Positions 1 through 64,000 are shown, numbered from the stretch's first letter. The stretch: 64,000 nt of DNA from Carbonactinospora thermoautotrophica (GCF_001543895.1 NZ_JYIJ01000019.1:372001-436000), one strand, 5' to 3'. Translations and numbers: made by a program. Notes: generated by a model not told the origin, from the letters alone.

Positions 1-492
1 TGGAACATCATCGGCCAGCAGGTCTTCTTCTCCCAGCGGGACCGGCTCGCCGGTCCCCAGGGCGAGCACAGCATGGACGCCTGGGACGGGTACGTCGCCA
101 GCCGCGAGCGCATCCTGCGCGGCTGGACCCGTGTCGGCGCGCGCAACCCGGTCGTGCTCACCGGCGACGTGCACACCCACTGGGCGAGCGAGATCAAGGC
201 CGACTTCGACGACCCCGACTCGGCGACGCTGGGCGTGGAGCTGGTCACCACGTCGATCACCTCCGGCGGGGACGGCAGCGACACCACCTCCTCCGGTGAG
301 AAGATCAAGGCGCTCAACCCGCACATCAAGTTCTTCAACAACCAGCGCGGCTACGTGCGCGCCCGCATCACCCCCGAGGAGCTGCGGGCCGACTTCCGCG
401 TCCTGCCGTACGTCACCCGGCCGGACGCGCCCGTCACCACCCGCGCCTCCTTCGTCGTGGAGGAGGGCCGCCCCGGGCTGCACGCAGTCTGA
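1..492 (+). CDS. phoD: PhoD-family alkaline phosphatase, 3' end only
   Basis: The open frame enters from the left edge and ends at TGA 490-492, leaving about 163 residues of the C-terminal part. GDVHTHW near residue 54 is the metal-binding signature of the PhoD-like phosphodiesterase/phosphatase fold, and the following segment with TSITSGGDGS and a late Tyr-Val-Arg strand matches the end of this family. PhoD enzymes are secreted, usually by the Tat route, and hydrolyse phosphate mono- and diesters using Ca/Fe; the signal peptide would lie outside the window. A strong hairpin follows 20 bp after the stop, so the gene probably ends its transcription unit. Family assignment is firm; the exact substrate is not known. 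Confidence 0.88.
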   Translation, partial: WNIIGQQVFFSQRDRLAGPQGEHSMDAWDGYVASRERILRGWTRVGARNPVVLTGDVHTHWASEIKADFDDPDSATLGVELVTTSITSGGDGSDTTSSGEKIKALNPHIKFFNNQRGYVRARITPEELRADFRVLPYVTRPDAPVTTRASFVVEEGRPGLHAV

Positions 493-511
493 CGCACCCG
501 TCTGACGCACC

Positions 512-544
512 CGTCGGGGCGCCCTGCGGATGGGCGCCCCGACG
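512..544 (+). terminator. Hairpin terminator after phoD
   Basis: A perfect 13-bp stem (512-524 paired with 532-544) closes a 7-base loop. It lies 20 bp after the stop codon and has no T-run, as is common for actinobacterial terminators. A 13-bp direct repeat (TCTGACGCACCCG-like) sits between the stop codon and the stem. Confidence 0.8.
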
Positions 545-694
545 CGGTCATCGCCCGGGCGGCTTGCCCATCCGGTGGCGCCGGCCCGATGATGCCCTGA
601 GACGCCGAGGTGAGCTTGCGGCGGTTTGGACGGTTGGCGTCGGGGCCCGCCCTATACGGTGGAGCTGTCCGGTCCGGTGAGGTCAGGAGGCGGT

Positions 695-1135
695 GTGCGG
701 TACACGGCTGCCTCGCTCGCCGGGTGGGTGCGGCGAGCCGGGTTGATCGGGTTGGGGGCGTGGCTGGCGCTGCCGGTCGTGTTCGCCATCGGCGCCGTGG
801 CCAGCCCGCGTGGGGTGTCCGACCAGCTCGGCGCGACCGCGGGGGCCGGCCTGTGGGCCGCGCGGGCCGTCAACGCGCTGTCGCCCAAGAGCGCGGATCT
901 GGGCAAGGCGTACGCCGGCTCGGCACGGGTGTCAGCGGCCCGTACCCTCTTGCTCGACGCGGGCCGCGGCGCGAAACCCGTGTCGGGGTCGCCGACCCGC
1001 ATGCTGACGCCGCGGGTGCCGGACGGGGTGTGGCGGCTCGTCCCGGCCGCGGCGACCCGGCCGCCCGGGGGAGGGCTGCGCGCGCCGAGCGGGCGCGCTC
1101 CCCCGGTTCTCTCCAGCACGGCGGAGATCTCTTAG
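695..1135 (+). CDS. Small hypothetical membrane protein
   Basis: The GTG start at 695 is chosen because AGGAGG (685-690) precedes it by 4 bp; an upstream ATG at 626 has no such site. The 146-residue product has one clear hydrophobic segment at about residues 12-34 (GLIGLGAWLALPVVFAIGAV), followed by an Ala/Gly/Pro-rich tail without recognised motifs. The frame ends 57 bp before the SecDF start and runs the same way, so the two may be co-transcribed. The C-terminal half has low complexity and the family is not recognised. It is real-looking because of the ribosome site and the membrane segment, but a spurious high-GC frame cannot be excluded. Confidence 0.45.
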   Translation: MRYTAASLAGWVRRAGLIGLGAWLALPVVFAIGAVASPRGVSDQLGATAGAGLWAARAVNALSPKSADLGKAYAGSARVSAARTLLLDAGRGAKPVSGSPTRMLTPRVPDGVWRLVPAAATRPPGGGLRAPSGRAPPVLSSTAEIS

Positions 1136-1192
1136 TCCCTTGTTTCCGTGGCCGTGGGCTGCGGCTGCGGCATCCGTGTTTGGAGAGTTCGT

Positions 1193-3517
1193 GTGAATCG
1201 TGCGTACGTGCTGCGTGTTGTGCTGGCCCTGGGGATCATGGTGGCCGCGGTCGCGTTGACGTGGACGAAGCAGCCGCGGCTGGGCCTGGACCTGCGCGGC
1301 GGCACCCAGATCGTGTTGGAGACCAAGGATTCCCCGACGACGGCCGCGGATGCGGCGGCGACGGACCGGGCGCTGGAGGTGCTGCGCCGGCGGGTGGACG
1401 CCCTGGGGGTGGCGGAGCCGACGCTGGTCCGTTCCGGAAGCAACCGGATCATCGTCGAGCTGCCCGGCGTGCAGGACCCGCGCCAGGCGGCGGATGTACT
1501 GGGACGTACCGCCCAGCTCACGTTCCACCCGGTGCTCGGGGTGGCGGCCGAGGCTCCTCCCTCCCCGTCGCCGAGTCCCAGTCCCCGGAACCCGAAGCAG
1601 GAACAGGTGTTGCCCGACGAGTCAGGGCAGCCACTGCGGCTCGGGCCGGCGGTCCTGACCGGTGAGGGGGTCGAGGACGCGGCGGCGCAGTTCGACTCCC
1701 AGCAGGGGTTCGGCTGGTTCGTTACGGTGGACTTCAAAGGGCCTGGCCAGGACGCCTGGGCCAAGGTGACCGGGCAGGCGGCTTGCGCGCCCCCCGGCGA
1801 CCCGCGTCGCCGGGTGGCGATCGTCCTGGACAAGGAGATCATCTCCTCCCCGCAGGTGGACCCGTCGGTCGGCTGCGGCGTGGGCATCCAGGGCGGGTCG
1901 ACGCAGATCAGCGGCGACTTCACGCAGGAGGAGGCGCGCGAGCTGGCGTTGCTGATCCGGGGCGGCGCGCTGCCGGTGCCGGTGGAGATCGTGGAGCAGC
2001 GCACGGTGGGGCCAAGCCTGGGCGCGGCCGCGATCGAGGCGAGCGCCAAGGCGGCGGTGATCGGCATCGTGCTCACCACCCTGTTCATCGTGGTCGTCTA
2101 CCGGCTGCTGGGGCTGGCCGCCGCGGTGGCGCTGGCTTGTTACGGGCTGATCTCCTACGCGGCGCTGCTGGCCTTCGGGGCGACGCTGACCCTGCCGGGT
2201 CTGGCCGGCTTCGTGCTGGCGATCGGCATGGCGGTGGACGCCAACGTGCTGGTGTTCGAGCGGGCCCGGGAGGAGTACGCGGCCGCTGCGGGCAAGAGCC
2301 TGCGCCACGCGCTGACCGGAGGGTTCCGCAACGCGCTGAGCGCCATCGGGGACTCCAACATCACCACCCTGCTCGCGGCGGGGCTGCTGTTCTTCCTCGC
2401 CTCCGGACCGGTGCGCGGGTTCGGGGTGACGCTGTCGATCGGTGTGCTGGCGTCGATGCTGTCCGCGCTGGTGATCACCCGGGTGCTCGCCGAAGCCGTG
2501 GTCGCGCGGCGCTGGGTACGCGCCCGACCGCACCTGACCGGCATGGCGAACCTGGGGCGGGTGCGGACCTGGCTCACCCAGCACGCCCCGGACCTGATGC
2601 GGTACGGCCGCCGCTGGCTGGCGGTCTCGGCGGTGGCCGTGGTCCTGGCGGTCTCCGGCATCGCCCTGCGCGGGGTCAACCTGGGGGTGGAGTTCACCGG
2701 CGGGCGGCTCATCGAGTACTCGACGACGAGGGCGCTCGACGTCGAAGCGGCACGCCAGGCGGTCGCCGAGGCGGGGTTCCCGCGGGCGGTCGTGCAGTCG
2801 TCCGGGGACGGTGACATCAGCGTGCGGGCCGGCAGCCTGTCCAACGAGGAGGCGAACCGGATCCAGGAGGCGATCGCCGAGGCCGGAGGTGGTGCGCAGA
2901 AGGTACGCGACGAGCTGATCGGCCCGAGCCTGGGCGAGGAGCTACGCAACAAGGCGCTGATCGCGCTCGGGATCGCGCTGGCCGTGCAGTTGATCTACCT
3001 GGCGGTGCGGTTCCGGTGGACGTTCGGGGCGGCGGCCGTCGTCGCCATGGCGCACGACGTGCTCATCCTGACCGGCGTCTTCGCCTGGCTGGGCAAGCCG
3101 GTCGACGGGGTGTTCCTCGCCGCGCTGCTGACCGTGATCGGGTACTCGGTCAACGACTCCGTCGTGGTCTTCGACCGGATCCGGGAACTGTGGGCGGCCC
3201 GGCGCCGGACGCCGTTCCGGCAGGTGGCCAACACGGCGATCCTGCAGACCGTGCCCCGCACGGTGAACACCGGTATCGGCGCGGTGTTCATCCTCGCCGC
3301 ACTCGCCGTCCTCGGCGGGGAGTCGCTGACCGACTTCGCGCTCGCCCTGCTGATCGGCATCACGGTGGGCACGTACTCGTCGATGTTCCTCGCCGCGCCG
3401 CTGGCGATCGAGCTGGAGCGGTACAACTCCGCGCCCCCGCCCATGCCGTCCAGGAAGAAGAGCCAGGCCGCCCTGGCCGGAGCGCGCGCGTCGCGCGCCT
3501 CCGGGGCACAGGTGTGA
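1193..3517 (+). CDS. secDF: SecD-SecF fusion, protein translocase subunit
   Basis: This 774-residue protein joins SecD and SecF in one chain. SecD part: first membrane helix, then GLDLRGGTQIVLE (D1 motif), a periplasmic P1 domain with a Pro/Ser-rich insert (about residues 120-135), and VDANVLVFERAREE in the membrane core. SecF part from about residue 465: membrane helix, GVEFTGGRLIEY, then VNDSVVVFDRIRE. SecDF uses the proton gradient to pull preproteins out of the SecYEG channel on the outer face of the membrane. GTG 1193 is preferred over an upstream ATG (1148) because GGAGAG lies 5 bp before it. Actinobacteria usually carry separate secD and secF beside yajC and ruvC, so this fused copy away from that locus may be a second set. 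Confidence 0.93.
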   Translation: MNRAYVLRVVLALGIMVAAVALTWTKQPRLGLDLRGGTQIVLETKDSPTTAADAAATDRALEVLRRRVDALGVAEPTLVRSGSNRIIVELPGVQDPRQAADVLGRTAQLTFHPVLGVAAEAPPSPSPSPSPRNPKQEQVLPDESGQPLRLGPAVLTGEGVEDAAAQFDSQQGFGWFVTVDFKGPGQDAWAKVTGQAACAPPGDPRRRVAIVLDKEIISSPQVDPSVGCGVGIQGGSTQISGDFTQEEARELALLIRGGALPVPVEIVEQRTVGPSLGAAAIEASAKAAVIGIVLTTLFIVVVYRLLGLAAAVALACYGLISYAALLAFGATLTLPGLAGFVLAIGMAVDANVLVFERAREEYAAAAGKSLRHALTGGFRNALSAIGDSNITTLLAAGLLFFLASGPVRGFGVTLSIGVLASMLSALVITRVLAEAVVARRWVRARPHLTGMANLGRVRTWLTQHAPDLMRYGRRWLAVSAVAVVLAVSGIALRGVNLGVEFTGGRLIEYSTTRALDVEAARQAVAEAGFPRAVVQSSGDGDISVRAGSLSNEEANRIQEAIAEAGGGAQKVRDELIGPSLGEELRNKALIALGIALAVQLIYLAVRFRWTFGAAAVVAMAHDVLILTGVFAWLGKPVDGVFLAALLTVIGYSVNDSVVVFDRIRELWAARRRTPFRQVANTAILQTVPRTVNTGIGAVFILAALAVLGGESLTDFALALLIGITVGTYSSMFLAAPLAIELERYNSAPPPMPSRKKSQAALAGARASRASGAQV

Positions 3518-3554
3518 GCGGCGGCCTGACGTAGCCCGGCTTCCCCAGCAGTGG

Positions 3555-3584
3555 GCCCGGTGCGGGCAGCCTCCCGCACCGGGC
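3555..3584 (+). terminator. Hairpin terminator after secDF
   Basis: A perfect 12-bp stem (3555-3566 with 3573-3584) closes a 6-base loop, 37 bp after the secDF stop. GC-rich, without a T-run. Confidence 0.78.
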
Positions 3585-3999
3585 TCGGCCGCCCGGCGGG
3601 CGGTCACCTTCGTGGTCCGGTCGGCACCGGCGCGCGGTAGGGCCACGGTCGCCCGCGGGTGATCCCGGGTGCGAGCCCGCACGGTCCGACACCGCACCCC
3701 GCCTGTTGTCGTTCCGGCTGCGCCGACCTGGGGTCTTTCCCTTCCACCCGACCGCCTGCCTCACAGTCCGAAGTCCCTTGCCGGCACGTTAGGGAATCAA
3801 TTGCGCAGACATTGGCCGCCGTAGATCATAGGAAGCTTATCTTTAGTCAGGGGGTGCCAGAAGTTGTCAGGGGGGTGCTGGAGGTGTTGATCCTTTCCGG
3901 TTTCCGGCCATTTCCGTACATGCGGGTTCCGTCTGTCCACGGCCACCAGAACCAGCCGTGGCCCGCTGCGGCCCTTCGGCGGGAAGGCGGGTGTCGCAG
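3585..3999. other. Non-coding spacer upstream of the helicase operon
   Basis: About 415 bp without a convincing gene. The stretch 3780-3860 is visibly richer in A+T than its surroundings and is the likely place of the promoter for the genes that start at 4000. I see no clear -35/-10 pair and no strong repeat. Confidence 0.5.
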
Positions 4000-6900
4000 A
4001 TGAAGGAGCGGCTGAACCCGCGTGAGGTGCTCGGAGCGTTCGAGGCGGAGCGACGCCCTCGGTTGCAAACCGTCTCGCTGCTGGCCGAGGATCCGGTGGA
4101 CGTCGACGAAGCCAAGAGGATCCTCCTCTGCCTAGGCGACCGCTACCTGTGGACGCCCACCCGCGAGCGGCGGCGGCTCTTGGTGCGCCACTACCCTGCC
4201 TGCCTTGCCTTCGGCCTGGTCGGGCTGGCAGCTCACCAGTACGACGGCGGTTTCTGGCCGAAGGTCTGGCAATGCACCCGGGTTACCGGGAAGCCGGAGA
4301 ACTACCGGATCTGGGGAGAGGCTTTCCTGGAGGTCCTGGAGGAAAACGGACTGGACACCTTCCCCCACCTGCCCCGCCGTTACGTCAACGCGGTCCTCGC
4401 TCACGCCGGCGTCCCCGTCCACTTCCTCGGGGACTTCCTCAGGCTGGTGCTCAAGCACCTCGGTGAGGAACCCGGCGTCGATGGCCGGTTTCTGGTCGAA
4501 CGGGTGGGCGAGCGGATCCGGCGGGGACACAGCCTCTACGTCGCCAAGCCGGTCGAGTACTTCCTGCGGGAGGGTGGAGAGTACGCCGTCGACTTCACCG
4601 ACCGGTGCCTCGACCTGGTCCGCCACCTGCACGCGGAGGAAGACGTCCCCGAGGGGATCGGACTGCCGCAGGTGATCGTGGAGGAGCTCGGCCGACTTCT
4701 CCGCGAGGACCTCGCCGACTTGCGGCACGTCGGCCACCGGGGCGCTGCGCAGGTGAATCCACCCCGGATCGCCCTGGACCCGTACGTCCAAGGGGTGCAC
4801 GTCGTGCTCCCCCCGGTGCCCGGCGCCCGGGACGGTCAGGCCCTCTGGACGGTCACGGTCGCCGGGGAGCCCCGACACGTCCGCTCGGTCGCCCCGTGGG
4901 TGGGCCCGCAGGCCGTTGCGCCGGCGACCGTGTTCCCGATCCGCTCGCCAGCCGCCACGGTCGAGGTGCGGCTCGCCGGGGTGTTCGAGCGGTCGCTCTC
5001 CCTGGTCGACCCGGACGACCCACTGCTGGTCTTCGCCGAGGACGGCCGGCTCGTTCCGCCGGGCGCCGGGCTCTCCCGGGACTCGTACTGGCTGCTGGTC
5101 CCGGAGACGCGCTGGCACGCCCTCGAGGTCAAGGGCGAGCTGGCGGAGCAGGAGGAGGTTTCCGCTCCTTATGGCTGGGAGGGGTGGTCCCTGCGGCGGG
5201 TCTCACTGGAGCGGGTCACCTGGCTTGGTCTGCCTAAGGGTGTCAGGCGGGCGGTCAAGGAACTGCACCGCCCCAGGCTGGAGCTGTCCTCCCCCGTCGC
5301 GGGCGTCACCACCGACCGGGAGGAACCGGTCCACGCCGTGCCGCCCGCCGTCGTCTTCCCGGCCGAGTCCGGTGCTGCGGTCACCTGGTCGGTCACCGTC
5401 CGCCGGACGGATACCGGCAGGGTTCTCGCGGACCGCACCCTCCAGGTGCGCGAGGAAACCCGGTTCGACCCTTGGGAGGGCCTGCCTCGTCCCCTGCTCG
5501 GCCGGTACGAGATCCGGGTCCGCGGACCCCTCGGCCGCGGGTTCACCCGGACGGTCGTGCTGGTCTCTGGATTGCAGCTCCACGCCCAGCCCGATTTCCG
5601 CCGGCTCACCACGGCTGGGCTCGTGCCGGTCACCGTGCGCCTGACCGGTGATCTCGGGGTCTCACCGGGTAGTGGAGAGCTTCGGTTGGCGCAGGAGGAA
5701 CGGTCGGCCGTAACGGTGGTCGAGGGAGGCAGGGAAGTCCTCGAACTCGTCATCACCCCGCCGCACGCCGCCGTGGAGCATCTGCCCGCCGACACCCCGC
5801 CCCTCGGTTGGCAGACCTCGCCGGTACGGATCGAGACCGAGTCCTTCGACCGGCCCGGCCACCTGTTGGTCCGCGTCCCGCCCGGAGTGCGCGGGGGAGT
5901 CATGGTCTTCCGCGCCGGCTCCCGGGAACTGGACCGCGCCCACGTGGCGGAGCCCGGTCCATCCGGAGTGGTGCGCGTGCCGCTGGACCGGTTCGCCGAC
6001 GTGGTCCGCAGGACCAGACACGGGGAGTTCGAGCTTGATCTCGCTGGGGTCCGCATGCCGGTGGCGGTGGTCCGGCCGCGCCGGCTGGCCACGGCAGTGC
6101 GGCGACAGGGCGACCTGCTCGTACTCGTCGACGGCGTGGACGCACCCGGTCTGACCGTCCTCGCCTACCAGGTGTGGGCCCCGTGGCGCCCCCCGGTCGC
6201 CCTTCCGGTACGGGAGGGAATCACCCCACCTCTCCCCAAGGATGCGGTCGGGCCGCTGCGGTGCCTGCTCCGCGTCGACGACCCCTGGGTGCCGCAGCCG
6301 GTGCCGGTCTGGCCGGATGACGAGGCGCACGGGGAGAACGTGTTCGACGTCGAGGAAGTGCTCCCACCGGGTCTCCTCGATCCCGTTGGGGGTGCGGAGG
6401 CCGAAGCGATCGCCTACCTCGCCGGTCATGGCGAACTCCACCCTTCTCCGGAACTGGCCCCTTACGCGCTCGCCCTGCACGTCCACGCTGACCGGATCGC
6501 CGCTGGTGTCGACCGTGCGGTCCGCGCGGATGCCGGCGCCGTGCTCGCCGCGGCCCCGGAGGCGGCCCTCGCCGCGGTGGCCGATTCCTCATTCTCCGGA
6601 TCCGAACTCGTACACACCCTCGTCGGCTCAGGGCTCGTCCTCACCCGCCCGCGGGTCGCCGTCGACCTCGCCGTCCGGCTGTGGGACCGCTCGCCGCTGG
6701 CTGCCGCACTCGCCTCCTCCGCCCTGATCGGCGATCCGACGGGTCGGGATGAGGCGCGTGGCGAACTCCTGCCGGCAGCGACACGCCGCTGTGGCCCGCT
6801 ACTGGAGAAACTCATCGACGGAGCGGACGACCCGTACCGCTGTGTCGGCCGGTTCGGCCCGGAGGTTGAGAAGTTCACCCGGAGGACTGCGGCGGAGCTG

Positions 6901-7320
6901 GCCGCCATGCGGCGGGCGATGCGCTTGCTCCCCGATGCCGGCCTGCTCGACGCCGACAGCCGTACCGCCGCCGCCATCCAGCTCTTCGAGGCCCGAAACA
7001 GTCGTGTGGCCTACCGTGTCGCCGACCAGGCCGGTCGGCTGTTGCGGGCAGCCGGTCGCGCCCTGCGCGCCACCCCTTACGCCCGGCTCTGGGCCGCGGT
7101 CGAGGCCCGCGTCCACTGGGACCGCGACTGGTACGCCCTGCCCGCCCTCTCGCTCGCGTTGGCACTGGCCGCCAGGGTCGGGGCACGCGGCTGTGCCGAG
7201 TGCGCCGAGCTGGTGCGGGGCAATCTACGCGCCTACGCCGATCTGGCCGTCGCCGGACCCGATCTGGTCCAGCTCGACGTCGTCCTTGCCGAAGCACTCA
7301 TCCTCGGGAACACCAAGTGA
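4000..7320 (+). CDS. Large unrecognised protein of a helicase-associated defence-like operon (DruH-like by context)
   Basis: The product is about 1106 residues; no family with known function was recognised. The N-terminal third is mixed alpha-helical with many aromatic residues (WPKVWQ, YRIWGEAFLEVL, LPRRYVNAVLAHAGVP); the middle (about 300-720) is rich in beta-type segments with alternating Val/Arg; the C-terminal part is Ala-rich and helical. ATG 4000 was chosen; GTG 3991 in the same frame lies closer to a GGGAAGG run and is an alternative. The stop codon overlaps the GTG of the next gene (GTGA), so the two are translationally coupled. A ~1100-residue unknown protein paired with a DUF1998 helicase resembles the two-gene Druantia type III layout (druH-druE); that is an analogy from layout and size, not a demonstrated homology. 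Confidence 0.8.
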   Translation: MKERLNPREVLGAFEAERRPRLQTVSLLAEDPVDVDEAKRILLCLGDRYLWTPTRERRRLLVRHYPACLAFGLVGLAAHQYDGGFWPKVWQCTRVTGKPENYRIWGEAFLEVLEENGLDTFPHLPRRYVNAVLAHAGVPVHFLGDFLRLVLKHLGEEPGVDGRFLVERVGERIRRGHSLYVAKPVEYFLREGGEYAVDFTDRCLDLVRHLHAEEDVPEGIGLPQVIVEELGRLLREDLADLRHVGHRGAAQVNPPRIALDPYVQGVHVVLPPVPGARDGQALWTVTVAGEPRHVRSVAPWVGPQAVAPATVFPIRSPAATVEVRLAGVFERSLSLVDPDDPLLVFAEDGRLVPPGAGLSRDSYWLLVPETRWHALEVKGELAEQEEVSAPYGWEGWSLRRVSLERVTWLGLPKGVRRAVKELHRPRLELSSPVAGVTTDREEPVHAVPPAVVFPAESGAAVTWSVTVRRTDTGRVLADRTLQVREETRFDPWEGLPRPLLGRYEIRVRGPLGRGFTRTVVLVSGLQLHAQPDFRRLTTAGLVPVTVRLTGDLGVSPGSGELRLAQEERSAVTVVEGGREVLELVITPPHAAVEHLPADTPPLGWQTSPVRIETESFDRPGHLLVRVPPGVRGGVMVFRAGSRELDRAHVAEPGPSGVVRVPLDRFADVVRRTRHGEFELDLAGVRMPVAVVRPRRLATAVRRQGDLLVLVDGVDAPGLTVLAYQVWAPWRPPVALPVREGITPPLPKDAVGPLRCLLRVDDPWVPQPVPVWPDDEAHGENVFDVEEVLPPGLLDPVGGAEAEAIAYLAGHGELHPSPELAPYALALHVHADRIAAGVDRAVRADAGAVLAAAPEAALAAVADSSFSGSELVHTLVGSGLVLTRPRVAVDLAVRLWDRSPLAAALASSALIGDPTGRDEARGELLPAATRRCGPLLEKLIDGADDPYRCVGRFGPEVEKFTRRTAAELAAMRRAMRLLPDAGLLDADSRTAAAIQLFEARNSRVAYRVADQAGRLLRAAGRALRATPYARLWAAVEARVHWDRDWYALPALSLALALAARVGARGCAECAELVRGNLRAYADLAVAGPDLVQLDVVLAEALILGNTK

Positions 7321-10300
7321 CCAAGACCTTCGATCCGCTCGCCGCCAGCCGATCGATCGATGAGACCTATCGGCGTTACCTGCGCTCGCTGCTGCCCGTT
7401 CGCGACCCGCGGCTCGCCGCCGAGCTCGACGCGGTCATCGGAGCCGAGGCACAGCTGCTCAAAGGGCCGCTGCTGGAATCATCGCCGCCCTACGCCACCG
7501 GCGCGACCCTGCGTGACCTGATCGCCGAGGGCGTGTTGGACCCCGCGCTCGCCCTGCTGGAGAGCCCCGCCCTCCCACTGGACCGGCCGCTCTACCGCCA
7601 CCAAGAACTGGCGGTCCGCAAGGCGGCAGCCGGGCGCAACCTCGTGGTCGCCACCGGCACCGGATCGGGGAAGACCGAGAGTTTCCTCCTCCCGATCCTC
7701 GCTGAGCTGTCCGCGCAGCACGCCCGGGGCGAGCTGGGACCGGGTGTGCGGGCGCTGCTGCTCTACCCGATGAACGCCCTCGCCAACGACCAGGTCAAAC
7801 GGTTGCGCCAGCTCCTGGCCGGCGCTCCGCACATCACCTTCGGCCGTTACACCGGAGAGACGCCGGAGCAGGCCGAGAAGGCCCTGGAGGAGTTCGCCGC
7901 CCTCAACCCCGGTCAGCCCCGCCTTTCCAACGAGTTGCTCAGCCGGGAGGAGATGCGACGCACCCCCCCGCACATCCTCCTCACCAACTACGCGATGCTC
8001 GAGTACCTGCTCCTCCGCCCGGAGGACATGGATCTCTTCGAGGGTGAGCACGGAGGCCACTGGCGGTTCGTCGTAGTCGACGAGGCCCACGTCTACGACG
8101 GTGCCAAGGGGGCCGAGCTCGCCATGCTCCTACGTCGGCTCCACGACCGGGTGGGCCGGGACGGCCGGCTGCAGGCGATCGCCACCAGCGCCACCGTCGG
8201 CGCGGAGACCGGCCCGGCCGCCGTCGCGAGGTTCGCCACCGACCTGCTCGGCCTGGAATTCGCGTACGACCCCGATGACCCCGACCGCCAGGACGTGGTC
8301 ACCGCATTCCGGCGGGAACGCACCGCCGTCCCAGTCTGGGGGCCACTCCCCGCAGAGGCTTACGCCGAGGTGCTCGCCGCCGAGGATCCGGCAGCCGTCC
8401 TGGGCGAGCACGCCGCCAGGGCCGGCGGCCCGCCGTCCGGCGCAGACCCGGCTACCCTCCTCGCTGGTGAGGCGCGGCTGAATGCCCTGCGCGAGCGGCT
8501 CGGAGACGGTCCTGTCCCGATCGAGCAGGTAGCCGAGGAGCTCTTCCCGGGCGACCCCCAGGCGCTGTGGCACACCACAGCTCTGGTCGCCCTGGGCAAC
8601 CGGGTCACCGACCCGGCCGGCACGCCGGTCCTGTCGACCCGGTACCACCTGTTCGCTCGGGCCACCGAGGGCGCCTTCGCCTGCTTCACCAGCGCCGGCC
8701 CGCACGTCGGCCTGGCCCGCCGGGACCGCTGCCCCACCTGTCAGGCGGTCGCCTTCGAGTTCGGCGCATGCAACCGCTGCGGCGGCGTCCACCTGGTCGG
8801 CACCGTGGAGCGGCAGGGCAACGTCGCCTACTTCCGAGCCCGGAAGGGCAACACCGAGACACCGGCCTGGCTCGCCCTCACCGACCGGGTCGCCCCGGCT
8901 GATGAAGACGACGCCACCCTGGTGGAGACGGCCGAGGTGCAGGCCGAGGAGGCCGTGCTGTGTGCCTGGTGCGGGGCGCTGCACGAACGGGCACCGCTCG
9001 CCTGCGACCGGCTCGGTTGCCGATCCACCGAGTTCCTGCTGGTGCGCAGGCTGTCCACGCGGGGCCACAACGTGACCAACTGCGTGATGTGCGGTGCGCG
9101 AGGTCCGCAGGTCGTCCGGATGTTCGAGAGCGGCAACGAGGCCGCTGCCGCGGTGCTCACCACCGCCCTCTACCAGCAACTTCCGCCTGATCCGCGCTCC
9201 CGCGACCTGCCCGGTGAGGGCCGCAAGCTGCTGCTCTTCAGCGACAGTCGGCAGGCGGCCGCCTACTTCGCCCCCTACCTGGAACGCACCTACCAGCGGC
9301 TCCAGCGCCGTCGGTTCATCCTGGCCGCGTTGGAGCGCGCCTACGAGGGCGACGAGGCGATCGACGGTGAGGAACTCGCCCGGTACGTCGTCAAGGAGGC
9401 CGAGCAGGCCGGGCTCTTCTCCTTCGCAGAGTCCCGTCGCAGCCGCACCAACCAAGCCCTCCTCTGGCTCCAGCAGGAATTGGTCGGTACGGACGAACGT
9501 AACAGCCTGGAGGGAACCGGCCTGGTACGTGTGGAACTGCTGCGCAACCCCCGCTGGCAGGTCCCGCCCGCCCTGCTCGGCCTGGGCCTCACCGAGGACG
9601 AGGCCTGGGACTTCCTCGCCGAGCTGCTCCGCTCGCTGCGCCGGCAGGGCGCGGTCACCACGCCGGACGGGGTCGATCCGGCCGACGAGGCGTTCGAGCC
9701 GCGCCCCGGCCCGATCTACGTCCGCGGCCAGGGTCCCGACGCCCGGTCGAAGGTGCTCAGTTGGCTGCCGGCCACCGCGTCGAACGCCCGGCTCGACTAC
9801 GTCGCCCGGGTGCTGCGCCGCCTTGGCCGCGAGGACGACCCTCGCCAGATCCTCCACGGCTGTTGGCGGTTGCTCACCGAGACCGAGCTCGTCGCCTGGC
9901 TGCCCGAGGCACCTGACCGGCGGATCCAGGGCGTCGTCCGTCAGCTCAACCACGAACTGCTCCGCTGGCGCCCGGTCCGGCCCGGCGAGACTGTCCTGCG
10001 GTGCACCAGATGCCGCCGGATCGCCCCGGTCAGCGTGCGCGGAGTCTGCCTCACCACCGGGTGCGACGGTGAGCTGGAACCCTGGCGGCTGCCTCGGCCG
10101 GAGGATGACGCCGACCACTTCCGCACCCTGTACCGAAGCCTCGACCCGGTCCCGCTCTCGGTGCGCGAGCACACCGCGCAGTGGAGCAGCAGGAAGGCGG
10201 CCGAGATCCAGCAGGCCTTCGTCCGCGGAGAGGTCAACGCTTTGTCCTGCTCCACCACGTTCGAGCTCGGCGTCGACGTGGGCGAGCTGCAGGCGGTGAT

Positions 10301-12293
10301 GTTGCGCAACATGCCGCCGACAACCGCCAACTACGTCCAACGGGCTGGCCGGGCCGGTCGGCGGACCGACTCGGCGGCGCTGGTCCTCACCTACGCGCAG
10401 CGCCGTTCGCACGACCTCACTCGCTTCACCGATCCGGTGCAGATGATCGCCGGACAGGTGCGCGCCCCCTACGTCCCGGTGGGGAACGTCCGGATCGCCC
10501 GCCGGCACGTCCACTCCGTGGCCCTCGCCGCCTTCTTCCGCCACCATTATCGGCTCACCGGGACGCGCTGGCGGACCGCGGGCGATTTCTTCCTCAGGGA
10601 TGGGGACCACGCCCCGGCCGAGCTGCTCGCCGACTACCTCAAGCCGGTCCCGGAGGAGGTGCGCGCGGCGGTCCGCCGCATCCTGCTCCCCAAGGTCGCC
10701 GCCGAACTCGGCGTGGACGACGACGCCTGGGTCCCGCACCTGCTGGACCTGGTGGACAAGGCCGGGGAGGCACTCCGGCATGACGCCGAGTTCTACCGGC
10801 GCAAGGCCGACGAGGCCTACGCCGCCCGCCGGGGGCGTGACGGGGACCGATTCGAGCGCGCCTGGCGCACGGTCACCAGCCGTTCGCTCCTCGGCTACCT
10901 CGGCAACCGCAACGTGCTGCCTAAGTACGGTTTCCCCGTCGACACCGTCGAACTGCGCACTGGCCTCGCCGACGCCGCGGAGGGGCGGGAGCTGGAGCTC
11001 ACCCGCGACCTCACCGCCGCCATCTACGAGTACGCCCCCGGGGCCGAGGTGGTCGCCGGCGGCCACCTGTGGCGCTCCGGCGGCGTCTACCGCCTTCCAG
11101 CCCGCGAACTGGTCGGCGCCTGGTACGCGGTCTGCGCCGCCTGCGGTCACTACCGGGAGTCGCTCGACCGGCCCGACCTGGCCTGTCCCGCCTGCGACAC
11201 CCCGCTCACCGGCCAGCCGCGCCGATACGTCGTTCCCGAGTTCGGGTTCGTCGCCGAACGCCGGACCCGCAAGCCGGGGCAGGAACCGCCGAAGCGGGTC
11301 TGGAACGGCGGTACCTACGTCGTCTCCACCGACGGTGAGATCCGCACCGGCGAGCTGGAACTGGCCGACGGTGCCTCCTTGACCTGGCGGTGTACCACCC
11401 GCGGTGAGCTGGTCGCGATCAGCGAAGGGCTGGGGGTAGGGTTCTGGATCTGCGACTCCTGCGGTTATGGCGAGCCGAACCGCGGTCGACCGCCCGCCCA
11501 TCATGACCGGCTCAACCGGGAGGGAAGGTGTGGCGGGCGCCTGGAGTGGGTCTCGCTCGCCCACAAGTACCAGACCGACCTGCTCCAGCTCTCCTTTTCC
11601 CCAACACTCACCCGGGTCATGTCCGACACCGGGTGGTGGTCCCTCCTCTACGCGCTGGTCGAGGGGGCCTGCCAGGCGCTGGAGATCAGCCGCGACGACA
11701 TCGACGGCACGCTCCACCACGACGCTGCCGGCAAGACCGTACTCGTTCTCCACGACACCGTCCCAGGCGGGGCCGGGCACGTCACCAGGATCGCCGACCT
11801 GCTCGACATCGTGCTCCGGACCGCTCTGGAACGGGTCCGGGACTGCGAGTGCGGCCTGGAGACCAGCTGCTACCAGTGCCTGCGTAACTACCGCAACGAA
11901 CGCCACCACGATCGGCTGCGGCGCGGCGCGGCAGCCGAGTTCCTCCGCCGCTGCCTGGGTACACCACCAATGCTGTCCCGGGTGTCCGAGATCCCCGGTA
12001 GCGGACCCGCCGTCCTCACCCTGACCAACTTGGCCGACGTCACCGACCTGCCGGCCAGGTTCGCTATCGCCGAATGCCCCGGCATCGTCTTCGAAACCGT
12101 TCACGCCGGCCAAGCCGACTTGCTGACCGGCCGGACGGTGCTGGTGGACGTCGCGGGCGAGACCGAGATCGGCTTGCTGCGCGCGGTCGTGGACGACGGG
12201 ACCGGCCCCCGGGTCGAACTCGTCTTCCCCGGCGAGTCCGCCGTTCACCACCCTGTGGAGGCGGTCCGCGTGCGGGCGGTGGCCGCCCTCTGA
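7317..12293 (+). CDS. DEAD/DEAH-box helicase with C-terminal DUF1998-type zinc domain
   Basis: This 1658-residue superfamily 2 helicase shows ATGTGSGKTE (Walker A, about residue 112), VVVDEAHVYDGAKGAE (Walker B, about 254), SATVG (motif III) and QRAGRAGR (motif VI, about 1007). Between and after the two motor lobes there are several CxxC pairs (for example CPTCQ, CNRCGG, CAWCG, CTRCR, CAACG, CPACD, CDSCG), and the end carries the DUF1998 cysteine cluster CECGLETSCYQCLRNYRN. Such Lhr/DruE/DrmA-like motors are typical of phage-defence systems and move along or unwind DNA. The GTG start at 7317 overlaps the stop of the preceding gene by four bases. The gene converges on the Hsp70 operon; a 40-bp palindrome lies in the 170-bp gap. 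Confidence 0.92.
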   Translation: MTKTFDPLAASRSIDETYRRYLRSLLPVRDPRLAAELDAVIGAEAQLLKGPLLESSPPYATGATLRDLIAEGVLDPALALLESPALPLDRPLYRHQELAVRKAAAGRNLVVATGTGSGKTESFLLPILAELSAQHARGELGPGVRALLLYPMNALANDQVKRLRQLLAGAPHITFGRYTGETPEQAEKALEEFAALNPGQPRLSNELLSREEMRRTPPHILLTNYAMLEYLLLRPEDMDLFEGEHGGHWRFVVVDEAHVYDGAKGAELAMLLRRLHDRVGRDGRLQAIATSATVGAETGPAAVARFATDLLGLEFAYDPDDPDRQDVVTAFRRERTAVPVWGPLPAEAYAEVLAAEDPAAVLGEHAARAGGPPSGADPATLLAGEARLNALRERLGDGPVPIEQVAEELFPGDPQALWHTTALVALGNRVTDPAGTPVLSTRYHLFARATEGAFACFTSAGPHVGLARRDRCPTCQAVAFEFGACNRCGGVHLVGTVERQGNVAYFRARKGNTETPAWLALTDRVAPADEDDATLVETAEVQAEEAVLCAWCGALHERAPLACDRLGCRSTEFLLVRRLSTRGHNVTNCVMCGARGPQVVRMFESGNEAAAAVLTTALYQQLPPDPRSRDLPGEGRKLLLFSDSRQAAAYFAPYLERTYQRLQRRRFILAALERAYEGDEAIDGEELARYVVKEAEQAGLFSFAESRRSRTNQALLWLQQELVGTDERNSLEGTGLVRVELLRNPRWQVPPALLGLGLTEDEAWDFLAELLRSLRRQGAVTTPDGVDPADEAFEPRPGPIYVRGQGPDARSKVLSWLPATASNARLDYVARVLRRLGREDDPRQILHGCWRLLTETELVAWLPEAPDRRIQGVVRQLNHELLRWRPVRPGETVLRCTRCRRIAPVSVRGVCLTTGCDGELEPWRLPRPEDDADHFRTLYRSLDPVPLSVREHTAQWSSRKAAEIQQAFVRGEVNALSCSTTFELGVDVGELQAVMLRNMPPTTANYVQRAGRAGRRTDSAALVLTYAQRRSHDLTRFTDPVQMIAGQVRAPYVPVGNVRIARRHVHSVALAAFFRHHYRLTGTRWRTAGDFFLRDGDHAPAELLADYLKPVPEEVRAAVRRILLPKVAAELGVDDDAWVPHLLDLVDKAGEALRHDAEFYRRKADEAYAARRGRDGDRFERAWRTVTSRSLLGYLGNRNVLPKYGFPVDTVELRTGLADAAEGRELELTRDLTAAIYEYAPGAEVVAGGHLWRSGGVYRLPARELVGAWYAVCAACGHYRESLDRPDLACPACDTPLTGQPRRYVVPEFGFVAERRTRKPGQEPPKRVWNGGTYVVSTDGEIRTGELELADGASLTWRCTTRGELVAISEGLGVGFWICDSCGYGEPNRGRPPAHHDRLNREGRCGGRLEWVSLAHKYQTDLLQLSFSPTLTRVMSDTGWWSLLYALVEGACQALEISRDDIDGTLHHDAAGKTVLVLHDTVPGGAGHVTRIADLLDIVLRTALERVRDCECGLETSCYQCLRNYRNERHHDRLRRGAAAEFLRRCLGTPPMLSRVSEIPGSGPAVLTLTNLADVTDLPARFAIAECPGIVFETVHAGQADLLTGRTVLVDVAGETEIGLLRAVVDDGTGPRVELVFPGESAVHHPVEAVRVRAVAAL

Positions 12294-12328
12294 CCAGGCG
12301 ACCGGCCCGAGCCAGCGAGCCGAGCTTC

Positions 12329-12368
12329 CGTCGGGTGCGTGCCGTCACGTGACGGCACGCACCCGACG
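12329..12368. terminator. Perfect 40-bp palindrome between convergent operons
   Basis: Two 20-base arms (12329-12348 and 12349-12368) are exact reverse complements with no spacer. It lies 36 bp after the helicase stop and 95 bp past the end of the Hsp70 gene on the other strand, so it could stop transcription from both sides. Its core half-site GTGCGTGCCGTCAC differs by one base from that of the palindrome at 38679-38730, which hints at a protein-binding site instead of, or as well as, a terminator. Confidence 0.75.
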
Positions 12369-12380
12369 CCGCGGGCCGGC

Positions 12381-12456
12381 GGCCTCGACGTACAGCCGGC
12401 AGGTCACCTTCTCCTGCCCGGGATGCGGGAAGACCGGCTGCAGCGCGATCGGCCCG
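12381..12456 (-). pseudogene. Relic of a UvrD-type helicase gene
   Basis: Two short blocks match the intact UvrD-type gene at 17767-19884 in the same orientation. Bases 12381-12399 match 18856-18874 with one difference, and 12402-12456 match 19122-19177 at most positions. The roughly 250 bp that separate the two blocks in the intact gene are missing here, so this is a deleted, decayed copy. No reading frame is preserved. Confidence 0.55.
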
Positions 12457-12463
12457 TAAAGGA

Positions 12464-14629
12464 TCACTCCTCACTCGAGTACCAGGAGCTGTTCTCCCAC
12501 CCCTTTGGCAGGGAGTCCGTGGCTTCGCGGGCCGAAGCGCTGGTGTCTCTCGGCGCGACGTCCGTCGTCGGTCCTGGTCTCGCCGCAGGGGGCGTACGGA
12601 ACTTGAAGATCCACTCGTCGCCAAGGAGTGTCCCTCCAAGGACCCGCCCTTCTTCCCGCAGCCACGGGTGTTCGGCCTGGAGTTCCCGGAAGCTGTCGTT
12701 GGAGACGACGATCCCGCCGCGTCGGAAGGCGATCTCGACCACAAGCGCGTCGGCCTTGCCCTTGGTCCCCGCCGGGGGTTGGATAATCCGGTTCTCTCGC
12801 AGTGCCCGCTCGACGGCGGCCCGCTCATCATCTCCGACCCGGTGGCGGAAGCTCGCGTCCACCACCACGAAGATCTCCCGGCCCGGGAACTCCCGTTCCA
12901 GCTGGACCAAGGCTGCCACCAGCTGACGGAAACTCGCTTTGTGCCCCTCCCGTACAGCCCGGTTGACCGAGGCGAGATTGGAACCGTCCACCACGAGGGG
13001 ACCGGGTTTCGCGTCGTCATCTCCGGCCTGGCGCTCGTCCCCACCGAGCTGTCGTTGGATCTCCTCCCAAGAAGGGGTCGACTGGGGCGGGACCTGCTCA
13101 CGGTCCAGTTGCCCGAGGGCGCCTCCCTGCTCCAGGAGCCGGTTCAGCTCGGCCTCGGCGTCCTGCTCCACCGGTGTGCCGTCTTCGCCGAAGCAGTTGA
13201 TCTCCCGGTCGAAGATGACCTGCCCGGTGCGCTCCAGCACCGCCTTGATCCGGAGGATGCCGCTGACGTCGTATCGGTAGGTGAGGCGGAACCGGTTGGC
13301 TAGTGCGGGCCCGGGGGCGGGGACCGGCAGTTCGAGTCGGGTGAGCAGGAAGTTGCGGGCGTCGTCCATGGGGCGAGTGTGGTCGCCCTCCCACACCTCG
13401 ACCACGAGCGAGGTGGCCCCGTCGACCGCGGGTTGGGCAGTACGGCTCCTCTCGGCAGGCAGAGTCGAGTTGCGGTCGATGATCGAGACGAAGCGCCGTC
13501 CCTGACCCACCCAATAGCCGGTGCCGAGGTCGTAGTGGGTCACGACCGCGATGTCCCGGTCCTCGATCTGGCCGTCCATGATCGCCGCAGCGATCGCGGC
13601 GCCACGTGCGACCGCCGCCATGGGTTCACAGACCAGTGGGCTCACCGGCTCCTGGCCGAGGAGTCGCGCCACCTCCGTCCGGACCTTGGGAATCTGGCTG
13701 GTGCCCCCGATCATGAGGACGGCGTCGATGTCGTCCGGGCCGTACCCGATGCTTTCCAGGCACTCTTCCACCGGTTCGAGGGCCCGCTCGATGAGGTCGG
13801 CGACGGCTTCCTCGAACTCGATCCGTTCCACCTCGGTGAAGTCGCTGCCGTCAGGCGTGAAGAACTGCACCCGCTCTTCGTCCGAAAGAGCGATCTTGGT
13901 GAGTTCCACCGCTCGGCGGAACCAGAGCTTTTCCTTGCGGCTCATCGTGTCCGGGTCGGGGACCGAGCGGAGCTTGCGGGCCACCAGCCGGGCTAGGCGC
14001 TCGTCGAACTCCAACCCGCCCAGCCTGGGGATGCCGCGCGAGGCCAGCTCCTCGAAGAGCCCGTCGTGGTAGTCGAGCACGGTGACGTCGATGGTGCCCC
14101 CGCCCCAGTCGAAGACGAGGAAGCGTCCTTCGCCCGGCACGTCGTACGCATAAGCGATCGCCGCGGCGGTCGGCTCGTTGATCAGTGCCTTCACCGAGAT
14201 GCCGGCGAGCCGTGCGGCCGCCCGCGTACGGTACCGGGCCGCACCCGTCGCGTTGGCCGGGACGGTGATGACCGCTTCGGAGAGGTCGACGAGGTTACGC
14301 TGCGCACCTTCGCGCATCTGCCGGAAGAGCGCGGCCGCCACCGTGGTGGCGCGGTAGTCCCAGGTGCCCAGCCGGATGCGCTCGTCACCGAGGAGCATGC
14401 GTTTGACCGCCTCGACCGGATAGTCGCTCTCGCACTTGGCCATCCAGCCGAAACTCGGTCGCTCCTGCCCCGGCCGTATCCCTACGACCGAAGGGAAGAG
14501 CGACTCGAAGCCGGGCCGGTGCCACTGCGCCGGTATCCGGTGCCGGTCCACCGGCACGACCTCGGCCTCGCTCCCGTTCCACCGGGCGACCACCGAGTTG
14601 GAGGTGCCGAAGTCGATCCCGAAGCTCAT
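12464..14629 (-). CDS. Hsp70-type ATPase fused to an NYN/Zc3h12a-like RNase domain
   Basis: This 721-residue protein has an Hsp70 nucleotide-binding domain: GIDFGTSNS at residues 4-12 (phosphate 1), VFDWGGGTIDVTVLDY at 172-187 (phosphate 2, with Trp where DnaK has Leu) and MIGGTSQIPKVR at 306-317 (adenosine site). A short beta substrate-binding-like part follows to about 475. The helical lid is absent. After a charged linker, residues 545-675 form an NYN/PIN-like RNase unit: VVDGSNLA (Asp548), VVVDASF (Asp591), KADALVVE (Asp627) and VSNDSFREL (Asp645) match the acidic catalytic pattern of Zc3h12a/Regnase-type nucleases. Its ATG overlaps the stop of the upstream GrpE-like gene (ATGA). I infer an ATP-controlled RNase or a nuclease delivered by an Hsp70 clamp; the target is unknown. 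Confidence 0.88.
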   Translation of the reverse strand: MSFGIDFGTSNSVVARWNGSEAEVVPVDRHRIPAQWHRPGFESLFPSVVGIRPGQERPSFGWMAKCESDYPVEAVKRMLLGDERIRLGTWDYRATTVAAALFRQMREGAQRNLVDLSEAVITVPANATGAARYRTRAAARLAGISVKALINEPTAAAIAYAYDVPGEGRFLVFDWGGGTIDVTVLDYHDGLFEELASRGIPRLGGLEFDERLARLVARKLRSVPDPDTMSRKEKLWFRRAVELTKIALSDEERVQFFTPDGSDFTEVERIEFEEAVADLIERALEPVEECLESIGYGPDDIDAVLMIGGTSQIPKVRTEVARLLGQEPVSPLVCEPMAAVARGAAIAAAIMDGQIEDRDIAVVTHYDLGTGYWVGQGRRFVSIIDRNSTLPAERSRTAQPAVDGATSLVVEVWEGDHTRPMDDARNFLLTRLELPVPAPGPALANRFRLTYRYDVSGILRIKAVLERTGQVIFDREINCFGEDGTPVEQDAEAELNRLLEQGGALGQLDREQVPPQSTPSWEEIQRQLGGDERQAGDDDAKPGPLVVDGSNLASVNRAVREGHKASFRQLVAALVQLEREFPGREIFVVVDASFRHRVGDDERAAVERALRENRIIQPPAGTKGKADALVVEIAFRRGGIVVSNDSFRELQAEHPWLREEGRVLGGTLLGDEWIFKFRTPPAARPGPTTDVAPRDTSASAREATDSLPKGWENSSWYSSEE

Positions 14630-15519
14630 CCGCGCCCGTCCTTCTCGTCAACCTTCCGTTCCACGGCACCACCGCCCGGGGCGTCCTCCCCTGGTACGGA
14701 TGCATCGGCGTCGCGCCTTTTCACCAGCCGTTCCACCAGCTCGGCGCCGTGCGCGGCGGGCGGTCCCACCGGTCGGAGGATGCCGGACTGGACCAGGCGG
14801 CCGTCCGAGACGTCCACGTAGGCGGGGGCCACGATCTCCAGCTCTTCCCCCTCGCCGTCCTCCAGCAGGAAGAGCGAGGGGTCCTCGACCGTGGTCACCC
14901 GTCGCAGGCCGGCCGCCCTCAATTGGGTGTCGACCAGGTTCCTCACCGTTTTCAAAGGGCGGTCTGTCATCAAATACCGGTCAAGCACTGCTAGCTGGGC
15001 GAGATGGAGTTCCCGAGCGCGCATGCCTTCCAGAATCGCTTTACGGACAACCTCAAGAACACGGGGAAGAACGGCTTCGCGGAGAGCGTCATGCAGCGCC
15101 TCGGAGACCGCCTGGCGAATGGCGTCCTGGATACATCCACTGGCTAGGGAGCCTAGATAGTCATCCAGCTGCCCCTTTATGTCGCTATCGAGAACCTTTA
15201 TCACTAGTTTTGAGACATGTTCGTGGAGGGCGACCGCGTCAAAGGCTCCTGGTGCCACCGGTCGCTGGCCGAAGTACTGAGCGGCAACAGGCTCGTCGAG
15301 GAGTTCGGCAGAAATCCTCTTGCCATCCGTCCGGCGTTTGCCTCTGGTCCGCCGGATGCCCTGCTCCGTCACCAGCCCTTCCCGGTCTTGCCACTCAGTT
15401 TGAGTCCGCGATCTTTCTCCTGGCGCTTGTACCGCCAGCTTCGCTTCGCGTGCTTTCTTTTTATTCCTCGCCAGTCGCTTTTGTCGTGGTGTTTGCTCCT
15501 TATGCGGTGGAGTAGTCAT
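14626..15519 (-). CDS. GrpE-like candidate nucleotide-exchange factor
   Basis: The 297-residue product starts with a very basic segment (RQKRLARNKKKAREAKL), followed by a long helical region (about residues 95-200). It then has a compact beta segment at about 204-252 (GLRRVTTVEDPSLFLLEDG ... YVDVSDGRLVQSGILRPV). Long helices followed by a small beta wing are the layout of GrpE, which drives ADP release from DnaK; the end of the wing (GRLVQSGILRPV) recalls the GrpE signature. The level of similarity by eye is modest, so this is a structural guess supported by context: it lies between a J-like gene and an Hsp70 gene, with 1-base (TGATG) and 4-base (ATGA) overlaps. It could be an unrelated adaptor. 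Confidence 0.6.
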   Translation of the reverse strand: MTTPPHKEQTPRQKRLARNKKKAREAKLAVQAPGERSRTQTEWQDREGLVTEQGIRRTRGKRRTDGKRISAELLDEPVAAQYFGQRPVAPGAFDAVALHEHVSKLVIKVLDSDIKGQLDDYLGSLASGCIQDAIRQAVSEALHDALREAVLPRVLEVVRKAILEGMRARELHLAQLAVLDRYLMTDRPLKTVRNLVDTQLRAAGLRRVTTVEDPSLFLLEDGEGEELEIVAPAYVDVSDGRLVQSGILRPVGPPAAHGAELVERLVKRRDADASVPGEDAPGGGAVERKVDEKDGRG

Positions 15520-17309
15520 CAGGTTCTGTCTCCTCCGTCCTGGCGTCTCCGATCCCGCAACCTGGCGAGCAGCTCTGTCGCGGCCGCGCGGCGTGACCAT
15601 GCCTGCTCCTCAGGGCTGGGACGATCGGTACGCCGGGGGAGCGGTCGCGGGGCTGGCCGGAGCAGGCCGGTCGCGTTCTCCGGAGCACGCAGTGCCGCCA
15701 TGTCGAGCGGGACTGCGAAGAAGGGGAGAGACCGACCGGCCTGTGCCGAGGCCTTGATCCGGTCCTTCGCGCGATTGATGACGATCTTGCCGTCCGTGTC
15801 GAGCGACCGGCGGAGTTGGGCCCATCGGCGGTTCCACTCGGGGGAGCCGTGCGGGAGCCCCAGGACGAAGTACGGGTTCATTGCCTCTTCCCGCACCTCT
15901 TCCCGCGTCACGTACTGCCGTTCCGACCATTTGTTGAGCAGGGAGAGGTTGGCCTTGAGGGCGGCCCAAGCCGTATTCGGAACCATTCTTTTCTTCGCGC
16001 CGTTGCGGTAGTCCTCTCGCAGTGAGATGAGCAGATCCTTCGCCTCAGCCAGCCGGCTGCCAAATGCGAGGAGGTAGGCCAGGAGATTTCCCGCCTCCAA
16101 GCGGAGCAACCAAGCCTTTTTCGGCAGAGTTCTTGTCATCAACAGCTTCGCTTGGGCGTAGGCCTGGTTCAGGAGTTGCGGGTTTCCCCGCGGGTTGTGT
16201 GGTTGCGCAGCGTGTCCGTCGACGAGTAGCTCGTACGCACGGCGCATCCCCGCCCAGGCGTGGAAGGCGGTGAGCGGGCGGATCGGTTTCTCCTCGGGCA
16301 GCACGCTCTCCAACAACGGCCACAGGGTCCGATCCGCGGCGAGCGCCGCATCGACCTGACCACTCAAGTGCGCCTGGTGAAGAGCGGCGACGACTGGGCG
16401 ATCCTCGGCGGGAACCAGGTCGCCGAGGTCATCAAGGGCGCTCCAACCTCCGTCGCGCAGTGCGGCCAGTGCGCTCCAAAGGTCGTGCCCGTCCGGTTCC
16501 GGGGGAACCTCATCTCCTTCCAGCAAGGCCCGGCGTCTCTGCTCGTCCGACCAGCCGAGGCGGGCGAGAGCGTCGTCGTCGAGTTTCCCTGGAGACAGCC
16601 GGGCCAGCAGGTAGTCCCTTCTCGTGCTCTCCAGTTCGTGGATGAGTTCCGTCACATCGCCCTGGATGATCCTCTGATCGATGAGGTCGTCGACGAAGGG
16701 CAGCGGAGCCGTGGCCAGGATGGAGCGAAGGTAAGTCTCGTCGATCCGCCGGACGCCAAAGGCGAGCGCGCTTACCTGACGGTGCAGGAGCCAGGCCGGT
16801 CCGTCGAACTCAGGATCCGACGCCACTTGCCACGGTTCGTCCTTCCCCTCGGCCAGATGACGGGCGCGGGCTATCAGATTCGCGGGCAGCACCGGCAGTC
16901 CGGCCCGCGTGGCTCGGAGGAGCGCGGCCAGCGCACCGATGCTGTCCTCGGCTTCGGCGGCGTACGCCACGAACGCGTCCGGCAGATCCGGGACAGGCCG
17001 TCCTTCGGCGGCCGCTTCCAGGGCGTCGGCGTTCGGCCCGCTGTTCACCAGGGCGAGCAGCGCTCGGGCGGCCGCGCACACGTGTGCGATGGCTTCCGGG
17101 GTGACGACACCCAGGTGTCGCCACACTGCGGCGTCCCGCTCGGCTCCCGCGTCCGGCCGTCCGTCGCGGGACGCCGCGGCCGCGTCAGGTGTCGCCCCAG
17201 ACGCCGAGGCTGACCCTCTAGTTCCCGCGATCGCGGCCCTACGCGCAGCCCGTTGCCGTCGGCGCTCCCGCTCGGCCTCTATGGCTGCTCTACGGGCATC
17301 GAGTTGCAC
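15519..17309 (-). CDS. Helical protein with a degenerate J-like segment, first gene of the Hsp70 operon
   Basis: GTG 17309 is chosen because a G-rich run (GGGGGTGG) lies just upstream and the coding-like sequence begins there, giving 596 residues. The N-terminus is a charged helix (ARRAAIEAERERRRQR); most of the rest is Ala/Leu-rich and helical, TPR-like in feel (WLLRLEAGNLLAYLLAFGSR). Residues about 478-515 begin with NPYFVLGLP, as J domains do (helix I), followed by an Arg-rich helix and then DTD where a J protein has HPD, then a third helix. HPD is needed to stimulate Hsp70 ATPase in known J proteins, so this would be a J-like rather than a true J domain. Coupled by TGATG to the GrpE-like gene. 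No defined family recognised. Confidence 0.7.
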   Translation of the reverse strand: MQLDARRAAIEAERERRRQRAARRAAIAGTRGSASASGATPDAAAASRDGRPDAGAERDAAVWRHLGVVTPEAIAHVCAAARALLALVNSGPNADALEAAAEGRPVPDLPDAFVAYAAEAEDSIGALAALLRATRAGLPVLPANLIARARHLAEGKDEPWQVASDPEFDGPAWLLHRQVSALAFGVRRIDETYLRSILATAPLPFVDDLIDQRIIQGDVTELIHELESTRRDYLLARLSPGKLDDDALARLGWSDEQRRRALLEGDEVPPEPDGHDLWSALAALRDGGWSALDDLGDLVPAEDRPVVAALHQAHLSGQVDAALAADRTLWPLLESVLPEEKPIRPLTAFHAWAGMRRAYELLVDGHAAQPHNPRGNPQLLNQAYAQAKLLMTRTLPKKAWLLRLEAGNLLAYLLAFGSRLAEAKDLLISLREDYRNGAKKRMVPNTAWAALKANLSLLNKWSERQYVTREEVREEAMNPYFVLGLPHGSPEWNRRWAQLRRSLDTDGKIVINRAKDRIKASAQAGRSLPFFAVPLDMAALRAPENATGLLRPAPRPLPRRTDRPSPEEQAWSRRAAATELLARLRDRRRQDGGDRT

Positions 17310-17766
17310 GTGTCCACCCCCGACTAAGAACCCCCTCGCCGGTGCCTCGCCCGGCGAAGAAATGAAAAACCTGTTTGCACAAGGCGCTTGGTCCAGTCCT
17401 GGAAAGGCGAAGATCGATCCCCGTGGTGGTCCTTGGAACGGCCAGACACCTGGTACGGCGCCTATCGTGCCAGGCCTCCAGCAGGCATGCCGCATGATGT
17501 TCGGCTATTCGTTCTGCTATTCGCCGCTTGGGCCTGGGTAACCGTGTTTTCGTACTGGTCTCCACTGGTCATCCGACGGGCAAAAGGCTCGATATCTCTG
17601 ATATCAGACTGAATCCGGTAAGAATCAGTGAGATATGGGATTCGTAGCGGAACAGGTAAAGCCCTTCAGCACCTTCGAACCCCGAATAAAGCTGAAGCGC
17701 CAAGTGCAACGACACACCGTCTACCGCCAAATGGTCCGGCCCGGACCAGGGCACACGCCCGGCCGC
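17310..17766. promoter_or_regulatory. Leader and promoter region of the Hsp70 operon
   Basis: This 457-bp gap separates the Hsp70 operon (reading left) from the end of the UvrD-type gene. It is lower in GC than the genes. At 17591-17640 it holds a perfect 12-bp palindrome (17597-17608, centred on GATATC) and an imperfect inverted copy of the same motif (ATCAGTGAGATAT, 17625-17637). This is the likely operator/promoter zone of the operon starting at 17309. No convincing gene. Confidence 0.5.
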
Positions 17767-19884
17767 TCACGGCAACAACGGGCTGGGCCGGTCGCCGTGG
17801 GTCACCAGCAGCGACTCCCGGGCTCGGGTGCAGGCGACGAAGAGCAGGCACCGCTCCCGCTGCAGGTCCTGGGCGTGCTGGAGCTGGTCCTCCTCGGCGG
17901 GTGTGACCGCCTTCGGGGCGGGGACGGTGCCGTCGGAGACGTCGACCACGGCGACGCAGCGGAACTCCAGCCCCTTCATCCGGTGCATCGTGCCGACGCG
18001 TACCGCCTCGCGGTCGGGGGTGTCCGCGGCCGAGCCGATCCTCACCGCGGCGTGCCCCGCCTGCTCCAGCGCGGTGATCACCCGGTCCGCCGTCCAGCCG
18101 GCCCGGGTGGCCACGCCGACCGCCTCCGGCTCCACCCCGTCGGCGAGCCACCGGCCTACCCGGTTGACGACGGCCTTCAACTGCCCGTCGAGGTCGGGCG
18201 CGGCGACCACCTCGGGCCGGCGGCCGTGGACCGGGGAGTGGTAGCCGTCGAGCGTGTCCACCCCGTCGTCGAGGTCGTCGACGCGTTCGCCGGTGAGGAT
18301 GCGCACCGCCCAGTCGAGGATCTCCTGCGTGGTGCGGTAGCTCACCGTCAGCCGGTGCGACCGGCCCGCGGTGCTGATCCCCAGCCGGGCGAGGGAGACC
18401 CGGTTGTCGTAGATCCGCTGGTGGGGGTCGCCGGTGATGAACAGGTCGTCCGGGCCGGTCGGGACCACCGCGCGCAGCAGACGCCACTGCGCGGGATGAA
18501 GGTCCTGCGCCTCGTCGACCACCACGTGGGCGTACGGCTTGTCGGCCCGCTGTGCCCAGGCCCGGGCCGCCTCGGCGCAGACCTGCAGGTGGGTGGATTG
18601 GCCGTGCAGCAGCTCGGTGAACGCCGACACCGCCTGCCACACCCGAGCCCGCTGCACCGGGCCGAGCGGTCTGCCCCGACCGGCGCGGGACGTGGCGAGG
18701 TACTCCTCGGCGGTACGTGCGTCGTGGGCGAGGATCACCTGCCGCCACTCCTGGGCCAGGAAACGGGGGGTGAACGGCGCCTCGGTCTCCTCGACCACCC
18801 GCGTCCACAGCTCGTCCTCCGCCTGTGCGGAGAGGATCCGCGGCTGTTCGCCGGTGGCCTCCACGTACAGCCGGTGGGCCACCCGGTCGACGTTGAGCAC
18901 CTCGATCCGCTCGCGCACGGCCGGGTCGTCCACGAGCAGGCCGATGAGCTCCTCCAGCGTGGCGGCGAGGTTGCGGGTGAAGGTGGTCAGCAGCACCAGG
19001 CCGGGCCGGCCCTCGCGGGCCAGGCGCTCGGCCAGGTGCTTGGCGCGGTGGAGCGCCACCACCGTCTTGCCGGTGCCGGCGCCGCCGGTCACCTTGGCCG
19101 GGCCGGAGTAGGAGGGCCGGTAGGCCACCTTCTCCTGTCTGGGGTGGAGGAAGACCCGCCACAGCGCGATCGGCCGGTCGAAGAAGGCCAGCAGCTCCTC
19201 GGGCCCGTCGACCAGTGCGATCCGCCCCTGGGAGCGTTCCATGGCGGTGACCAGGTCGTCGGGGTCGACCTTCTCGGGCTTGGTGTTCTCGGCGAGGAAA
19301 GTACCGGCCAGCTCCTGCCAGACCTCCTCGGGGGTCATCCCGGAGGCGAGCCCGGTGAGGACCAGGTACTGGGGTTCGGGGATCAGGGCGCCGAGAGCGT
19401 CGAGCTGCGCCTCGTTCCGGATCAGGCGGGCCAGGGCGAGGACCTGCTCGTCGATCCCGAGCCTGCGCAGGTCGGCGTCTGAGACGTGGTCGAGCAGCCC
19501 CCGCTGCTGTGAGGCGGCCGCCGACTCCAGGGCGGCGGAGAAGCTCTCCATCCCCGCCTCGTTGCGGACCTCCAGGACACCCACCGCCTGGTTGACGCTG
19601 AACCGCCGGCTGCAGGCGTAGTCGTTCGCCTCGTCGTGGGGGAGCACCCGGAGCAGGCAGTAGACGTCGCCCCGTTCGGGGGTGAGGACCACGCCCCGCC
19701 AGAACCTGGTGATCCGGATGGTACGGATCCGCGGATCCTTGGCCCCGGTCAGCTTCTCCAGGTGCAGGCCGGCGTGGGTGTGCTCGGCGAACTTGCCGAA
19801 GACCTCGTCGACGGCCCGCTGGACGCTCTTCTCCAGCTTGCTGTAGTCGGCGAAGAAGTCCCGCGACACTGCCAGCGTCGCCAC
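17767..19884 (-). CDS. UvrD/Rep-type helicase with RelE/ParE-like N-terminal domain
   Basis: The product has 705 residues. Helicase signatures: GGAGTGKT (267-274, Walker A), VVVDEAQDLHP (454-464, Walker B), GDPHQRIY, SYRTTQEI, TMHRMKGLEF and VACTRARE, all typical of superfamily 1A 3'-5' DNA helicases. Residues 1-95 differ from UvrD: a helix (DYSKLEKSVQRAVDEVFGKF) followed by LHLEKLTGAKDPRIRTIRI and a strand with YCLLRVLPHDEA has the layout of the RelE/ParE toxin fold. GTG 19884 has a G-run (19887-19893) as ribosome site. The gene is divergent from the seven-gene operon that starts at 20040; 155 bp separate them. Probably part of the same defence island, possibly a single-gene toxin-helicase defence factor. 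Confidence 0.88.
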   Translation of the reverse strand: MATLAVSRDFFADYSKLEKSVQRAVDEVFGKFAEHTHAGLHLEKLTGAKDPRIRTIRITRFWRGVVLTPERGDVYCLLRVLPHDEANDYACSRRFSVNQAVGVLEVRNEAGMESFSAALESAAASQQRGLLDHVSDADLRRLGIDEQVLALARLIRNEAQLDALGALIPEPQYLVLTGLASGMTPEEVWQELAGTFLAENTKPEKVDPDDLVTAMERSQGRIALVDGPEELLAFFDRPIALWRVFLHPRQEKVAYRPSYSGPAKVTGGAGTGKTVVALHRAKHLAERLAREGRPGLVLLTTFTRNLAATLEELIGLLVDDPAVRERIEVLNVDRVAHRLYVEATGEQPRILSAQAEDELWTRVVEETEAPFTPRFLAQEWRQVILAHDARTAEEYLATSRAGRGRPLGPVQRARVWQAVSAFTELLHGQSTHLQVCAEAARAWAQRADKPYAHVVVDEAQDLHPAQWRLLRAVVPTGPDDLFITGDPHQRIYDNRVSLARLGISTAGRSHRLTVSYRTTQEILDWAVRILTGERVDDLDDGVDTLDGYHSPVHGRRPEVVAAPDLDGQLKAVVNRVGRWLADGVEPEAVGVATRAGWTADRVITALEQAGHAAVRIGSAADTPDREAVRVGTMHRMKGLEFRCVAVVDVSDGTVPAPKAVTPAEEDQLQHAQDLQRERCLLFVACTRARESLLVTHGDRPSPLLP

Positions 19885-20039
19885 GTGCCCCCCTGGTTTT
19901 CCGGACGCGGTGTCCTGATCGATTGTCCAAAATCATGGCACGCGGTGCCGGCTCATAGCCGTTGTCCGTACAACCGGCCCGTGGGTCGGCGAGTCCCATT
20001 AGAGTCCGGGCTACGCGCATCGGGGTGAGGGGGAAAGCT
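19885..20039. promoter_or_regulatory. Divergent promoter region
   Basis: 155 bp between the UvrD-type gene (reading left) and the DUF1998 helicase gene (reading right). It must hold start signals for both. The right-hand gene has GAGGGGGA (20027-20034) as ribosome site before its TTG at 20040. No clear palindrome seen. Confidence 0.5.
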
Positions 20040-23000
20040 TTGGACGTCTTCGAGATTCGTGACCGGCTGATCGAGGACTACAAGTCCTTCACCACGGCCT
20101 CCGTGGTCATCCGGGACGAGCGGATCCAGAGCTTCGTCCAGGAGGAGCTGGCCCGGGGCCGGCAGTGGCCGGACCCGTGGCTCTCGCTCAACCCGAACTT
20201 CGCCTCCGGCGGCTCGATCACCGACCTCGTCGCCGAGGGACTGCTCCACCCCCGGTGCGAGCAGATCTTCCGGGTCAAGCAAGGCGAAGACGACCTCGGC
20301 GCCCGGCCGATCACCTTGTACAAGCACCAGCGGGACGCGGTGGAGGTGGCGCGCGGCGGCGAGAGCTACGTGCTGACCACCGGCACCGGGTCGGGCAAGA
20401 GCCTCAGCTACATCGTCCCGATCGTGGACCGGGTGCTGCGGGAGAAGGAGGCCGGGGACACCGCCCACCGCATCCGGGCGATCATCGTCTATCCGATGAA
20501 CGCCCTGGCCAACAGCCAGCTCGGCGAGCTGGAGAAGTTCCTCACCTACGGCTTCGGCCGGGGCAACGAGCCGGTCACCTACGCCCGGTACACCGGCCAG
20601 GAGGGCGACGCCGAGCGCGACGAGATCCTGCGCCGCAAGCCGGACATCCTGCTCACCAACTACGTGATGCTGGAGTACCTGCTGATCCGGCCGAGGGAGC
20701 GGCGGGAACTCATCCGGGCGGCCCAGGGCCTGCGGTTCCTCGTCTTCGACGAGCTGCACACCTACCGGGGTCGGCAGGGCGCCGACGTGGCCCTGCTGAT
20801 CCGGCGGGTGCGCGAGGCCTGTGACTCCCCGGACCTGCAGTGCGTCGGCACCTCGGCCACCATGTCGAGCGAGGGCGGCCTGGCCGAACGCCGCGCGAAG
20901 GTCGCCGAGGTCGCCTCCCGCATCTTCGGCACCGAGGTCACCCCCGACCGCGTGATCGGGGAGACCCTGGTCCGGGCCACCGCCGACCTCGACCCCACCC
21001 CCGAACAGCTCGCCGCGGCGATCGACCGAGCGATCGACGGCGGGCGGACCCGCGACTACGCCGAGCTGCTCACCGACCCGCTGGCCTGCTGGATCGAGAC
21101 CACCTTCGGCCTGACCACGGAGGAGGGGGTCCTGGTACGGCAGCGGCCGACCAAGGTGCCCGACGCGGCGGAGAGACTGGCCAAGGACACCGGCGTGCCG
21201 GTCGAGCGGTGCGTCGAGGCGATCAAGGCGGTGCTGCACGCCGGCTCCCGGGCCAAACACCCCGAGACCGGCCGGCCGCTCTTCGCCTTCCGGCTCCACC
21301 AGTTCCTCTCCAAGGGCGACACGGTCTACCTGAGCCTGGAACCCGAGGACGTCCGGTTCATCACCGACCAGTACCAGCAGGTCGTCCCGGGCCAGCCGGA
21401 CAAGGTCCTGCTCCCCGCGGCCTTCTGCCGGGAATGCGGCCAGGAGTACCTGGTCGTCGCCAAGGTCTCCCGGGGCGGCCGGACCGTCTACGAGCCGCGC
21501 CAGGAGCGCGATGCCTCCGGCGGCGACTCCGCCAACGGCTACCTGTACATCAGCAGCGCCGCGCCCTGGCCGGTGGACCGGATCCAGGCGGTGCGGGAGG
21601 GCCGCGTCCCCGACTCGTGGGTCGCCCCGAACTCCGACGGCACCCCCGACGTGGTGCCGAGCAAGCAGAAGTACCTGCCGCGCCAGGTCCACGTCGCCCT
21701 GGACGGCACCGAGGTCGGCCCCGGGGAGGGGCTGGAAGCCGCCTTCGTCCCGGCCCCGTTCACCTTCTGCCTGCGCTGCCGGGTCTCCTACGAGCAGACC
21801 CGCGGGCAGGATTTCGCCAAGCTGGCCACCCTCGACGCCGAGGGCCGCAGCTCGGCGATGTCGGTGATCAGCGCCAGCATCGTGCGCAGCCTGCAGACGG
21901 CCGAGGTGGACGAGGAGGCGCGCAAGTTGCTCACCTTCGTCGACAACCGCCAGGACGCCAGCCTGCAGGCCGGTCACTTCAACGACTTCGTCCAGGTGAC
22001 CCACCTGCGCGGCGCGGTCTACCGGGCGGCGCTCGAAGCCGGCGAGGAGGGGCTGCGGTACGAGGACGCCGCGCGCAAGGTGGCCGAGGCGCTGGAGCTG
22101 CCCTTCGAGACGTTCGCGCAGAACCCCGGGGCCCGGTTCGCCCAGCGGGAGACCACCCTGCGGGCGCTGCGCGAGGTGGTGGACTACCGGCTCTTCCTCG
22201 ACCTGGAACGCGGCTGGCGGGTCACCATGCCCAACCTGGAGCAGACCGGGCTGCTCCGGTTCGGCTACGTCTCCCTGGCCGAGATCGCCGAAGCCGAGGA
22301 CGTGTGGGAGCACACCCATCCGGCCCTGCGGGACGCCCCTGCCGAGGCGCGGTTCCAGGTGGGCCACATCCTGCTGGACGAGATGCGTCGTGCCCTCGCG
22401 GTCGACGCCGAGTGCCTCACCCTCGCCGGGTTCGAGCGGATCCAGCGCCTGTCCGATCAGTACCTCACCGGGCCGTGGGCGCTGCCGGAGAACAGCGTCC
22501 CGCCCCGGGTGGCCACGGTCTTCCCCGCGCCGTCCCGGCCCGGCCGCTCCCGGGCGGACGTCCACCTCACCGGCCGGTCCCTCTTCGGTCGCTACCTGCG
22601 CCGGCCCACCACCTTCCCGCACGCTCGCGAGGTCAAGGTCGAGGACGCTCAGAAGATCATCAGCGACCTGCTGAAGGTCTTCGAGGAGTGCGGACTGCTC
22701 ATCACTGCTGTCGACCCCAAGCAGAACAAGGGGGTACCCGGCTACCGGCTCAAGGCGGGTGCGTTGATCTGGCGGGCCGGCGACGGCAGAGAGGGCTCGC
22801 CGGACCCGCTGCGTAAGCAGTTCGACCCCGAGCTGGGCGCCCGGGTCAACCCGTTCTTCGTCCGGCTGTACCGGGAGACCGCCCACACCCTGGCCGGGCT
22901 GCACGCGGCCGAGCACACCGCCCAGGTCCCGGCCCCGCTGCGGGAGCAGCGGGAAGACCGCTTCCGCCGGGGGGAGCTGCCGTTGCTGTACTGCTCGCCC

Positions 23001-25268
23001 ACCATGGAGCTGGGCGTGGACATCTCCACCCTCAACGCGGTGGCGATGCGCAACGTCCCGCCCACCCCGGCCAACTACGCCCAGCGGTCCGGCCGGGCCG
23101 GGCGGTCCGGCCAGCAGGCCCTGGTCACCACCTACTGCGCCACCGGCAACCCGCACGACCAGTACTACTTCCGCCGCTCCGACCAGATGGTGGCCGGCTC
23201 GGTGGCCGCGCCCCGGATCGACCTGGCCAACGAGGACCTGGTCCGCTCGCACGTCCACGCCATCTGGCTGGCCGAAACCGGGCAGGACCTCGGCTCCGCC
23301 CTGCCGGAGGTGCTCAACCTGGCCGCCCCCGACCTGGCCCTACCCATCCACGAGGACCTGCACCGGGCGCTGCACGACCCGGAGGCGATCCGCCGGGCCA
23401 CCGAGCGGGCCCGCCGGGTGCTGGCCGAGGTCCGCGCCGAGTTGGAGCAGGCCCCCTGGTGGTACGAGGGGTGGATCGAGGACACGGTCCGCGACGCCCC
23501 GCACGCCTTCGACCGGGCCTGCGACCGGTGGCGGCAGCTGTACCGCAACGCCTACGCCGAGCAGGAGGAGCAGAACCGCCGGGTGCTGGACCAGTCCACC
23601 AGCCCGGACGCGCGCCGACGGGCCGAGCGCCGCCGCCGCGAGGCGGAGAACCAGCTCAAGCTGCTCCGCAACGAGGAGGGCGAGCGCGGCTTCAGCGACT
23701 TCTACTCCTACCGGTACTTCGCCTCCGAGGGGTTCCTGCCCGGCTACGCCTTCCCGCGGCTGCCGCTGGCCGCGTACATCCCGGGCGCCCGCCGGGTCCG
23801 CGGCGCCGGCAGCGAGGGCGACTACCTGCAGCGCCCCCGCTTCCTGGCGATCAGCGAGTTCGGCCCGGGCGCGCTCATCTACCACGAGGGCGCCCGCTAC
23901 GAGGTGAAGCGGGTCCAGCTCGCCACTGCCGAGACCGAGCCGGGCGAGGTCGCCACCGAGGAGAGCCGGATCTGCGAGTCCTGCGGCTACTTCCACCACC
24001 GCGAAGCCGGGGCCGACCTGTGCCCCAACTGCGGGGCCTCCTTCGCGCTCGGCACCGCCATCCCCAACCTGATGCGGCTGTCCACCGTCTTCACCGAGCG
24101 GCGGGAGCGGATCTCCTCCGACGAGGAGGAGCGCCGCCGGGCCGGGTTCGAGCTGCGCACCGTGTACCGGTTCACCCAGCACGGCGCCCGGCCGGGCCGG
24201 CTCGACGCCGAGGCGGTCGACGCCGACGGCGGCAAACTGGCCGACCTGGTGTACGGCGACACCGCCGTGGTCCGCGTGATCAACCTGGGCCGGCGACGCC
24301 GCAAGGACCGCGAGAGCATCGGCTACTGGCTGGACACGGTCACCGGCCGCTGGCTGTCGGAGAAGCAGGCGACCGACCGCACCCCCGAGGACGAGGCACT
24401 CGACGCGGCCGAGGACGTCCAGACCAGGCGGAAGGTGGTCCCCTTCGTCGAGGACCACCGCAACATCCTGGTGGTACGGCTCGCCGACCAGGTCGACGAG
24501 ACCACCGCGACCACGCTCCGGTACGCGCTGGAGCGCGGCATCGAGGCCGCCTTCCAGTTGGAGGACGCCGAGCTGGCCAGCCTGCCCCTGCCCGACCCGG
24601 ACGAGCGGGGCCGGATGCTGCTGATGGAGGCCGCCGAGGGCGGCGCCGGGGTGCTGCGCCGCCTGCAGGGCGACCCGCACGAGCTGGCCCGGGTGGCCCG
24701 CGAGGCGCTGCGGATCATCCACTACGATCCCGACACCGGCCAGGACCTGGACCGCGCCCCCGGCGCCCGGGACCGGTGCGAGTTGGGCTGCTACGACTGC
24801 CTGCTCTCCTACGGCAACCAGCTGGAGCACCGGCTCATCGACCGGCACCGGGCGGTCGAGTGGCTGCGCCGGCTGGCCGGGGCGACCGTCCGGGGCACGG
24901 CCGCCGGGGCTGACCAGCAGACCCTCCTCGCCGAGTTGAGCGCGGCCTGCGACAGCGAGCTGGAGCGCAAGTTCCTCGCCTTGCTGGCCGAGCGGGGCCA
25001 CCGGCTGCCCGACGCCGCCCAGCAGCTGGTGGACGACCTGATGGTCCGGCCGGACTTCGTCTACCGCCTCCCCGAGGCGCTAGTGGCGGTCTTCGTCGAC
25101 GGGCCGCACCACGACGCCGCCCACCAGTGGCAGCGGGACCTGGCCGCCGAGGACCGGCTGGTCGACGCCGGCTGGCTGGTGGTCCGGTTCCGGTACGACG
25201 ATGACTGGTCGGAGATCTTGCGCAGGTACCCGAACGTGTTCGGTCCGGGCAGAGGAGGCAACCGGTGA
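20040..25268 (+). CDS. DUF1998-type DEAD/DEAH helicase with C-terminal DUF559/Vsr-like nuclease
   Basis: The 1742-residue protein begins at TTG 20040; GAGGGGGA lies 5 bp upstream and no ATG/GTG closer fits. Motor motifs: TTGTGSGKSLSY (about residue 113), VFDELHTYRGRQGADVA (DELH box, about 237), TSATM, and QRSGRAGRSG (motif VI). Zinc pairs include CRECGQEY, CLRCRVS and CESCGYFHHR...CPNCG (about 1312). The DUF1998 cluster is CELGCYDCLLSYGN (about 1580). The last 100 residues (ELERKFLALLAERG ... RPDFVYR ... VFVDGPHHD ... RDLAAEDRLVDAGW) match the Vsr/DUF559 PD-(D/E)xK nuclease pattern. This is a helicase-nuclease fusion related to DISARM DrmA/DrmB or Druantia DruE motors. The end overlaps the next gene by GTGA. 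Confidence 0.9.
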   Translation: MDVFEIRDRLIEDYKSFTTASVVIRDERIQSFVQEELARGRQWPDPWLSLNPNFASGGSITDLVAEGLLHPRCEQIFRVKQGEDDLGARPITLYKHQRDAVEVARGGESYVLTTGTGSGKSLSYIVPIVDRVLREKEAGDTAHRIRAIIVYPMNALANSQLGELEKFLTYGFGRGNEPVTYARYTGQEGDAERDEILRRKPDILLTNYVMLEYLLIRPRERRELIRAAQGLRFLVFDELHTYRGRQGADVALLIRRVREACDSPDLQCVGTSATMSSEGGLAERRAKVAEVASRIFGTEVTPDRVIGETLVRATADLDPTPEQLAAAIDRAIDGGRTRDYAELLTDPLACWIETTFGLTTEEGVLVRQRPTKVPDAAERLAKDTGVPVERCVEAIKAVLHAGSRAKHPETGRPLFAFRLHQFLSKGDTVYLSLEPEDVRFITDQYQQVVPGQPDKVLLPAAFCRECGQEYLVVAKVSRGGRTVYEPRQERDASGGDSANGYLYISSAAPWPVDRIQAVREGRVPDSWVAPNSDGTPDVVPSKQKYLPRQVHVALDGTEVGPGEGLEAAFVPAPFTFCLRCRVSYEQTRGQDFAKLATLDAEGRSSAMSVISASIVRSLQTAEVDEEARKLLTFVDNRQDASLQAGHFNDFVQVTHLRGAVYRAALEAGEEGLRYEDAARKVAEALELPFETFAQNPGARFAQRETTLRALREVVDYRLFLDLERGWRVTMPNLEQTGLLRFGYVSLAEIAEAEDVWEHTHPALRDAPAEARFQVGHILLDEMRRALAVDAECLTLAGFERIQRLSDQYLTGPWALPENSVPPRVATVFPAPSRPGRSRADVHLTGRSLFGRYLRRPTTFPHAREVKVEDAQKIISDLLKVFEECGLLITAVDPKQNKGVPGYRLKAGALIWRAGDGREGSPDPLRKQFDPELGARVNPFFVRLYRETAHTLAGLHAAEHTAQVPAPLREQREDRFRRGELPLLYCSPTMELGVDISTLNAVAMRNVPPTPANYAQRSGRAGRSGQQALVTTYCATGNPHDQYYFRRSDQMVAGSVAAPRIDLANEDLVRSHVHAIWLAETGQDLGSALPEVLNLAAPDLALPIHEDLHRALHDPEAIRRATERARRVLAEVRAELEQAPWWYEGWIEDTVRDAPHAFDRACDRWRQLYRNAYAEQEEQNRRVLDQSTSPDARRRAERRRREAENQLKLLRNEEGERGFSDFYSYRYFASEGFLPGYAFPRLPLAAYIPGARRVRGAGSEGDYLQRPRFLAISEFGPGALIYHEGARYEVKRVQLATAETEPGEVATEESRICESCGYFHHREAGADLCPNCGASFALGTAIPNLMRLSTVFTERRERISSDEEERRRAGFELRTVYRFTQHGARPGRLDAEAVDADGGKLADLVYGDTAVVRVINLGRRRRKDRESIGYWLDTVTGRWLSEKQATDRTPEDEALDAAEDVQTRRKVVPFVEDHRNILVVRLADQVDETTATTLRYALERGIEAAFQLEDAELASLPLPDPDERGRMLLMEAAEGGAGVLRRLQGDPHELARVAREALRIIHYDPDTGQDLDRAPGARDRCELGCYDCLLSYGNQLEHRLIDRHRAVEWLRRLAGATVRGTAAGADQQTLLAELSAACDSELERKFLALLAERGHRLPDAAQQLVDDLMVRPDFVYRLPEALVAVFVDGPHHDAAHQWQRDLAAEDRLVDAGWLVVRFRYDDDWSEILRRYPNVFGPGRGGNR

Positions 25269-28135
25269 CCGCCACCACGTCCGCTGTGAACCACGCCGTC
25301 GGCAGCCTGGTCCGCGCCCGCGGCCGGGAGTGGGTGGTGCTGCCGGAGAGCACCCCCGACTTCCTCGTCCTCCGGCCGCTCGGCGGCGACGCCGACCTGG
25401 TGGCCGGGGTCTTCCCCGAGGAGGTGGAGCCGGCCGTCTTCCCGCCGCCCTCCGCCGACGACCGGGAGTTGGGCGACGCGGCCGGCGCCGGCCTGCTGCG
25501 CACCGCGCTGCGGATCGGGTTCCGCTCCTCGGCCGGCCCGTTCCGCTCGCTCGCCGGCATCGCGGTGGAGCCGCGCCAGTACCAGCTGGTGCCGCTGTTG
25601 ATGGCGCTGCGCATGGACACCGTCCGGCTGCTCATCGCCGACGACGTCGGCATCGGCAAGACGGTCGAGGCCGCCCTGGTCGCCAAGGAGCTGCTGGAGC
25701 AGGGCGAGGCCCGCGGGCTGGCCGTGCTGTGTTCCCCGGCCCTGGCCGAGCAGTGGCAGGCGGAGCTGCGCGACAAGTTCGCGATCGACGCCGAGCTGGT
25801 CCTGCCCTCCACGGTCACCAAGCTCGAACGCGGCCTGCCGCTGGGGGAGTCCTTGTTCGAGCACCACCGCTACACCGTCGTCTCCACCGACTTCATCAAG
25901 AGCGAGCGCCGCCGCGACCAGTTCCTGCGCACCTGCCCGGACCTGGTGATCGTGGACGAGGCGCACACCTGCGTCCCCGACGCCGCCGGCTCGGGCAAGC
26001 GCCAGCGCCAGCTCCGCTACGAGCTGCTGCGCCGGCTCGCCGAGGACCGCCAGCGCCACCTGATCCTGGTCACCGCCACCCCGCACAGCGGCAAGGAGGA
26101 GTCCTTCCGCAACCTCGTGGGCCTGCTCGACCCCGAGCTGGAAACCCTCGACCTGGAGCAGCCCAAGGGCCGGGAGCGGCTGGCCCGCCACTTCGTCCAG
26201 CGCCGCCGCCGCGACATCCGGCGCTACCTGGACCAGGCCACGCCCTTCCCGCACGACCGGTACGTCCGCGACGTCGGGTACGAGCTGAGCCCGGCCTACC
26301 GGAAGCTCTTCGAGAAGGTCCTCGCCTACGCCCGGGAGTCGGTCCGCGACGACGAGGGCAACCTCCGCCAGCGGGTCCGCTGGTGGTCGGCGCTGGCGCT
26401 GCTCCGCTCCCTCGCCTCCTCGCCCCGGGCGGCCGCCGCCACCCTGCGCACCCGGGCCAACGCCGCCGAGGCGGTCACCGTGGAGGAGGCCGACGAGCTG
26501 GGCCGGGCCGCCGTCCTCGACCTCGCCGAGGACGAGGCGCTGGAGGGGCTGGACGCCACCCCCGGCGGCGACGCCTCCGACCCGGGCGACCCGCGCAACG
26601 CCGAGCGCCGCCGCCTGCTGGAGCTGGCCCGCGAGGCCGACAAGCTGGAGGGCAAGGCCGACGCCAAGCTCGCCACCCTGGTCACCGAGGTCAAGGGGCT
26701 GCTCGCCGACGGGTACGACCCGATCGTCTTCTGCCGCTACATCCACACCGCCGAGTACGTGGCCGAGCACCTGGCCAAGGCGCTGGGCAACAAGGCCGCG
26801 GTCCGCGCGGTCACCGGCACCCTGCCCCCGGCCGAGCGGGTCGCCCGGATCGAGGAGCTCACCGCCGTCGCGGGCCGGCACGTCCTGGTCGCCACCGACT
26901 GCCTGTCCGAGGGCGTCAACCTGCAGGAGCACTTCCAGGCCGTGGTCCACTACGACCTGGCCTGGAACCCCACCCGGCACGAGCAGCGCGAGGGCCGGGT
27001 CGACCGGTTCGGCCAGCGGCACCCGGACGTGCGGGCGGTCACCATCTTCGGCAAGGACAACCGGATCGACGGGCTCGTCCTGGAGGTCCTCATCCGCAAG
27101 CACCGGGAGATCCGCAAGGCCACCGGCGTGGCCGTCCCGGTGCCCGACTCCGGCGACAACCTCGTCCAGGCCCTGCTGGAGGGCCTGCTGCTGCGCGGCG
27201 AGGAGTACGTCCAGGAGCAACTCACCTTCGACGACGGCCTCGGCCTCGGCGAGCAGCGGCGGCTGCTGCACCAGGAGTGGCAGTCCGCGGCGGAACGCGA
27301 GTCCAAGGCGCTCACCAAGTACGCCCAGTCCGGCATCAAGCCCGAGGAGGTGGCCCGCGAGGTGGCCGCGGTCCGGGAGGCGCTGGGCAGCGCCGCCGAC
27401 GTGGCCGGCTTCGTCCGGGAGGTGCTCACCGCGCTCGGCGCGGGCGTGCGCCGCACCGACGACGGGTTCAGCGCGCCGCTCACCCCGCTCCCGGTCGGGC
27501 TGCGCCACGCCCTGGAGACGGTCACCGGCGGCCGGGGCGAGCTGGTCTGCCACGAGCTGCCGCCCGCGCCCCGGGGCGAGGCCGCGCTGGTCCGCACCGA
27601 CCCGGCGGTGGCGGCGATCGCCCAGTACGTCCTGGACGCCGCCCTCGACCCGAGCCTGCCGCTGCGCGAGCGGCCGGCCCGCCGCTGCGGGGTGATGCGC
27701 ACCCGCGCGGTGAGCCAGCGGACCACGCTGCTGCTGGTCCGCTACCGCTTCCACCTCACCCTGCCCGGCCGGGTGGCCGAGCGGACCCAGGTCGCCGAGG
27801 AGGCCCGGGTGCTCGCCTTCCGCGGCGGCGCGGACGCCCCGGAGTGGCTGCCCGAGGAGGAGACCGCGGCGCTGCTCGCCGCCGAACCGGCCGGGAACCT
27901 CCTGCCCGAGCAGGTGCGCCAGGTCGCCGAGCGGGCCGTGGCCGGCCTCGGGCGGCTCCAGGCCGCGCTGGACGCCCGCGGCGAGCAGCTCGCCGTGGAG
28001 CTGCGCGACGCCCACCGCCGGGTCCGCACCGCCGCGGGCGCGGCCCGCCGCGGCCTCGCCGTGGCCGCGCAGCCGCCCGCCGACGTCCTCGGCGTGTACG
28101 TGTACCTGCCCGTCCCCCACGGAGGAGCCCTGTGA
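25265..28135 (+). CDS. drmD: SNF2-type ATPase, DrmD-like
   Basis: This 956-residue superfamily 2 translocase shows DDVGIGKTVEAALVAKELL (Walker A, about residue 126), IVDEAHTCVPD (Walker B, about 228), TATPHSGKEESF, and in lobe 2 SEGVNLQEHF followed by DLAWNPTRHEQREGRVDRFGQ-like motif VI. The order, length and position next to an adenine methyltransferase match DrmD, the SNF2-like ATPase of class 1 DISARM systems. Such motors move on double-stranded DNA without strand separation. Start GTG 25265 overlaps the previous stop by four bases, and its own stop overlaps the next start in the same way, so G-H-I protein ratios are likely coupled. DISARM membership is inferred from family resemblance; other SNF2 defence ATPases (RapA/HepA-like) are possible. 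Confidence 0.88.
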   Translation: MTATTSAVNHAVGSLVRARGREWVVLPESTPDFLVLRPLGGDADLVAGVFPEEVEPAVFPPPSADDRELGDAAGAGLLRTALRIGFRSSAGPFRSLAGIAVEPRQYQLVPLLMALRMDTVRLLIADDVGIGKTVEAALVAKELLEQGEARGLAVLCSPALAEQWQAELRDKFAIDAELVLPSTVTKLERGLPLGESLFEHHRYTVVSTDFIKSERRRDQFLRTCPDLVIVDEAHTCVPDAAGSGKRQRQLRYELLRRLAEDRQRHLILVTATPHSGKEESFRNLVGLLDPELETLDLEQPKGRERLARHFVQRRRRDIRRYLDQATPFPHDRYVRDVGYELSPAYRKLFEKVLAYARESVRDDEGNLRQRVRWWSALALLRSLASSPRAAAATLRTRANAAEAVTVEEADELGRAAVLDLAEDEALEGLDATPGGDASDPGDPRNAERRRLLELAREADKLEGKADAKLATLVTEVKGLLADGYDPIVFCRYIHTAEYVAEHLAKALGNKAAVRAVTGTLPPAERVARIEELTAVAGRHVLVATDCLSEGVNLQEHFQAVVHYDLAWNPTRHEQREGRVDRFGQRHPDVRAVTIFGKDNRIDGLVLEVLIRKHREIRKATGVAVPVPDSGDNLVQALLEGLLLRGEEYVQEQLTFDDGLGLGEQRRLLHQEWQSAAERESKALTKYAQSGIKPEEVAREVAAVREALGSAADVAGFVREVLTALGAGVRRTDDGFSAPLTPLPVGLRHALETVTGGRGELVCHELPPAPRGEAALVRTDPAVAAIAQYVLDAALDPSLPLRERPARRCGVMRTRAVSQRTTLLLVRYRFHLTLPGRVAERTQVAEEARVLAFRGGADAPEWLPEEETAALLAAEPAGNLLPEQVRQVAERAVAGLGRLQAALDARGEQLAVELRDAHRRVRTAAGAARRGLAVAAQPPADVLGVYVYLPVPHGGAL

Positions 28136-31100
28136 CCGCCGCCACCGCCACCCCACGCGCCGGGTTCACCGCCGTCCGGGTCGTCGGCGGGCTGCTCCCC
28201 GCCGACCTGCTCGCCCGCATCTCCGCCGGGGACCCCGCCCTGCCCGGCAACACCCCGGCCGACTACCACCTCGCCGCCGGCGAGCGGCTCGGCGACGCCG
28301 CCAGCCGCGCCTGGGCCTACCTGCTCGGCGCGTACCGCGCCTTCCGCGACCAGCTGGCCAAGCTGCCCGAGACCGACCGGGCCACCTCACTCACCCGGGA
28401 ACGGTGGCTACAGCTCCTGTTCCGCGAACTCGGCTACGGCCGGCTGGCCACCACCCGCGGGATCACCGCCGGGGACCGGTCCTACCCGGTCAGCCACCTG
28501 TGGGAGAGCGTCCCGATCCACCTGCTCGGCTGGCGGATCGACCTGGACCGGCGCACCCCGGGCACGGCCGGCGCGGCCGGGGCCGCGCCCCAGTCGATGC
28601 TGCAGGAGTGCCTCAACCGCAGCGACGACCACCTGTGGGGGGTGCTCTCCAACGGGCGGCTGCTGCGCGTCCTGCGCGACTCCACCTCGCTGGTCGGCTC
28701 GGCCTACGTCGAGTTCGACCTGGAGGCCATCTTCGACGGGGAGCTGTACTCCGACTTCGTCCTGCTGTACGCCCTCCTCCACCAGTCCCGGCTGGAAAAC
28801 CGGCCCGTGGGGGAGGACGGCACGCCCAGCCCGGCCGGCTGCTGGCTGGAGCGGTGGCGCGGCTTCGCCGTGGAGCAGGGCACCCGCGCCTTGGACGCGC
28901 TGCGCGACGGGGTGACCCGCGCGCTGGAGGAGCTGGGCACCGGCTTCCTGCAGCACCCGGCCAACGCCGGGCTGCGCGACCGGCTGGCCTCCGGCGAGGT
29001 GAGCCGGGACGACTACCACCGGGCGCTGCTGCGCCTGGTCTACCGGCTGCTGTTCCTCTTCGTCGCCGAGGACCGCGACGCCCTGCTCGACCCGGCCGCC
29101 GACCCGGCCGCCCGGGAGCGGTACGAGCGGTACTTCTCCACCGCCCGGCTGCGCCGGATCGCCGCCCGCCGGCACGGCGACGCCAAGGGCGACCTGTGGC
29201 AGGGGCTGCTGCGCGTCCTGGACGGGCTCGGCGCCGAGGGCGGGGAGCCCCGGCTCGGCCTGCCCGGCCTGGGCGGCCTGTTCGACGACGGGCCGCTGGA
29301 CCGGCTGCTGCACGAGCACCAGCTGCCCAACTCCGCCCTGCTCGCCGCGGTGCGGGCGCTGTCCACCGTGCGGGACAGGGACTCCCAGCGGCCCCGCCCG
29401 GTCGACTACCGCAACCTGGGTTCGGAGGAGCTGGGCAGCGTGTACGAGTCGCTGCTGGAGCTGATCCCCCGGATCGACCCGGCAGCGCGCACCTTCCGCC
29501 TGGAGCAGTTGGCCGGCAACGAACGCAAGACCTCCGGCTCCTACTACACCCCGGCCTCGCTGATCGAGTGCCTGCTCGACTCCGCCCTCGACCCCGTCCT
29601 CGATGAGGCGGTCAAGGACGCGAACCCGGAGCGGGCGCTGCTGGAGGTCACCGTCTGCGACCCGGCCTGTGGCTCGGGGCACTTCCTGGTGGCCGCCGCG
29701 CGGCGGATCGCCAAGCGGCTGGCCATGGTGCGCACCGGCGAGGTCGAGCCGCCGCCGGAGGCGGTCCGCTCGGCCCTGCGCGAGGTGGTGGCCCACTGCG
29801 TGTACGGCGTGGACGTCAACCCGCTCGCCGCCGAGCTGGCCAAGGTCTCGCTCTGGCTGGAGGCGCTGGAGCCGGGCAAGCCGCTCGCCTTCCTCGACGC
29901 CCAGATCAAGGTGGGCAACGCCCTGCTCGGTGTCACGCCGAAGCTGCTCCGCGACGGCGTCCCGGACGAGGCGTTCAAGGCCCTGGAGGGCGACGACAAG
30001 AAGATCGTCGCCTCGCTGCGCAAGCAGAACACCAAGGAACGCTCCGGCCAGGGGAGCTTCTTCGCCGCCGACGTGGTGCGGGTGGACAACCACGCCTTGG
30101 CCGAGGCCGCCCGGGGCATCGTCGACGCGCCCGTCCGGTCGCTCACCGACGTCCACGTCCAGGCCCGCCGGCTGCGGGAGCTGGAGTCCTCGCCTGAGCT
30201 GCGTCGCGCCAAGCGGGTCGCCGACGCCTGGTGCGCGGCCTTCGTCTGGCGCAAGGCCCCGGACGCGCCCCCGGCTATCACCACCGACACGCTGTGCGCG
30301 CTCGACGCCGACGAGCCCGAGGTCCCGGAGTCGGTGCTGGCCGAGCTGGACCGGCTCGCCGAGGAGTACCGGTTCTTCCACTGGCACCTGGAGTTCCCGC
30401 AGGTCTTCACCGTGGACGGCGACGACGAGGCGGTCGACGCCAACCCCGACACCGGCTGGCGCGGCGGCTTCCGGGTGGTGCTCGGCAACCCGCCGTGGGA
30501 GCACATCGAACTCAAGGAGCAGGAGTTCTTCGCGGGACGTGCCCCGGACATCGCCGAAGCGGCCGGTGCCAAGCGCAAGCGGCTCATCGCAGCGCTTGCC
30601 GAGGACCCGGAGCGCGAGCCTGTCTATCGGAGCTACGCCGCCGAGAAACGCCGGATTGACGGCATTCGTCACTTCGTCACCAGCTCGGGGATCTACCCGC
30701 TGACCGCACGGGGGCGGGTCAAGACGGATCCGCTCTTCGCCGAGATCGGCCGGGCCCTGCTCCACCCGCGTGGCCGGTTCGGCATGATCCTGCCGACCGG
30801 CATCGCCACCGACGCCACCACGCAGTACTTCTTCAAGGATCTGGTGGAGACCCGGTCGCTGGTGCGCCTCTATGACTTTGAGAACGCGAAACCGATCTTC
30901 CATGGGGTGCATCGGAGTTACAGGTTCTGCGCCCTGACTCTTACCGGGCGAAGCTGCTCCGTTCCAGAAGTCGGATTTGCTTTTTTCCTGCACGACCTTG
31001 TCGAACTCGGTGAGAGGGAGAGGCGTTTCACCCTCACCCCGGAGGAGATCAAGATCCTCAACCCCAATACCGGCACCTGTCCGGTCTTCATCTCCCGCCG

Positions 31101-32145
31101 GGACGCCGAGATCACCCTCGGCGTCTACCGCCGGGTGCCAGTCCTCCTCCGTGCAGGCACCCCGGACGGCAACCCGTGGGGCGTGTCGTTCATGCAGGGC
31201 TTGTTCAACATGACCTCCGACTCCCACCTCTTCCGCACTCGGGACGAGCTGGAGGCCGAGGGCTGGACGCTCCACGGCAACGTCTTCGTCAAGGGCGAGG
31301 AGCGCATGCTTCCGCTGTACGAGGCGAAGATGCTCCACCACTACGACCACCGCTGGGCTACCTACGAGCCCGATGGATCAACTCGCAACTTTACTTCTGG
31401 TGAAAAAGATAATCCGTACACCGTTGTCATTCCGCGCTACTGGGTAGCAGAAAAAGAAGTTGATGTACAGCTCGTAAAGCGCAAATGGGGTCAAAGTTAT
31501 TTTCTTGGCTTCCGGAATGTTTGTCGTAGTACGGATGAGCGAACGATCATCATCGGATTTATGCCGAGATGTCCTGTTGGGCACAGCATGCCTTTGATCT
31601 CGGCAAGCAATCCTTGTGCACTGCAGGCGATTCTTTCTTCATTTGTGGTTGATTATATTCTTCGACAAAAGTTGGGAGGGGTAAATCTTACTTTTAATTA
31701 CTTCGAGCAGATTCCTGTAATTGATGTAAAACTCATTGCTCGGCCTTCACATTGGTGTTCCTCTGAGGCTCTCGGTAACTGGATCACTGCTCGTGTACTT
31801 GAGTTGACCTACACCGCCTGGGACATGGCGCCGTTCGCGGACGACCTGGGGGATGACGGCCCACCGTTCCGGTGGGACGAGGAACGCCGGTTCCTGCTCC
31901 GCGCCGAGCTGGACGCCGCCTTCTTTCACCTCTATGGCGTCAATCGGGATGACGTGGCCTACATCATGGACACCTTCCCTATCGTGCGCCGCAAGGACGA
32001 GGAAAAGTTCGGCGAGTACCGCACCAAGCGACTCATCCTTGAGATCTACGACGCCATGGCCAAGGCGATCGAGACCGGCGAGCCCTACCGCACCGTGCTC
32101 GACCCGCCGCCCGGCCAGGGGCCGCGCCACGCCGATAGGGCGTAA
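28132..32145 (+). CDS. N6-adenine DNA methyltransferase, DrmMI/PglX-like
   Basis: The protein has 1337 residues. DPACGSGHFLVAAARRIAKR (about residue 509) is the AdoMet-binding motif I, NPLAAELAKVSLWLEAL follows, and LGNPPWEH (about 785) is the catalytic NPPW motif of N6-adenine methylases. The length and the spacing of these motifs fit the Eco57I/PglX/DrmMI group, which marks host DNA in DISARM and BREX. The C-terminal target-recognition part (about 31370-31800) is strikingly AT-rich compared with both flanks: 18 of 60 bases are G or C in 31681-31740. This suggests a swapped recognition domain. GTG 28132 overlaps the stop of the SNF2 gene. The frame runs open far upstream but that part is another gene's shadow. 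Confidence 0.92.
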   Translation: MTAATATPRAGFTAVRVVGGLLPADLLARISAGDPALPGNTPADYHLAAGERLGDAASRAWAYLLGAYRAFRDQLAKLPETDRATSLTRERWLQLLFRELGYGRLATTRGITAGDRSYPVSHLWESVPIHLLGWRIDLDRRTPGTAGAAGAAPQSMLQECLNRSDDHLWGVLSNGRLLRVLRDSTSLVGSAYVEFDLEAIFDGELYSDFVLLYALLHQSRLENRPVGEDGTPSPAGCWLERWRGFAVEQGTRALDALRDGVTRALEELGTGFLQHPANAGLRDRLASGEVSRDDYHRALLRLVYRLLFLFVAEDRDALLDPAADPAARERYERYFSTARLRRIAARRHGDAKGDLWQGLLRVLDGLGAEGGEPRLGLPGLGGLFDDGPLDRLLHEHQLPNSALLAAVRALSTVRDRDSQRPRPVDYRNLGSEELGSVYESLLELIPRIDPAARTFRLEQLAGNERKTSGSYYTPASLIECLLDSALDPVLDEAVKDANPERALLEVTVCDPACGSGHFLVAAARRIAKRLAMVRTGEVEPPPEAVRSALREVVAHCVYGVDVNPLAAELAKVSLWLEALEPGKPLAFLDAQIKVGNALLGVTPKLLRDGVPDEAFKALEGDDKKIVASLRKQNTKERSGQGSFFAADVVRVDNHALAEAARGIVDAPVRSLTDVHVQARRLRELESSPELRRAKRVADAWCAAFVWRKAPDAPPAITTDTLCALDADEPEVPESVLAELDRLAEEYRFFHWHLEFPQVFTVDGDDEAVDANPDTGWRGGFRVVLGNPPWEHIELKEQEFFAGRAPDIAEAAGAKRKRLIAALAEDPEREPVYRSYAAEKRRIDGIRHFVTSSGIYPLTARGRVKTDPLFAEIGRALLHPRGRFGMILPTGIATDATTQYFFKDLVETRSLVRLYDFENAKPIFHGVHRSYRFCALTLTGRSCSVPEVGFAFFLHDLVELGERERRFTLTPEEIKILNPNTGTCPVFISRRDAEITLGVYRRVPVLLRAGTPDGNPWGVSFMQGLFNMTSDSHLFRTRDELEAEGWTLHGNVFVKGEERMLPLYEAKMLHHYDHRWATYEPDGSTRNFTSGEKDNPYTVVIPRYWVAEKEVDVQLVKRKWGQSYFLGFRNVCRSTDERTIIIGFMPRCPVGHSMPLISASNPCALQAILSSFVVDYILRQKLGGVNLTFNYFEQIPVIDVKLIARPSHWCSSEALGNWITARVLELTYTAWDMAPFADDLGDDGPPFRWDEERRFLLRAELDAAFFHLYGVNRDDVAYIMDTFPIVRRKDEEKFGEYRTKRLILEIYDAMAKAIETGEPYRTVLDPPPGQGPRHADRA

Positions 32146-32190
32146 GACCAGCCGAAGCAGCGCGCTATGAAGTGAAAATTGGCGAAAGGG

Positions 32191-33963
32191 GTGGGAGAGT
32201 TGGGGGATTTCACTGCAGTCGAGCAGGCTCTGTCGGGTCGGACCGACCTCGACCAGTACGGGGACAACAAGCGTTTGCTCTTCGCCTTGCAGTTGAAGTT
32301 CGGCATCGAGGACATCCACGCTGTCGCTGCCGCAGCACTGACTGATGGTTCGGCGGACAAGTCCTGCGACCTGCTTTACGTAGATCGTGAAGCGGAGGAA
32401 ATTGTTCTGGCTCAGGCCTACGAGGCGGGAAACCCGAACAAGGCGTCGGCCAAGGAAAGCAAGGCTGCCGATCTGCATCAGGCGGCGTCATGGGTATTTG
32501 GCGCGCCCATCAGTGAAGTGCCGGAGAGGTTGCAGTCGGCGGTCCGTGAGGCGCGGGCTGCGCTAGAAGATCGGCAGATTCGACAGGTGTCTGTCTGGTT
32601 TGTGCATAACCTGCCAGAGTCGGAGACCGTACAGAAAGAGCTTGACCAGATCCGCCATTCGGTGGACGTGTGGTTGAAAGACCGTTACTCAGATTCGTCA
32701 GTCGATACAATCAACGCCGTTGAGATCGGCCGTAACCGGTTGGCTGATTGGTACCACGGGTCGCAAAGCCCAATCATCATCGATGATGTGATCTCCGTGC
32801 CTGTTGATGGCTACTTCCGTGAAACACATGGCCGTTGGGAGGCCTACTGTACTTCCATCGATGTTCGCTGGCTGAAGAACATGTTCTGGCAGTACAGGGA
32901 TCGGCTCTTCTCGGCTAATGTTCGCAACTACTTGGGAATTGCGTGGCGACGTGGGAATATCAACAGCGGCATCAGAAAGACGGTGGAAGAGGAGCCGGAG
33001 AATTTCTGGGTCTACAACAACGGGATCACGGCACTAGTCCATCGAGTCGAGCCGGGGCCGGACAACTCTTCTCTCGTGATCACCGGACTCTCTATTGTCA
33101 ACGGCGCACAGACCACAGGAGTGATCGGGAACTCGAGTGCGATTAATCCATCGCGAAGCCCGAAAGTCCTCGCTCGGTTCATCGTTTGTAGAGACCCGGA
33201 GATCGTTCGCTGCATCATCCGGTACAACAACCGGCAGAACGCCATCGTGGCTTCCGATTTCCGCAGTAACGACCGGGTGCAGAAGCGTCTGGTACGGGAA
33301 TTCCAAGAACTGGGGGTAGTTGGTTACAACGGGGGCCGCCGTGGCGGTATTGAGGACGTCATCCGCCGGCCCGCCGACAACGCGGTACCAGCGACCAGTG
33401 CTGCTCAGGCGCTTGCGGCATTCCATGGCGAGCCAGGAACTGCCTACCATGAGAAAAGTGAGATTTGGGAGTCGGACAAGCTCTATCACCGTTTCTTCTC
33501 CGACCGTACTACTGCCCGTCACGTTTTCTTCTGTTTCTCACTCCAGCGAGCGGTAGAGGAGACCAAGAAGCGGCTGCGTACGAAACTGAACGAGGGACTT
33601 AGAAAGGATGAGAAGCAGGCGGTCGAATTCTTCGAGCGTCGTGGTTCCGTCCTGCTGCTTGTGGCAGCTATTGGGACGTGCATGGAGATCTACCTGGACC
33701 GGTCTATCCCCAACCCGTTCGAGTTGGGCTTCGCGGACAAGCCGACCCTTCCCGAAGCGATTGACCGTTGGAATCCGCTGGTCGAGTCAGCTCTTCCGTG
33801 GGCTGTCTATCACCTTGATCCTGTTCTGAAGGGGGAGAGCCTTCGCCGGCACGACGAGGTGCGGGACGCGCTGGAGAAGTTCCAGGCCAGCATTGGTTCG
33901 GTCGCTAACGTCAATAAGGAAATTTTCCAGGCCTTCGCGGCCCATGTCCGATGCGGGAAGTGA
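32191..33963 (+). CDS. AIPR-family protein (abortive infection phage resistance)
   Basis: The 590-residue product contains the AIPR core: FWVYNNGITALVHRVE, a strand, then GLSIVNGAQTTGVIGNSS and a helix with VRCIIRYNNRQNAI. AIPR proteins have been found in abortive-infection and restriction loci; a nuclease role is suspected for some members. GTG 32191 is preferred (GAAAGG just upstream); TTG 32179 and TTG 32200 are in frame. The gap to the methyltransferase gene is 45 bp. GC content is lower than in the flanking helicase genes, so the gene may have joined the operon separately. Its end overlaps or touches the beginning of the next gene. Confidence 0.87.
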   Translation: MGELGDFTAVEQALSGRTDLDQYGDNKRLLFALQLKFGIEDIHAVAAAALTDGSADKSCDLLYVDREAEEIVLAQAYEAGNPNKASAKESKAADLHQAASWVFGAPISEVPERLQSAVREARAALEDRQIRQVSVWFVHNLPESETVQKELDQIRHSVDVWLKDRYSDSSVDTINAVEIGRNRLADWYHGSQSPIIIDDVISVPVDGYFRETHGRWEAYCTSIDVRWLKNMFWQYRDRLFSANVRNYLGIAWRRGNINSGIRKTVEEEPENFWVYNNGITALVHRVEPGPDNSSLVITGLSIVNGAQTTGVIGNSSAINPSRSPKVLARFIVCRDPEIVRCIIRYNNRQNAIVASDFRSNDRVQKRLVREFQELGVVGYNGGRRGGIEDVIRRPADNAVPATSAAQALAAFHGEPGTAYHEKSEIWESDKLYHRFFSDRTTARHVFFCFSLQRAVEETKKRLRTKLNEGLRKDEKQAVEFFERRGSVLLLVAAIGTCMEIYLDRSIPNPFELGFADKPTLPEAIDRWNPLVESALPWAVYHLDPVLKGESLRRHDEVRDALEKFQASIGSVANVNKEIFQAFAAHVRCGK

Positions 33964-33970
33964 GGCGCAC

Positions 33971-34939
33971 GTGGCCCACCCCTTCGATCGTCACCGCCGT
34001 AGCGGGGTTCCGGAGAAGTGGGCGCTGCTCACCCGGGCGCTGGAGGCGATGCCGCCGGGCACCTGGATCACCTACGGCGACCTGGCCGAACTCATCGGCA
34101 CCGTGCCGCTCGCGGTCGGTCAGCACATCGCCGGCAACCCGGTGCCCAACCCCCACCGGGTGCTCCGCTCCGACGGGCGGGTCTCCCCGGACTTCCGCTG
34201 GGTCGACCCGAACCGCACCGACGACCCGCGCAAGCTCCTCGAAGCCGAGGGCGTGGTCTTCGACGCCGACGGCCGGGCCGATCCCGCGCAGCGGGTCACC
34301 GCCGAGGGGTTCCGCTTCCTTCTCGGCCCCGACGAAGCCGAAGAGACCGCCGAGAAGACCGCCACCCGCCGGGCCTGGCTGGTGCGCGGGTCCAGCGTCC
34401 GCGGGGCCAACCTGGTGCCGGACTGGCTGGCCGAGGGGTTCTGCTCGCTGCCCGCGGCCAAGCTGCGCGAGCTGTCGCCTGGGACCCCATACGAGCAGGT
34501 CAAGGAGGCGGTGGAGGAGGACTACGCCCACGCCTCCTACCACGACCGCAGCGAGAAGGCGTACGAGTTCCACACCTTCCTCACCAGGATGCGCGAGGGC
34601 GACCTGGTGCTCACCACCGCCACCGGCGGGCGGGCCTACCTGGGCGTGGTCGCCGGGGAGCCGCAGTTCGTGGCCAGCAGGGACAACACCTCCAACCTGC
34701 GCCGCCCGGTGCGGTGGCACCGGGAGCCCTTCGACTGGGTGGACGACCTGCCGGACGGCATCGAGACCAAGCTGCAGACCCAGGCGACCGTGGTCGACCT
34801 GACCGACTTCGTCGACGAGCTGGCCGCGCTGATCGGCGCGGGCGGGGAGCCGGAGGCCGCCGAGGCCCGGCCGCGCGAGCTGGTCCTGCCCGACCCCACC
34901 CCGGAGCTGGCCGAGAAGCTGCTGGTCGACCTCGACTGA
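33971..34939 (+). CDS. N-terminal half of a split McrB-like protein: ATL-type wHTH plus EVE-like sensor domain
   Basis: Residues 1-100 resemble the DNA-binding domain of O6-alkylguanine methyltransferase-like (ATL) proteins: MPPGTWITYGDLAELIG, then VPNPHRVLRSDGRVS, with Asn-Pro in place of the catalytic Pro-Cys. Residues about 135-250 (RAWLVRGSSVRGANLVPDW ... GDLVLTTATGGRAYLGVV) look like an EVE/PUA-type modified-base reader. GTG 33971 is chosen (GTGAGG 5 bp upstream); ATG 33944 in frame overlaps the AIPR gene. The frame ends at TGA 34937-34939 and continues without shift into the McrB AAA+ domain. Related McrB proteins commonly have a Trp just before this point (W-L-x-E-I), so TGG to TGA is the simplest explanation. 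The function as a free protein is unclear. Confidence 0.75.
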   Translation: MAHPFDRHRRSGVPEKWALLTRALEAMPPGTWITYGDLAELIGTVPLAVGQHIAGNPVPNPHRVLRSDGRVSPDFRWVDPNRTDDPRKLLEAEGVVFDADGRADPAQRVTAEGFRFLLGPDEAEETAEKTATRRAWLVRGSSVRGANLVPDWLAEGFCSLPAAKLRELSPGTPYEQVKEAVEEDYAHASYHDRSEKAYEFHTFLTRMREGDLVLTTATGGRAYLGVVAGEPQFVASRDNTSNLRRPVRWHREPFDWVDDLPDGIETKLQTQATVVDLTDFVDELAALIGAGGEPEAAEARPRELVLPDPTPELAEKLLVDLD

Positions 34940-35803
34940 CTGGCGGAGATCGTCGACCTGCTGCGCGACCGCCCGCAACTGGTCTTCTACGGCCCGCCGG
35001 GCACCGGCAAGACCTACCTGGCCCAGGAGATCGCCGACCACCTGACCGGCCGCCGGCCGGAGAACACCGTGCTGGTCCAGTTCCACCCGGCGTACTCGTA
35101 CGAGGACTTCTTCGAGGGCTACCGCCCGGTCGCCACCGACGACGGGCGGGTCGCGCTGGAGCTGCGGCCGGGCCCGTTCCGCCGGCTGGTCGACCGGGCC
35201 GCGCAGGACTCGGCCACGCCGTACGTGCTGATCATCGACGAGATCAACCGGGCCAACCTCGCCAAGGTGTTCGGTGAGCTGTACTTCCTGCTGGAGTACC
35301 GCAACCGCAGCGTCGACCTGCTGTACTCCTCCGGCGACGACCGGGGTTTCTCGCTCCCGCGCAACGTGGTGATCCTCGGCACGATGAACACCGCCGACCG
35401 GTCGATCGCCCTGGTCGACGCGGCCATGCGCCGCCGGTTCGCGTTCGTGGAGCTGCACCCGGACACCGAGCCGACCCGGTCGCTGCTCGACCGGTGGCTG
35501 GCCCGCCGCGGCCTGCCCGACACCGCCGCGCGGCTGCTGCGGGCGCTCAACGCCCGCATCGCCGACCGCGACTTCCGGATCGGCCCGTCGTACCTGATGC
35601 GGGAGCGGGTCCATACTCACCCGCGCGGCCTGGCCCAGGTGTGGCGGCGCAGCATCCTGCCGCTGCTGGAGGAGCACCACTACGGCGAGGGCGTGGACGT
35701 GGAGGCCCGCTATGGCCTGCCGGTCCTCTGCGCGGAGCTGGGCATCGACCTCGACGCCGGTGACGGGTCGCAGGATCAGCCCGCCGGGGAGAACCCGGCG
35801 TGA
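34940..35803 (+). pseudogene. mcrB: McrB-type AAA+ GTPase domain, separated from its N-terminus by an in-frame TGA
   Basis: The same frame resumes at CTG 34940 with LAEIVDLLRDRPQLVFYGP, then PGTGKTYLA (Walker A), FHPAYSYEDFFEGYRP, VLIIDEINRANLAKVFGELY (Walker B) and GTMNTADRSIALVDAAMRRRF (sensor region); these are McrB hallmarks. McrB hydrolyses GTP and drives the McrC nuclease. There is no ATG/GTG/TTG before the Walker A; the first GTG (35069) lies after it and would give an inactive 244-residue piece. So the motor works only if the TGA is read through, if CTG serves as start, or if the TGA is a sequence error. The stop overlaps the start of mcrC (GTGA). Confidence 0.8.
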
Positions 35804-36987
35804 GGCTGGACCTCGCCGAGGGCCGGACGGTCGAGGTCGCGCTCACCAGCGGGCAGGTGCACGCTCTCACCGGTTCCGGGGCGGTGCGGCTGTCGCCCGC
35901 CGCCACACCTGGCCGGTGGCGGGTGGCGGCCGACACCAACAAGGTCGGCGTCGTCCGGGCCGGCCGCGGTCTCGACGAGGTCGAGGTGCGGATCCGGCCC
36001 AAGCTCCCGGTGGCGCGGCTGCTCTTCCTCCTCGGGTACGCCCGCCGGCTGGACTGGCGGCCGGAGCAGGTGGGGGCCGAGGAGCACCCCGACCTGCTCC
36101 CCGCGCTCGCCGCCGCCTTCGCCCGCGCCGCCGAGCGTGCGCTGCGCCAGGGGCCGCTCCAGGGTTACCAGCACCGCGAGGAGGCCCTGCCGGTGGTGCG
36201 CGGCCGGGTCCGCGTGGTCGAGCAGGCCCGCCGCCGCCATGGCCTGCTCCTGCCGGTCGAGGCCGCCTTCGACGACTTCACCGTCGACACCGCCGAGAAC
36301 CGGCTGCTGCTCGCCGCCGCCCGCCGGCTGCTGCGCCTGCCCGGCGTGCCCGCGCCGACCCGCTCGGCCCTGCGCCATCTCCAGACCCGCCTGGCCGGGG
36401 TCGCCCCGCTCGTCCCCGGCCGGCCGCTGCCCGCGTGGCATCCCAGCCGGCTCAACGCCCGCTACCACACGGCCCTCGGCCTCGCGGAGGTGATCCTGCG
36501 CGGCGGCTCGGTCGAGCTGGCCCACGGCCCGGTCCGCGTCGACGGGCTCTTGGTCGACATGGCCGCGGTCTTCGAGGACTTCGTCACCGCCGCCCTCGCC
36601 GAGGCGCTCGCCCGGTACGGCCTGCGGGCGCGCCCCCAGGACCGCCGGCACGCCCTCGACGTGGCCGGCCGGGTCCGCATCCGCCCCGACCTGGTCGTGG
36701 AGGACCACACCGGACGCACGGTCGGCGTGGTCGACGCCAAGTACAAGGCAGAGCGCCCCGGCGGTTTCCCCGACGCCGACCTGTACCAGGCGCTCGCCTA
36801 CGCCACCGCGCTCGATCTCAGCGAGGCCCACCTGGTGTACGCGGCCGGCAACGAGGAGCCCGCCCGGCACGTGGTGCGCAACGCCGGGGTGCGGATCGTC
36901 TGCCACGCCCTCGACCTGGCCGCCGAGCCCGGCGAGCTGCTGGCCCAGGTGGAGAGGGTCGCTGGCGAGGTGGCCGCCGGCCGGTAG
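35800..36987 (+). CDS. mcrC: McrC-like nuclease subunit
   Basis: This 395-residue protein has an N-terminal beta-rich region with VRIRPKLPVARLLFLLGY, the stretch typical of McrC proteins that docks on the McrB ring. The C-terminal PD-(D/E)xK nuclease core follows: VRIRPDLVV (about residue 293), then VVDAKYKAE (about 311) and YQALAYATAL. McrBC complexes cut DNA that carries modified bases. GTG 35800 overlaps the McrB stop. The nuclease residues Asp, Asp and Lys are all present, so this subunit appears intact even though its partner is interrupted. It ends 7 bp from the convergent regulator gene; no terminator fits between them. Confidence 0.9.
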   Translation: MRLDLAEGRTVEVALTSGQVHALTGSGAVRLSPAATPGRWRVAADTNKVGVVRAGRGLDEVEVRIRPKLPVARLLFLLGYARRLDWRPEQVGAEEHPDLLPALAAAFARAAERALRQGPLQGYQHREEALPVVRGRVRVVEQARRRHGLLLPVEAAFDDFTVDTAENRLLLAAARRLLRLPGVPAPTRSALRHLQTRLAGVAPLVPGRPLPAWHPSRLNARYHTALGLAEVILRGGSVELAHGPVRVDGLLVDMAAVFEDFVTAALAEALARYGLRARPQDRRHALDVAGRVRIRPDLVVEDHTGRTVGVVDAKYKAERPGGFPDADLYQALAYATALDLSEAHLVYAAGNEEPARHVVRNAGVRIVCHALDLAAEPGELLAQVERVAGEVAAGR

Positions 36988-36994
36988 GGCGGGG

Positions 36995-38485
36995 TCACGC
37001 GCGCTGCGCCGAGACCAGGATGTCGCGCAGTTCGGTGGCGGCGGGGCGCTTGCGGTGTTTTTCGGGCAGGAGCAGCAGGACCTCCCGCGCCCGGTGGAGC
37101 ACCAGCGGGGTGCGGTACTCAGGTGACAGGTCGAGCAGGGTGCGGGCGGCCGCCGCGCAACCGGCGTCGTGGTCGCCGTCGTGGATGAGGCACTTGGCCT
37201 GGTCGAGCTTGGTGTTGGTGCGGACCAGGGAGTTGGACGGGGAGTGGCGGAACACCTCGGCCTGGGCGGTCCTGGCCTCGCGGGTGCGGCCGAGGATCGT
37301 CATGACCTGGCTGATACGCCCATGCAGCTTGTGCTCCGGGTAACCCCACAGCAGCGAACGCTGTAGATGCTCCGGCACTTGTTCCAGCGCGTCCTTGGCA
37401 CGGTCGAGCGCCGCGCGGGCAGCGGTTTCGTTGCCCAGGCAGGCGTGGGCACGCGCTTCCAGACCATAGGCGAACACCAGGCCTGGTGTGGGGTTGCGGG
37501 CCAGCGCCTGCGCCTCCTGCGTGTGCCGCAGCGCCCGCACGTGGTCACCCTGCCGTGAGGCTTGCCCAGCCTGCGCGGCGCGGACCCAGGTGGCGAACGG
37601 GCGGTCGCCCGCCTCGTCGGCGGCCATCCGGGCGGTGGTGAGCCAAGCGTGTGCTTCCTGGTACTGGCCGAGGACGCTCAGCGTGTCAGCGGCGTCTTCG
37701 GCCAGGTGGGCGGCGACCCGCCACAGGCGGCGCTGGGTCATCACCGGGAGGCGGTGGCCGAGCCAGCGGGTCACCTCGTCGAAGTCGGTGAGCAGCGCGC
37801 CCAGGCGGGGGAGTGGGGCCATCCCGTAGAAGCGCCGCTCGTGCTCGCCGAGCATGCCTTCCAGCCGGTCCAGCACGTCGGCGGGGATGCCGGTCCCGGC
37901 GGTGGCCTCGTGCAGGCGTTGCCGGGTCTGCTCGATCGCCACCAGGTGGCTCGGCGTGAGCGCTAACCCGGTGGTGACGGCCAGTTGGCGGAGCAATTCA
38001 CGGCGGCGCATCTCCTCGGAGCCCCCAATGCCGATCGACAACAGGCTGTGGCTCTTACGGTGACCGCCGTGGTCGGGTTTGTCGAGGGGGAACTGGGGTG
38101 GAAAAGGGGTGGCCGGCCGGGCGTTCTCGGGTTCCTCGCCGGGTGGGATCTCGCTGTAGTCGCCGCCGAAGCCGAGCCAGTCCGGGCGGGCCCGGTACAG
38201 CCGGCACAACGGGTCGATCATCCACACCGGCACCGGGGTGCGGCCCAGCTCGTACCTGCTCAGGTCGCCCTTGCGCAGCTTGGGTTGGCGCAGGCCGGCC
38301 TCGGCGCAGATCTCGATGAGCCGCCGGGCGGCCTCCTCCAGCGGCATCCCGTGGGCCAGCCGCCAGGCCCGCAAGGGTGGGACCTGGCAGCAGGTGGCGA
38401 TCTGGGTGGCGGTGTGGATCAGTGGCCAGCCTTCCTGTGCGGCGCGTTCCCTGATCCGCGCCGCGCATGCCCTGCCGTGGGTCAT
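36995..38485 (-). CDS. XRE-type regulator with TPR-like C-terminus
   Basis: The 496-residue protein has an N-terminal helix-turn-helix region (PPLRAWRLAHGMPLEEAARRL ... LRKGDLSRYELGRTPVP) like XRE/Cro regulators. A long helical part follows with repeated two-helix units (YQEAHAWLTTARMAADEAGD, GLEARAHACLGNETAARAALD) typical of TPR. Such actinobacterial XRE-TPR proteins often sense peptides or small ligands. ATG 38485 follows a GGGGGTG run; upstream in-frame codons extend into the palindrome region and are less likely. The 52-bp palindrome at 38679-38730 lies about 195 bp upstream and is a natural operator candidate. The gene converges on mcrC and could act on the island or on the downstream WXG100/EndoU pair. 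Confidence 0.85.
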   Translation of the reverse strand: MTHGRACAARIRERAAQEGWPLIHTATQIATCCQVPPLRAWRLAHGMPLEEAARRLIEICAEAGLRQPKLRKGDLSRYELGRTPVPVWMIDPLCRLYRARPDWLGFGGDYSEIPPGEEPENARPATPFPPQFPLDKPDHGGHRKSHSLLSIGIGGSEEMRRRELLRQLAVTTGLALTPSHLVAIEQTRQRLHEATAGTGIPADVLDRLEGMLGEHERRFYGMAPLPRLGALLTDFDEVTRWLGHRLPVMTQRRLWRVAAHLAEDAADTLSVLGQYQEAHAWLTTARMAADEAGDRPFATWVRAAQAGQASRQGDHVRALRHTQEAQALARNPTPGLVFAYGLEARAHACLGNETAARAALDRAKDALEQVPEHLQRSLLWGYPEHKLHGRISQVMTILGRTREARTAQAEVFRHSPSNSLVRTNTKLDQAKCLIHDGDHDAGCAAAARTLLDLSPEYRTPLVLHRAREVLLLLPEKHRKRPAATELRDILVSAQRA

Positions 38486-38678
38486 GTCGGAGCACCCCCG
38501 GTACGTGAAATTGGATCGCGACCGAACGGTAATGCCCGGAACACCCCGGTGGGGGGTCGTTTCGGCGGATCGGGTGACCCGGGCGCGTGAAGGTCGCTCC
38601 ACGGCCAACCTTGGGTCGCCCCTGCCCCGACCTTCGGTCGCGCCAGGCGCTACGTATGCCGCAGATGGCGCCCCCGAC

Positions 38679-38730
38679 GCGGCGAGTGTGCGTGTCGTCA
38701 CACGCGTGTGACGACACGCACACTCGCCGC
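38679..38730. promoter_or_regulatory. Perfect 52-bp palindrome, candidate operator
   Basis: Arms 38679-38704 and 38705-38730 are exact reverse complements over 26 bases with no spacer. It lies in the 415-bp gap between two divergent genes (XRE/TPR regulator and WXG100-like gene). The internal half-site GTGCGTGTCGTCAC is shared, with one mismatch, with the 40-bp palindrome at 12329-12368. The rest of the gap (38486-38900) shows no gene. Confidence 0.8.
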
Positions 38731-38900
38731 AAGGGCCGCCAGCAGGTGTACAGCCGCGGCTGGGCGTGCTGGGCGGTGGCCAGGCGTATCCGTCAGGGTG
38801 CGCGCTGGTCGCGTCGTGATCCCGCGGGTGGTGTGGTTCCTGTCCGCGACGTTTTGTAGCCTCGCGGGTGCGAACCGTAGACGGGCACGGGGGGTCGGGG

Positions 38901-39224
38901 ATGTCCGATCAGGTCGAGATCAGCCCAGAGTCGTTACAGGCCGCCTCGCGGGGCATGCGGCGGTGCGCGGAGGACTTCGCCGCCGCGGTGGAGCGGTTGC
39001 GGGGCCGGGTGCTGGGGGCGGGCAGCCCGTGGGGTGGGGACGAGTTCGGGACCCTGTTCGGTACTGCGTACACCGGGTGCACCGAGCTGGGGCTGCGGGC
39101 GCTGGATCATCTCGCGGAACAGCTCGGCGGGGTCGCCGAGGCGTTGGGGCAGATGGCCGCCAACATCCAGGCCACGGATGAGGCGAACGCCACCGGGTTC
39201 CGCCGGCTCGGGGGTGAGCTGTGA
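38901..39224 (+). CDS. WXG100-like small helical protein
   Basis: The 107-residue product (SDQVEISPESLQAASRGM at its start) is almost entirely helical, with a central G-SPWGGDEFG turn between two long helices, the helix-turn-helix hairpin layout of WXG100/ESX-type proteins. ATG 38901 follows a GGGGG stretch. Its stop overlaps the GTG of the next gene (GTGA). In actinobacteria such proteins are partners or leader domains for type VII (ESX) secretion of toxins; the following gene codes for a long helical protein with an EndoU-like C-terminus. The canonical Trp-x-Gly is present as PWGG. The secretion machinery itself is not in the window. Confidence 0.75.
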   Translation: MSDQVEISPESLQAASRGMRRCAEDFAAAVERLRGRVLGAGSPWGGDEFGTLFGTAYTGCTELGLRALDHLAEQLGGVAEALGQMAANIQATDEANATGFRRLGGEL

Positions 39225-40189
39225 GCCTGATGCTGCCCGGCGAGCTGGTGTTCGTGCTCGACCTGCTGGGGTTCACCTGGCCACAGGCCAACGAGGACAA
39301 GCTGGAGGACTGCGCCCGGGCCTGGCGGGACTTCGCCGACGAGGTCGAGCACGTCCTCGCCGACGCCGACCGGGTCGCACGGGCGGTGGTGGCGGAAAAC
39401 CACGGGGCGTCGATCGCGGCGTTCGAGGCGTACTGGCCGCGTCTCGGCGGCGGGAGCGGGCAGTTACGGGAAGCAGCCGACGCCGCCCGGCTGGTCGCCG
39501 AGGTGCTGGAGGGGTTCGCCGAGGCGGTCCGGTGGGCCAAACGCCTGGTGCTCGCCCAGCTCGTCGCGTGCGCGGCCTCGCTGGCCGCCGGGCCGCTGTC
39601 CGCGGCAGCGCAGCAGGGGTTCCGGCTGGCCATCCGCAAGGCCCTCGATGAGCTGCTCGAACGCGTCGTCACAAGCCTGCTGCCCCGGCTCAAGGGCGAG
39701 GTCGGCGAGGTCTTCGAGCGCATCCTGCGCGAGCCGCGCAGGCACCTGGAGGACTTCGCCGCCGGCCTGCGTGCCTCCCTGCAGGGCATAGGCGGCCCAC
39801 CCCTGGCCCTGGCCGGGGCCGGCGACGTGCCCGTCGGTCCGCTGGCCCGCCGGCTCGACGATCTCACCCACGTGGAAGCCGGGGGCGGCGGTCCCAACCT
39901 CATGGCCATGCTGTCCGGCGGGGGCGGAGGCGCGGCCCGCCGGGGACGGCGACCCAAGGGGGACCTACCTCCCCACGTGATCGACCACATCCTCAAGGGC
40001 GAGATCAAGAACGGCCGTGTGGTCGGCTACCACTACCGCCCGGGCGGCCGGGACGCCCCGAACCGCAAAACCGTGGAAAAGGAGTGGGTCGACCAGCGGG
40101 AAGTGGGCTTCCCCCGCTTCGGCGGACACGTGATTTTCATGCCGCGAGCGGTTGCTCACGATAGCGGTGCTCGGCCTCCTCGGGGGTGA
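39221..40189 (+). pseudogene. Polymorphic toxin with EndoU-like nuclease C-terminus, cut by IS3
   Basis: The native part runs from GTG 39221 to about 40103. The first 240 residues are helical and Ala-rich (EHVLADADRVARAVVAENHG), as in WXG100/LXG-type leader regions. The segment starting HVIDHILKGEIKNGRVVGYH carries the His and Gly-Tyr-His pattern of bacterial EndoU-type ribonuclease toxins. The IS3 element enters after about residue 294, so the second half of the nuclease domain, with its further catalytic residues, is lost; the last residues before the stop come from the insertion element. No immunity gene remains on the far side. Such toxins act on RNA in rival cells. Dead as a nuclease by all appearances. 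Confidence 0.75.
40104..40129. repeat. IS3 terminal inverted repeat, left
   Basis: Pairs with 41351-41376. The inner 21 bases differ at a single position (C versus G at the ninth base). Confidence 0.8.
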
Positions 40190-41012
40190 GGTAGCCGATG
40201 GAGGAGTGTCGGCGTCGGCGGTTGTAGTGCACCGCGATCCACTCGAACACCGCGGCTCTTGCCTCGGCGCGCGTGCGCCAGATTCGGGTGCCGATCTCGG
40301 TCTTCAGCGAGGCGAAGAACGACTCGGCGACCGCGTTGTCGAAGCACGACCCGACCCGGCCCATCGACTGGCGCACCCCCAGTTGCCCGCAGAGGGTGCG
40401 GAACTGCGCGGAGGTGTACTGGGTGCCGCGATCGGAGTGGAAGATCGCCTGCTCGGCGAGCGCGCCGCGGCCGGCGGCGGCGCGGATCGCGTCGCAGACC
40501 AGTTCGGCACGCAGGTGCTCGGCCATCGAGTAGCCGACCACCTTGCGGGTGGCCAGGTCGAGCACGGTGGCCAGGTACAGCCAGCCCTCCTCGGTGGGCA
40601 GGTAGGTGATGTCACCGACCAGCTTCTCCCCCGGCCGCTCGGCGGTGAAGTCGCGGCCCAGCAGGTCCGGCGCCGGCGCGGCCTGCGTGTCCTGTTTGGT
40701 CAGACACCGGCGGCGCCGCCGGTGCACCCCGACCAGGTCATGCTCGCGCATCAGGCGGGCCACCCGCTTGCGGGAGCAGCGCACCCCGTGGCCTTGGCGC
40801 AGCTCGGCGTGCACCCGCGGGCTGCCGTAGGTGCCCCGCGACCCGGAGTGGATGGCGCGGATCTTCTCGGCCAGCGCCGCGTCCTCGCGCTGCCGGCGGC
40901 TCTCGCCGCGGTTCTTCCACGCGTAATAGCCCGCGCGCGACACACCCAGCACGCGGCACATCAGGGAGACCTCATGGTGTGCCTCCTCCGCGAGGATCAG
41001 CCGATACTTCAT
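40137..41012 (-). CDS. IS3-family transposase OrfB
   Basis: This 291-residue product has the IS3 OrfB layout: N-terminal HTH_21-like region (VLGVSRAGYYAWKNR, then GSRGTYGSPRVHAEL), then the rve integrase core with DITYLPTEEGWLYLATVLD (first Asp), HSDRGTQYTSAQF (second Asp) and NAVAESFFASLK (Glu), the DDE triad. The end LTPEEAEHRY is typical. The start ATG (41012) overlaps the stop of orfA (ATGA), fitting coupled or frameshift-linked expression. Copies of such elements spread by copy-out/paste-in through a circle intermediate. The gene seems intact. Confidence 0.95.
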   Translation of the reverse strand: MKYRLILAEEAHHEVSLMCRVLGVSRAGYYAWKNRGESRRQREDAALAEKIRAIHSGSRGTYGSPRVHAELRQGHGVRCSRKRVARLMREHDLVGVHRRRRRCLTKQDTQAAPAPDLLGRDFTAERPGEKLVGDITYLPTEEGWLYLATVLDLATRKVVGYSMAEHLRAELVCDAIRAAAGRGALAEQAIFHSDRGTQYTSAQFRTLCGQLGVRQSMGRVGSCFDNAVAESFFASLKTEIGTRIWRTRAEARAAVFEWIAVHYNRRRRHSSIGYLTPEEAEHRYREQPLAA

Positions 41013-41308
41013 CGCCGCTGATCCGTCTCCCGTGCGAAGAAAGCCGCAGCCTTCTTGAGGATCTCCCGCTCCTCGCGGAGCACGCGGACCTCGCGGCGCA
41101 GCGCGCGCAACTCCTCCCGCTCCGCGGTGGTCAGCTCACCCGGCGCCCCCTCCCCGCGGTCGATGCGGTCCCGCTTCACCCAGCCGCGCAGCGTCTCCGG
41201 GTTCACCCCCAGCTCACGCGCCACCTGCTTCACCGGCCGCTGCCGCTCGCGCACCAGCGCGACCGCATCTCGCCGGAACTCTTCCGAGTACTTCGACGGA
41301 CGTCCCAT
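41009..41308 (-). CDS. IS3-family transposase OrfA
   Basis: This 99-residue helix-turn-helix protein (RPSKYSEEFRRDAVALVRER ... ARELGVNPETLRGWVKR) ends in a leucine-zipper-like helix (ELRALRREVRVLREEREIL). It recognises the element ends and joins OrfB by programmed frameshift in many IS3 elements. ATG 41308 is chosen because the purine run GGGAGGGGAGGG lies 10 bases or so upstream; GTG 41317 is closer to that run. Confidence 0.9.
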   Translation of the reverse strand: MGRPSKYSEEFRRDAVALVRERQRPVKQVARELGVNPETLRGWVKRDRIDRGEGAPGELTTAEREELRALRREVRVLREEREILKKAAAFFARETDQRR

Positions 41309-41350
41309 GAAGGACACCCTCCCCTCCCGGGCTCATCGCCCAGTGATCGG

Positions 41351-41376
41351 GTGTCCGCCGAACCGGGGGAACTCCA
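41351..41376. repeat. IS3 terminal inverted repeat, right
   Basis: Inverse of 40104-40129; 20 of 21 inner bases match. Confidence 0.8.
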
Positions 41377-42358
41377 CAGCCAGATCGGTTTGGGGTCGCG
41401 GTCGCCGGGCAGGTGCGCGACCCGCAGCCGGATCAGGGTGCCCTCCAGGATGGGCAGCTCGCCGGGGTGGTCGAGCCAGGCGGCGCGGTGGGTGAGCCGG
41501 GGGTGCAGCCGGTCCCAGGCGGTGGCGGTCACGGTGCCGTAGCGGGCGGTGGGTGTGGTGGTGATGGTGTCCGGCTGGTGCCAGGGGGTGCGGGTCGGCG
41601 AAGCGGAACTCCCCGCCGTGCCGGGGCGGACGGCCGCTGGTGCCGGGTAGGCGGGGTGGTGCGGGCCTGCGCAGCACCCGGTCTGAGCGCAGCCGCCCCA
41701 GCACCTCGACCGGCAGGTCGGCCAGCAGATACGCGAGGCGGGGCGCGTGGTAGCCGGCGTCGACCACGACGAGGATGTCCGCCTCGCCCGGCGTCCACTG
41801 CCCGGCGGCGACCAGGCGTGCGATGACGTCGCGGACCTGGGCGGCGGTCACGGCCGCGGGGTCGTCGTCCGGTCCGAGGCGCACGGCGTCCAGCACCGCG
41901 GTCCAGCAGGTGCGGCCCGGTCTCCCGGGCGGCCATGACCGGGTAGGGCCAACCCGGGATCATCTGGTGTTGGCCCCTGCCGCGGCCCCAGGTGTGGCAG
42001 AACAGCCGGCCCGGGCTGATGGCCGCGTCCGGCCGCGGCCAGGGGCTGACATCCACCGCCAGCACGATCCGCCCGTCCGCCGTCTTCGGCAGCGGTTGTG
42101 CGGCGAGCAGGTCCCGCAGCCGCTCCACGTCGATCCGGCCGCGGTTCACCCCGCCGTACAACGCGCCGTGACCGCGCCGGTGCTCCGGCGCCAGCGCCAG
42201 CTCGACCAGCGTCCTGACCGGCCCGTCGGTGCACAGCAACGCGCCGGTCAACGCGAACAACGCATCCGCCCGCGCGGTCAGGAAGGCGTAGAAGCCGCCC
42301 GGAACCGGGACAACACGGTCCGGGACTCGACGCGGGCGGCGTCGTCTTGCAGACTCAT
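41377..42358 (-). pseudogene. Decayed DDE transposase (NF041680-like family), truncated by IS3
   Basis: The reading starts at ATG 42358, shifts frame near 42300, continues as ADALFALTGALLCTDGPV ... ADGRIVLAVDVSPWPRPDA ... LFCHTWGRG ... MIPGWPY, shifts again near 41900 into LDAVRLGPDDD ... ILVVVDAGYHAPRLAYLLAD, and again near 41550 into AWDRLHPRLTHRAAWLDH ... DPKPIWLW. The two VD-Asp strands are the catalytic aspartates of this transposase type common in Streptomyces-like genomes. At least three frameshifts and loss of the C-terminus by the IS3 insertion show it is dead. Confidence 0.8.
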
Positions 42359-42487
42359 CCTCACGGCCTTGGTGTCGATCATGGGTGCTTCAGCAACGCA
42401 CATGATCACGCCAAGGCCGCACCCCTGTCCGGGGAACGGCAAAACCCGTGGCCAGCTCCACGAGCTGACCACGGGCTGAAGTTAAAC

Positions 42488-43266
42488 GCCAAGCTGAGGG
42501 CGGGCCGGTGCACTGGACGCTGGACACTCTCACCGCGGCGGCAGGTGCCGAGGGCATCGTCGTGGGTCGCAGCCAGGTGCGGCGGATCCTGCTCGCCGAA
42601 GGGGTGCGGTGGCGGCGGACCCGCTCGTGGACGAGGAGCCGGGATCCGCAGTTCGCCCCACAAGAACCCGCATCGTTGGCCTGGACACCGACCCGCCGGA
42701 GAACGCGACGGTGGTCTGCGCCGACGAGCTCGGCCCGGTAACCCCGCGCACGTTCGGTCCCGCGCCGGGCTGGTCGGTCGACGGGCGCCGGATCAAGGCG
42801 CCCCTGGGGTGCTCCCGAGGCTCGGACAAGACCTGGGGCTTGCGGGGCGCTGCGGGTGCGTGATGGCGAAGCGGTCACGATGACCGCCTCCTCGCGGAAC
42901 AGCGTCAACTACCAGCGGTTTGGGGAGCTGGTCGAGCGGGCCAATCCCACCGGCGACATCTGGGTGATCATCGACAATCTCTCCAGTCACCACGGCGTTT
43001 CCACCCGCGCGTGGCTGGCCGACCGTCCCCGGATCAAACACGCGTTCATCCCCGTCGGCGCGTGCTGGCTCAACCTGCAGGAGGCCTGGTGGCGGATCTT
43101 CCGCCGCGAGGCCCTGGCCGGGCAGACGTTCGCCGACGCCGCTGAAATTGCCCAGGCCACCGTCCACGCCACCGCCGCCCTCAACCGCCGGGCCAGGCCC
43201 TGGATCTGGGGACGCCCACCCCCGCTACCCCGACACCGGCGACGCCGCTTCGTGTACTGCCTTTGA
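42488..43266 (+). pseudogene. Decayed IS630-type transposase
   Basis: Three frame segments together give an IS630/Tc1-like protein. HWTLDTLTAAAGAEGIVVGR (42509 on) is part of the HTH region. GLDTDPPENATVVCADELGP (42680-42740) holds the first catalytic Asp. DIWVIIDNLSSHHGV and NLQEAWWRIFRREALAG (42957-43120) hold the second Asp and the Glu region. Frameshifts lie near 42650 and 42860, and the N-terminus is missing. A hairpin-like inverted repeat (42366-42384 with 42401-42419) just upstream may be an old terminal repeat. Confidence 0.78.
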
Positions 43267-43277
43267 GGAACACAGCA

Positions 43278-44429
43278 CTAATCGGGTCGCTGCCGGCGAT
43301 CACCGGCCCTGACGGACGCCGCGGAATCATGGATCGGTCCGTCCGTTGCCGAGAGCCGGCACCCGCTCCCGCCCCATCGGTGGGCGACGATCTCGGCGGC
43401 GATCGAGATCGCGGTCTCCTCGGGTGTGCGCGCCCCGATGTCAAGCCCGATCGGTGAAGATAGCCGCGCCAACTCTTCCAGGGTGAGGCCTTCCTCGCGG
43501 AGGCGTTTCATCCGGTCATCCTGAGTGCGGCGCGATCCCATGGCTCCGATGTAGGCCGCCGGGGTGCGCAACGCGACCTTGAGCAGCGGCACGTCGAACT
43601 TGGGGTCGTGGGTGAGCACACAGATCACTGTCCGCGCATCTGCCCCTGTCCGCGCGAGGTACCGGTGCGGCCACTCGACGACGACCTCGTCCGCGTCGGG
43701 AAACCGTTTGCGCGTGGCGAACACGGCTCGCGCGTCGCACACGGTGACGTGATAACCGAGGAACTTGCCCACCCGGGCCACCGCGGCCGCGAAGTCGATC
43801 GCACCGAAGACGAGCATCCGGGGAGGTGGCGCGTAAGACTGCACGAAGATCGCAAGATCGTCACCGCGGCGCTCGCCATCCGGACCGTAGCGACGCATGC
43901 CGGTCGTGCTGTTCTCGAGCATCCCGCGGACGTCGTCGGCCACCGCGTCGTCCAACCTCGGGGAGCCGAGCGTGCCCGCGCGCCGATCGGGCCAGACGAG
44001 CAGTCTAGCGCCGATCCTCCCCGAGCTGCCGACCACGGTCGCAACCGCCACGGGTCGTGACCCATCGAGGGCGGAGAGGATCTCCGGCAACTCTGGGAAC
44101 GACTCCCTCGAGACCGGCTCGACGAAGACGTCGATGGTGCCTCCGCAGGTCAAGCCCACCGCGAACGCGTCATCGTCACTGACTCCGTAGGTCTGCAGGA
44201 CCGGCTGGCCGCTTGCGATGACCTGTTGGCCGAGCTCGTACACCGCGCCCTCGACGCAGCCGCCGGAGACGCTCCCGACCACCTCACCGGTTGCCGACAC
44301 CGCCATCGAGGCACCAGGCTGCCGCGGTGCGCTCTTGAACGTGTTGACCACGGTGGCGACGGCGAAACGCTCGCCCGCCTCGTACCAACGCCGGACATCG
44401 GCCAGCACCTCACGCATCGCGACCGCCAT
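43278..44429 (-). CDS. xdhC: XdhC/CoxF-family molybdo-enzyme maturation factor
   Basis: The product is 383 residues. The N-terminal XdhC domain is clear: ALATVVNTFKSAPRQPGASM-like strand, SVSGGCVEGAVYELG, then GLTCGGTIDVFVEP. The C-terminal Rossmann-type domain follows: MLVFGAIDFAAAVARVGKFLGYHVTVCDAR, then ICVLTHDPKFDVPLLKVAL and YIGAMGSRRTQDDRMKRL. XdhC proteins bind molybdenum cofactor and help insert the sulfurated form into xanthine dehydrogenase-type enzymes. No such dehydrogenase lies in the window, so the partner is elsewhere or the gene is used differently. ATG 44429 was chosen; ATG 44417 is an alternative. Divergent from the HMGL-type gene, with shared operators between them. Confidence 0.9.
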   Translation of the reverse strand: MAVAMREVLADVRRWYEAGERFAVATVVNTFKSAPRQPGASMAVSATGEVVGSVSGGCVEGAVYELGQQVIASGQPVLQTYGVSDDDAFAVGLTCGGTIDVFVEPVSRESFPELPEILSALDGSRPVAVATVVGSSGRIGARLLVWPDRRAGTLGSPRLDDAVADDVRGMLENSTTGMRRYGPDGERRGDDLAIFVQSYAPPPRMLVFGAIDFAAAVARVGKFLGYHVTVCDARAVFATRKRFPDADEVVVEWPHRYLARTGADARTVICVLTHDPKFDVPLLKVALRTPAAYIGAMGSRRTQDDRMKRLREEGLTLEELARLSSPIGLDIGARTPEETAISIAAEIVAHRWGGSGCRLSATDGPIHDSAASVRAGDRRQRPD

Positions 44430-44553
44430 GGTGCGTAGCCGGAGGCGTGGTGAAGCGCGACGCAGAGCTGCCCGGCGCCGTCTGTGCACCCACCGATCGG
44501 GATGCTGCGCCGGTCGTCCCCATGTTGAGAGCAGCGAGCGCGGGCATGGGAGT

Positions 44554-44575
44554 TTTGTACGCATGATTGCATGCA
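44554..44575 (+). promoter_or_regulatory. Operator copy 1 in the xdhC/HMGL divergent promoter
   Basis: TTTGTAC, five bases, then ATTGCATGCA. The same 22-base pattern with the same spacing occurs in inverted orientation at 44699-44720. The palindromic core (TGCATGCA) suggests a dimeric, perhaps GntR- or LacI-type, repressor. Confidence 0.6.
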
Positions 44576-44698
44576 CTGTCAAGACCGCCCGCCAGCGCAT
44601 TACCGACCCGGCGCCTGACCTCAGCGAGGCGCTGGGCCGCAGGGCCACCACAAATCCGGAACACGCCACGTCTCTGACATCAGCAGAGTGATTGTGAT

Positions 44699-44720
44699 TG
44701 CATGCAATCTCGTGTACAAA
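44699..44720 (-). promoter_or_regulatory. Operator copy 2 in the xdhC/HMGL divergent promoter
   Basis: Inverted copy of the element at 44554-44575; the core here extends to the 14-bp perfect palindrome GATTGCATGCAATC (44696-44709). It is 85 bp before the HMGL start codon. Confidence 0.6.
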
Positions 44721-44804
44721 TACCTTGCCGACCAACGCCGCAGGCGATACGCGCTGAGGTCGTAACCGAACCCCCACGTGGGAGGTTTACGAGAGGAGAA
44801 CCGG

Positions 44805-46061
44805 ATGACTGCCGCACCGCACGACGAGCGGTGGATCGCAAGCCCGTGGAACCACGGTCCGGAGGCGCCTGCGCTCGACCACGAGATCAAGATTCACGAC
44901 GTCACACTGCGCGATGGTGAGCAGCAGACCGGCGTCGCGTTCAGTGCCTCAGACAAGATCCGCATCGCCGAGGCGCTCGCCGAGGCGGGCGTGCACCGGA
45001 TCGAAGCTGGCCTCCCCGCGGTCTCGTCGGAGGATGAGAAGGCCGTTCGGACGATCGCGAACATGGGGCTGCCGGCCACGATCTTCGCCTTCTCGCGCTG
45101 CATGATCGAAGACGTCAAGCGCGCAATCGACTGCGGTGTGGCCGGTGTCGTCATGGAGATCCCGTCCAGCCGCCACCTGATCGAAGCGGGTTACCGGTGG
45201 AGCGTCGAGAAGGCCGTCGAGCTGTCCATCGAGGCGACCAGGTTCGCCCACGAGAACGGGCTGCTCGTCTCGTTCTTCCCGATCGACGCGACCCGGGCTG
45301 AGAGCGAGGACTACTTGTCCCTGGTGGAGGCCGTCGCGAAGGACGGCCACATCGACTCGCTGGGCTTGGTCGACACCTTCGGTGTGCTGGCACCACACGC
45401 CGTGGAGCGATTCGTGCGCGCGAGTCGTGAGCGCCTTGACGTCCCTCTGGAGACGCACTTCCACATGGACTACGGCTTGGGCGTCGCCAACACGCTCACC
45501 GCCGCCGCAGCCGGCGCGACTGTTCTCCAGACCACGGTGAGCGGCCTTGGCGAGCGAGCCGGCAATACCCCGATGGAGGAGACCGTGGTCGCCCTCAAGA
45601 CGCTCTACGGCAAGGACATCGGCATCAAGACCGAGGCGCTCACTCCGCTCGCCCGCTTGGTCGCCAAGTTGAGCGGCGTCGAGCAGCCAAGCAACAGGCC
45701 GGTCACGGGCAAGCGCCTCTTCCAGATCGAGTCCGGCATCGTGAGCAGCTGGTGGCGCAACGTACGAGAGAGCGCACCGGCTGAGGTGTTCCCGTACCTG
45801 CCTTCGCTCGTCGGCCAGGAGGAACCGCGCCTGGTCCTCGGCAAGGGCAGCGGCCTTGACAACGTCAAGGACGCCCTCGAACGGCTCGGCATGCAGGCCA
45901 CTGACGAGGAGATTTCGGAGATTCTCACGGCCGTCAAGAAGCGTGCTCTCGAGCTCCGCGGCCTGCTCGACGACGACGAGTTCCGCGGCATCGTGCGGCA
46001 GGTCCAGCAGCAGAAGGCGCTGTCGGGTCCGCTGACCGAGCAGGCCGTTGCGGCACCGTGA
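44805..46061 (+). CDS. HMGL/isopropylmalate synthase-type carboxyltransferase family enzyme
   Basis: This 418-residue protein begins at ATG 44805 after GAGAGGAG. IHDVTLRDGEQQTGVAFSA (about residue 28) is the DRE-TIM family signature (R-D-G-E-Q), with metal-binding HFHMDYGLGVANTLTAA later and SGLGERAGNTPMEE as in homocitrate/isopropylmalate synthases. These enzymes join acetyl-CoA to a 2-oxo acid, or reverse such a reaction. No LeuA allosteric domain is visible, so a catabolic or specialised role is more likely than leucine synthesis. It heads a run of genes for an alpha/beta hydrolase, RidA, nickel SOD and an ABC ATPase. Substrate unknown; alternatives are homocitrate synthase and re-citrate synthase. 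Confidence 0.85.
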   Translation: MTAAPHDERWIASPWNHGPEAPALDHEIKIHDVTLRDGEQQTGVAFSASDKIRIAEALAEAGVHRIEAGLPAVSSEDEKAVRTIANMGLPATIFAFSRCMIEDVKRAIDCGVAGVVMEIPSSRHLIEAGYRWSVEKAVELSIEATRFAHENGLLVSFFPIDATRAESEDYLSLVEAVAKDGHIDSLGLVDTFGVLAPHAVERFVRASRERLDVPLETHFHMDYGLGVANTLTAAAAGATVLQTTVSGLGERAGNTPMEETVVALKTLYGKDIGIKTEALTPLARLVAKLSGVEQPSNRPVTGKRLFQIESGIVSSWWRNVRESAPAEVFPYLPSLVGQEEPRLVLGKGSGLDNVKDALERLGMQATDEEISEILTAVKKRALELRGLLDDDEFRGIVRQVQQQKALSGPLTEQAVAAP

Positions 46062-46106
46062 CCCGGTGCCCGGCGCTCTGGCAGGACCAACGACAAGGAG
46101 GGTGGC

Positions 46107-46949
46107 ATGCCGACAGTTCGCTGTGGCGACGTGGACATGTACTACGAGGAGTCAGGCAGCGGAGAGCCGATCGTCTGGATCCCAGGCACCGGCTTGCTGG
46201 GCTCGACGTGGCACAGGCACCAAGTGTCGGCGTTCGCGTCTCGCTACCGCTGCCTGACCCTGGACCTGCGGGGCAGCGGTCGCACAGTCGGCGGCGGGGA
46301 CAACTTCACCGTGGCCGATCTCGCCTACGACGTCGCCCGCCTGATGGACGAGCTGGAGATCGCCTCGGCACATCTGGTCGGGCTCAGCCTGGGCTCGGCG
46401 GTGGTCCAGGAACTGGCGCTACACCGGCCGGATCTGGTACGGACCGCCGTCCTCATCGGCACGTGGTCCTCGACGCAGCGTGAGCATCACATCCGGCGGC
46501 ACTTCGAGTCCCGGCTGTACGCCCTCGAGCACGGGCCGCTCGACGTGTTCACGCGGTTCGCGTTCTGGATGTCCTCCCCGAGCGTCGTGGACCACGAGCC
46601 CGAGCTCCAGCAGGCCGTGGAGCAGGAACTGGCGGCGCACACGTCCACCAGGCTGGAGGGCACCGCCGCGCACTTCAGAGCCGACCTTGCGCACGAGACA
46701 CGCGAGCGCCTGGCAGACATCTCATGCCCGACTCTGGTCCTCCACGGAGCGGACGACCTCATCACGCTCCCTTGGTACAACGAGCAGGTCGCGGCTCTGA
46801 TCCCCAACGCCACTCTCCGGACCATCCCGCGCGCGGGCCATCTGGTCTGGCTGGAGCGGCCCAACGCGGTCAACAGGTGCATCGAGGAGTTCCTCGATTC
46901 GCAGAGGAAGATCGAGGAGTCCGTCGACGACGAGAAGGTGACGACATGA
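46107..46949 (+). CDS. Alpha/beta hydrolase
   Basis: The protein has 280 residues, with AAGGAGGG-type ribosome site just before ATG 46107. Oxyanion-hole strand IVWIPGTGLLGSTW, nucleophile elbow VGLSLGS (Ser near residue 93), acid region LVLHGADDLITLP (Asp near 213) and the catalytic His in PRAGHLVWLERP form a complete Ser-Asp-His triad. No signal peptide, so cytoplasmic. The stop overlaps the ATG of the RidA gene (ATGA). It may open a lactone, ester or dienelactone-type compound made or used by the HMGL-type enzyme; the sequence alone does not say which. Confidence 0.92.
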   Translation: MPTVRCGDVDMYYEESGSGEPIVWIPGTGLLGSTWHRHQVSAFASRYRCLTLDLRGSGRTVGGGDNFTVADLAYDVARLMDELEIASAHLVGLSLGSAVVQELALHRPDLVRTAVLIGTWSSTQREHHIRRHFESRLYALEHGPLDVFTRFAFWMSSPSVVDHEPELQQAVEQELAAHTSTRLEGTAAHFRADLAHETRERLADISCPTLVLHGADDLITLPWYNEQVAALIPNATLRTIPRAGHLVWLERPNAVNRCIEEFLDSQRKIEESVDDEKVTT

Positions 46950-47338
46950 CAGTGCGCGAGGAACTGCGCGTACCTGGGCTGCCCACACCGATCAGCCACT
47001 ACACCGACGCGGTGCGGTTCGGAGATCTGCTATTTGTCTCCGGCTGCGCACCGATCGACGAGAACGACCAACTCGTCGGCGCCGGCGATGTCGTGGCGCA
47101 GACGAGACAAGTGCTGCTTAACCTGCAGAAGGTGCTCAAGCACGCAGGCGCCGACTTCAGCGATGTACTCAAGGTCACCGTCTTCATGGTCGACGTCTCA
47201 GCACGCCGTGAAGTGAACCGGGTGCGCGAGGAGTTCTTCGGCGACGCCCGACCGGCAAGCACCCTCATCCAGGTGTGCGACCTCGCCATCCCCGGAATGC
47301 TCATCGAGATCGAGGCCGTCGTCGGCCTGCCGTCGTGA
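46946..47338 (+). CDS. RidA/YjgF family protein (enamine/imine deaminase-like)
   Basis: This 130-residue protein shows the RidA fold elements: YTDAVRFGDLLFVSGCAPID, QTRQVLLNLQKVLKHAGADF, VLKVTVFMVDVSARREVN and the end ARPASTLIQVCDLAIPGMLIEIEAV. Arg of the ARPASTL-type motif binds carboxylates in RidA, which hydrolyses reactive 2-aminoacrylate-type imines. Coupled to the hydrolase by ATGA. Members in catabolic operons often act on a pathway-specific imine, which would fit a nitrogen-containing substrate here; that is inference. Confidence 0.92.
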   Translation: MTVREELRVPGLPTPISHYTDAVRFGDLLFVSGCAPIDENDQLVGAGDVVAQTRQVLLNLQKVLKHAGADFSDVLKVTVFMVDVSARREVNRVREEFFGDARPASTLIQVCDLAIPGMLIEIEAVVGLPS

Positions 47339-47371
47339 ACCCCGAACCGCCCACCTCATCGGAGAGGACGA

Positions 47372-47782
47372 GTGATCCGATTGCGTTTCCCGTTCCGATT
47401 GCGGCCGCTGGTGGTGCACGCTCACTGCGATCTGCCGTGCGGCGTGTACGACCCTGCGCAGGCGCGTATCGAAGCCGAGTCGGTGAAGGCGATCTGCGAG
47501 AAGTATCAGCAAAACGAGGACCCGGTCTTCCGCGCTCGCGCCATCCAGATCAAGGAGCAGCGGGCCGACCTCGTGAAGCACCACCTCTGGGTGCTCTGGA
47601 CCGACTACTTCAAGCCGCCGCACTTCGAGCGGTACCCGCACCTGCACCAGCTGTTCAACGAGGCCACCAAGCTCGCTGGTGCCGCTGGCGCTAAGCAGGC
47701 AACCGACCCGGCGAAGGCGGAGGAGCTCCTCGACAAGATCGACGAGATCGCGAAGGTTTTCTGGGAGACGAAGCAGGCGTGA
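47372..47782 (+). CDS. sodN: Nickel superoxide dismutase precursor
   Basis: The 136-residue precursor starts at GTG 47372 after GGAGAGGA. A 17-residue leader precedes HCDLPCGVYDP, the nickel-hook sequence whose His must become the N-terminus of the mature enzyme. QARIEAESV, IKEQRADLVKHHLWVLWTDY and FKPPHFERYPHLHQLF match the four-helix bundle of Streptomyces NiSOD. It converts superoxide to oxygen and hydrogen peroxide in a cytoplasmic hexamer. The leader-cutting protease gene (sodX), usually next to sodN, is absent here. Odd neighbours for sodN; it may have been moved into this block. Confidence 0.95.
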   Translation: MIRLRFPFRLRPLVVHAHCDLPCGVYDPAQARIEAESVKAICEKYQQNEDPVFRARAIQIKEQRADLVKHHLWVLWTDYFKPPHFERYPHLHQLFNEATKLAGAAGAKQATDPAKAEELLDKIDEIAKVFWETKQA

Positions 47783-47867
47783 GCAGCCGGCCAGCAGCGG
47801 GCGTGGCGGCCCGGATGACCATGACTTTGCCCGGGCCGCCACGCCTCACCACGGTGGAGACGATGCG

Positions 47868-48698
47868 GTGGCCGACATCGTGAACCTGGCAGCGGTGACC
47901 GTCGTACGTGATGGGAAACCGCTTCTCGACTCGGTCGACTGGACCGTCCGTCAGGGCGAGCGCTGGGTCGTGCTCGGCCCGAACGGCGCCGGGAAGACGA
48001 CACTGTTACGTGTCGCTGCGACGACCATCCATCCGAGCTCGGGGTCCGCAGCGGTTCTCGGCCAACTCCTCGGGCGCGTGGACGTCTTCACGTTGCGGCC
48101 GCGCATCGGTTTGGCCAGCGTCGCGGTGGCCGACCAGCTCCCGCGGCATGAACCGGTGCGAGACGTCGTCATGACCGCGCTGCACGCCGTCGTCGGGCGA
48201 TGGCGGGAGCCGTACGACACCGCCGACGAGCAGCGGGCGGCGTACCTGCTGGACCAACTCGGCGTCGGCGCCTTGCACGACCGGCACTTCGGCAGCCTCT
48301 CCGAAGGCGAACGCAAGCGTGTGCTGATCGCCCGCGCCCTCATGGCCGAACCCGAGTTGCTGCTGCTCGACGAGCCAGCCGCAGGCCTGGACTTGGGTGG
48401 TCGCGAGGAGTTGGTCCACCGGCTGGGCATGCTTGCGCGTGATCCACTGTCACCGGCCACTGTCCTCGTGACGCATCACGTTGAGGAGATCCCGGAGGGG
48501 TTCACCCACGCACTGATGCTCCGCCACGGACGTGTCGTCGCGGCCGGCCCTATCGAGCAGACACTCACCGCGGCGAATCTCTCCGCGTGCTTTGGGTTGC
48601 CGCTGGAGGTTCACCGCGAGCGTGGACGGTGGACCGCCCGAACGGTCGCCATCGGTGCACACAAGCGCCTCGTTGACGCCGGAGAACCCACCCGGTAG
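47868..48698 (+). CDS. ABC transporter ATP-binding protein
   Basis: The protein has 276 residues. VVLGPNGAGKTTLLRVAA (Walker A), GSLSEGERKRVLIARALM (signature motif), LLLLDEPAAGLDLGGREELV (Walker B and D-loop) and VLVTHHVEEIPEGF (H-loop) make a complete ABC ATPase. GTG 47868 has GGTGGAGA about 7 bp upstream. No membrane subunit is adjacent; single ATPases of this type (YlmA-like) occur in actinobacteria and their partners are unknown. The region after the gene is broken by an IS110 remnant, so partner genes may have been lost. Confidence 0.9.
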   Translation: MADIVNLAAVTVVRDGKPLLDSVDWTVRQGERWVVLGPNGAGKTTLLRVAATTIHPSSGSAAVLGQLLGRVDVFTLRPRIGLASVAVADQLPRHEPVRDVVMTALHAVVGRWREPYDTADEQRAAYLLDQLGVGALHDRHFGSLSEGERKRVLIARALMAEPELLLLDEPAAGLDLGGREELVHRLGMLARDPLSPATVLVTHHVEEIPEGFTHALMLRHGRVVAAGPIEQTLTAANLSACFGLPLEVHRERGRWTARTVAIGAHKRLVDAGEPTR

Positions 48699-48835
48699 AG
48701 CTCGCGGGTGGCAACCAAGCGCTCGGCCACGGCGTGGTCGAACCCACAGGCGGAACGAAGACGCGGCGGATGAGCCGTTCGGCACGCTCGTCCGACAGCT
48801 CGCGCTGAGCCTGCTGGCTGAGTGAAGGCTGCGGG

Positions 48836-49231
48836 GTGCTCAGCGCAGCGGTGATCCTCGGCGAGACCGCCGGTGTGGGCCGGTTCCGTTCCAAGGCCGC
48901 GTTCGCCCGGTTCAACGGCACCGCCCCGATCCCGGTCTGGTCCGCCACCACCGAGCGGGTCCGGCTGTCCCGCGGCGGCAACCGGCGCGTCAACCGCGTC
49001 CTGCACCTGATCGCCGTCACCCAGGGCTGTGGGGCCGGGCCCGGCAAGGACTACGTCGATAAGCTCATCGCCGCCGGCAAGACCCCCACCGAGGCCCTGC
49101 GCCTGCTGCGCCGCCGGCTGTCCGACCGCGTGTCCCGGACGCTGCTCGCCGACGAACGCCGTCGCGCCAACTCCACCCGCGCCTCAGGGTCACGTCCCGG
49201 TTGGTGGTGTGTGAGTCGGCCGAACCGGTGA
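48836..49231 (+). pseudogene. IS110-type transposase, C-terminal fragment
   Basis: VILGETAGVGRFRSKAAFARF, NGTAPIPVWSATTERVRLSRGG and NRRVNRVLHLIAVTQ are the Transposase_20 (C-terminal) part of IS110 proteins. The DEDD N-terminal domain is missing, so the copy is dead. It lies directly between the ABC gene and the IS701 remnant. Confidence 0.85.
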
Positions 49232-49237
49232 TCCGTG

Positions 49238-50631
49238 ATTCAGGCTAGTAGGGCTTGGTTGGGTTGGAACAGGTTCAGCGTGTCGGAGTGGGGGAAGGGG
49301 TGTCCGGCACACCGGGCAGCAGCCGGTCCAGGAGGCCAGGAGAAGCTGCAGTTGGGCCACGACCTGGTAGGTCGTCAGGCCGTGGCCGCCGCTGATGGGC
49401 ACAGCCGTTGCAGGGTGCAGAACGCCTAGGCGACCGAGGCCAGGGTGACGTGCCGGTGGAACCCGTTCCAGGTGCGGCCCTCGAAGTCGCCCAGCCCCAG
49501 GCCGTGTTTCAGCTCGCGGTCCTCGTGCTCGACCCGCCAGCGGATCTTCGCCGGCCGCACCAGGCGCCGCAGCGGGGTGTCGGCGGGCAGCGTGGACAGC
49601 CAGTACTTCGTCGGCTCCCAGTACTTCGTCGGCTCCGCCTCTGCGACGGGCCATTCGGCCAGCAGCCAGCACACCGGCAGGTCCTCACCGCGGTGGGCCC
49701 GGCGGATCCGCACCCCGGCCGGCCGCACCCGCAGCGCGCCGAACCGGGAGCGCAGCGGCCCCTGGGAGCCGCGCCGCCAGGTCACCGTGTGCAGCGCGCG
49801 TCGCCCGCCGCGCAGGACCAGCTCGCGCACCGGGAGGGGCTTGTCCCGGTAGCGCGGCACCGGGGGTCGCCCGGTGCCCGACCAGGCGGGAGCGGTGCGC
49901 TCGGCGGCCTCCGGCAGCACCACGGTGTCCGAGCGCACCCCGACCGCGTAGGGGAATGCCGCGCTCGTCCAGCGCCCGGCGGAAGGCGCCGTCCTGGCCA
50001 TAGCCCTCGCCGGCGACCACCAGCGGCGCATCCAGGCCCCAGCTGCGCAGCTCGTCGAGCATGTCGACGGCCAGCTGCCACTTCTCCCCATGCCCGACCT
50101 CGTCGGGGATCCGGGCCCGGCGCCGCCGCTCGGCCACCACCGCGGCCCGCCCGGGCGGCGCCGCCTGCGCGTCCCAGCTCTCGGCGGGCAGGAACAGCCG
50201 CCAGCCCACCGGGCAGGACGCGGCGTCGGTGGCCAGGTGCACGCTGGGAGCGACCTGGCAGTTCGCGGTCTTGCCCAACGCCCCGCAGTACTGCGCGGCC
50301 ACCCCCGGCGAGGCGTGGCCGTCCTTGGGAAACAGACATCGTCGACCACCCAGGCCACCGGGCGGATGGCCGCCTCCAACCGCCAGGCCAGCTCGGCCAG
50401 CACCAGCTGAGGCACCCACGGCGCGTCGGTGAGGAACTGCTGCAGCCCCTGCCGGTCCACCCCCAGCCGGGCGGCCATCGGCTCCACCGACTTGCGGCGC
50501 CCCTCCCCCAGCAGCCCGCGCACATACCGCTCGCCCCAGCACCGCTGAGCCACCCGCCCGAACGAACCGAACACCTCGGCGGCGAACGCCTCCAACCGCG
50601 CCCGCGCGCCCGTGAGCTCCTCCGGCGTCAT
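49238..50631 (-). pseudogene. IS701-type transposase, decayed
   Basis: From ATG 50631 the frame reads EELTGARARLEAFAAEVFGS, MAARLGVDRQGLQQFLTDAPW and VAWVVDDVCFP (first catalytic Asp). It shifts near 50320 into KDGHASPGVAAQYCGALGKT ... DAPLVVAGEGYGQDGAFR (second Asp region), and back near 49950 to GVRSDTVVLPEAAERTAPAW ... KIRWRVEHEDRELKHGLGLGDF (Glu region). A TAG at about 49426 cuts off the conserved C-terminal tail, which is still readable down to about 49240. A short tandem duplication gives PTKYWEPTKYW. Several independent lesions show long decay. Confidence 0.82.
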
Positions 50632-50722
50632 CTCCCTCACCTCCGAGGGGCCAACACGCCATCCTTCCCCCAAGGTAACCAAGGGGAGTGTCAAACGAAG
50701 GGTGTGACTCGGGTGGTTAGAG

Positions 50723-50942
50723 TTACTGGCGGCCTGCAGAGAGCCGGCCGTCGAAGGTGATGTCGAACGCGTTCAACGCGGACAGCCGCTTTTGACGCTT
50801 GCGCACGATCTTCGGTTCGAAGCTGCCGTCCCGGTCGCGGGGAACGGCGATCTGAACCGGCCCCACATCGGTCGGCACGGTCGTGGACCGGTACCCGTTG
50901 CGGGAGTTGCCGCCGTTCCCGCCGGCCGGATCGTGCTTGTCG
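50723..50942 (-). pseudogene. IS256 transposase, second exon fragment
   Basis: Starting from 50942 the frame reads on from the first exon (completing a Tyr codon) as DKHDPAGGNGGNSRNGYRST, then VPTDVGPVQIAVPRDRDGSF and EPKIVRKRQKRLSA, a conserved N-terminal stretch of IS256/Mutator-type transposases. It breaks off after about 60 codons; the DDE core is missing. Confidence 0.85.
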
Positions 50943-51006
50943 GTGGGGTCGGCCTGAGGCGCGGTGTCGGCATTGCTGCCGGCCCGTTTCCTCAGGCCGC
51001 CCGCCC

Positions 51007-51040
51007 GAACCGGACGTGCGGCTCTCACCGCATCCGGCTC
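51007..51040 (-). ncRNA. Group II intron domain V
   Basis: A 34-nt hairpin that begins GAGCCGGATGCGG and ends CCGCACGTCCGGTTC with a GTGAGAG-type cap, the catalytic hairpin of bacterial group II introns. It lies 10 bp after the maturase stop codon, the normal place. Confidence 0.92.
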
Positions 51041-51049
51041 TCCACAGGT

Positions 51050-52495
51050 TTATGCCGTTGGGGATGATGTGGGCTGTGACCAGGGGGTGGGAATGTGGTA
51101 GCCGCGCCAGCGGTCGTGAACGGTCGCGACCGTGGCAGGGTTGAACAGCTCGATCCCGTCGGCGACGATGCGGTATCCGTCGGTGAATACCTTGCGTCGC
51201 AGCTCCCGCCACGACAGGCCGGCGTGTCTTTTGCGGATCCACCGGGCGACCCGCCACCAGGTGTAGTGGTTGAGGTAGCCGAAGGCTCCGCTTGAGCTGC
51301 CGTGCTTGAAGTAGTGGCACCAGCCCCGCAGCAACGAGTTGACCCCAAGCAGCAGGGTGGCCAGGTCAGGGTGCGCCTTCTGGCAGGTCAACGCCCGTAT
51401 CCGGTGCTTGACGCTGGTCAGCGCCTTCTTCGATGGATACGTGTAGACGTGACGGTTGTTGGTTCCTCTCTTGAAACGCCACTGGATGTGGTATCCCAGG
51501 AAGTCGAGGCCCTCCCGCAGGTGGACGACCCTCGTCTTGGTCTCCGACAGGCGCAACCCCATCGGTGCCAGGACGGTGGCGATCTCCTCTCGAAGCGTCT
51601 CGGCGTCGGTGCGGGTTCCGGCGACCATGACGACCCAGTCGTCGGCGTATCGGGTGAGCCGCCAGTTCGCCAGTCCCTTGCCCCGGCGCCGGTAGCGCGC
51701 GTTGTGGTCGCTCATCGTCTGCTGCCACGCCTGGATGAAGTAGTCGTCCAGGACGGACAAGGCGATGTTGGCCAGCAACGGTGAAAGGATCCCACCTTGG
51801 GGAGTGCCGGTTCTGGTCTCCTGCTGCTGGCCGAGTTCGGTGAGGATCCCGGCCTTGCAGAACGCCTTGACCAGCGCGAGCACCCGCTTGTCGGCGATCC
51901 GTCGACGCACCCGGTCCATCAGGGCCGCGTGGTCGATGGTGTCGAAGCACGCCTCGATGTCACCCTCCAGCACCCAGTGGTACTTGCGGCTGCCGAAGTG
52001 GTGGATCTCCGCGAGCGCGTCCTGCGCGCGCCGGTTGGGGCGAAACCCATACGAGCAGGGGCGGAAGCCCTGCTCGAAGATGGGTTCAAGGACCAGCTTC
52101 AACGACGCCTGAACGATCCTGTCGATCACCGTCGGTATGCCGAGCCGGCGCAACTTCCCCTCCGACTTCGGGATCATCCGCTCCCGGACCGGCAACGGGC
52201 GAAACGTCCGAGACCTCAACCGGCCTCGCAGGTCATCCAGCATCGCCAGCACGCCACCGGCCGCTTCGATCTGCCGGGCCGTCAGCCCATCGACGCCAGC
52301 GGTGCGTGCCCCGGTATTGCTGCGGACCCGCTCCCACGCCACGAGCAGGAAGTCCGGGTCCGCTACCAGGTTGAACACATCATCAAACCGGCGAGAACGG
52401 TCCTCGCCGGCCCACCGGTGCAGCTTGGTCTGGATCCCCAGTACCCGCCGTTCGGCCCGCAACAGGGCCCACTCGTTCGGCGCGTCGGTGTTCAC
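51050..52495 (-). CDS. ltrA: Group II intron reverse transcriptase/maturase
   Basis: The product has 481 residues from GTG 52495, which follows AGGAGG by 5 bp. Reverse transcriptase blocks: GLTARQIEAAG, FRPLPVRERMIPKSEGKLRR, YGFRPNRRAQDALAEI, WVLEGDIEACFDTIDH, TGTPQGGILSPLLANI, LTRYADDWVVM (YADD catalytic motif) and ETKTRVVHLREGLDFLGYHI. Domain X (maturase) follows, with ELRRKVFTDGYRI and a YHIPTPW end. No HNH endonuclease domain is visible, as in several bacterial intron classes that rely on single-stranded targets. The protein helps splicing and copies the intron RNA into DNA. It seems intact. Confidence 0.95.
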   Translation of the reverse strand: MNTDAPNEWALLRAERRVLGIQTKLHRWAGEDRSRRFDDVFNLVADPDFLLVAWERVRSNTGARTAGVDGLTARQIEAAGGVLAMLDDLRGRLRSRTFRPLPVRERMIPKSEGKLRRLGIPTVIDRIVQASLKLVLEPIFEQGFRPCSYGFRPNRRAQDALAEIHHFGSRKYHWVLEGDIEACFDTIDHAALMDRVRRRIADKRVLALVKAFCKAGILTELGQQQETRTGTPQGGILSPLLANIALSVLDDYFIQAWQQTMSDHNARYRRRGKGLANWRLTRYADDWVVMVAGTRTDAETLREEIATVLAPMGLRLSETKTRVVHLREGLDFLGYHIQWRFKRGTNNRHVYTYPSKKALTSVKHRIRALTCQKAHPDLATLLLGVNSLLRGWCHYFKHGSSSGAFGYLNHYTWWRVARWIRKRHAGLSWRELRRKVFTDGYRIVADGIELFNPATVATVHDRWRGYHIPTPWSQPTSSPTA

Positions 52496-53111
52496 CAACG
52501 TCCTCCTGGCATTCGCAGTCCCTCCGCCGCACGAACCCGCTGCCGCCCTTCCCCATGCGGCCGGCTTTCCCGACCTCGGAGTACTACGGCGGCTCCGCCC
52601 GGCCTGACGCCTTCGGCAGGCGACGCACCTATCCCGCACCCCACCCGGATGGCAGGACACCGAAGCAGCGCCAGACCGTTCCCACGTTCACTGGCGACCC
52701 TTTGATGGACGAGGCGCCCAGCTTTGCCCCTGCGGCCTCGCTGCGAGTACGCCGTAGACCTTCCCCGCAGCCTCCCGCGCCGGAAGGCTACGACCAGCGC
52801 CAGGAGTTCCCCACCGCACAACACGCCGCGGCAGGTACGCACCGCCAACCCAGGCCATATCCGCCAGGTTTGACCTGGTGATCACCTTGAGGGGCTTTAC
52901 CACACCGGTTCCTCACGTACGCCGTTCCATCTCGCCAACCGGACCCGCGCCATCTGGCAGTACTGGCACGTCCCGGCCTCGTCGAGGCTGCTTCCCGCCC
53001 TCACCCGCGTCCCCGGGCTCAGACTGCCTCCCGCTTCAAGCGGCCTGCTACGACAGACCACCGGCGACGGCCTCGCACCGCCGCAAGGTCAACCAGCGCC
53101 TCGTGGCGCAC

Positions 53112-53323
53112 TAGCCGAGATGGTCGCTCATCTCGCCCTCCAGGGCGGACTCCAGCAACCGCTTGGTGAGCTGCTGCAGCAACCCACCCTCCCCGGTCAA
53201 CCGCACCCCCTCGGCCTGGACCCGCTCCACCAGCTCATCGATCAACTACTGGTCCACCGACTGCGGCTGCTGCGGCACCGCCGCCTCGACGGCCCCGGCC
53301 CCCATCACGTTCCCACTGGTCAT
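53112..53323 (-). pseudogene. IS256 transposase, first exon with an amber stop
   Basis: From ATG 53323 the frame reads 25 codons, then TAG (53248-53246), then LIDELVERVQAEGVRLTGEG, GLLQQLTKRLLESALEGEMS, DHLGY, the conserved beginning of IS256-type transposases. The frame runs into the intron 5' end at 53111. The in-frame TAG means the host gene was dead independently of its later deletion. Confidence 0.82.
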
Positions 53324-53390
53324 CGGCGCATCTTCCGTGATCGGGAGTTACACCGGTCGTTTTACAGTCCCTAACCAGCCCTACTAGGTG

Positions 53391-54337
53391 TGTTGTTCGG
53401 AGAGGTTGGTGACGCGGGTGGCGGGTGGGTGGCCGCCGAGCGCGGTGTGGGGCCGGTGGTAGTTGTACCAGTCCAGCCAGTCGCCGAACACCGCGCAGCG
53501 GGCGGCCTCGGAGGGTTAGGGCTGGTGGTAGGCCCATTCGTCGAGCAGGGTGCGGTGGAAGCGTTCCACCTTGCCGTTGGTCTGCGGCCGCCACGGGCGG
53601 GTGTACTCCGGGCGGATACCCCGCCGGGCGCAGGCGGTGCGCCAGGTGGTCTTGGTGTAGGCCCACGCGTTGTCGGTCAACACGCGCTCGACAGTGACGC
53701 CGTGGGCGGCGAACCAGGCCACCGCGCGGGTCAGGAAGCCCGCACAGGTGGCCGCGGTCTCATCGGTGAGGATCTCGCTGTAGGCCAGGCGGGAATGGTC
53801 GTCGAGGGCGGTATGGACGAAGGCGAAGCCGCACCCGTCACGCCTCTTGCGCCCCTCGGCCCGGCCCAGTACCTTGTGCCCGCCGTCGGCGGGGATGCGG
53901 GCGAGCTTCTTCACGTCCATGTGCACCAGCTCCCCGGGTGCGCGGCGTTCGTAGCGGCGGATCGGCTCCCCGGTAGCCCGGTCGCAGCAGTCCAGGCGCG
54001 GTAGCCCCGGCGGGTGAGCACCCGGTGCACGGTGGAGGGCGCTACCCTGACCCGGGCGGGGAATCCGCACCGGCCCGAGCCGGTGCGCTCGCCGCAACGC
54101 CACGATCCGTTCTTCCACCTCCGCTGGTGTGCGCGTCGGGGAGCGGTGCGGGCGGCTGGGCCGGTCGGCCATCCCCGCCGCGCCCTGCTGGCGGTACCGG
54201 TCGGCCCATCGCTTGGCCGTGGTGTGCGAGACCCCGAACCGTTCGGCTGCAGCCCGCAGCGGCCACCCCTCCTCCACGACACACCGGGCCAGGCGAAAAC
54301 GACCCTTCGGAGTCAGCGGCGCGTTACGGTGGGGCAC
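53391..54337 (-). pseudogene. IS481-type transposase, decayed
   Basis: From GTG 54337: HRNAPLTPKGRFRLARCVVE, RFGVSHTTAKRWADRYR (HTH), a shifted segment near 54060-53990, then GELVHMDVKKLARIPADGGH, HTALDDHSRLAYSEILTDET, VLTDNAWAYT and WRPQTNGKVERFHRTLLDEW, the D-D-E core of IS481. TAA at 53518-53516 replaces a Tyr codon and cuts off the C-terminus (EAARCAVFGDWLDWYNYHRP), which is still readable to about 53400. At least one stop and a pair of frameshifts. Confidence 0.85.
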
Positions 54338-54430
54338 AAGACCTCCCGAGTGCTCGGTGTGATCGCTTGGCAGCACCACACCTGCCTGGGAGGTCCACCT
54401 CGTTTCAAGACCAACACGCCGCTGTCACCA

Positions 54431-55314
54431 ATGTCCCGGGGCAGCACAATTAGCCGGTGGGAGGCCAGAGCCCGCCGGTACGGGCTGTCCGCGCTGGTGC
54501 CCAAGCCGCGGCGCCGCCCGACCCAGCCGAACGCGATGACACCCGAGGAGGTCTCGCTGATCCTGGCCGAGGCGGTGGCGCATCCGACCCCGGGCGCCCG
54601 GCAGCTCGTGGCGCGGCTGGCCGCCCGCGGGGTGCACCGCTCGGCGTCAGGGGTGCACAAGGTGCTCGCCCGGCACAACCTGGGCACCCGCCGGCAGCGG
54701 GTCGCCGCGTTGGCATCGCTCACCGCCACCGAGACCGGGCAGGTGACCGCCGCGGCGATGGCCGGCCCGTTCGGGTTCTGCCTGCACGCGACCAGGGCGG
54801 GTGAGCAGGTGTGCCTGGACACCTTCTACGTGGGCAAGCTCAAGGGCGTCGGCGCGATCTGGGGAGTTCACCGCCGTGGACGTGGCCACCCGCTGGGCAG
54901 TCGTGCGGCTGATCACCGGCGAGAAGACCGACGAGGCCGCCGCGGCGTTCCTGCGCCAGCTCAGGCACGCGCTGGCCGCGGTGCGGGTGGAGCTGACCGG
55001 GATCCGCACCGACCGCGGCCCGGAGTTCACCGGTGCAGCCTTCAAGCAGGCGGCGGCCGAGCTGGAGCTGCGCCACAACCTGTGCCCGCCGCGCTCGCCG
55101 AACCACAACGCCGTGGTGGAACGCTCCCCCCGGCACCGTGTTGCACGAGTTCTACCGACCGTTCTTCCACCGCGGCTACGTCGAAGACCTGGCCACCCTC
55201 GACCAGGCGCTGCAACGGTGGATCGGCCACGACAACCGCGACCGGGCCAACCATGGTGTCTACATGAAGGGAGCGACCCCAGCCGCCAAACTGCGCACCC
55301 TGCGTAACCGCTAA
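54431..55314 (+). pseudogene. Second IS481-like transposase, frameshifted
   Basis: From ATG 54431: ISRWEARARRYGLSALVPKP, LILAEAVAHPTPGARQLVAR, EQVCLDTFYVGKLKGVGAIW (first Asp). A shift near 54860 leads to EFTAVDVATRWAVVRLITGE, IRTDRGPEFTGAAFKQAAAE (second Asp) and PNHNAVVER (Glu). A second shift near 55120 leads to GTVLHEFYRPFFHRGYVEDL and HDNRDRANHGVYMKGATPAA. The copy faces away from the first IS481 and interrupts the UvrD fragment to its right. Confidence 0.82.
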
Positions 55315-55368
55315 CCTCAACCCGCAACCGGAGGCGATCTGTCACCTCAACCCGTAGACAGGAAGCCC

Positions 55369-55602
55369 TAGGTCGGGTCGGTTCTCCTGCAGGCAGCGAG
55401 CCCGCGGTTCCCCGGCCGCCACCCGAGTGAAGCTGATCAAAGCGCGGCCGCCGCGCAGCGCGCTCGCCGCGGGCTGGATGATGTGGCGGCGCACGATCGT
55501 GTGAGTCTTGCCCGCCCCAGGACAGGCGGGCACGAACAACGGTGCCGGGGCGGCGGCGACCTGTTCTTGCTGCGCTTTCGCGTCCTGCTGAGTGAAGCTC
55601 AC
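55369..55602 (-). pseudogene. UvrD-type helicase N-terminal fragment (GajB-like), cut by IS481
   Basis: From GTG 55602: SFTQQDAKAQQEQVAAAPAP, then LFVPACPGAGKTHTIVRRHI (Walker A), then RALISFTRVAAGEPRARCLQ and ENRPDLGLP, where the IS481-like element begins. Only the first 78 or so residues of an SF1 helicase are left. The start overlaps the stop of the preceding gene (GTGA). A nuclease C-terminus directly upstream suggests a Gabija-type GajA-GajB pair. Confidence 0.72.
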
Positions 55603-55880
55603 CGCGTCTCCTTCGCTGACGTCTTGGTGATCCACTCCAGGGCTTGGCGCAGGTACTGTGGGACCACGAACCGGGTCGTGGGGGTGAGAAGACCGGCGAG
55701 TGCCTGGGTGAACTCCCCCTTGGACGCGACCGACTTGGACTCCTCGCCGGACTTGAACAGCGCGTGGAATGCCGCGCGCCGAGCGGCCTGGTCGGCTGCC
55801 TTGTCCACCGCCTCCCACCGGTGTCCGGAACCCGGGTAGATCTTCAGGTAACGGTGATCGGGGCTACGACTACGACCATC
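55599..55880 (-). pseudogene. C-terminal fragment of an OLD-type nuclease (GajA-like)
   Basis: The open frame reads SPDHRYLKIYPGSGHRWEAV, DKAADQAARRAAFHALFKSG and SKGEFTQALAGLLTPTTRFV, VPQYLRQALEWITK. A K-G-x-F-x-x-A-L-A helix followed by VPxYLxxALEW is the usual end of OLD/TOPRIM ATP-dependent nucleases. The 5' part is missing; the chitinase gene region adjoins. The stop overlaps the start of the UvrD fragment. The assignment rests on a short piece, so it is tentative. Confidence 0.5.
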
Positions 55881-55940
55881 GCTGCGCCGCCTTGCGCAGG
55901 ATGGGCATCACCCCCGCATCGCCCGCAAGAACACCCCTCG

Positions 55941-57524
55941 TTATCGGGTTTCCTCCATGAACGAGTCGAAGATCTTCGTGAACTCCCACGGGTCCTGCTC
56001 CACCGGCGTGCACTTGTACGTCTCGCCGAAGCACGCGTTCTTGTCCCGCGTCGCCTCCCAGCAGGTGAGGTGTCCCACGCCGTGCTCGCGGGCGAAACTC
56101 ACCAGGCCCCGGGCGTGGTCGAGCGTGAACACCCGCCCGTTGTTGTTCTTGCCGAGCATCGGGCACACGCCCAACCTCGCCCACACCCGCTCCGGCTCCT
56201 CACCGAACAGCGGCGCGATCTGCCGCACCGTGCTTGTGGCGGCCTGGTAGGTCAGCTCACCCATGTCGCCGGGGAACGCCGACCCGAACTCCATCGCCAT
56301 GATCGTGACCAGCGAGACGCGGGCACCGCGGTCCAGCATCGTCTGCAGCACGTCGAGCCCGGAGTTGGTCAGCCCGGTCGGGTTGACCGGCAGCGTGAGC
56401 GACACGAGCAGGTCCGGGTAGTCGGCCTGCAACTTGGCGATCGCGGCCGCCCGCCGCTGGTTCGCCGCCTGGTCGTGCTCGGCGGCGCCCTCGATGTCGA
56501 AGTCCAGCCGGGTCACGCCCGGGTAGGCGTCGAGCACCGACTTGTACACCTGGTACGCCTCCTCGGCTGACCGCGTGGCCTGGGAGATCTCCGTGCCGAC
56601 CGCCCCACCGAACGAGATCGTCACCACCCCGCCGGCCTGCACAAACCCGGTGATGTTGTGGTACTCGAATGGGTGTTCCAACGGTACGTACTCGCCGCGC
56701 TGCGGGTCCCAGTTGTGGGTGATCCCGTAGGCGTGCTTGTACCCGCCCCACGACGGCATCGGATCATTCGGCCCGGCGGCCTGCACGAACCCCAGCGTCC
56801 ACGCCCGGCACCCGGACTCCCGCGTGTACGCGGCCAGGTGCGGCGTCGGCCATCCGGCGAAGTCCACGTACGGCGCTACCTTCACACCCCACAGGCCGGC
56901 CGGCGGCAGCGGCTTACTCGTCCGCGCCTCCACCGGCTCTGACCACCCCGACTGGTTCCCGGCGAAGTCCACCGCCTGCAACGCGATCTGGTACTCGCTG
57001 TCCGCGGCCAGCCCGCCGATCACCCCGCTGGTCGCGTTCCCCGGCAGCGGCTCCGGATACGGGTCCGGCTCGGAGTCACCCGTGACCTTCACGTTGTACT
57101 GCTTCACGCCCACGTTGTCCGTGGCCGCGTCCCACTCCACGGTCACCGACCGGGGGCTCACCGCCGTGACCCGCAGCCCGCTCGGTGTCGACGGCGGTTC
57201 GATGTCCGGCCGGTCACCGCACGGGTTCCCGTTGATCTCGCAGTCGGACGGGTGCACGGCCGGGTCACCCGCGGGTTCGACCCGCATCGTCACCTCGACC
57301 GCCTGACCCCCCTGCAGCGGCCCGTTCGAGGTGACCTCATACCGGCCGCCGCCGAGGTGCCGCACGGTTCCGGCACCCCACGAATCGGCCACCCGCGCCC
57401 CGCCGTCGAGCGTGAACGTCAGGACCCAGGAGTCCGCCGTGTTCGTGGAGTTGTTGATGACCGTGTACGTTCCGGTGTAGCCGCCCTGCCACTCGGAAGC
57501 GACTTTGAACTGTGCGAACAGCAA
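55941..57524 (-). CDS. GH18 chitinase with CBM2-like and FnIII domains, no signal peptide
   Basis: Domains in order: a CBM2-like cellulose/chitin-binding module (SEWQGGYTGTYTVINNSTNT ... VADSWGAGTVRHLGG), a fibronectin III module (PSTPSGLRVTAVSPRSVTVE ... YQIALQAVDFAGNQSGW), and a GH18 catalytic domain with VTRLDFDIEGAAEHDQ, which carries the DxDxE active-site motif, and a late WEATRDKNACF. Secreted chitinases of this layout are standard in soil actinobacteria. The start shown (TTG 57524, GGGGAAGGA upstream) gives 527 residues without a secretion signal; the frame remains open to 58007 but that part looks non-coding. The 5' end was probably lost by rearrangement, so secretion is doubtful. The active site is complete. 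Confidence 0.82.
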   Translation of the reverse strand: MLFAQFKVASEWQGGYTGTYTVINNSTNTADSWVLTFTLDGGARVADSWGAGTVRHLGGGRYEVTSNGPLQGGQAVEVTMRVEPAGDPAVHPSDCEINGNPCGDRPDIEPPSTPSGLRVTAVSPRSVTVEWDAATDNVGVKQYNVKVTGDSEPDPYPEPLPGNATSGVIGGLAADSEYQIALQAVDFAGNQSGWSEPVEARTSKPLPPAGLWGVKVAPYVDFAGWPTPHLAAYTRESGCRAWTLGFVQAAGPNDPMPSWGGYKHAYGITHNWDPQRGEYVPLEHPFEYHNITGFVQAGGVVTISFGGAVGTEISQATRSAEEAYQVYKSVLDAYPGVTRLDFDIEGAAEHDQAANQRRAAAIAKLQADYPDLLVSLTLPVNPTGLTNSGLDVLQTMLDRGARVSLVTIMAMEFGSAFPGDMGELTYQAATSTVRQIAPLFGEEPERVWARLGVCPMLGKNNNGRVFTLDHARGLVSFAREHGVGHLTCWEATRDKNACFGETYKCTPVEQDPWEFTKIFDSFMEETR

Positions 57525-57873
57525 CGCACCCGTCCTTCCCCTGTAACCCCATGCGGGTTTCTCGCCGGGAAAATTTCCCACCAGGCCGTGCCGGATTGTT
57601 CTTTTTGCTCCAGTCCAGCGAAGATCATCACGAGTCGCATTGTGGTAGGTCAAGTGCCTGTTTCTGTCCCGGGATGCGGTGAGGTCGACAGGAGCGAACA
57701 GCGGGTGGAGGCGCCCCGTGGAGAGCCTGTAGTCACGCCGAGCGCGAACAGCGCGGATCTCGGCGTAATCCCGTCGTGGTGCCGCTTTCGCGGCGGCATT
57801 ACCACGACACGCAAAACGCGAATCCGTTCCGGAATTCCCTGGGGTCTCCCGGGGCGCGACCACAGGAGGAACT

Positions 57874-58270
57874 GTGATGGGAGTGCTCAAGCGTGGGCTC
57901 GCACTGGTCGGGGCCGACGATGTTCTCGCCGACGCGCTCGTCGCCGGCACGGGCCCGACCGCGCAGGCCGCCCGGCCGGACACCCACAAGGTGAAGAGCT
58001 TCGACACCGCCTACTACGTGCACGACGCCGGCCACGGCAGGACCGCGCCGATCGACTGGCGCAAGGCGGGGGCAGCGGGCAGCGGTTCGTCTTCGTCAAG
58101 GCCACCGACAGGGGTGACCCACCCCGACCCGCGGTTCGGCCGGGACTGGCGGGGAACCGCGAGCACCGGCCTGATCCGCGGGGCCCGTACCACTTCTTCT
58201 CCACCCGCACACCGGGGCGGCGCAGGCGGAGAAGCTCATCTCGGTGGTCCACGCCGCCGGCTACACCGCC
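57874..58270 (+). pseudogene. Decayed GH25-type lysozyme
   Basis: From ATG 57874: LKRGLALVGADDVLADALVA (a poor signal-like start), KVKSFDTAYYVHDAGHGRTA and PIDWRKAGAAGSG. After a shift comes RFVFVKATDRG, then FGRDWRGTASTGLIRGA in the first frame, and YHFFSTRTPG in the other. The order ID-W-x-K, FVFVKATxG, G-x-YHFF is that of GH25 muramidases. At least two frameshifts. The frame then runs into an integrase end. Confidence 0.65.
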
Positions 58271-58298
58271 CGCAGGCCCGGCGAGCCGCCCCCGGCCT

Positions 58299-58434
58299 TG
58301 GACTGCGCGGCGGCACCGACCTAGTCATCATCGCCGAGCTGCTCGACCACGCCCGCCTGGAAACCACCCGCGGCTACACCCCCAGCGCTGAGGACCGCGA
58401 ACACGCCCTGAACCTGCCCCCCATCGACCGCTGA
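58299..58434 (+). pseudogene. Tyrosine recombinase C-terminal fragment
   Basis: GTDLVIIAELLDHARLETTR followed by GYTPSAEDREHALN is the end of an XerD/phage-type integrase: LLDHARLETTRGYT holds the His-x-x-x...Tyr active-site region. Only about 45 residues are left, fused out of context to the lysozyme remnant. Confidence 0.72.
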
Positions 58435-58495
58435 CCCGCGAAGGAGCGGCTTTCTGCACGACGTCAAGGCCGTTGGTCTGCCAGCATCGCGTCGT

Positions 58496-58723
58496 GTGTT
58501 CGCCTACGTCGACGAGTCTGAGTCCGACCAGCGCCGCGACCCGGGCGTGTACCTGCTCGGGGCGGCGCTGGTACCAGCTCCTGTCATGGAGCAGGCGCGG
58601 GACGTCCTGCGTGGCTTGCTGCTGCCCGGGCAGCGCAAGCTGCACTGGCACAACGAGTCGGACAAGCGGCGCCGGCTCATCACCGAGACTGATTTCAACG
58701 GTGAGAAGTGGTTCTGGTTCTGA
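58496..58723 (+). CDS. Short DUF3800-like protein, probably truncated
   Basis: GTG 58496 begins FAYVDESESDQRRDPGVYLL followed by GAALVPAPVMEQARDVLRGL and RKLHWHNESDKRRRLI. Y-V-D-E-S near the start is the acidic motif of DUF3800 proteins, which are suspected nucleases. The family is usually 200 or more residues; this product has 75. The sequence changes character at 58688, exactly where a 24-bp repeat begins (second copy at 61207), so the gene seems cut at a recombination point. Confidence 0.5.
   Translation: MFAYVDESESDQRRDPGVYLLGAALVPAPVMEQARDVLRGLLLPGQRKLHWHNESDKRRRLITETDFNGEKWFWF
58688..58711 (+). repeat. Att-like direct repeat, copy 1
   Basis: 24 bases starting ACTGATTTCAACGGTGA; 21 of 24 match the copy at 61207-61230. 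Both copies are followed within 40 bp by CCCCACCCGTG. They bracket the acyl-CoA dehydrogenase/AhpD-like pair. Confidence 0.55.
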
Positions 58724-58939
58724 CCCCACCCGTGGGCTCGCCGGGGTGCGGGCGGGAAGCGGGGCGGCCCTTCCCCGATATGGCGGTTCACCAGCCCGCC
58801 ACTCTGCCAGCACAGGGCTGCTCCCTGTCCCTTTTCTCATGGCTGGCCGCCGCGCTCACGCTGCGGCGGCCAGCCGTCGACCGCGTGCGGCATGCGCACC
58901 CGCATCGCTCCGGAAACCGGCTGTGCGACGGAAGAGGTC

Positions 58940-60124
58940 TCACTCGCCGAGCACGCCGAGTGCCGTCTTGCCGACGAGATCGTGCACGAGATTGGCTCCT
59001 GGCGGATGGAACGCGCCGGCCCGTACGTCGCGGTAAAGCCGCTCAAGCTCGTTGGTCTTGAACAGGGCGGCCCCGCCGGCGACCCGCAGCGCCAGGTCGA
59101 CGACCCGCTTCGCTCCCTCGACGGCGTTGTACTTGGCGGCAAAGAGCTTGCTGGTCCACCGCTCGCCGTGGTCCACCCCGGCCGCCCAGTCGTCGACGAC
59201 CTGATCGAGCTGGGCCTCGATGGCCTCCAGCTGCAGTGCCGCCTCGGCTACGGTCCATTGCGTGAACGGGTGGTGGGCGAAGGTCCGACCGCCGAGCTCT
59301 TTGGACCTGCGCTGTTTGGCGCTCTCGACGGCAAGGTCGAAGGCACGCCGAGCGATCGCGTAGTAGATGTTGCCGAACAATGGCAGCACCCAGGCGAAGA
59401 CGCTGCCGAGGAACGCATCGGTGGGCGGACCGGCAGGCAGCACCCGCGCGACGTGCTCGGGCTCGGCCACCACGCCTTCCAGCAGAGTGTCGTCGCTGCG
59501 GGTCGGGCGCATGCCCAGCGTGTCCCACGTTTCGATGATCCGGTACCCGGGCGCGTCCCGCCGGATGAACGCGTGCACGACCTTGGGGTTCGCGGGATCG
59601 GAATCGTCCAGGCCGTGAACACCCAGCCAGGTCCACACCGGCGAAAGCGAGGTGAAGATCTTCCGCCCGTAGAAGCGGTACCCCCCACCCTGGACAGGCT
59701 CGGCACGGGTGTTCGAATGCGCCAACACCAGGTCGTTGCCGGGTTCCCCGTGGCCCGCGGCGAACACCTCACCCGCCGCTGCCTCCTTCAGCAGCCACGT
59801 GAGCGACTCGTCCCCGGACCGGTAGACGTCGGCAGCCGCCCCGGTCCAGTAGATGTGCATGTTCACCGCGAGCGCGGTGGCCGGCGACCGGTAGGCCAGA
59901 CGCCGCTGCTCGCGGGCCACTTCAGGCAGGCTGAAGCCGAGTCCACCGAACTCTTCGGGCACCGCGATCTTGAGGTAGCCGATCTGCTGGAGCTCTTCGA
60001 AGTCCTCGACGAAGAAGACGTTGTCCCGGTCGTAGTCGGCGACCCGAGAGGCGAACCGGTCGAGGAGTTCTTCGGTGAGAACACGCCGGCCGCCACGTGG
60101 CGCGCTTCCGGACTCAGTCCCCAT
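58940..60124 (-). CDS. Acyl-CoA dehydrogenase family protein
   Basis: The 394-residue protein begins at ATG 60124 after GGGAGGG. N-terminal helical domain with IAVPEEFGGLGFSLPEVARE, middle beta domain with GGGYRFYGRKIFTSLSPVW and VVHAFIRRDAPGYRIIETWD followed by MRPTRSDDTLLEGVVA, C-terminal helical domain with FNIYYAIARR-like helix and ERLYRDVRAGAFHPPGANLV at the end. This is the FAD-binding acyl-CoA dehydrogenase fold; the sequence is nearer to the HpaH/DszC-like side group than to a classical fatty-acid enzyme, because no clear catalytic Glu context is seen. The start overlaps the end of the AhpD-like gene, so they are co-expressed. Substrate unknown. Confidence 0.85.
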   Translation of the reverse strand: MGTESGSAPRGGRRVLTEELLDRFASRVADYDRDNVFFVEDFEELQQIGYLKIAVPEEFGGLGFSLPEVAREQRRLAYRSPATALAVNMHIYWTGAAADVYRSGDESLTWLLKEAAAGEVFAAGHGEPGNDLVLAHSNTRAEPVQGGGYRFYGRKIFTSLSPVWTWLGVHGLDDSDPANPKVVHAFIRRDAPGYRIIETWDTLGMRPTRSDDTLLEGVVAEPEHVARVLPAGPPTDAFLGSVFAWVLPLFGNIYYAIARRAFDLAVESAKQRRSKELGGRTFAHHPFTQWTVAEAALQLEAIEAQLDQVVDDWAAGVDHGERWTSKLFAAKYNAVEGAKRVVDLALRVAGGAALFKTNELERLYRDVRAGAFHPPGANLVHDLVGKTALGVLGE

Positions 60125-60725
60125 AGGACCCTCCCTTCTCGAAGAACTCCTTGTCCGGGACGACACCCAGCGCGATGGAGATCCGGTTGGTGGCGTTGAA
60201 GATCGCGGCGATCTCGATGGCCTCGAGGATGTCCTGGTCGTCCAGGCCCAGCCCGCGCAACCGCTCGAAGTCGGCTTCCCCCACCGAGCGGGGATCTTCT
60301 GTGATCTTTGTGGCAAGGTCGGCGAGTGCGCGCTCGCGCTCGCTCAAGTCCGCCACGTGCCGGTAGTCGAGCGCGATGAGCTGCGCGCGTGCCTTGTCGC
60401 CGATGGCCGCTCCCAGACTCCGGACATGGTTGAGGTGGCAGTACGCGCACCGGTTCGCCGCCGACACCACAGTGGCGATGAGCTCCCGCTCGGCATAGGG
60501 CAATCGGCCCCTGGACGGATCGAGGAACGGCAGCAGATAGGCGTTGAAGCGCGCGAGGTTCTCTGAGTTCAGGGCGTGCGCGCGGAAGTAGTTGAGGACA
60601 TAGCCCTGCCTGGCGCGGGACTCGGCGAAGAACGCCCGTACCTCATCGGTGAGCTCGGACTCGTCAGGCACCCGCAGCCGTGAGATGCGCTCGGTCGAGT
60701 GCCTGGCCAACGTCGCTTCAGTCAT
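60114..60725 (-). CDS. Carboxymuconolactone decarboxylase/AhpD-like peroxidase-related protein
   Basis: This 203-residue protein starts at ATG 60725 after AGGAG. RELIATVVSAANRCAYCHLN, with Cys-x-x-Cys and a His three residues later, is the AhpD/PqqC-like redox centre used to reduce peroxides. The length and the end (DILEAIEIAAIFNATNRISI) fit the uncharacterised peroxidase-related family. The last bases overlap the acyl-CoA dehydrogenase start. A redox helper for the flavoenzyme, for example removal of peroxide made by it, is a reasonable inference. Confidence 0.9.
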   Translation of the reverse strand: MTEATLARHSTERISRLRVPDESELTDEVRAFFAESRARQGYVLNYFRAHALNSENLARFNAYLLPFLDPSRGRLPYAERELIATVVSAANRCAYCHLNHVRSLGAAIGDKARAQLIALDYRHVADLSERERALADLATKITEDPRSVGEADFERLRGLGLDDQDILEAIEIAAIFNATNRISIALGVVPDKEFFEKGGSYGD

Positions 60726-61103
60726 TAACACTCCTGTGAAGGAAATGCGGAAAAAGACCCGTGGAAAAGAAGGGAAAACTCGCGGGAAAGAAGAAGGCGC
60801 ACGGACGCCGAATAAGGTTCCGGCGGCACGCAACCTGCGCGAGTGACGGGGAATCAACGAACAGTGGGCTGACGACGCCGGGGCTTCAGACGGCCACCGG
60901 CGGACAAGAGATCAGCGCGGACAGAGCGCACTGGCCGCGCGGCAGAAGTCCACGTGGCAACAACGAGTCAGCACCACGATCACGGGCACGCCCCCAAGAA
61001 AACATCCACTCCGGCTAATGTCAACCGAGTAAGTGGGAAAAGACGGAAACATGGGTGACGTAGCCATCCCGGTCAACAGCTAAGCAGACAGCAGCGACGG
61101 CTA

Positions 61104-61136
61104 CGGATACATGACGGATACATAACGGATACATAC
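61104..61136 (+). repeat. Three tandem 11-bp repeats (iteron-like)
   Basis: CGGATACATGA, CGGATACATAA and CGGATACATAC follow each other without gaps. One helical turn of spacing means a protein could bind all three on one face of DNA, as in iterons or activator boxes. Confidence 0.75.
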
Positions 61137-61206
61137 TCTGACTGTGAGGCGGTTGTGCGCACGGCGGCTGTGGGTGCGACGACTGGCTCGCGCGTGACTA
61201 CCAGGT

Positions 61207-61230
61207 ACTGACTTCAACGGTGAAAAGCGG
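61207..61230 (+). repeat. Att-like direct repeat, copy 2
   Basis: 24 bases starting ACTGACTTCAACGGTGA; partner of 58688-58711. Confidence 0.55.
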
Positions 61231-61624
61231 CCCACCTAGGGAACGAGTTTGGCCCCACCCGTGTTGTGGCCCCTGTGGGTCCTCGTCCGGCCGCTGGTGG
61301 GGCTGGTGAAGCTGGTGGCCGGCTGCGCTACACCGAGACTGTTCTGGTCGAGGTCTTCTCCGACTGGCGGGGTTGGCTTCCGGTTGTCGAGCGTCCTTCG
61401 GCTGTCGTGTCCCCTGGCCCGGTCAGGGCCTCTCCGGAGGTGAATCTCCGGGAAGCCCCTGATGTCGCATCCCGGTCTTGTCGTGCTTCCATCGTGGGTG
61501 ATCGTGGTTGTGGGGGAGCGGGTTCAACCGGCCCACGGGTGGATGCGATATAGCTTGATTCCGCGAGAAACGCGATACATCGTATTGCCTCGTGTCATCG
61601 TGTTCTTAGGTGAGGGGGAGTCGT

Positions 61625-61800
61625 GGACAAAGCCCGCAGGCTCGCGGCGTTGCTCCACGTGAGCCCGGCGTGCCGCAGGCCGTGGCGGCAAAGGTGTTCG
61701 TAGCCGAGGTCGGTGAGCACCTCGTCCCCGTGGGTGGCGTCGTGGAAGAGGCTTGGATGGTCGAGAGGGCACCAAGCCAGACCGCTTCTGTGTCCGTGAC
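61625..61800 (-). pseudogene. Tyrosine recombinase remnant
   Basis: The reverse strand reads FHDATHGDEVLTDLGYEHLC and RHGLRHAGLTW; phage-type integrases have T-D-x-GY-x-x-LRRHDLRHTGLTW here (the Arg-His box). Several substitutions and no continuing frame show decay. Orientation is opposite to the other integrase piece at 58299. Confidence 0.6.
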
Positions 61801-62399
61801 ACCCGGGTAGAAGCCGGCCGACGACTGGCACGGCACCGGGCTCTTGCGGGACCGCGGACCCATCGGCAGGGGCCGCACCGCGCGATCCGGAAGCCGACGA
61901 GCACGGCTGCCGTCGCGCGAAAGGGTCTCGTCGCGAGGTCGGGAGGCGAGCGCTGGCATGTCGCCTTCTTCGTCTACACCCCCTTGGGCCTGGCGGTCAG
62001 GATCGCGCGTGCATTCCCGGAAGGCCGGCGCAGGGCACCCACGTCAAGGTGCCCCCACGTCCGGATCTGCCGTGGCGCGATCGAGCGCCGGGTGCGACGT
62101 GCTTTTCCGCGGAAGCCGTGGAGGGCATTCGGGGCGATACATCGGAACATGCCTGTTCGGCAGCCGAACCGGGACCAATGACCCTAAGGCCCGCGCGGCG
62201 TGTCGGGCGAGCCTTGACCAGGACACCCGCCGGTCGCCCGTACCGGCACCGAGCTCTGAGGTGGTTGTGGCTAGGGGACTTGGGAATGAAGAGGGGGATC
62301 GGGGGCGCTGGGTGCAGGCAGCTATGGGGCCGAACGCCAGCGGGTGTCCACTTCGCCGTAGACGTCGTCGGAGAGGGCGGACCGGACCGGGAGTTGGAC

Positions 62400-63590
62400 A
62401 TGACCCGAGACCGAACCCTCGCGCTGGTTCTAGCCACCGTTGCGTTCGCCGTCAACTTCTGGGCGTGGGGGTTGCTCAGCCCACTTGCCCCCGTCTACCG
62501 GGACCTGCTGGGCCTGACCCCCATACAGGTGTCGGTGATGGTGGCGGTCCCGGTGATCGTCGGGTCGCTGGGGCGCATCCCGCTCGGCGTCCTCACCGAC
62601 CGCTACGGCGGGCGGCGCATGTTCGCGGCGGTGAGCTTCCTGGGCGTGATCCCGGTGGTGTTCCTGGCGTTCGCCACCGACTACTGGGCGCTGCTCGCCG
62701 GCGGCCTCGCCCTGGGCGTCACGGGCGCGTCGTTCGCGATCGGCATCCCGTTCGTGAACGCCTGGTACCCGCCCGGGCAGCGCGGGCTGGCGCTGGGCAT
62801 CTTCGGCATGGGCAACATCGGCACGGCCGTCGCCGGCTTCGTCGCCCCGCCGATCGCTGAGCGATGGGGCCGCCCGGCGGCGTTTCTGACGGTGGCGGCG
62901 GCGCTGACGCTCATCGGCCTGGCGTTCCTGCTCCTCGGCCGAGACGCCTCCGGTACCCCGGCCGTCGCCGAGCCGTTCGGCGCCCGGTTCGCCGCGGCGG
63001 CGCGGCTGCGCGCCACCTGGGAGCTGGCCGCCCTGTACGCGCTCACCTTCGGCGGCTTCGTCGCCTTCGGCGTGTACCTGCCCACGTACTTGAAGACCAG
63101 CTACGAGCTCTCCACCGCGGACGCCGGGGCCCGGGCCGCCGGGTTCGTCGTCATCGCGACCTTGGCCCGCCCGGTGGGCGGGTGGCTGGCCGACCGGGTC
63201 GGCGGCACGCGCGTGCTGCGGGTGGTGTTCGCGGTGCTCGCGGCCTGCGCGGCCGTGACGTCGACCACCCCGCCCATGCCGCTCGCCACGGTCGCGTTCC
63301 TCACCATGGCCGCCGCCCTCGGCCTCGGCAACGGGGCGGTGTTCGCCCTGCTCGCCGAGCGGGTGCCCGCCGCCCGCGTGGGCAGCGCCACCGGCATGGT
63401 GGGCGCGGCCGGCGGGCTGGGCGGGTTCTTCCCGCCATTGGTCATGGGACTCGTGTACCAGGCCACCGGCGGGTACACGATCGGCCTGCTGCTGCTGTCC
63501 GCGACGGCTCTGGCGGCGTTCGCCTACTGCGTGGCCGGCCTGGGACCCCGGCGGCCGGTGCCACGGGCGGGCGTGTCGGCGATGTCCTGA
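62400..63590 (+). CDS. narK: NarK-type nitrate/nitrite MFS transporter
   Basis: The 396-residue protein begins at ATG 62400 (GGGAG 7 bp upstream; the frame is open to 62049 but without coding character). It has twelve hydrophobic segments typical of the major facilitator fold, with GSLGRIPLGVLTDRYGGRRM (loop 2-3 motif A) and the family's glycine-rich helices ASFAIGIPFVNAWYPPGQRG, LGIFGMGNIGTAVAGF and GMVGAAGGLGGFFPPLVMG, which are the NarK nitrate signatures. It brings in nitrate and/or exports nitrite. The nitrate reductase alpha gene follows after 42 bp, so the role in nitrate respiration is well supported. Confidence 0.93.
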   Translation: MTRDRTLALVLATVAFAVNFWAWGLLSPLAPVYRDLLGLTPIQVSVMVAVPVIVGSLGRIPLGVLTDRYGGRRMFAAVSFLGVIPVVFLAFATDYWALLAGGLALGVTGASFAIGIPFVNAWYPPGQRGLALGIFGMGNIGTAVAGFVAPPIAERWGRPAAFLTVAAALTLIGLAFLLLGRDASGTPAVAEPFGARFAAAARLRATWELAALYALTFGGFVAFGVYLPTYLKTSYELSTADAGARAAGFVVIATLARPVGGWLADRVGGTRVLRVVFAVLAACAAVTSTTPPMPLATVAFLTMAAALGLGNGAVFALLAERVPAARVGSATGMVGAAGGLGGFFPPLVMGLVYQATGGYTIGLLLLSATALAAFAYCVAGLGPRRPVPRAGVSAMS

Positions 63591-63632
63591 GGGGTAGAGG
63601 CCCCACCAACGCAAACGATGGGAGATGACCGG

Positions 63633-64000
63633 GTGGTCACGCGACGCGAATCCGCCGGGATGGACGGGCCGGTCGCCGAGGCGCTGCTACGGTTCGGCCG
63701 CTATCTACGTCCCGGCGAGGTGTCTTCGGACCTGCGCACGCTGCACCGGGTCGGGGGCCGGGACGCGGACACCTTCTACCGGGACCGGTGGAGCCACGAC
63801 AAGGTCGTGCGCTCCACGCACGGGGTGAACTGCACCGGGTCCTGCTCGTGGAAGGTGTACGTCAAGGAGGGGATCATCACCTGGGAGGCGCAGCAGACCG
63901 ACTACCCCTCGGTCGGCCCGGACCGGCCCGAGTACGAGCCCCGCGGCTGCCCGCGCGGCGCGGCCTTCTCCTGGTACACCTACTCGCCCACCCGCGTGCG
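63633..64000 (+). CDS. narG: Respiratory nitrate reductase alpha subunit, N-terminal part
   Basis: The frame starts at GTG 63633 (GGGAG 8 bp upstream; ATG 63660 is in frame too) and runs off the right edge after 122 codons. STHGVNCTGSCSWKVYVKEG carries the His-x3-Cys-x3-Cys motif that binds the FS0 iron-sulfur cluster of NarG, and ITWEAQQTDYPS plus YEPRGCPRGAAFSWYTYSP (fourth ligand Cys) complete it. NarG holds the molybdenum bis-MGD centre and reduces nitrate on the cytoplasmic face of the membrane. narH, narJ and narI should lie just outside the window. Confidence 0.96.
   Translation, partial: MVTRRESAGMDGPVAEALLRFGRYLRPGEVSSDLRTLHRVGGRDADTFYRDRWSHDKVVRSTHGVNCTGSCSWKVYVKEGIITWEAQQTDYPSVGPDRPEYEPRGCPRGAAFSWYTYSPTRV

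Follow-up and report, generated by a model that had tools for sequence, protein, structure and literature searches.

A recurrent actinobacterial three-gene module of an Hsp70 with a predicted RNase tip, a GrpE-fold protein and a J-like scaffold, linked to YprA-family defence helicases

The genome of Carbonactinospora thermoautotrophica contains a trio of overlapping genes, namely HSP, encoding an Hsp70 with a predicted RNase domain at the position of the alpha lid; MID, encoding a protein with a predicted GrpE fold; and HEL, encoding an all-helical scaffold with a J-like segment. The trio recurs in other actinobacteria in the same order and is linked to defence helicases of the YprA family (DUF1998/MZB). 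From its motifs and gene neighbours, the trio is, on balance, best read as a defence-dedicated Hsp70 switch that would control an RNase.

Locus and gene layout

The analysed window is a 64,000-nt stretch of C. thermoautotrophica DNA (NZ_JYIJ01000019.1:372001-436000, assembly GCF_001543895.1), with the following features in and around the trio:

15519..17309, minus strand: HEL, GTG start, 596 aa, TPR-like all-alpha scaffold with a J-like segment
14626..15519, minus strand: MID, ATG start, 297 aa, predicted GrpE fold of a long helix, a short helix and a beta wing
12464..14629, minus strand: HSP, ATG start, 721 aa, Hsp70 NBD and SBD-beta, with a linker and a predicted Zc3h12a/NYN RNase domain for the alpha lid
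12633..12997, minus strand: predicted NYN/Zc3h12a RNase domain of HSP, residues 545-665, placed by the Pfam stretch and by alignment to ZC3H12 structures
7317..12293, plus strand: YprA/DruE-family helicase with MZB (DUF1998), padloc DruE1 1e-183, Pfam DEAD/MZB
3958..7320, plus strand: SEN, 1120 aa, no known domain, orthologs in loci L147, L149 and L150
17767..19884, minus strand: GajB/UvrD-like helicase gene (Pfam/padloc), upstream of HEL
19962-32145: YprA/BrxHII-like/PglX-like array

Three genes overlapping by 1-4 bases had been described in the initial annotation, and both coordinates and frames were right: HEL and MID share 1 base, with the HEL stop and the MID ATG in TGATG, and MID and HSP share 4 bases (ATGA). 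The genome's own dnaK-grpE-dnaJ set lies elsewhere on the same contig, and further Hsp70 and J genes are also present. Since canonical dnaK, grpE and dnaJ are encoded separately, the trio is an extra, divergent set.

Recurrence in other genomes

Recurrence of the trio in other genomes had been named beforehand as a test of the module. Searching about 200 genomes of the order by tblastn with MID yielded matches in 20 others, and the genes run HEL-MID-HSP in 20/20. Scanning genome contigs with a profile of the MID alignment revealed 51 loci in Streptomyces and Actinacidiphila, in genomes partly shared with the tblastn set; the three genes lie on one strand in the same order in 51/51 of these loci, and the 4-base overlap of MID and HSP is kept in 50/51; at a few loci the automatically assigned HEL start was misplaced, yet HEL is there. 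Such constancy of order and overlap means that the arrangement is not due to chance. The single MID sequence found no relatives in genome contigs, nor did the profile in viral contigs; plasmid searches with HEL, HSP and SEN and a phage search with HEL found none either.

Across 297 genomes of the class, PF11977 was matched only 4 times, each time within a long frame (685-919 aa). A second actinomycete family is represented by two genomes with such matches (G595 and G814) and by G857 and G843, and the trio is present in 4/4. In G483 and G359, from two other actinobacterial families, PF11977 occurs in long frames without Hsp70 or the trio.

HSP, an Hsp70 with a predicted RNase tip

The proposed fusion of an Hsp70 to an NYN/Zc3h12a-type RNase domain was confirmed by Pfam matches of HSP to HSP70 (E 8e-70, 236 bits) and to RNase_Zc3h12a (E 2.6e-8, 34.2 bits, curated cut-off 23). 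The HSP70 match extends to residue 470, taking in SBD-beta, and by sequence the position of the lid is occupied by the linker and the NYN domain.

The ATP-site motifs are invariant in the trio Hsp70s: DFGT, GGGT, NEPTAA and GGTSQIP are conserved, as are the phosphate motifs, N170, E171 and the VKR/CKR lysine. The column of DnaK R167 is occupied by A, T or M in 52/52 trio Hsp70s, where the genome's two canonical Hsp70s have R; with A, T or S in 4 more trio Hsp70s of the second family, the arginine is gone in 56/56 overall. The position of linker residue D393 is also altered in the trio Hsp70 sequences displayed. In DnaK, R167 is bonded by D35 of the HPD motif of DnaJ, and D393 is required for coupling (PMC8215388).

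The NYN domain aligns with RNase structures of ZC3H12A/B/C (best E 1.7e-5), with VDGSN, D and SND in register with ZC3H12A/B; the acidic motifs in the window are VDGSN, GKADAL and VSND. The tip of HSP is a predicted RNase on the strength of these motifs, which are retained in most trio loci. They are degenerate in loci L033 and L034 (VDGR, SME), and the domain is absent from the Druantia IV-linked set, the HSPs of which have 586-600 aa. The predicted RNase is thus, as far as sequences tell, not a constant part of the module, since one branch has it in degenerate form or lacks it, and its absence from the Druantia IV branch means that it is not always the output of the module. In the NBD tree, the window sequence, itself a long branch, is sister to the degenerate and RNase-less rows (100/99), a topology consistent with stepwise loss of the RNase. 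Real loss of the NYN domain was not accepted for two further loci, L064, which is a contig end, and L059, which is a split frame.

MID, a predicted GrpE-fold protein

The AlphaFold model of MID, built on a 52-sequence alignment (mean pLDDT 75), combines a helix of 54 residues and a second, short one with a beta sheet. The top 3 of 350,542 PDB chains in a Foldseek search were GrpE, with weak E values of 0.12-0.28. In VIA-align, the top 6 were all GrpE/GrpEL1 (Z 8.5-8.9), followed by unrelated helical proteins at 7.3; the best superposition had an rmsd of 2.6 A over 82 residues. The MID profile scored 32.5 against actinobacterial GrpE and beat all 200 column shuffles, the best of which reached 21.6. 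The GrpE-like layout proposed for the middle protein was therefore borne out by predicted fold and profile in agreement. The Pfam GrpE family PF01025 had no match in any of the 52 members of the MID family, and a PF01025 scan of the genome found canonical GrpE as the sole match and missed MID. MID is accordingly described as a predicted GrpE-fold protein by fold and profile and is not classed as a member of the GrpE family.

HEL, a scaffold with a J-like segment

The AlphaFold model of HEL (pLDDT 88) is all-helical with TPR-like repeats, and residues 325-466 have a TPR/14-3-3-like structural match. The J-like segment corresponds to about residues 476-523, where the conserved block NPYxxLGLPHG..W..RWR.LRR...N.AK.RI resembles helices I-II of the J domain in profile comparison; the score of 22.6 exceeds the shuffle maximum of 19.3 (200/200 shuffles beaten), with a match of 24 columns only. 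The HPD motif is missing from 48/48 HEL sequences checked. Pfam DnaJ gave no match to HEL, and a fold search with the whole protein returned TPR and 14-3-3-like proteins and no J proteins, although a small domain may be masked in the 596-aa model. Neither HEL nor MID matched a Pfam or PADLOC family. The description of the first protein as helical with a J-like segment thus holds by model and profile, though HPD is absent, and the resemblance of the two small proteins to J and GrpE stands on the profile for HEL and on fold and profile for MID.

Because HPD and its DnaK contact R167 are both lost, the J-like partner and its Hsp70 receptor appear to have changed jointly. The initial annotation had proposed a complete but rebuilt Hsp70 cycle; the rebuilt part stood, and the cycle would be a rewired one, while its complete, canonical form did not stand, since HPD is missing from the J-like segment and the arginine contacted by it is missing from the Hsp70. 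The joint loss lends itself to testing how Hsp70s are triggered by J proteins.

Link to YprA-family defence helicases

In Streptomyces, the trio occurs in several arrangements. In one, it follows DruF4-DruE4 of Druantia IV (in locus L048, with DruE4 ending at 8097 and HEL beginning at 8100). In a second, it follows YprA, BrxHII-like and PglX-like genes, the set defined as ARMADA in PMC12458937; in locus L071, the PglX end and the HEL start coincide at 8097. In others, the trio lies after a UvrD-like helicase, or YprA and BrxHII-like genes are downstream of it or divergent from it. YprA genes were found within 10 kb of the trio at 19/51 loci and HsdM at about 10, and with the probes used no defence helicase or HsdM was found within 10 kb at about 1/3 to 2/5 of the Streptomyces loci. 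In the second family, the trio sits between both genes of a Druantia-III-like pair.

The suggested proximity to DUF1998 helicases was upheld by counts: in 8/21 trio genomes an MZB helicase lies no more than 20 kb from the trio, versus about 1.3% expected per locus for random placement of 58 MZB genes in about 175 Mb, an expectation uncorrected for relatedness, although several different arrangements occur. The trio adds a portable component common to ARMADA, Druantia IV and Druantia-III-like defence.

Loci L147 and L149 contain a five-gene operon of SEN (about 1105 aa), HEL, MID, HSP-NYN and YprA. In locus L150, a SEN-YprA pair is divergent from the trio, and in other genomes SEN-YprA is also a two-gene pair without it. 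In the window, SEN and the YprA helicase overlap by GTGA, and the pair (3958-12293) is convergent with the trio. Window SEN is 29-37% identical to its three orthologs and has no padloc match; the helicase matches padloc DruE1/DruE3 and is 55% identical to the ortholog ending the five-gene operon. Because the SEN-YprA pair lies convergent beside the trio and is joined with it in that operon, the window system probably comprises five genes, with SEN likely a partner or sensor.

The GajB/UvrD-like gene probably belongs to the neighbouring ARMADA array and not to the trio; a RelE-GajB fusion is described for ARMADA II (PMC12458937). By eye, the N-terminal part of this gene is RelE-like. As to the McrB/McrC-like CnuB/CnuC proteins that go with the Hsp70 unit of type III CoCoNuTs, AAA_5 and McrC genes lie at 35069-36987, 18 kb from the trio, and are not fused to Hsp70. 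Two candidate ORFs, 19953-23258 and 28408-31350 (both minus strand), were discarded because they shadow the helicase and methyltransferase genes on the plus strand.

Proposed mechanism and alternatives

In the proposed switch, HEL would hand a cue to the Hsp70 through its TPR-like scaffold and J-like segment, MID would reset the Hsp70 nucleotide, and whether the Hsp70 is in its ATP or ADP state would govern the positioning or release of the lid-replacing NYN RNase, such that sensing of infection would lead to cleavage of RNA. The cue in the window would most likely come from the adjacent 1120-aa SEN and the YprA helicase; in Streptomyces, the module would be plugged into ARMADA or Druantia IV, the RNase being dispensed with in the latter. 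A physical complex, ATPase regulation, RNA cleavage and phage defence are the parts of this scheme that we infer. A fuller version, tentative and a little below even chances, is that an Hsp70-J-GrpE cycle, complete but rewired, sets the time or threshold at which an immune RNase is switched, as a module portable among several YprA-helicase defence systems. The data suggest that a chaperone cycle in these relatives of Streptomyces has been turned into an immune switch; if true, an Hsp70 machine would have passed from folding proteins to governing immunity, its lid exchanged for an RNase.

The repeated coupling of the trio to genes for helicases of 1500-2100 aa would also fit an accessory chaperone for assembly or quality control of very large YprA helicase complexes, with the RNase tip of minor importance, and retention of the module in Druantia IV loci after RNase loss points the same way; this role is nonetheless unlikely, as no YprA gene lies within 10 kb of many trios and the RNase motifs are conserved in most loci. 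Rather less probable, and drawn by analogy with the Hsp70s of CoCoNuTs, is an RNA-directed effector, in which the Hsp70 would bind RNA or ribosomes and guide the RNase with no real J/GrpE cycle. The loss of both HPD and R167 agrees with it, as does the prediction that Hsp70-like subunits accompanied by RNases in Druantia-linked CoCoNuTs bind RNA (PMC11090510). The ATP-site motifs, however, are invariant in the trio and degenerate in the CoCoNuT versions, and the GrpE-fold partner is always kept. Least probable of all is a toxin-antitoxin-like arrangement, in which HEL and/or MID would hold the RNase inactive until degraded or titrated on infection: the RNase gene stands last in a tightly overlapping row, which would suit it, whereas the partners look like Hsp70 co-chaperones and persist without the RNase in the Druantia IV branch.

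Comparison with known systems

The claim that no defence system of this make-up is described held for the open-access literature searched, subscription papers and supplements lying outside the search. PADLOC-DB 2.0 gave nothing significant for the window trio or for nine Streptomyces trio proteins, apart from one Csx1 match at E 0.013 and weak coiled-coil-type matches for one MID, and the PADLOC Druantia models did not match the trio. ARMADA and Druantia (PMC12458937, PMC8565338) resemble the present loci as the YprA-family helicase systems to which the trio couples; the main text of the ARMADA paper (PMC12458937) contains no mention of a chaperone or DnaK.

Predicted conflict systems of the GAP1-N2 GTPase with HSP70, GrpE and DnaJ/TPR-FNIII proteins (Kaur et al. 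2020, PMC7159879) are similar in their second theme: HSP70, GrpE and a DnaJ-domain/TPR protein in actinobacteria, with a predicted conflict role. The trio differs from the systems outlined there in the predicted RNase for the Hsp70 lid and in the link to YprA helicases, and neither GAP1-N2 GTPase nor FNIII had a Pfam match in HEL or in the window genes tested. Among CoCoNuTs, superoperons with Druantia III include Hsp70 homologs predicted to bind RNA (PMC11090510), and CnuD of type III and Hsp70-McrB resemble HSP as Hsp70-like proteins alongside RNases and Druantia-type helicases. Compared with those descriptions, the trio is without a Hsp70-McrB/McrC fusion, has intact ATP motifs and a GrpE-fold partner of its own, and its RNase domain is NYN, versus HEPN in CoCoNuTs. 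Neither an NYN-tipped Hsp70 nor such a trio appears in the available portions of the two sources. We class the trio as a conflict module of the chaperone type, whose composition and association with YprA systems are new and for which the GAP1-N2 and CoCoNuT Hsp70s are precedents.

With DnaK-DnaJ-GrpE, the trio shares the three-part make-up, NBD and SBD-beta, and the predicted GrpE fold, but its Hsp70 has an RNase domain for the lid and equivalents of HPD, R167 and linker D393 are missing. Phage sensing by bNACHT25 is reported to depend on DnaJ (PMC12169576), a precedent for a J protein in this role, although there it is the DnaJ of the host that is used, whereas the trio is a dedicated HPD-less set.

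Defence genes of the window

The following genes were annotated in the window:
17767-19884, GajB-like helicase gene, divergent from the ARMADA-like array
19962-32145 (+), ARMADA-like array
19962-25268 (+), YprA-family helicase gene of the array
25265-28135 (+), BrxHII/DpdE/DrmD-like helicase gene of the array
28132-32145 (+), PglX/DrmMI-like methyltransferase gene of the array
32179-33963 (+), AIPR/AbiU-like gene
33893-34939 (+), MGMT-like DNA-binding-domain gene
35069-36987 (+), AAA_5 and McrC genes

With the last four genes, the defence island extends downstream through 32179-36987.

Related loci of other genomes

The SEN-like protein (1100 aa) and a YprA helicase form a conserved neighbouring pair in L178-L188, where the trio is absent. 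SEN was found in 19 of the 395 genomes of the class; a PADLOC search with it gave no match.

Two YprA systems are located side by side in L145 of genome G195. A helicase-sized gene (5615-7927, -), its start RelE-like by eye, adjoins a frame of 2250 aa that matches MZB, both upstream of the Druantia IV-trio operon.

Immediately downstream of the trio, L036 (1213-7617, -) encodes a 2134-aa fusion protein, in which an N-terminal part with matches to PD-T4-6/Mokosh-like kinases is joined to a YprA-family helicase; in the ARMADA-coupled branch, this position is occupied by genes of dynamin-like GTPases with LeoA and LeoBC matches (L044:2975-5191, -; L045:4696-8169, -). HSP, the Hsp70–RNase protein, is broken into two frames of 469 and 222 aa in a Streptomyces genome (L059:10363-12440), reflecting either a sequencing error or decay.
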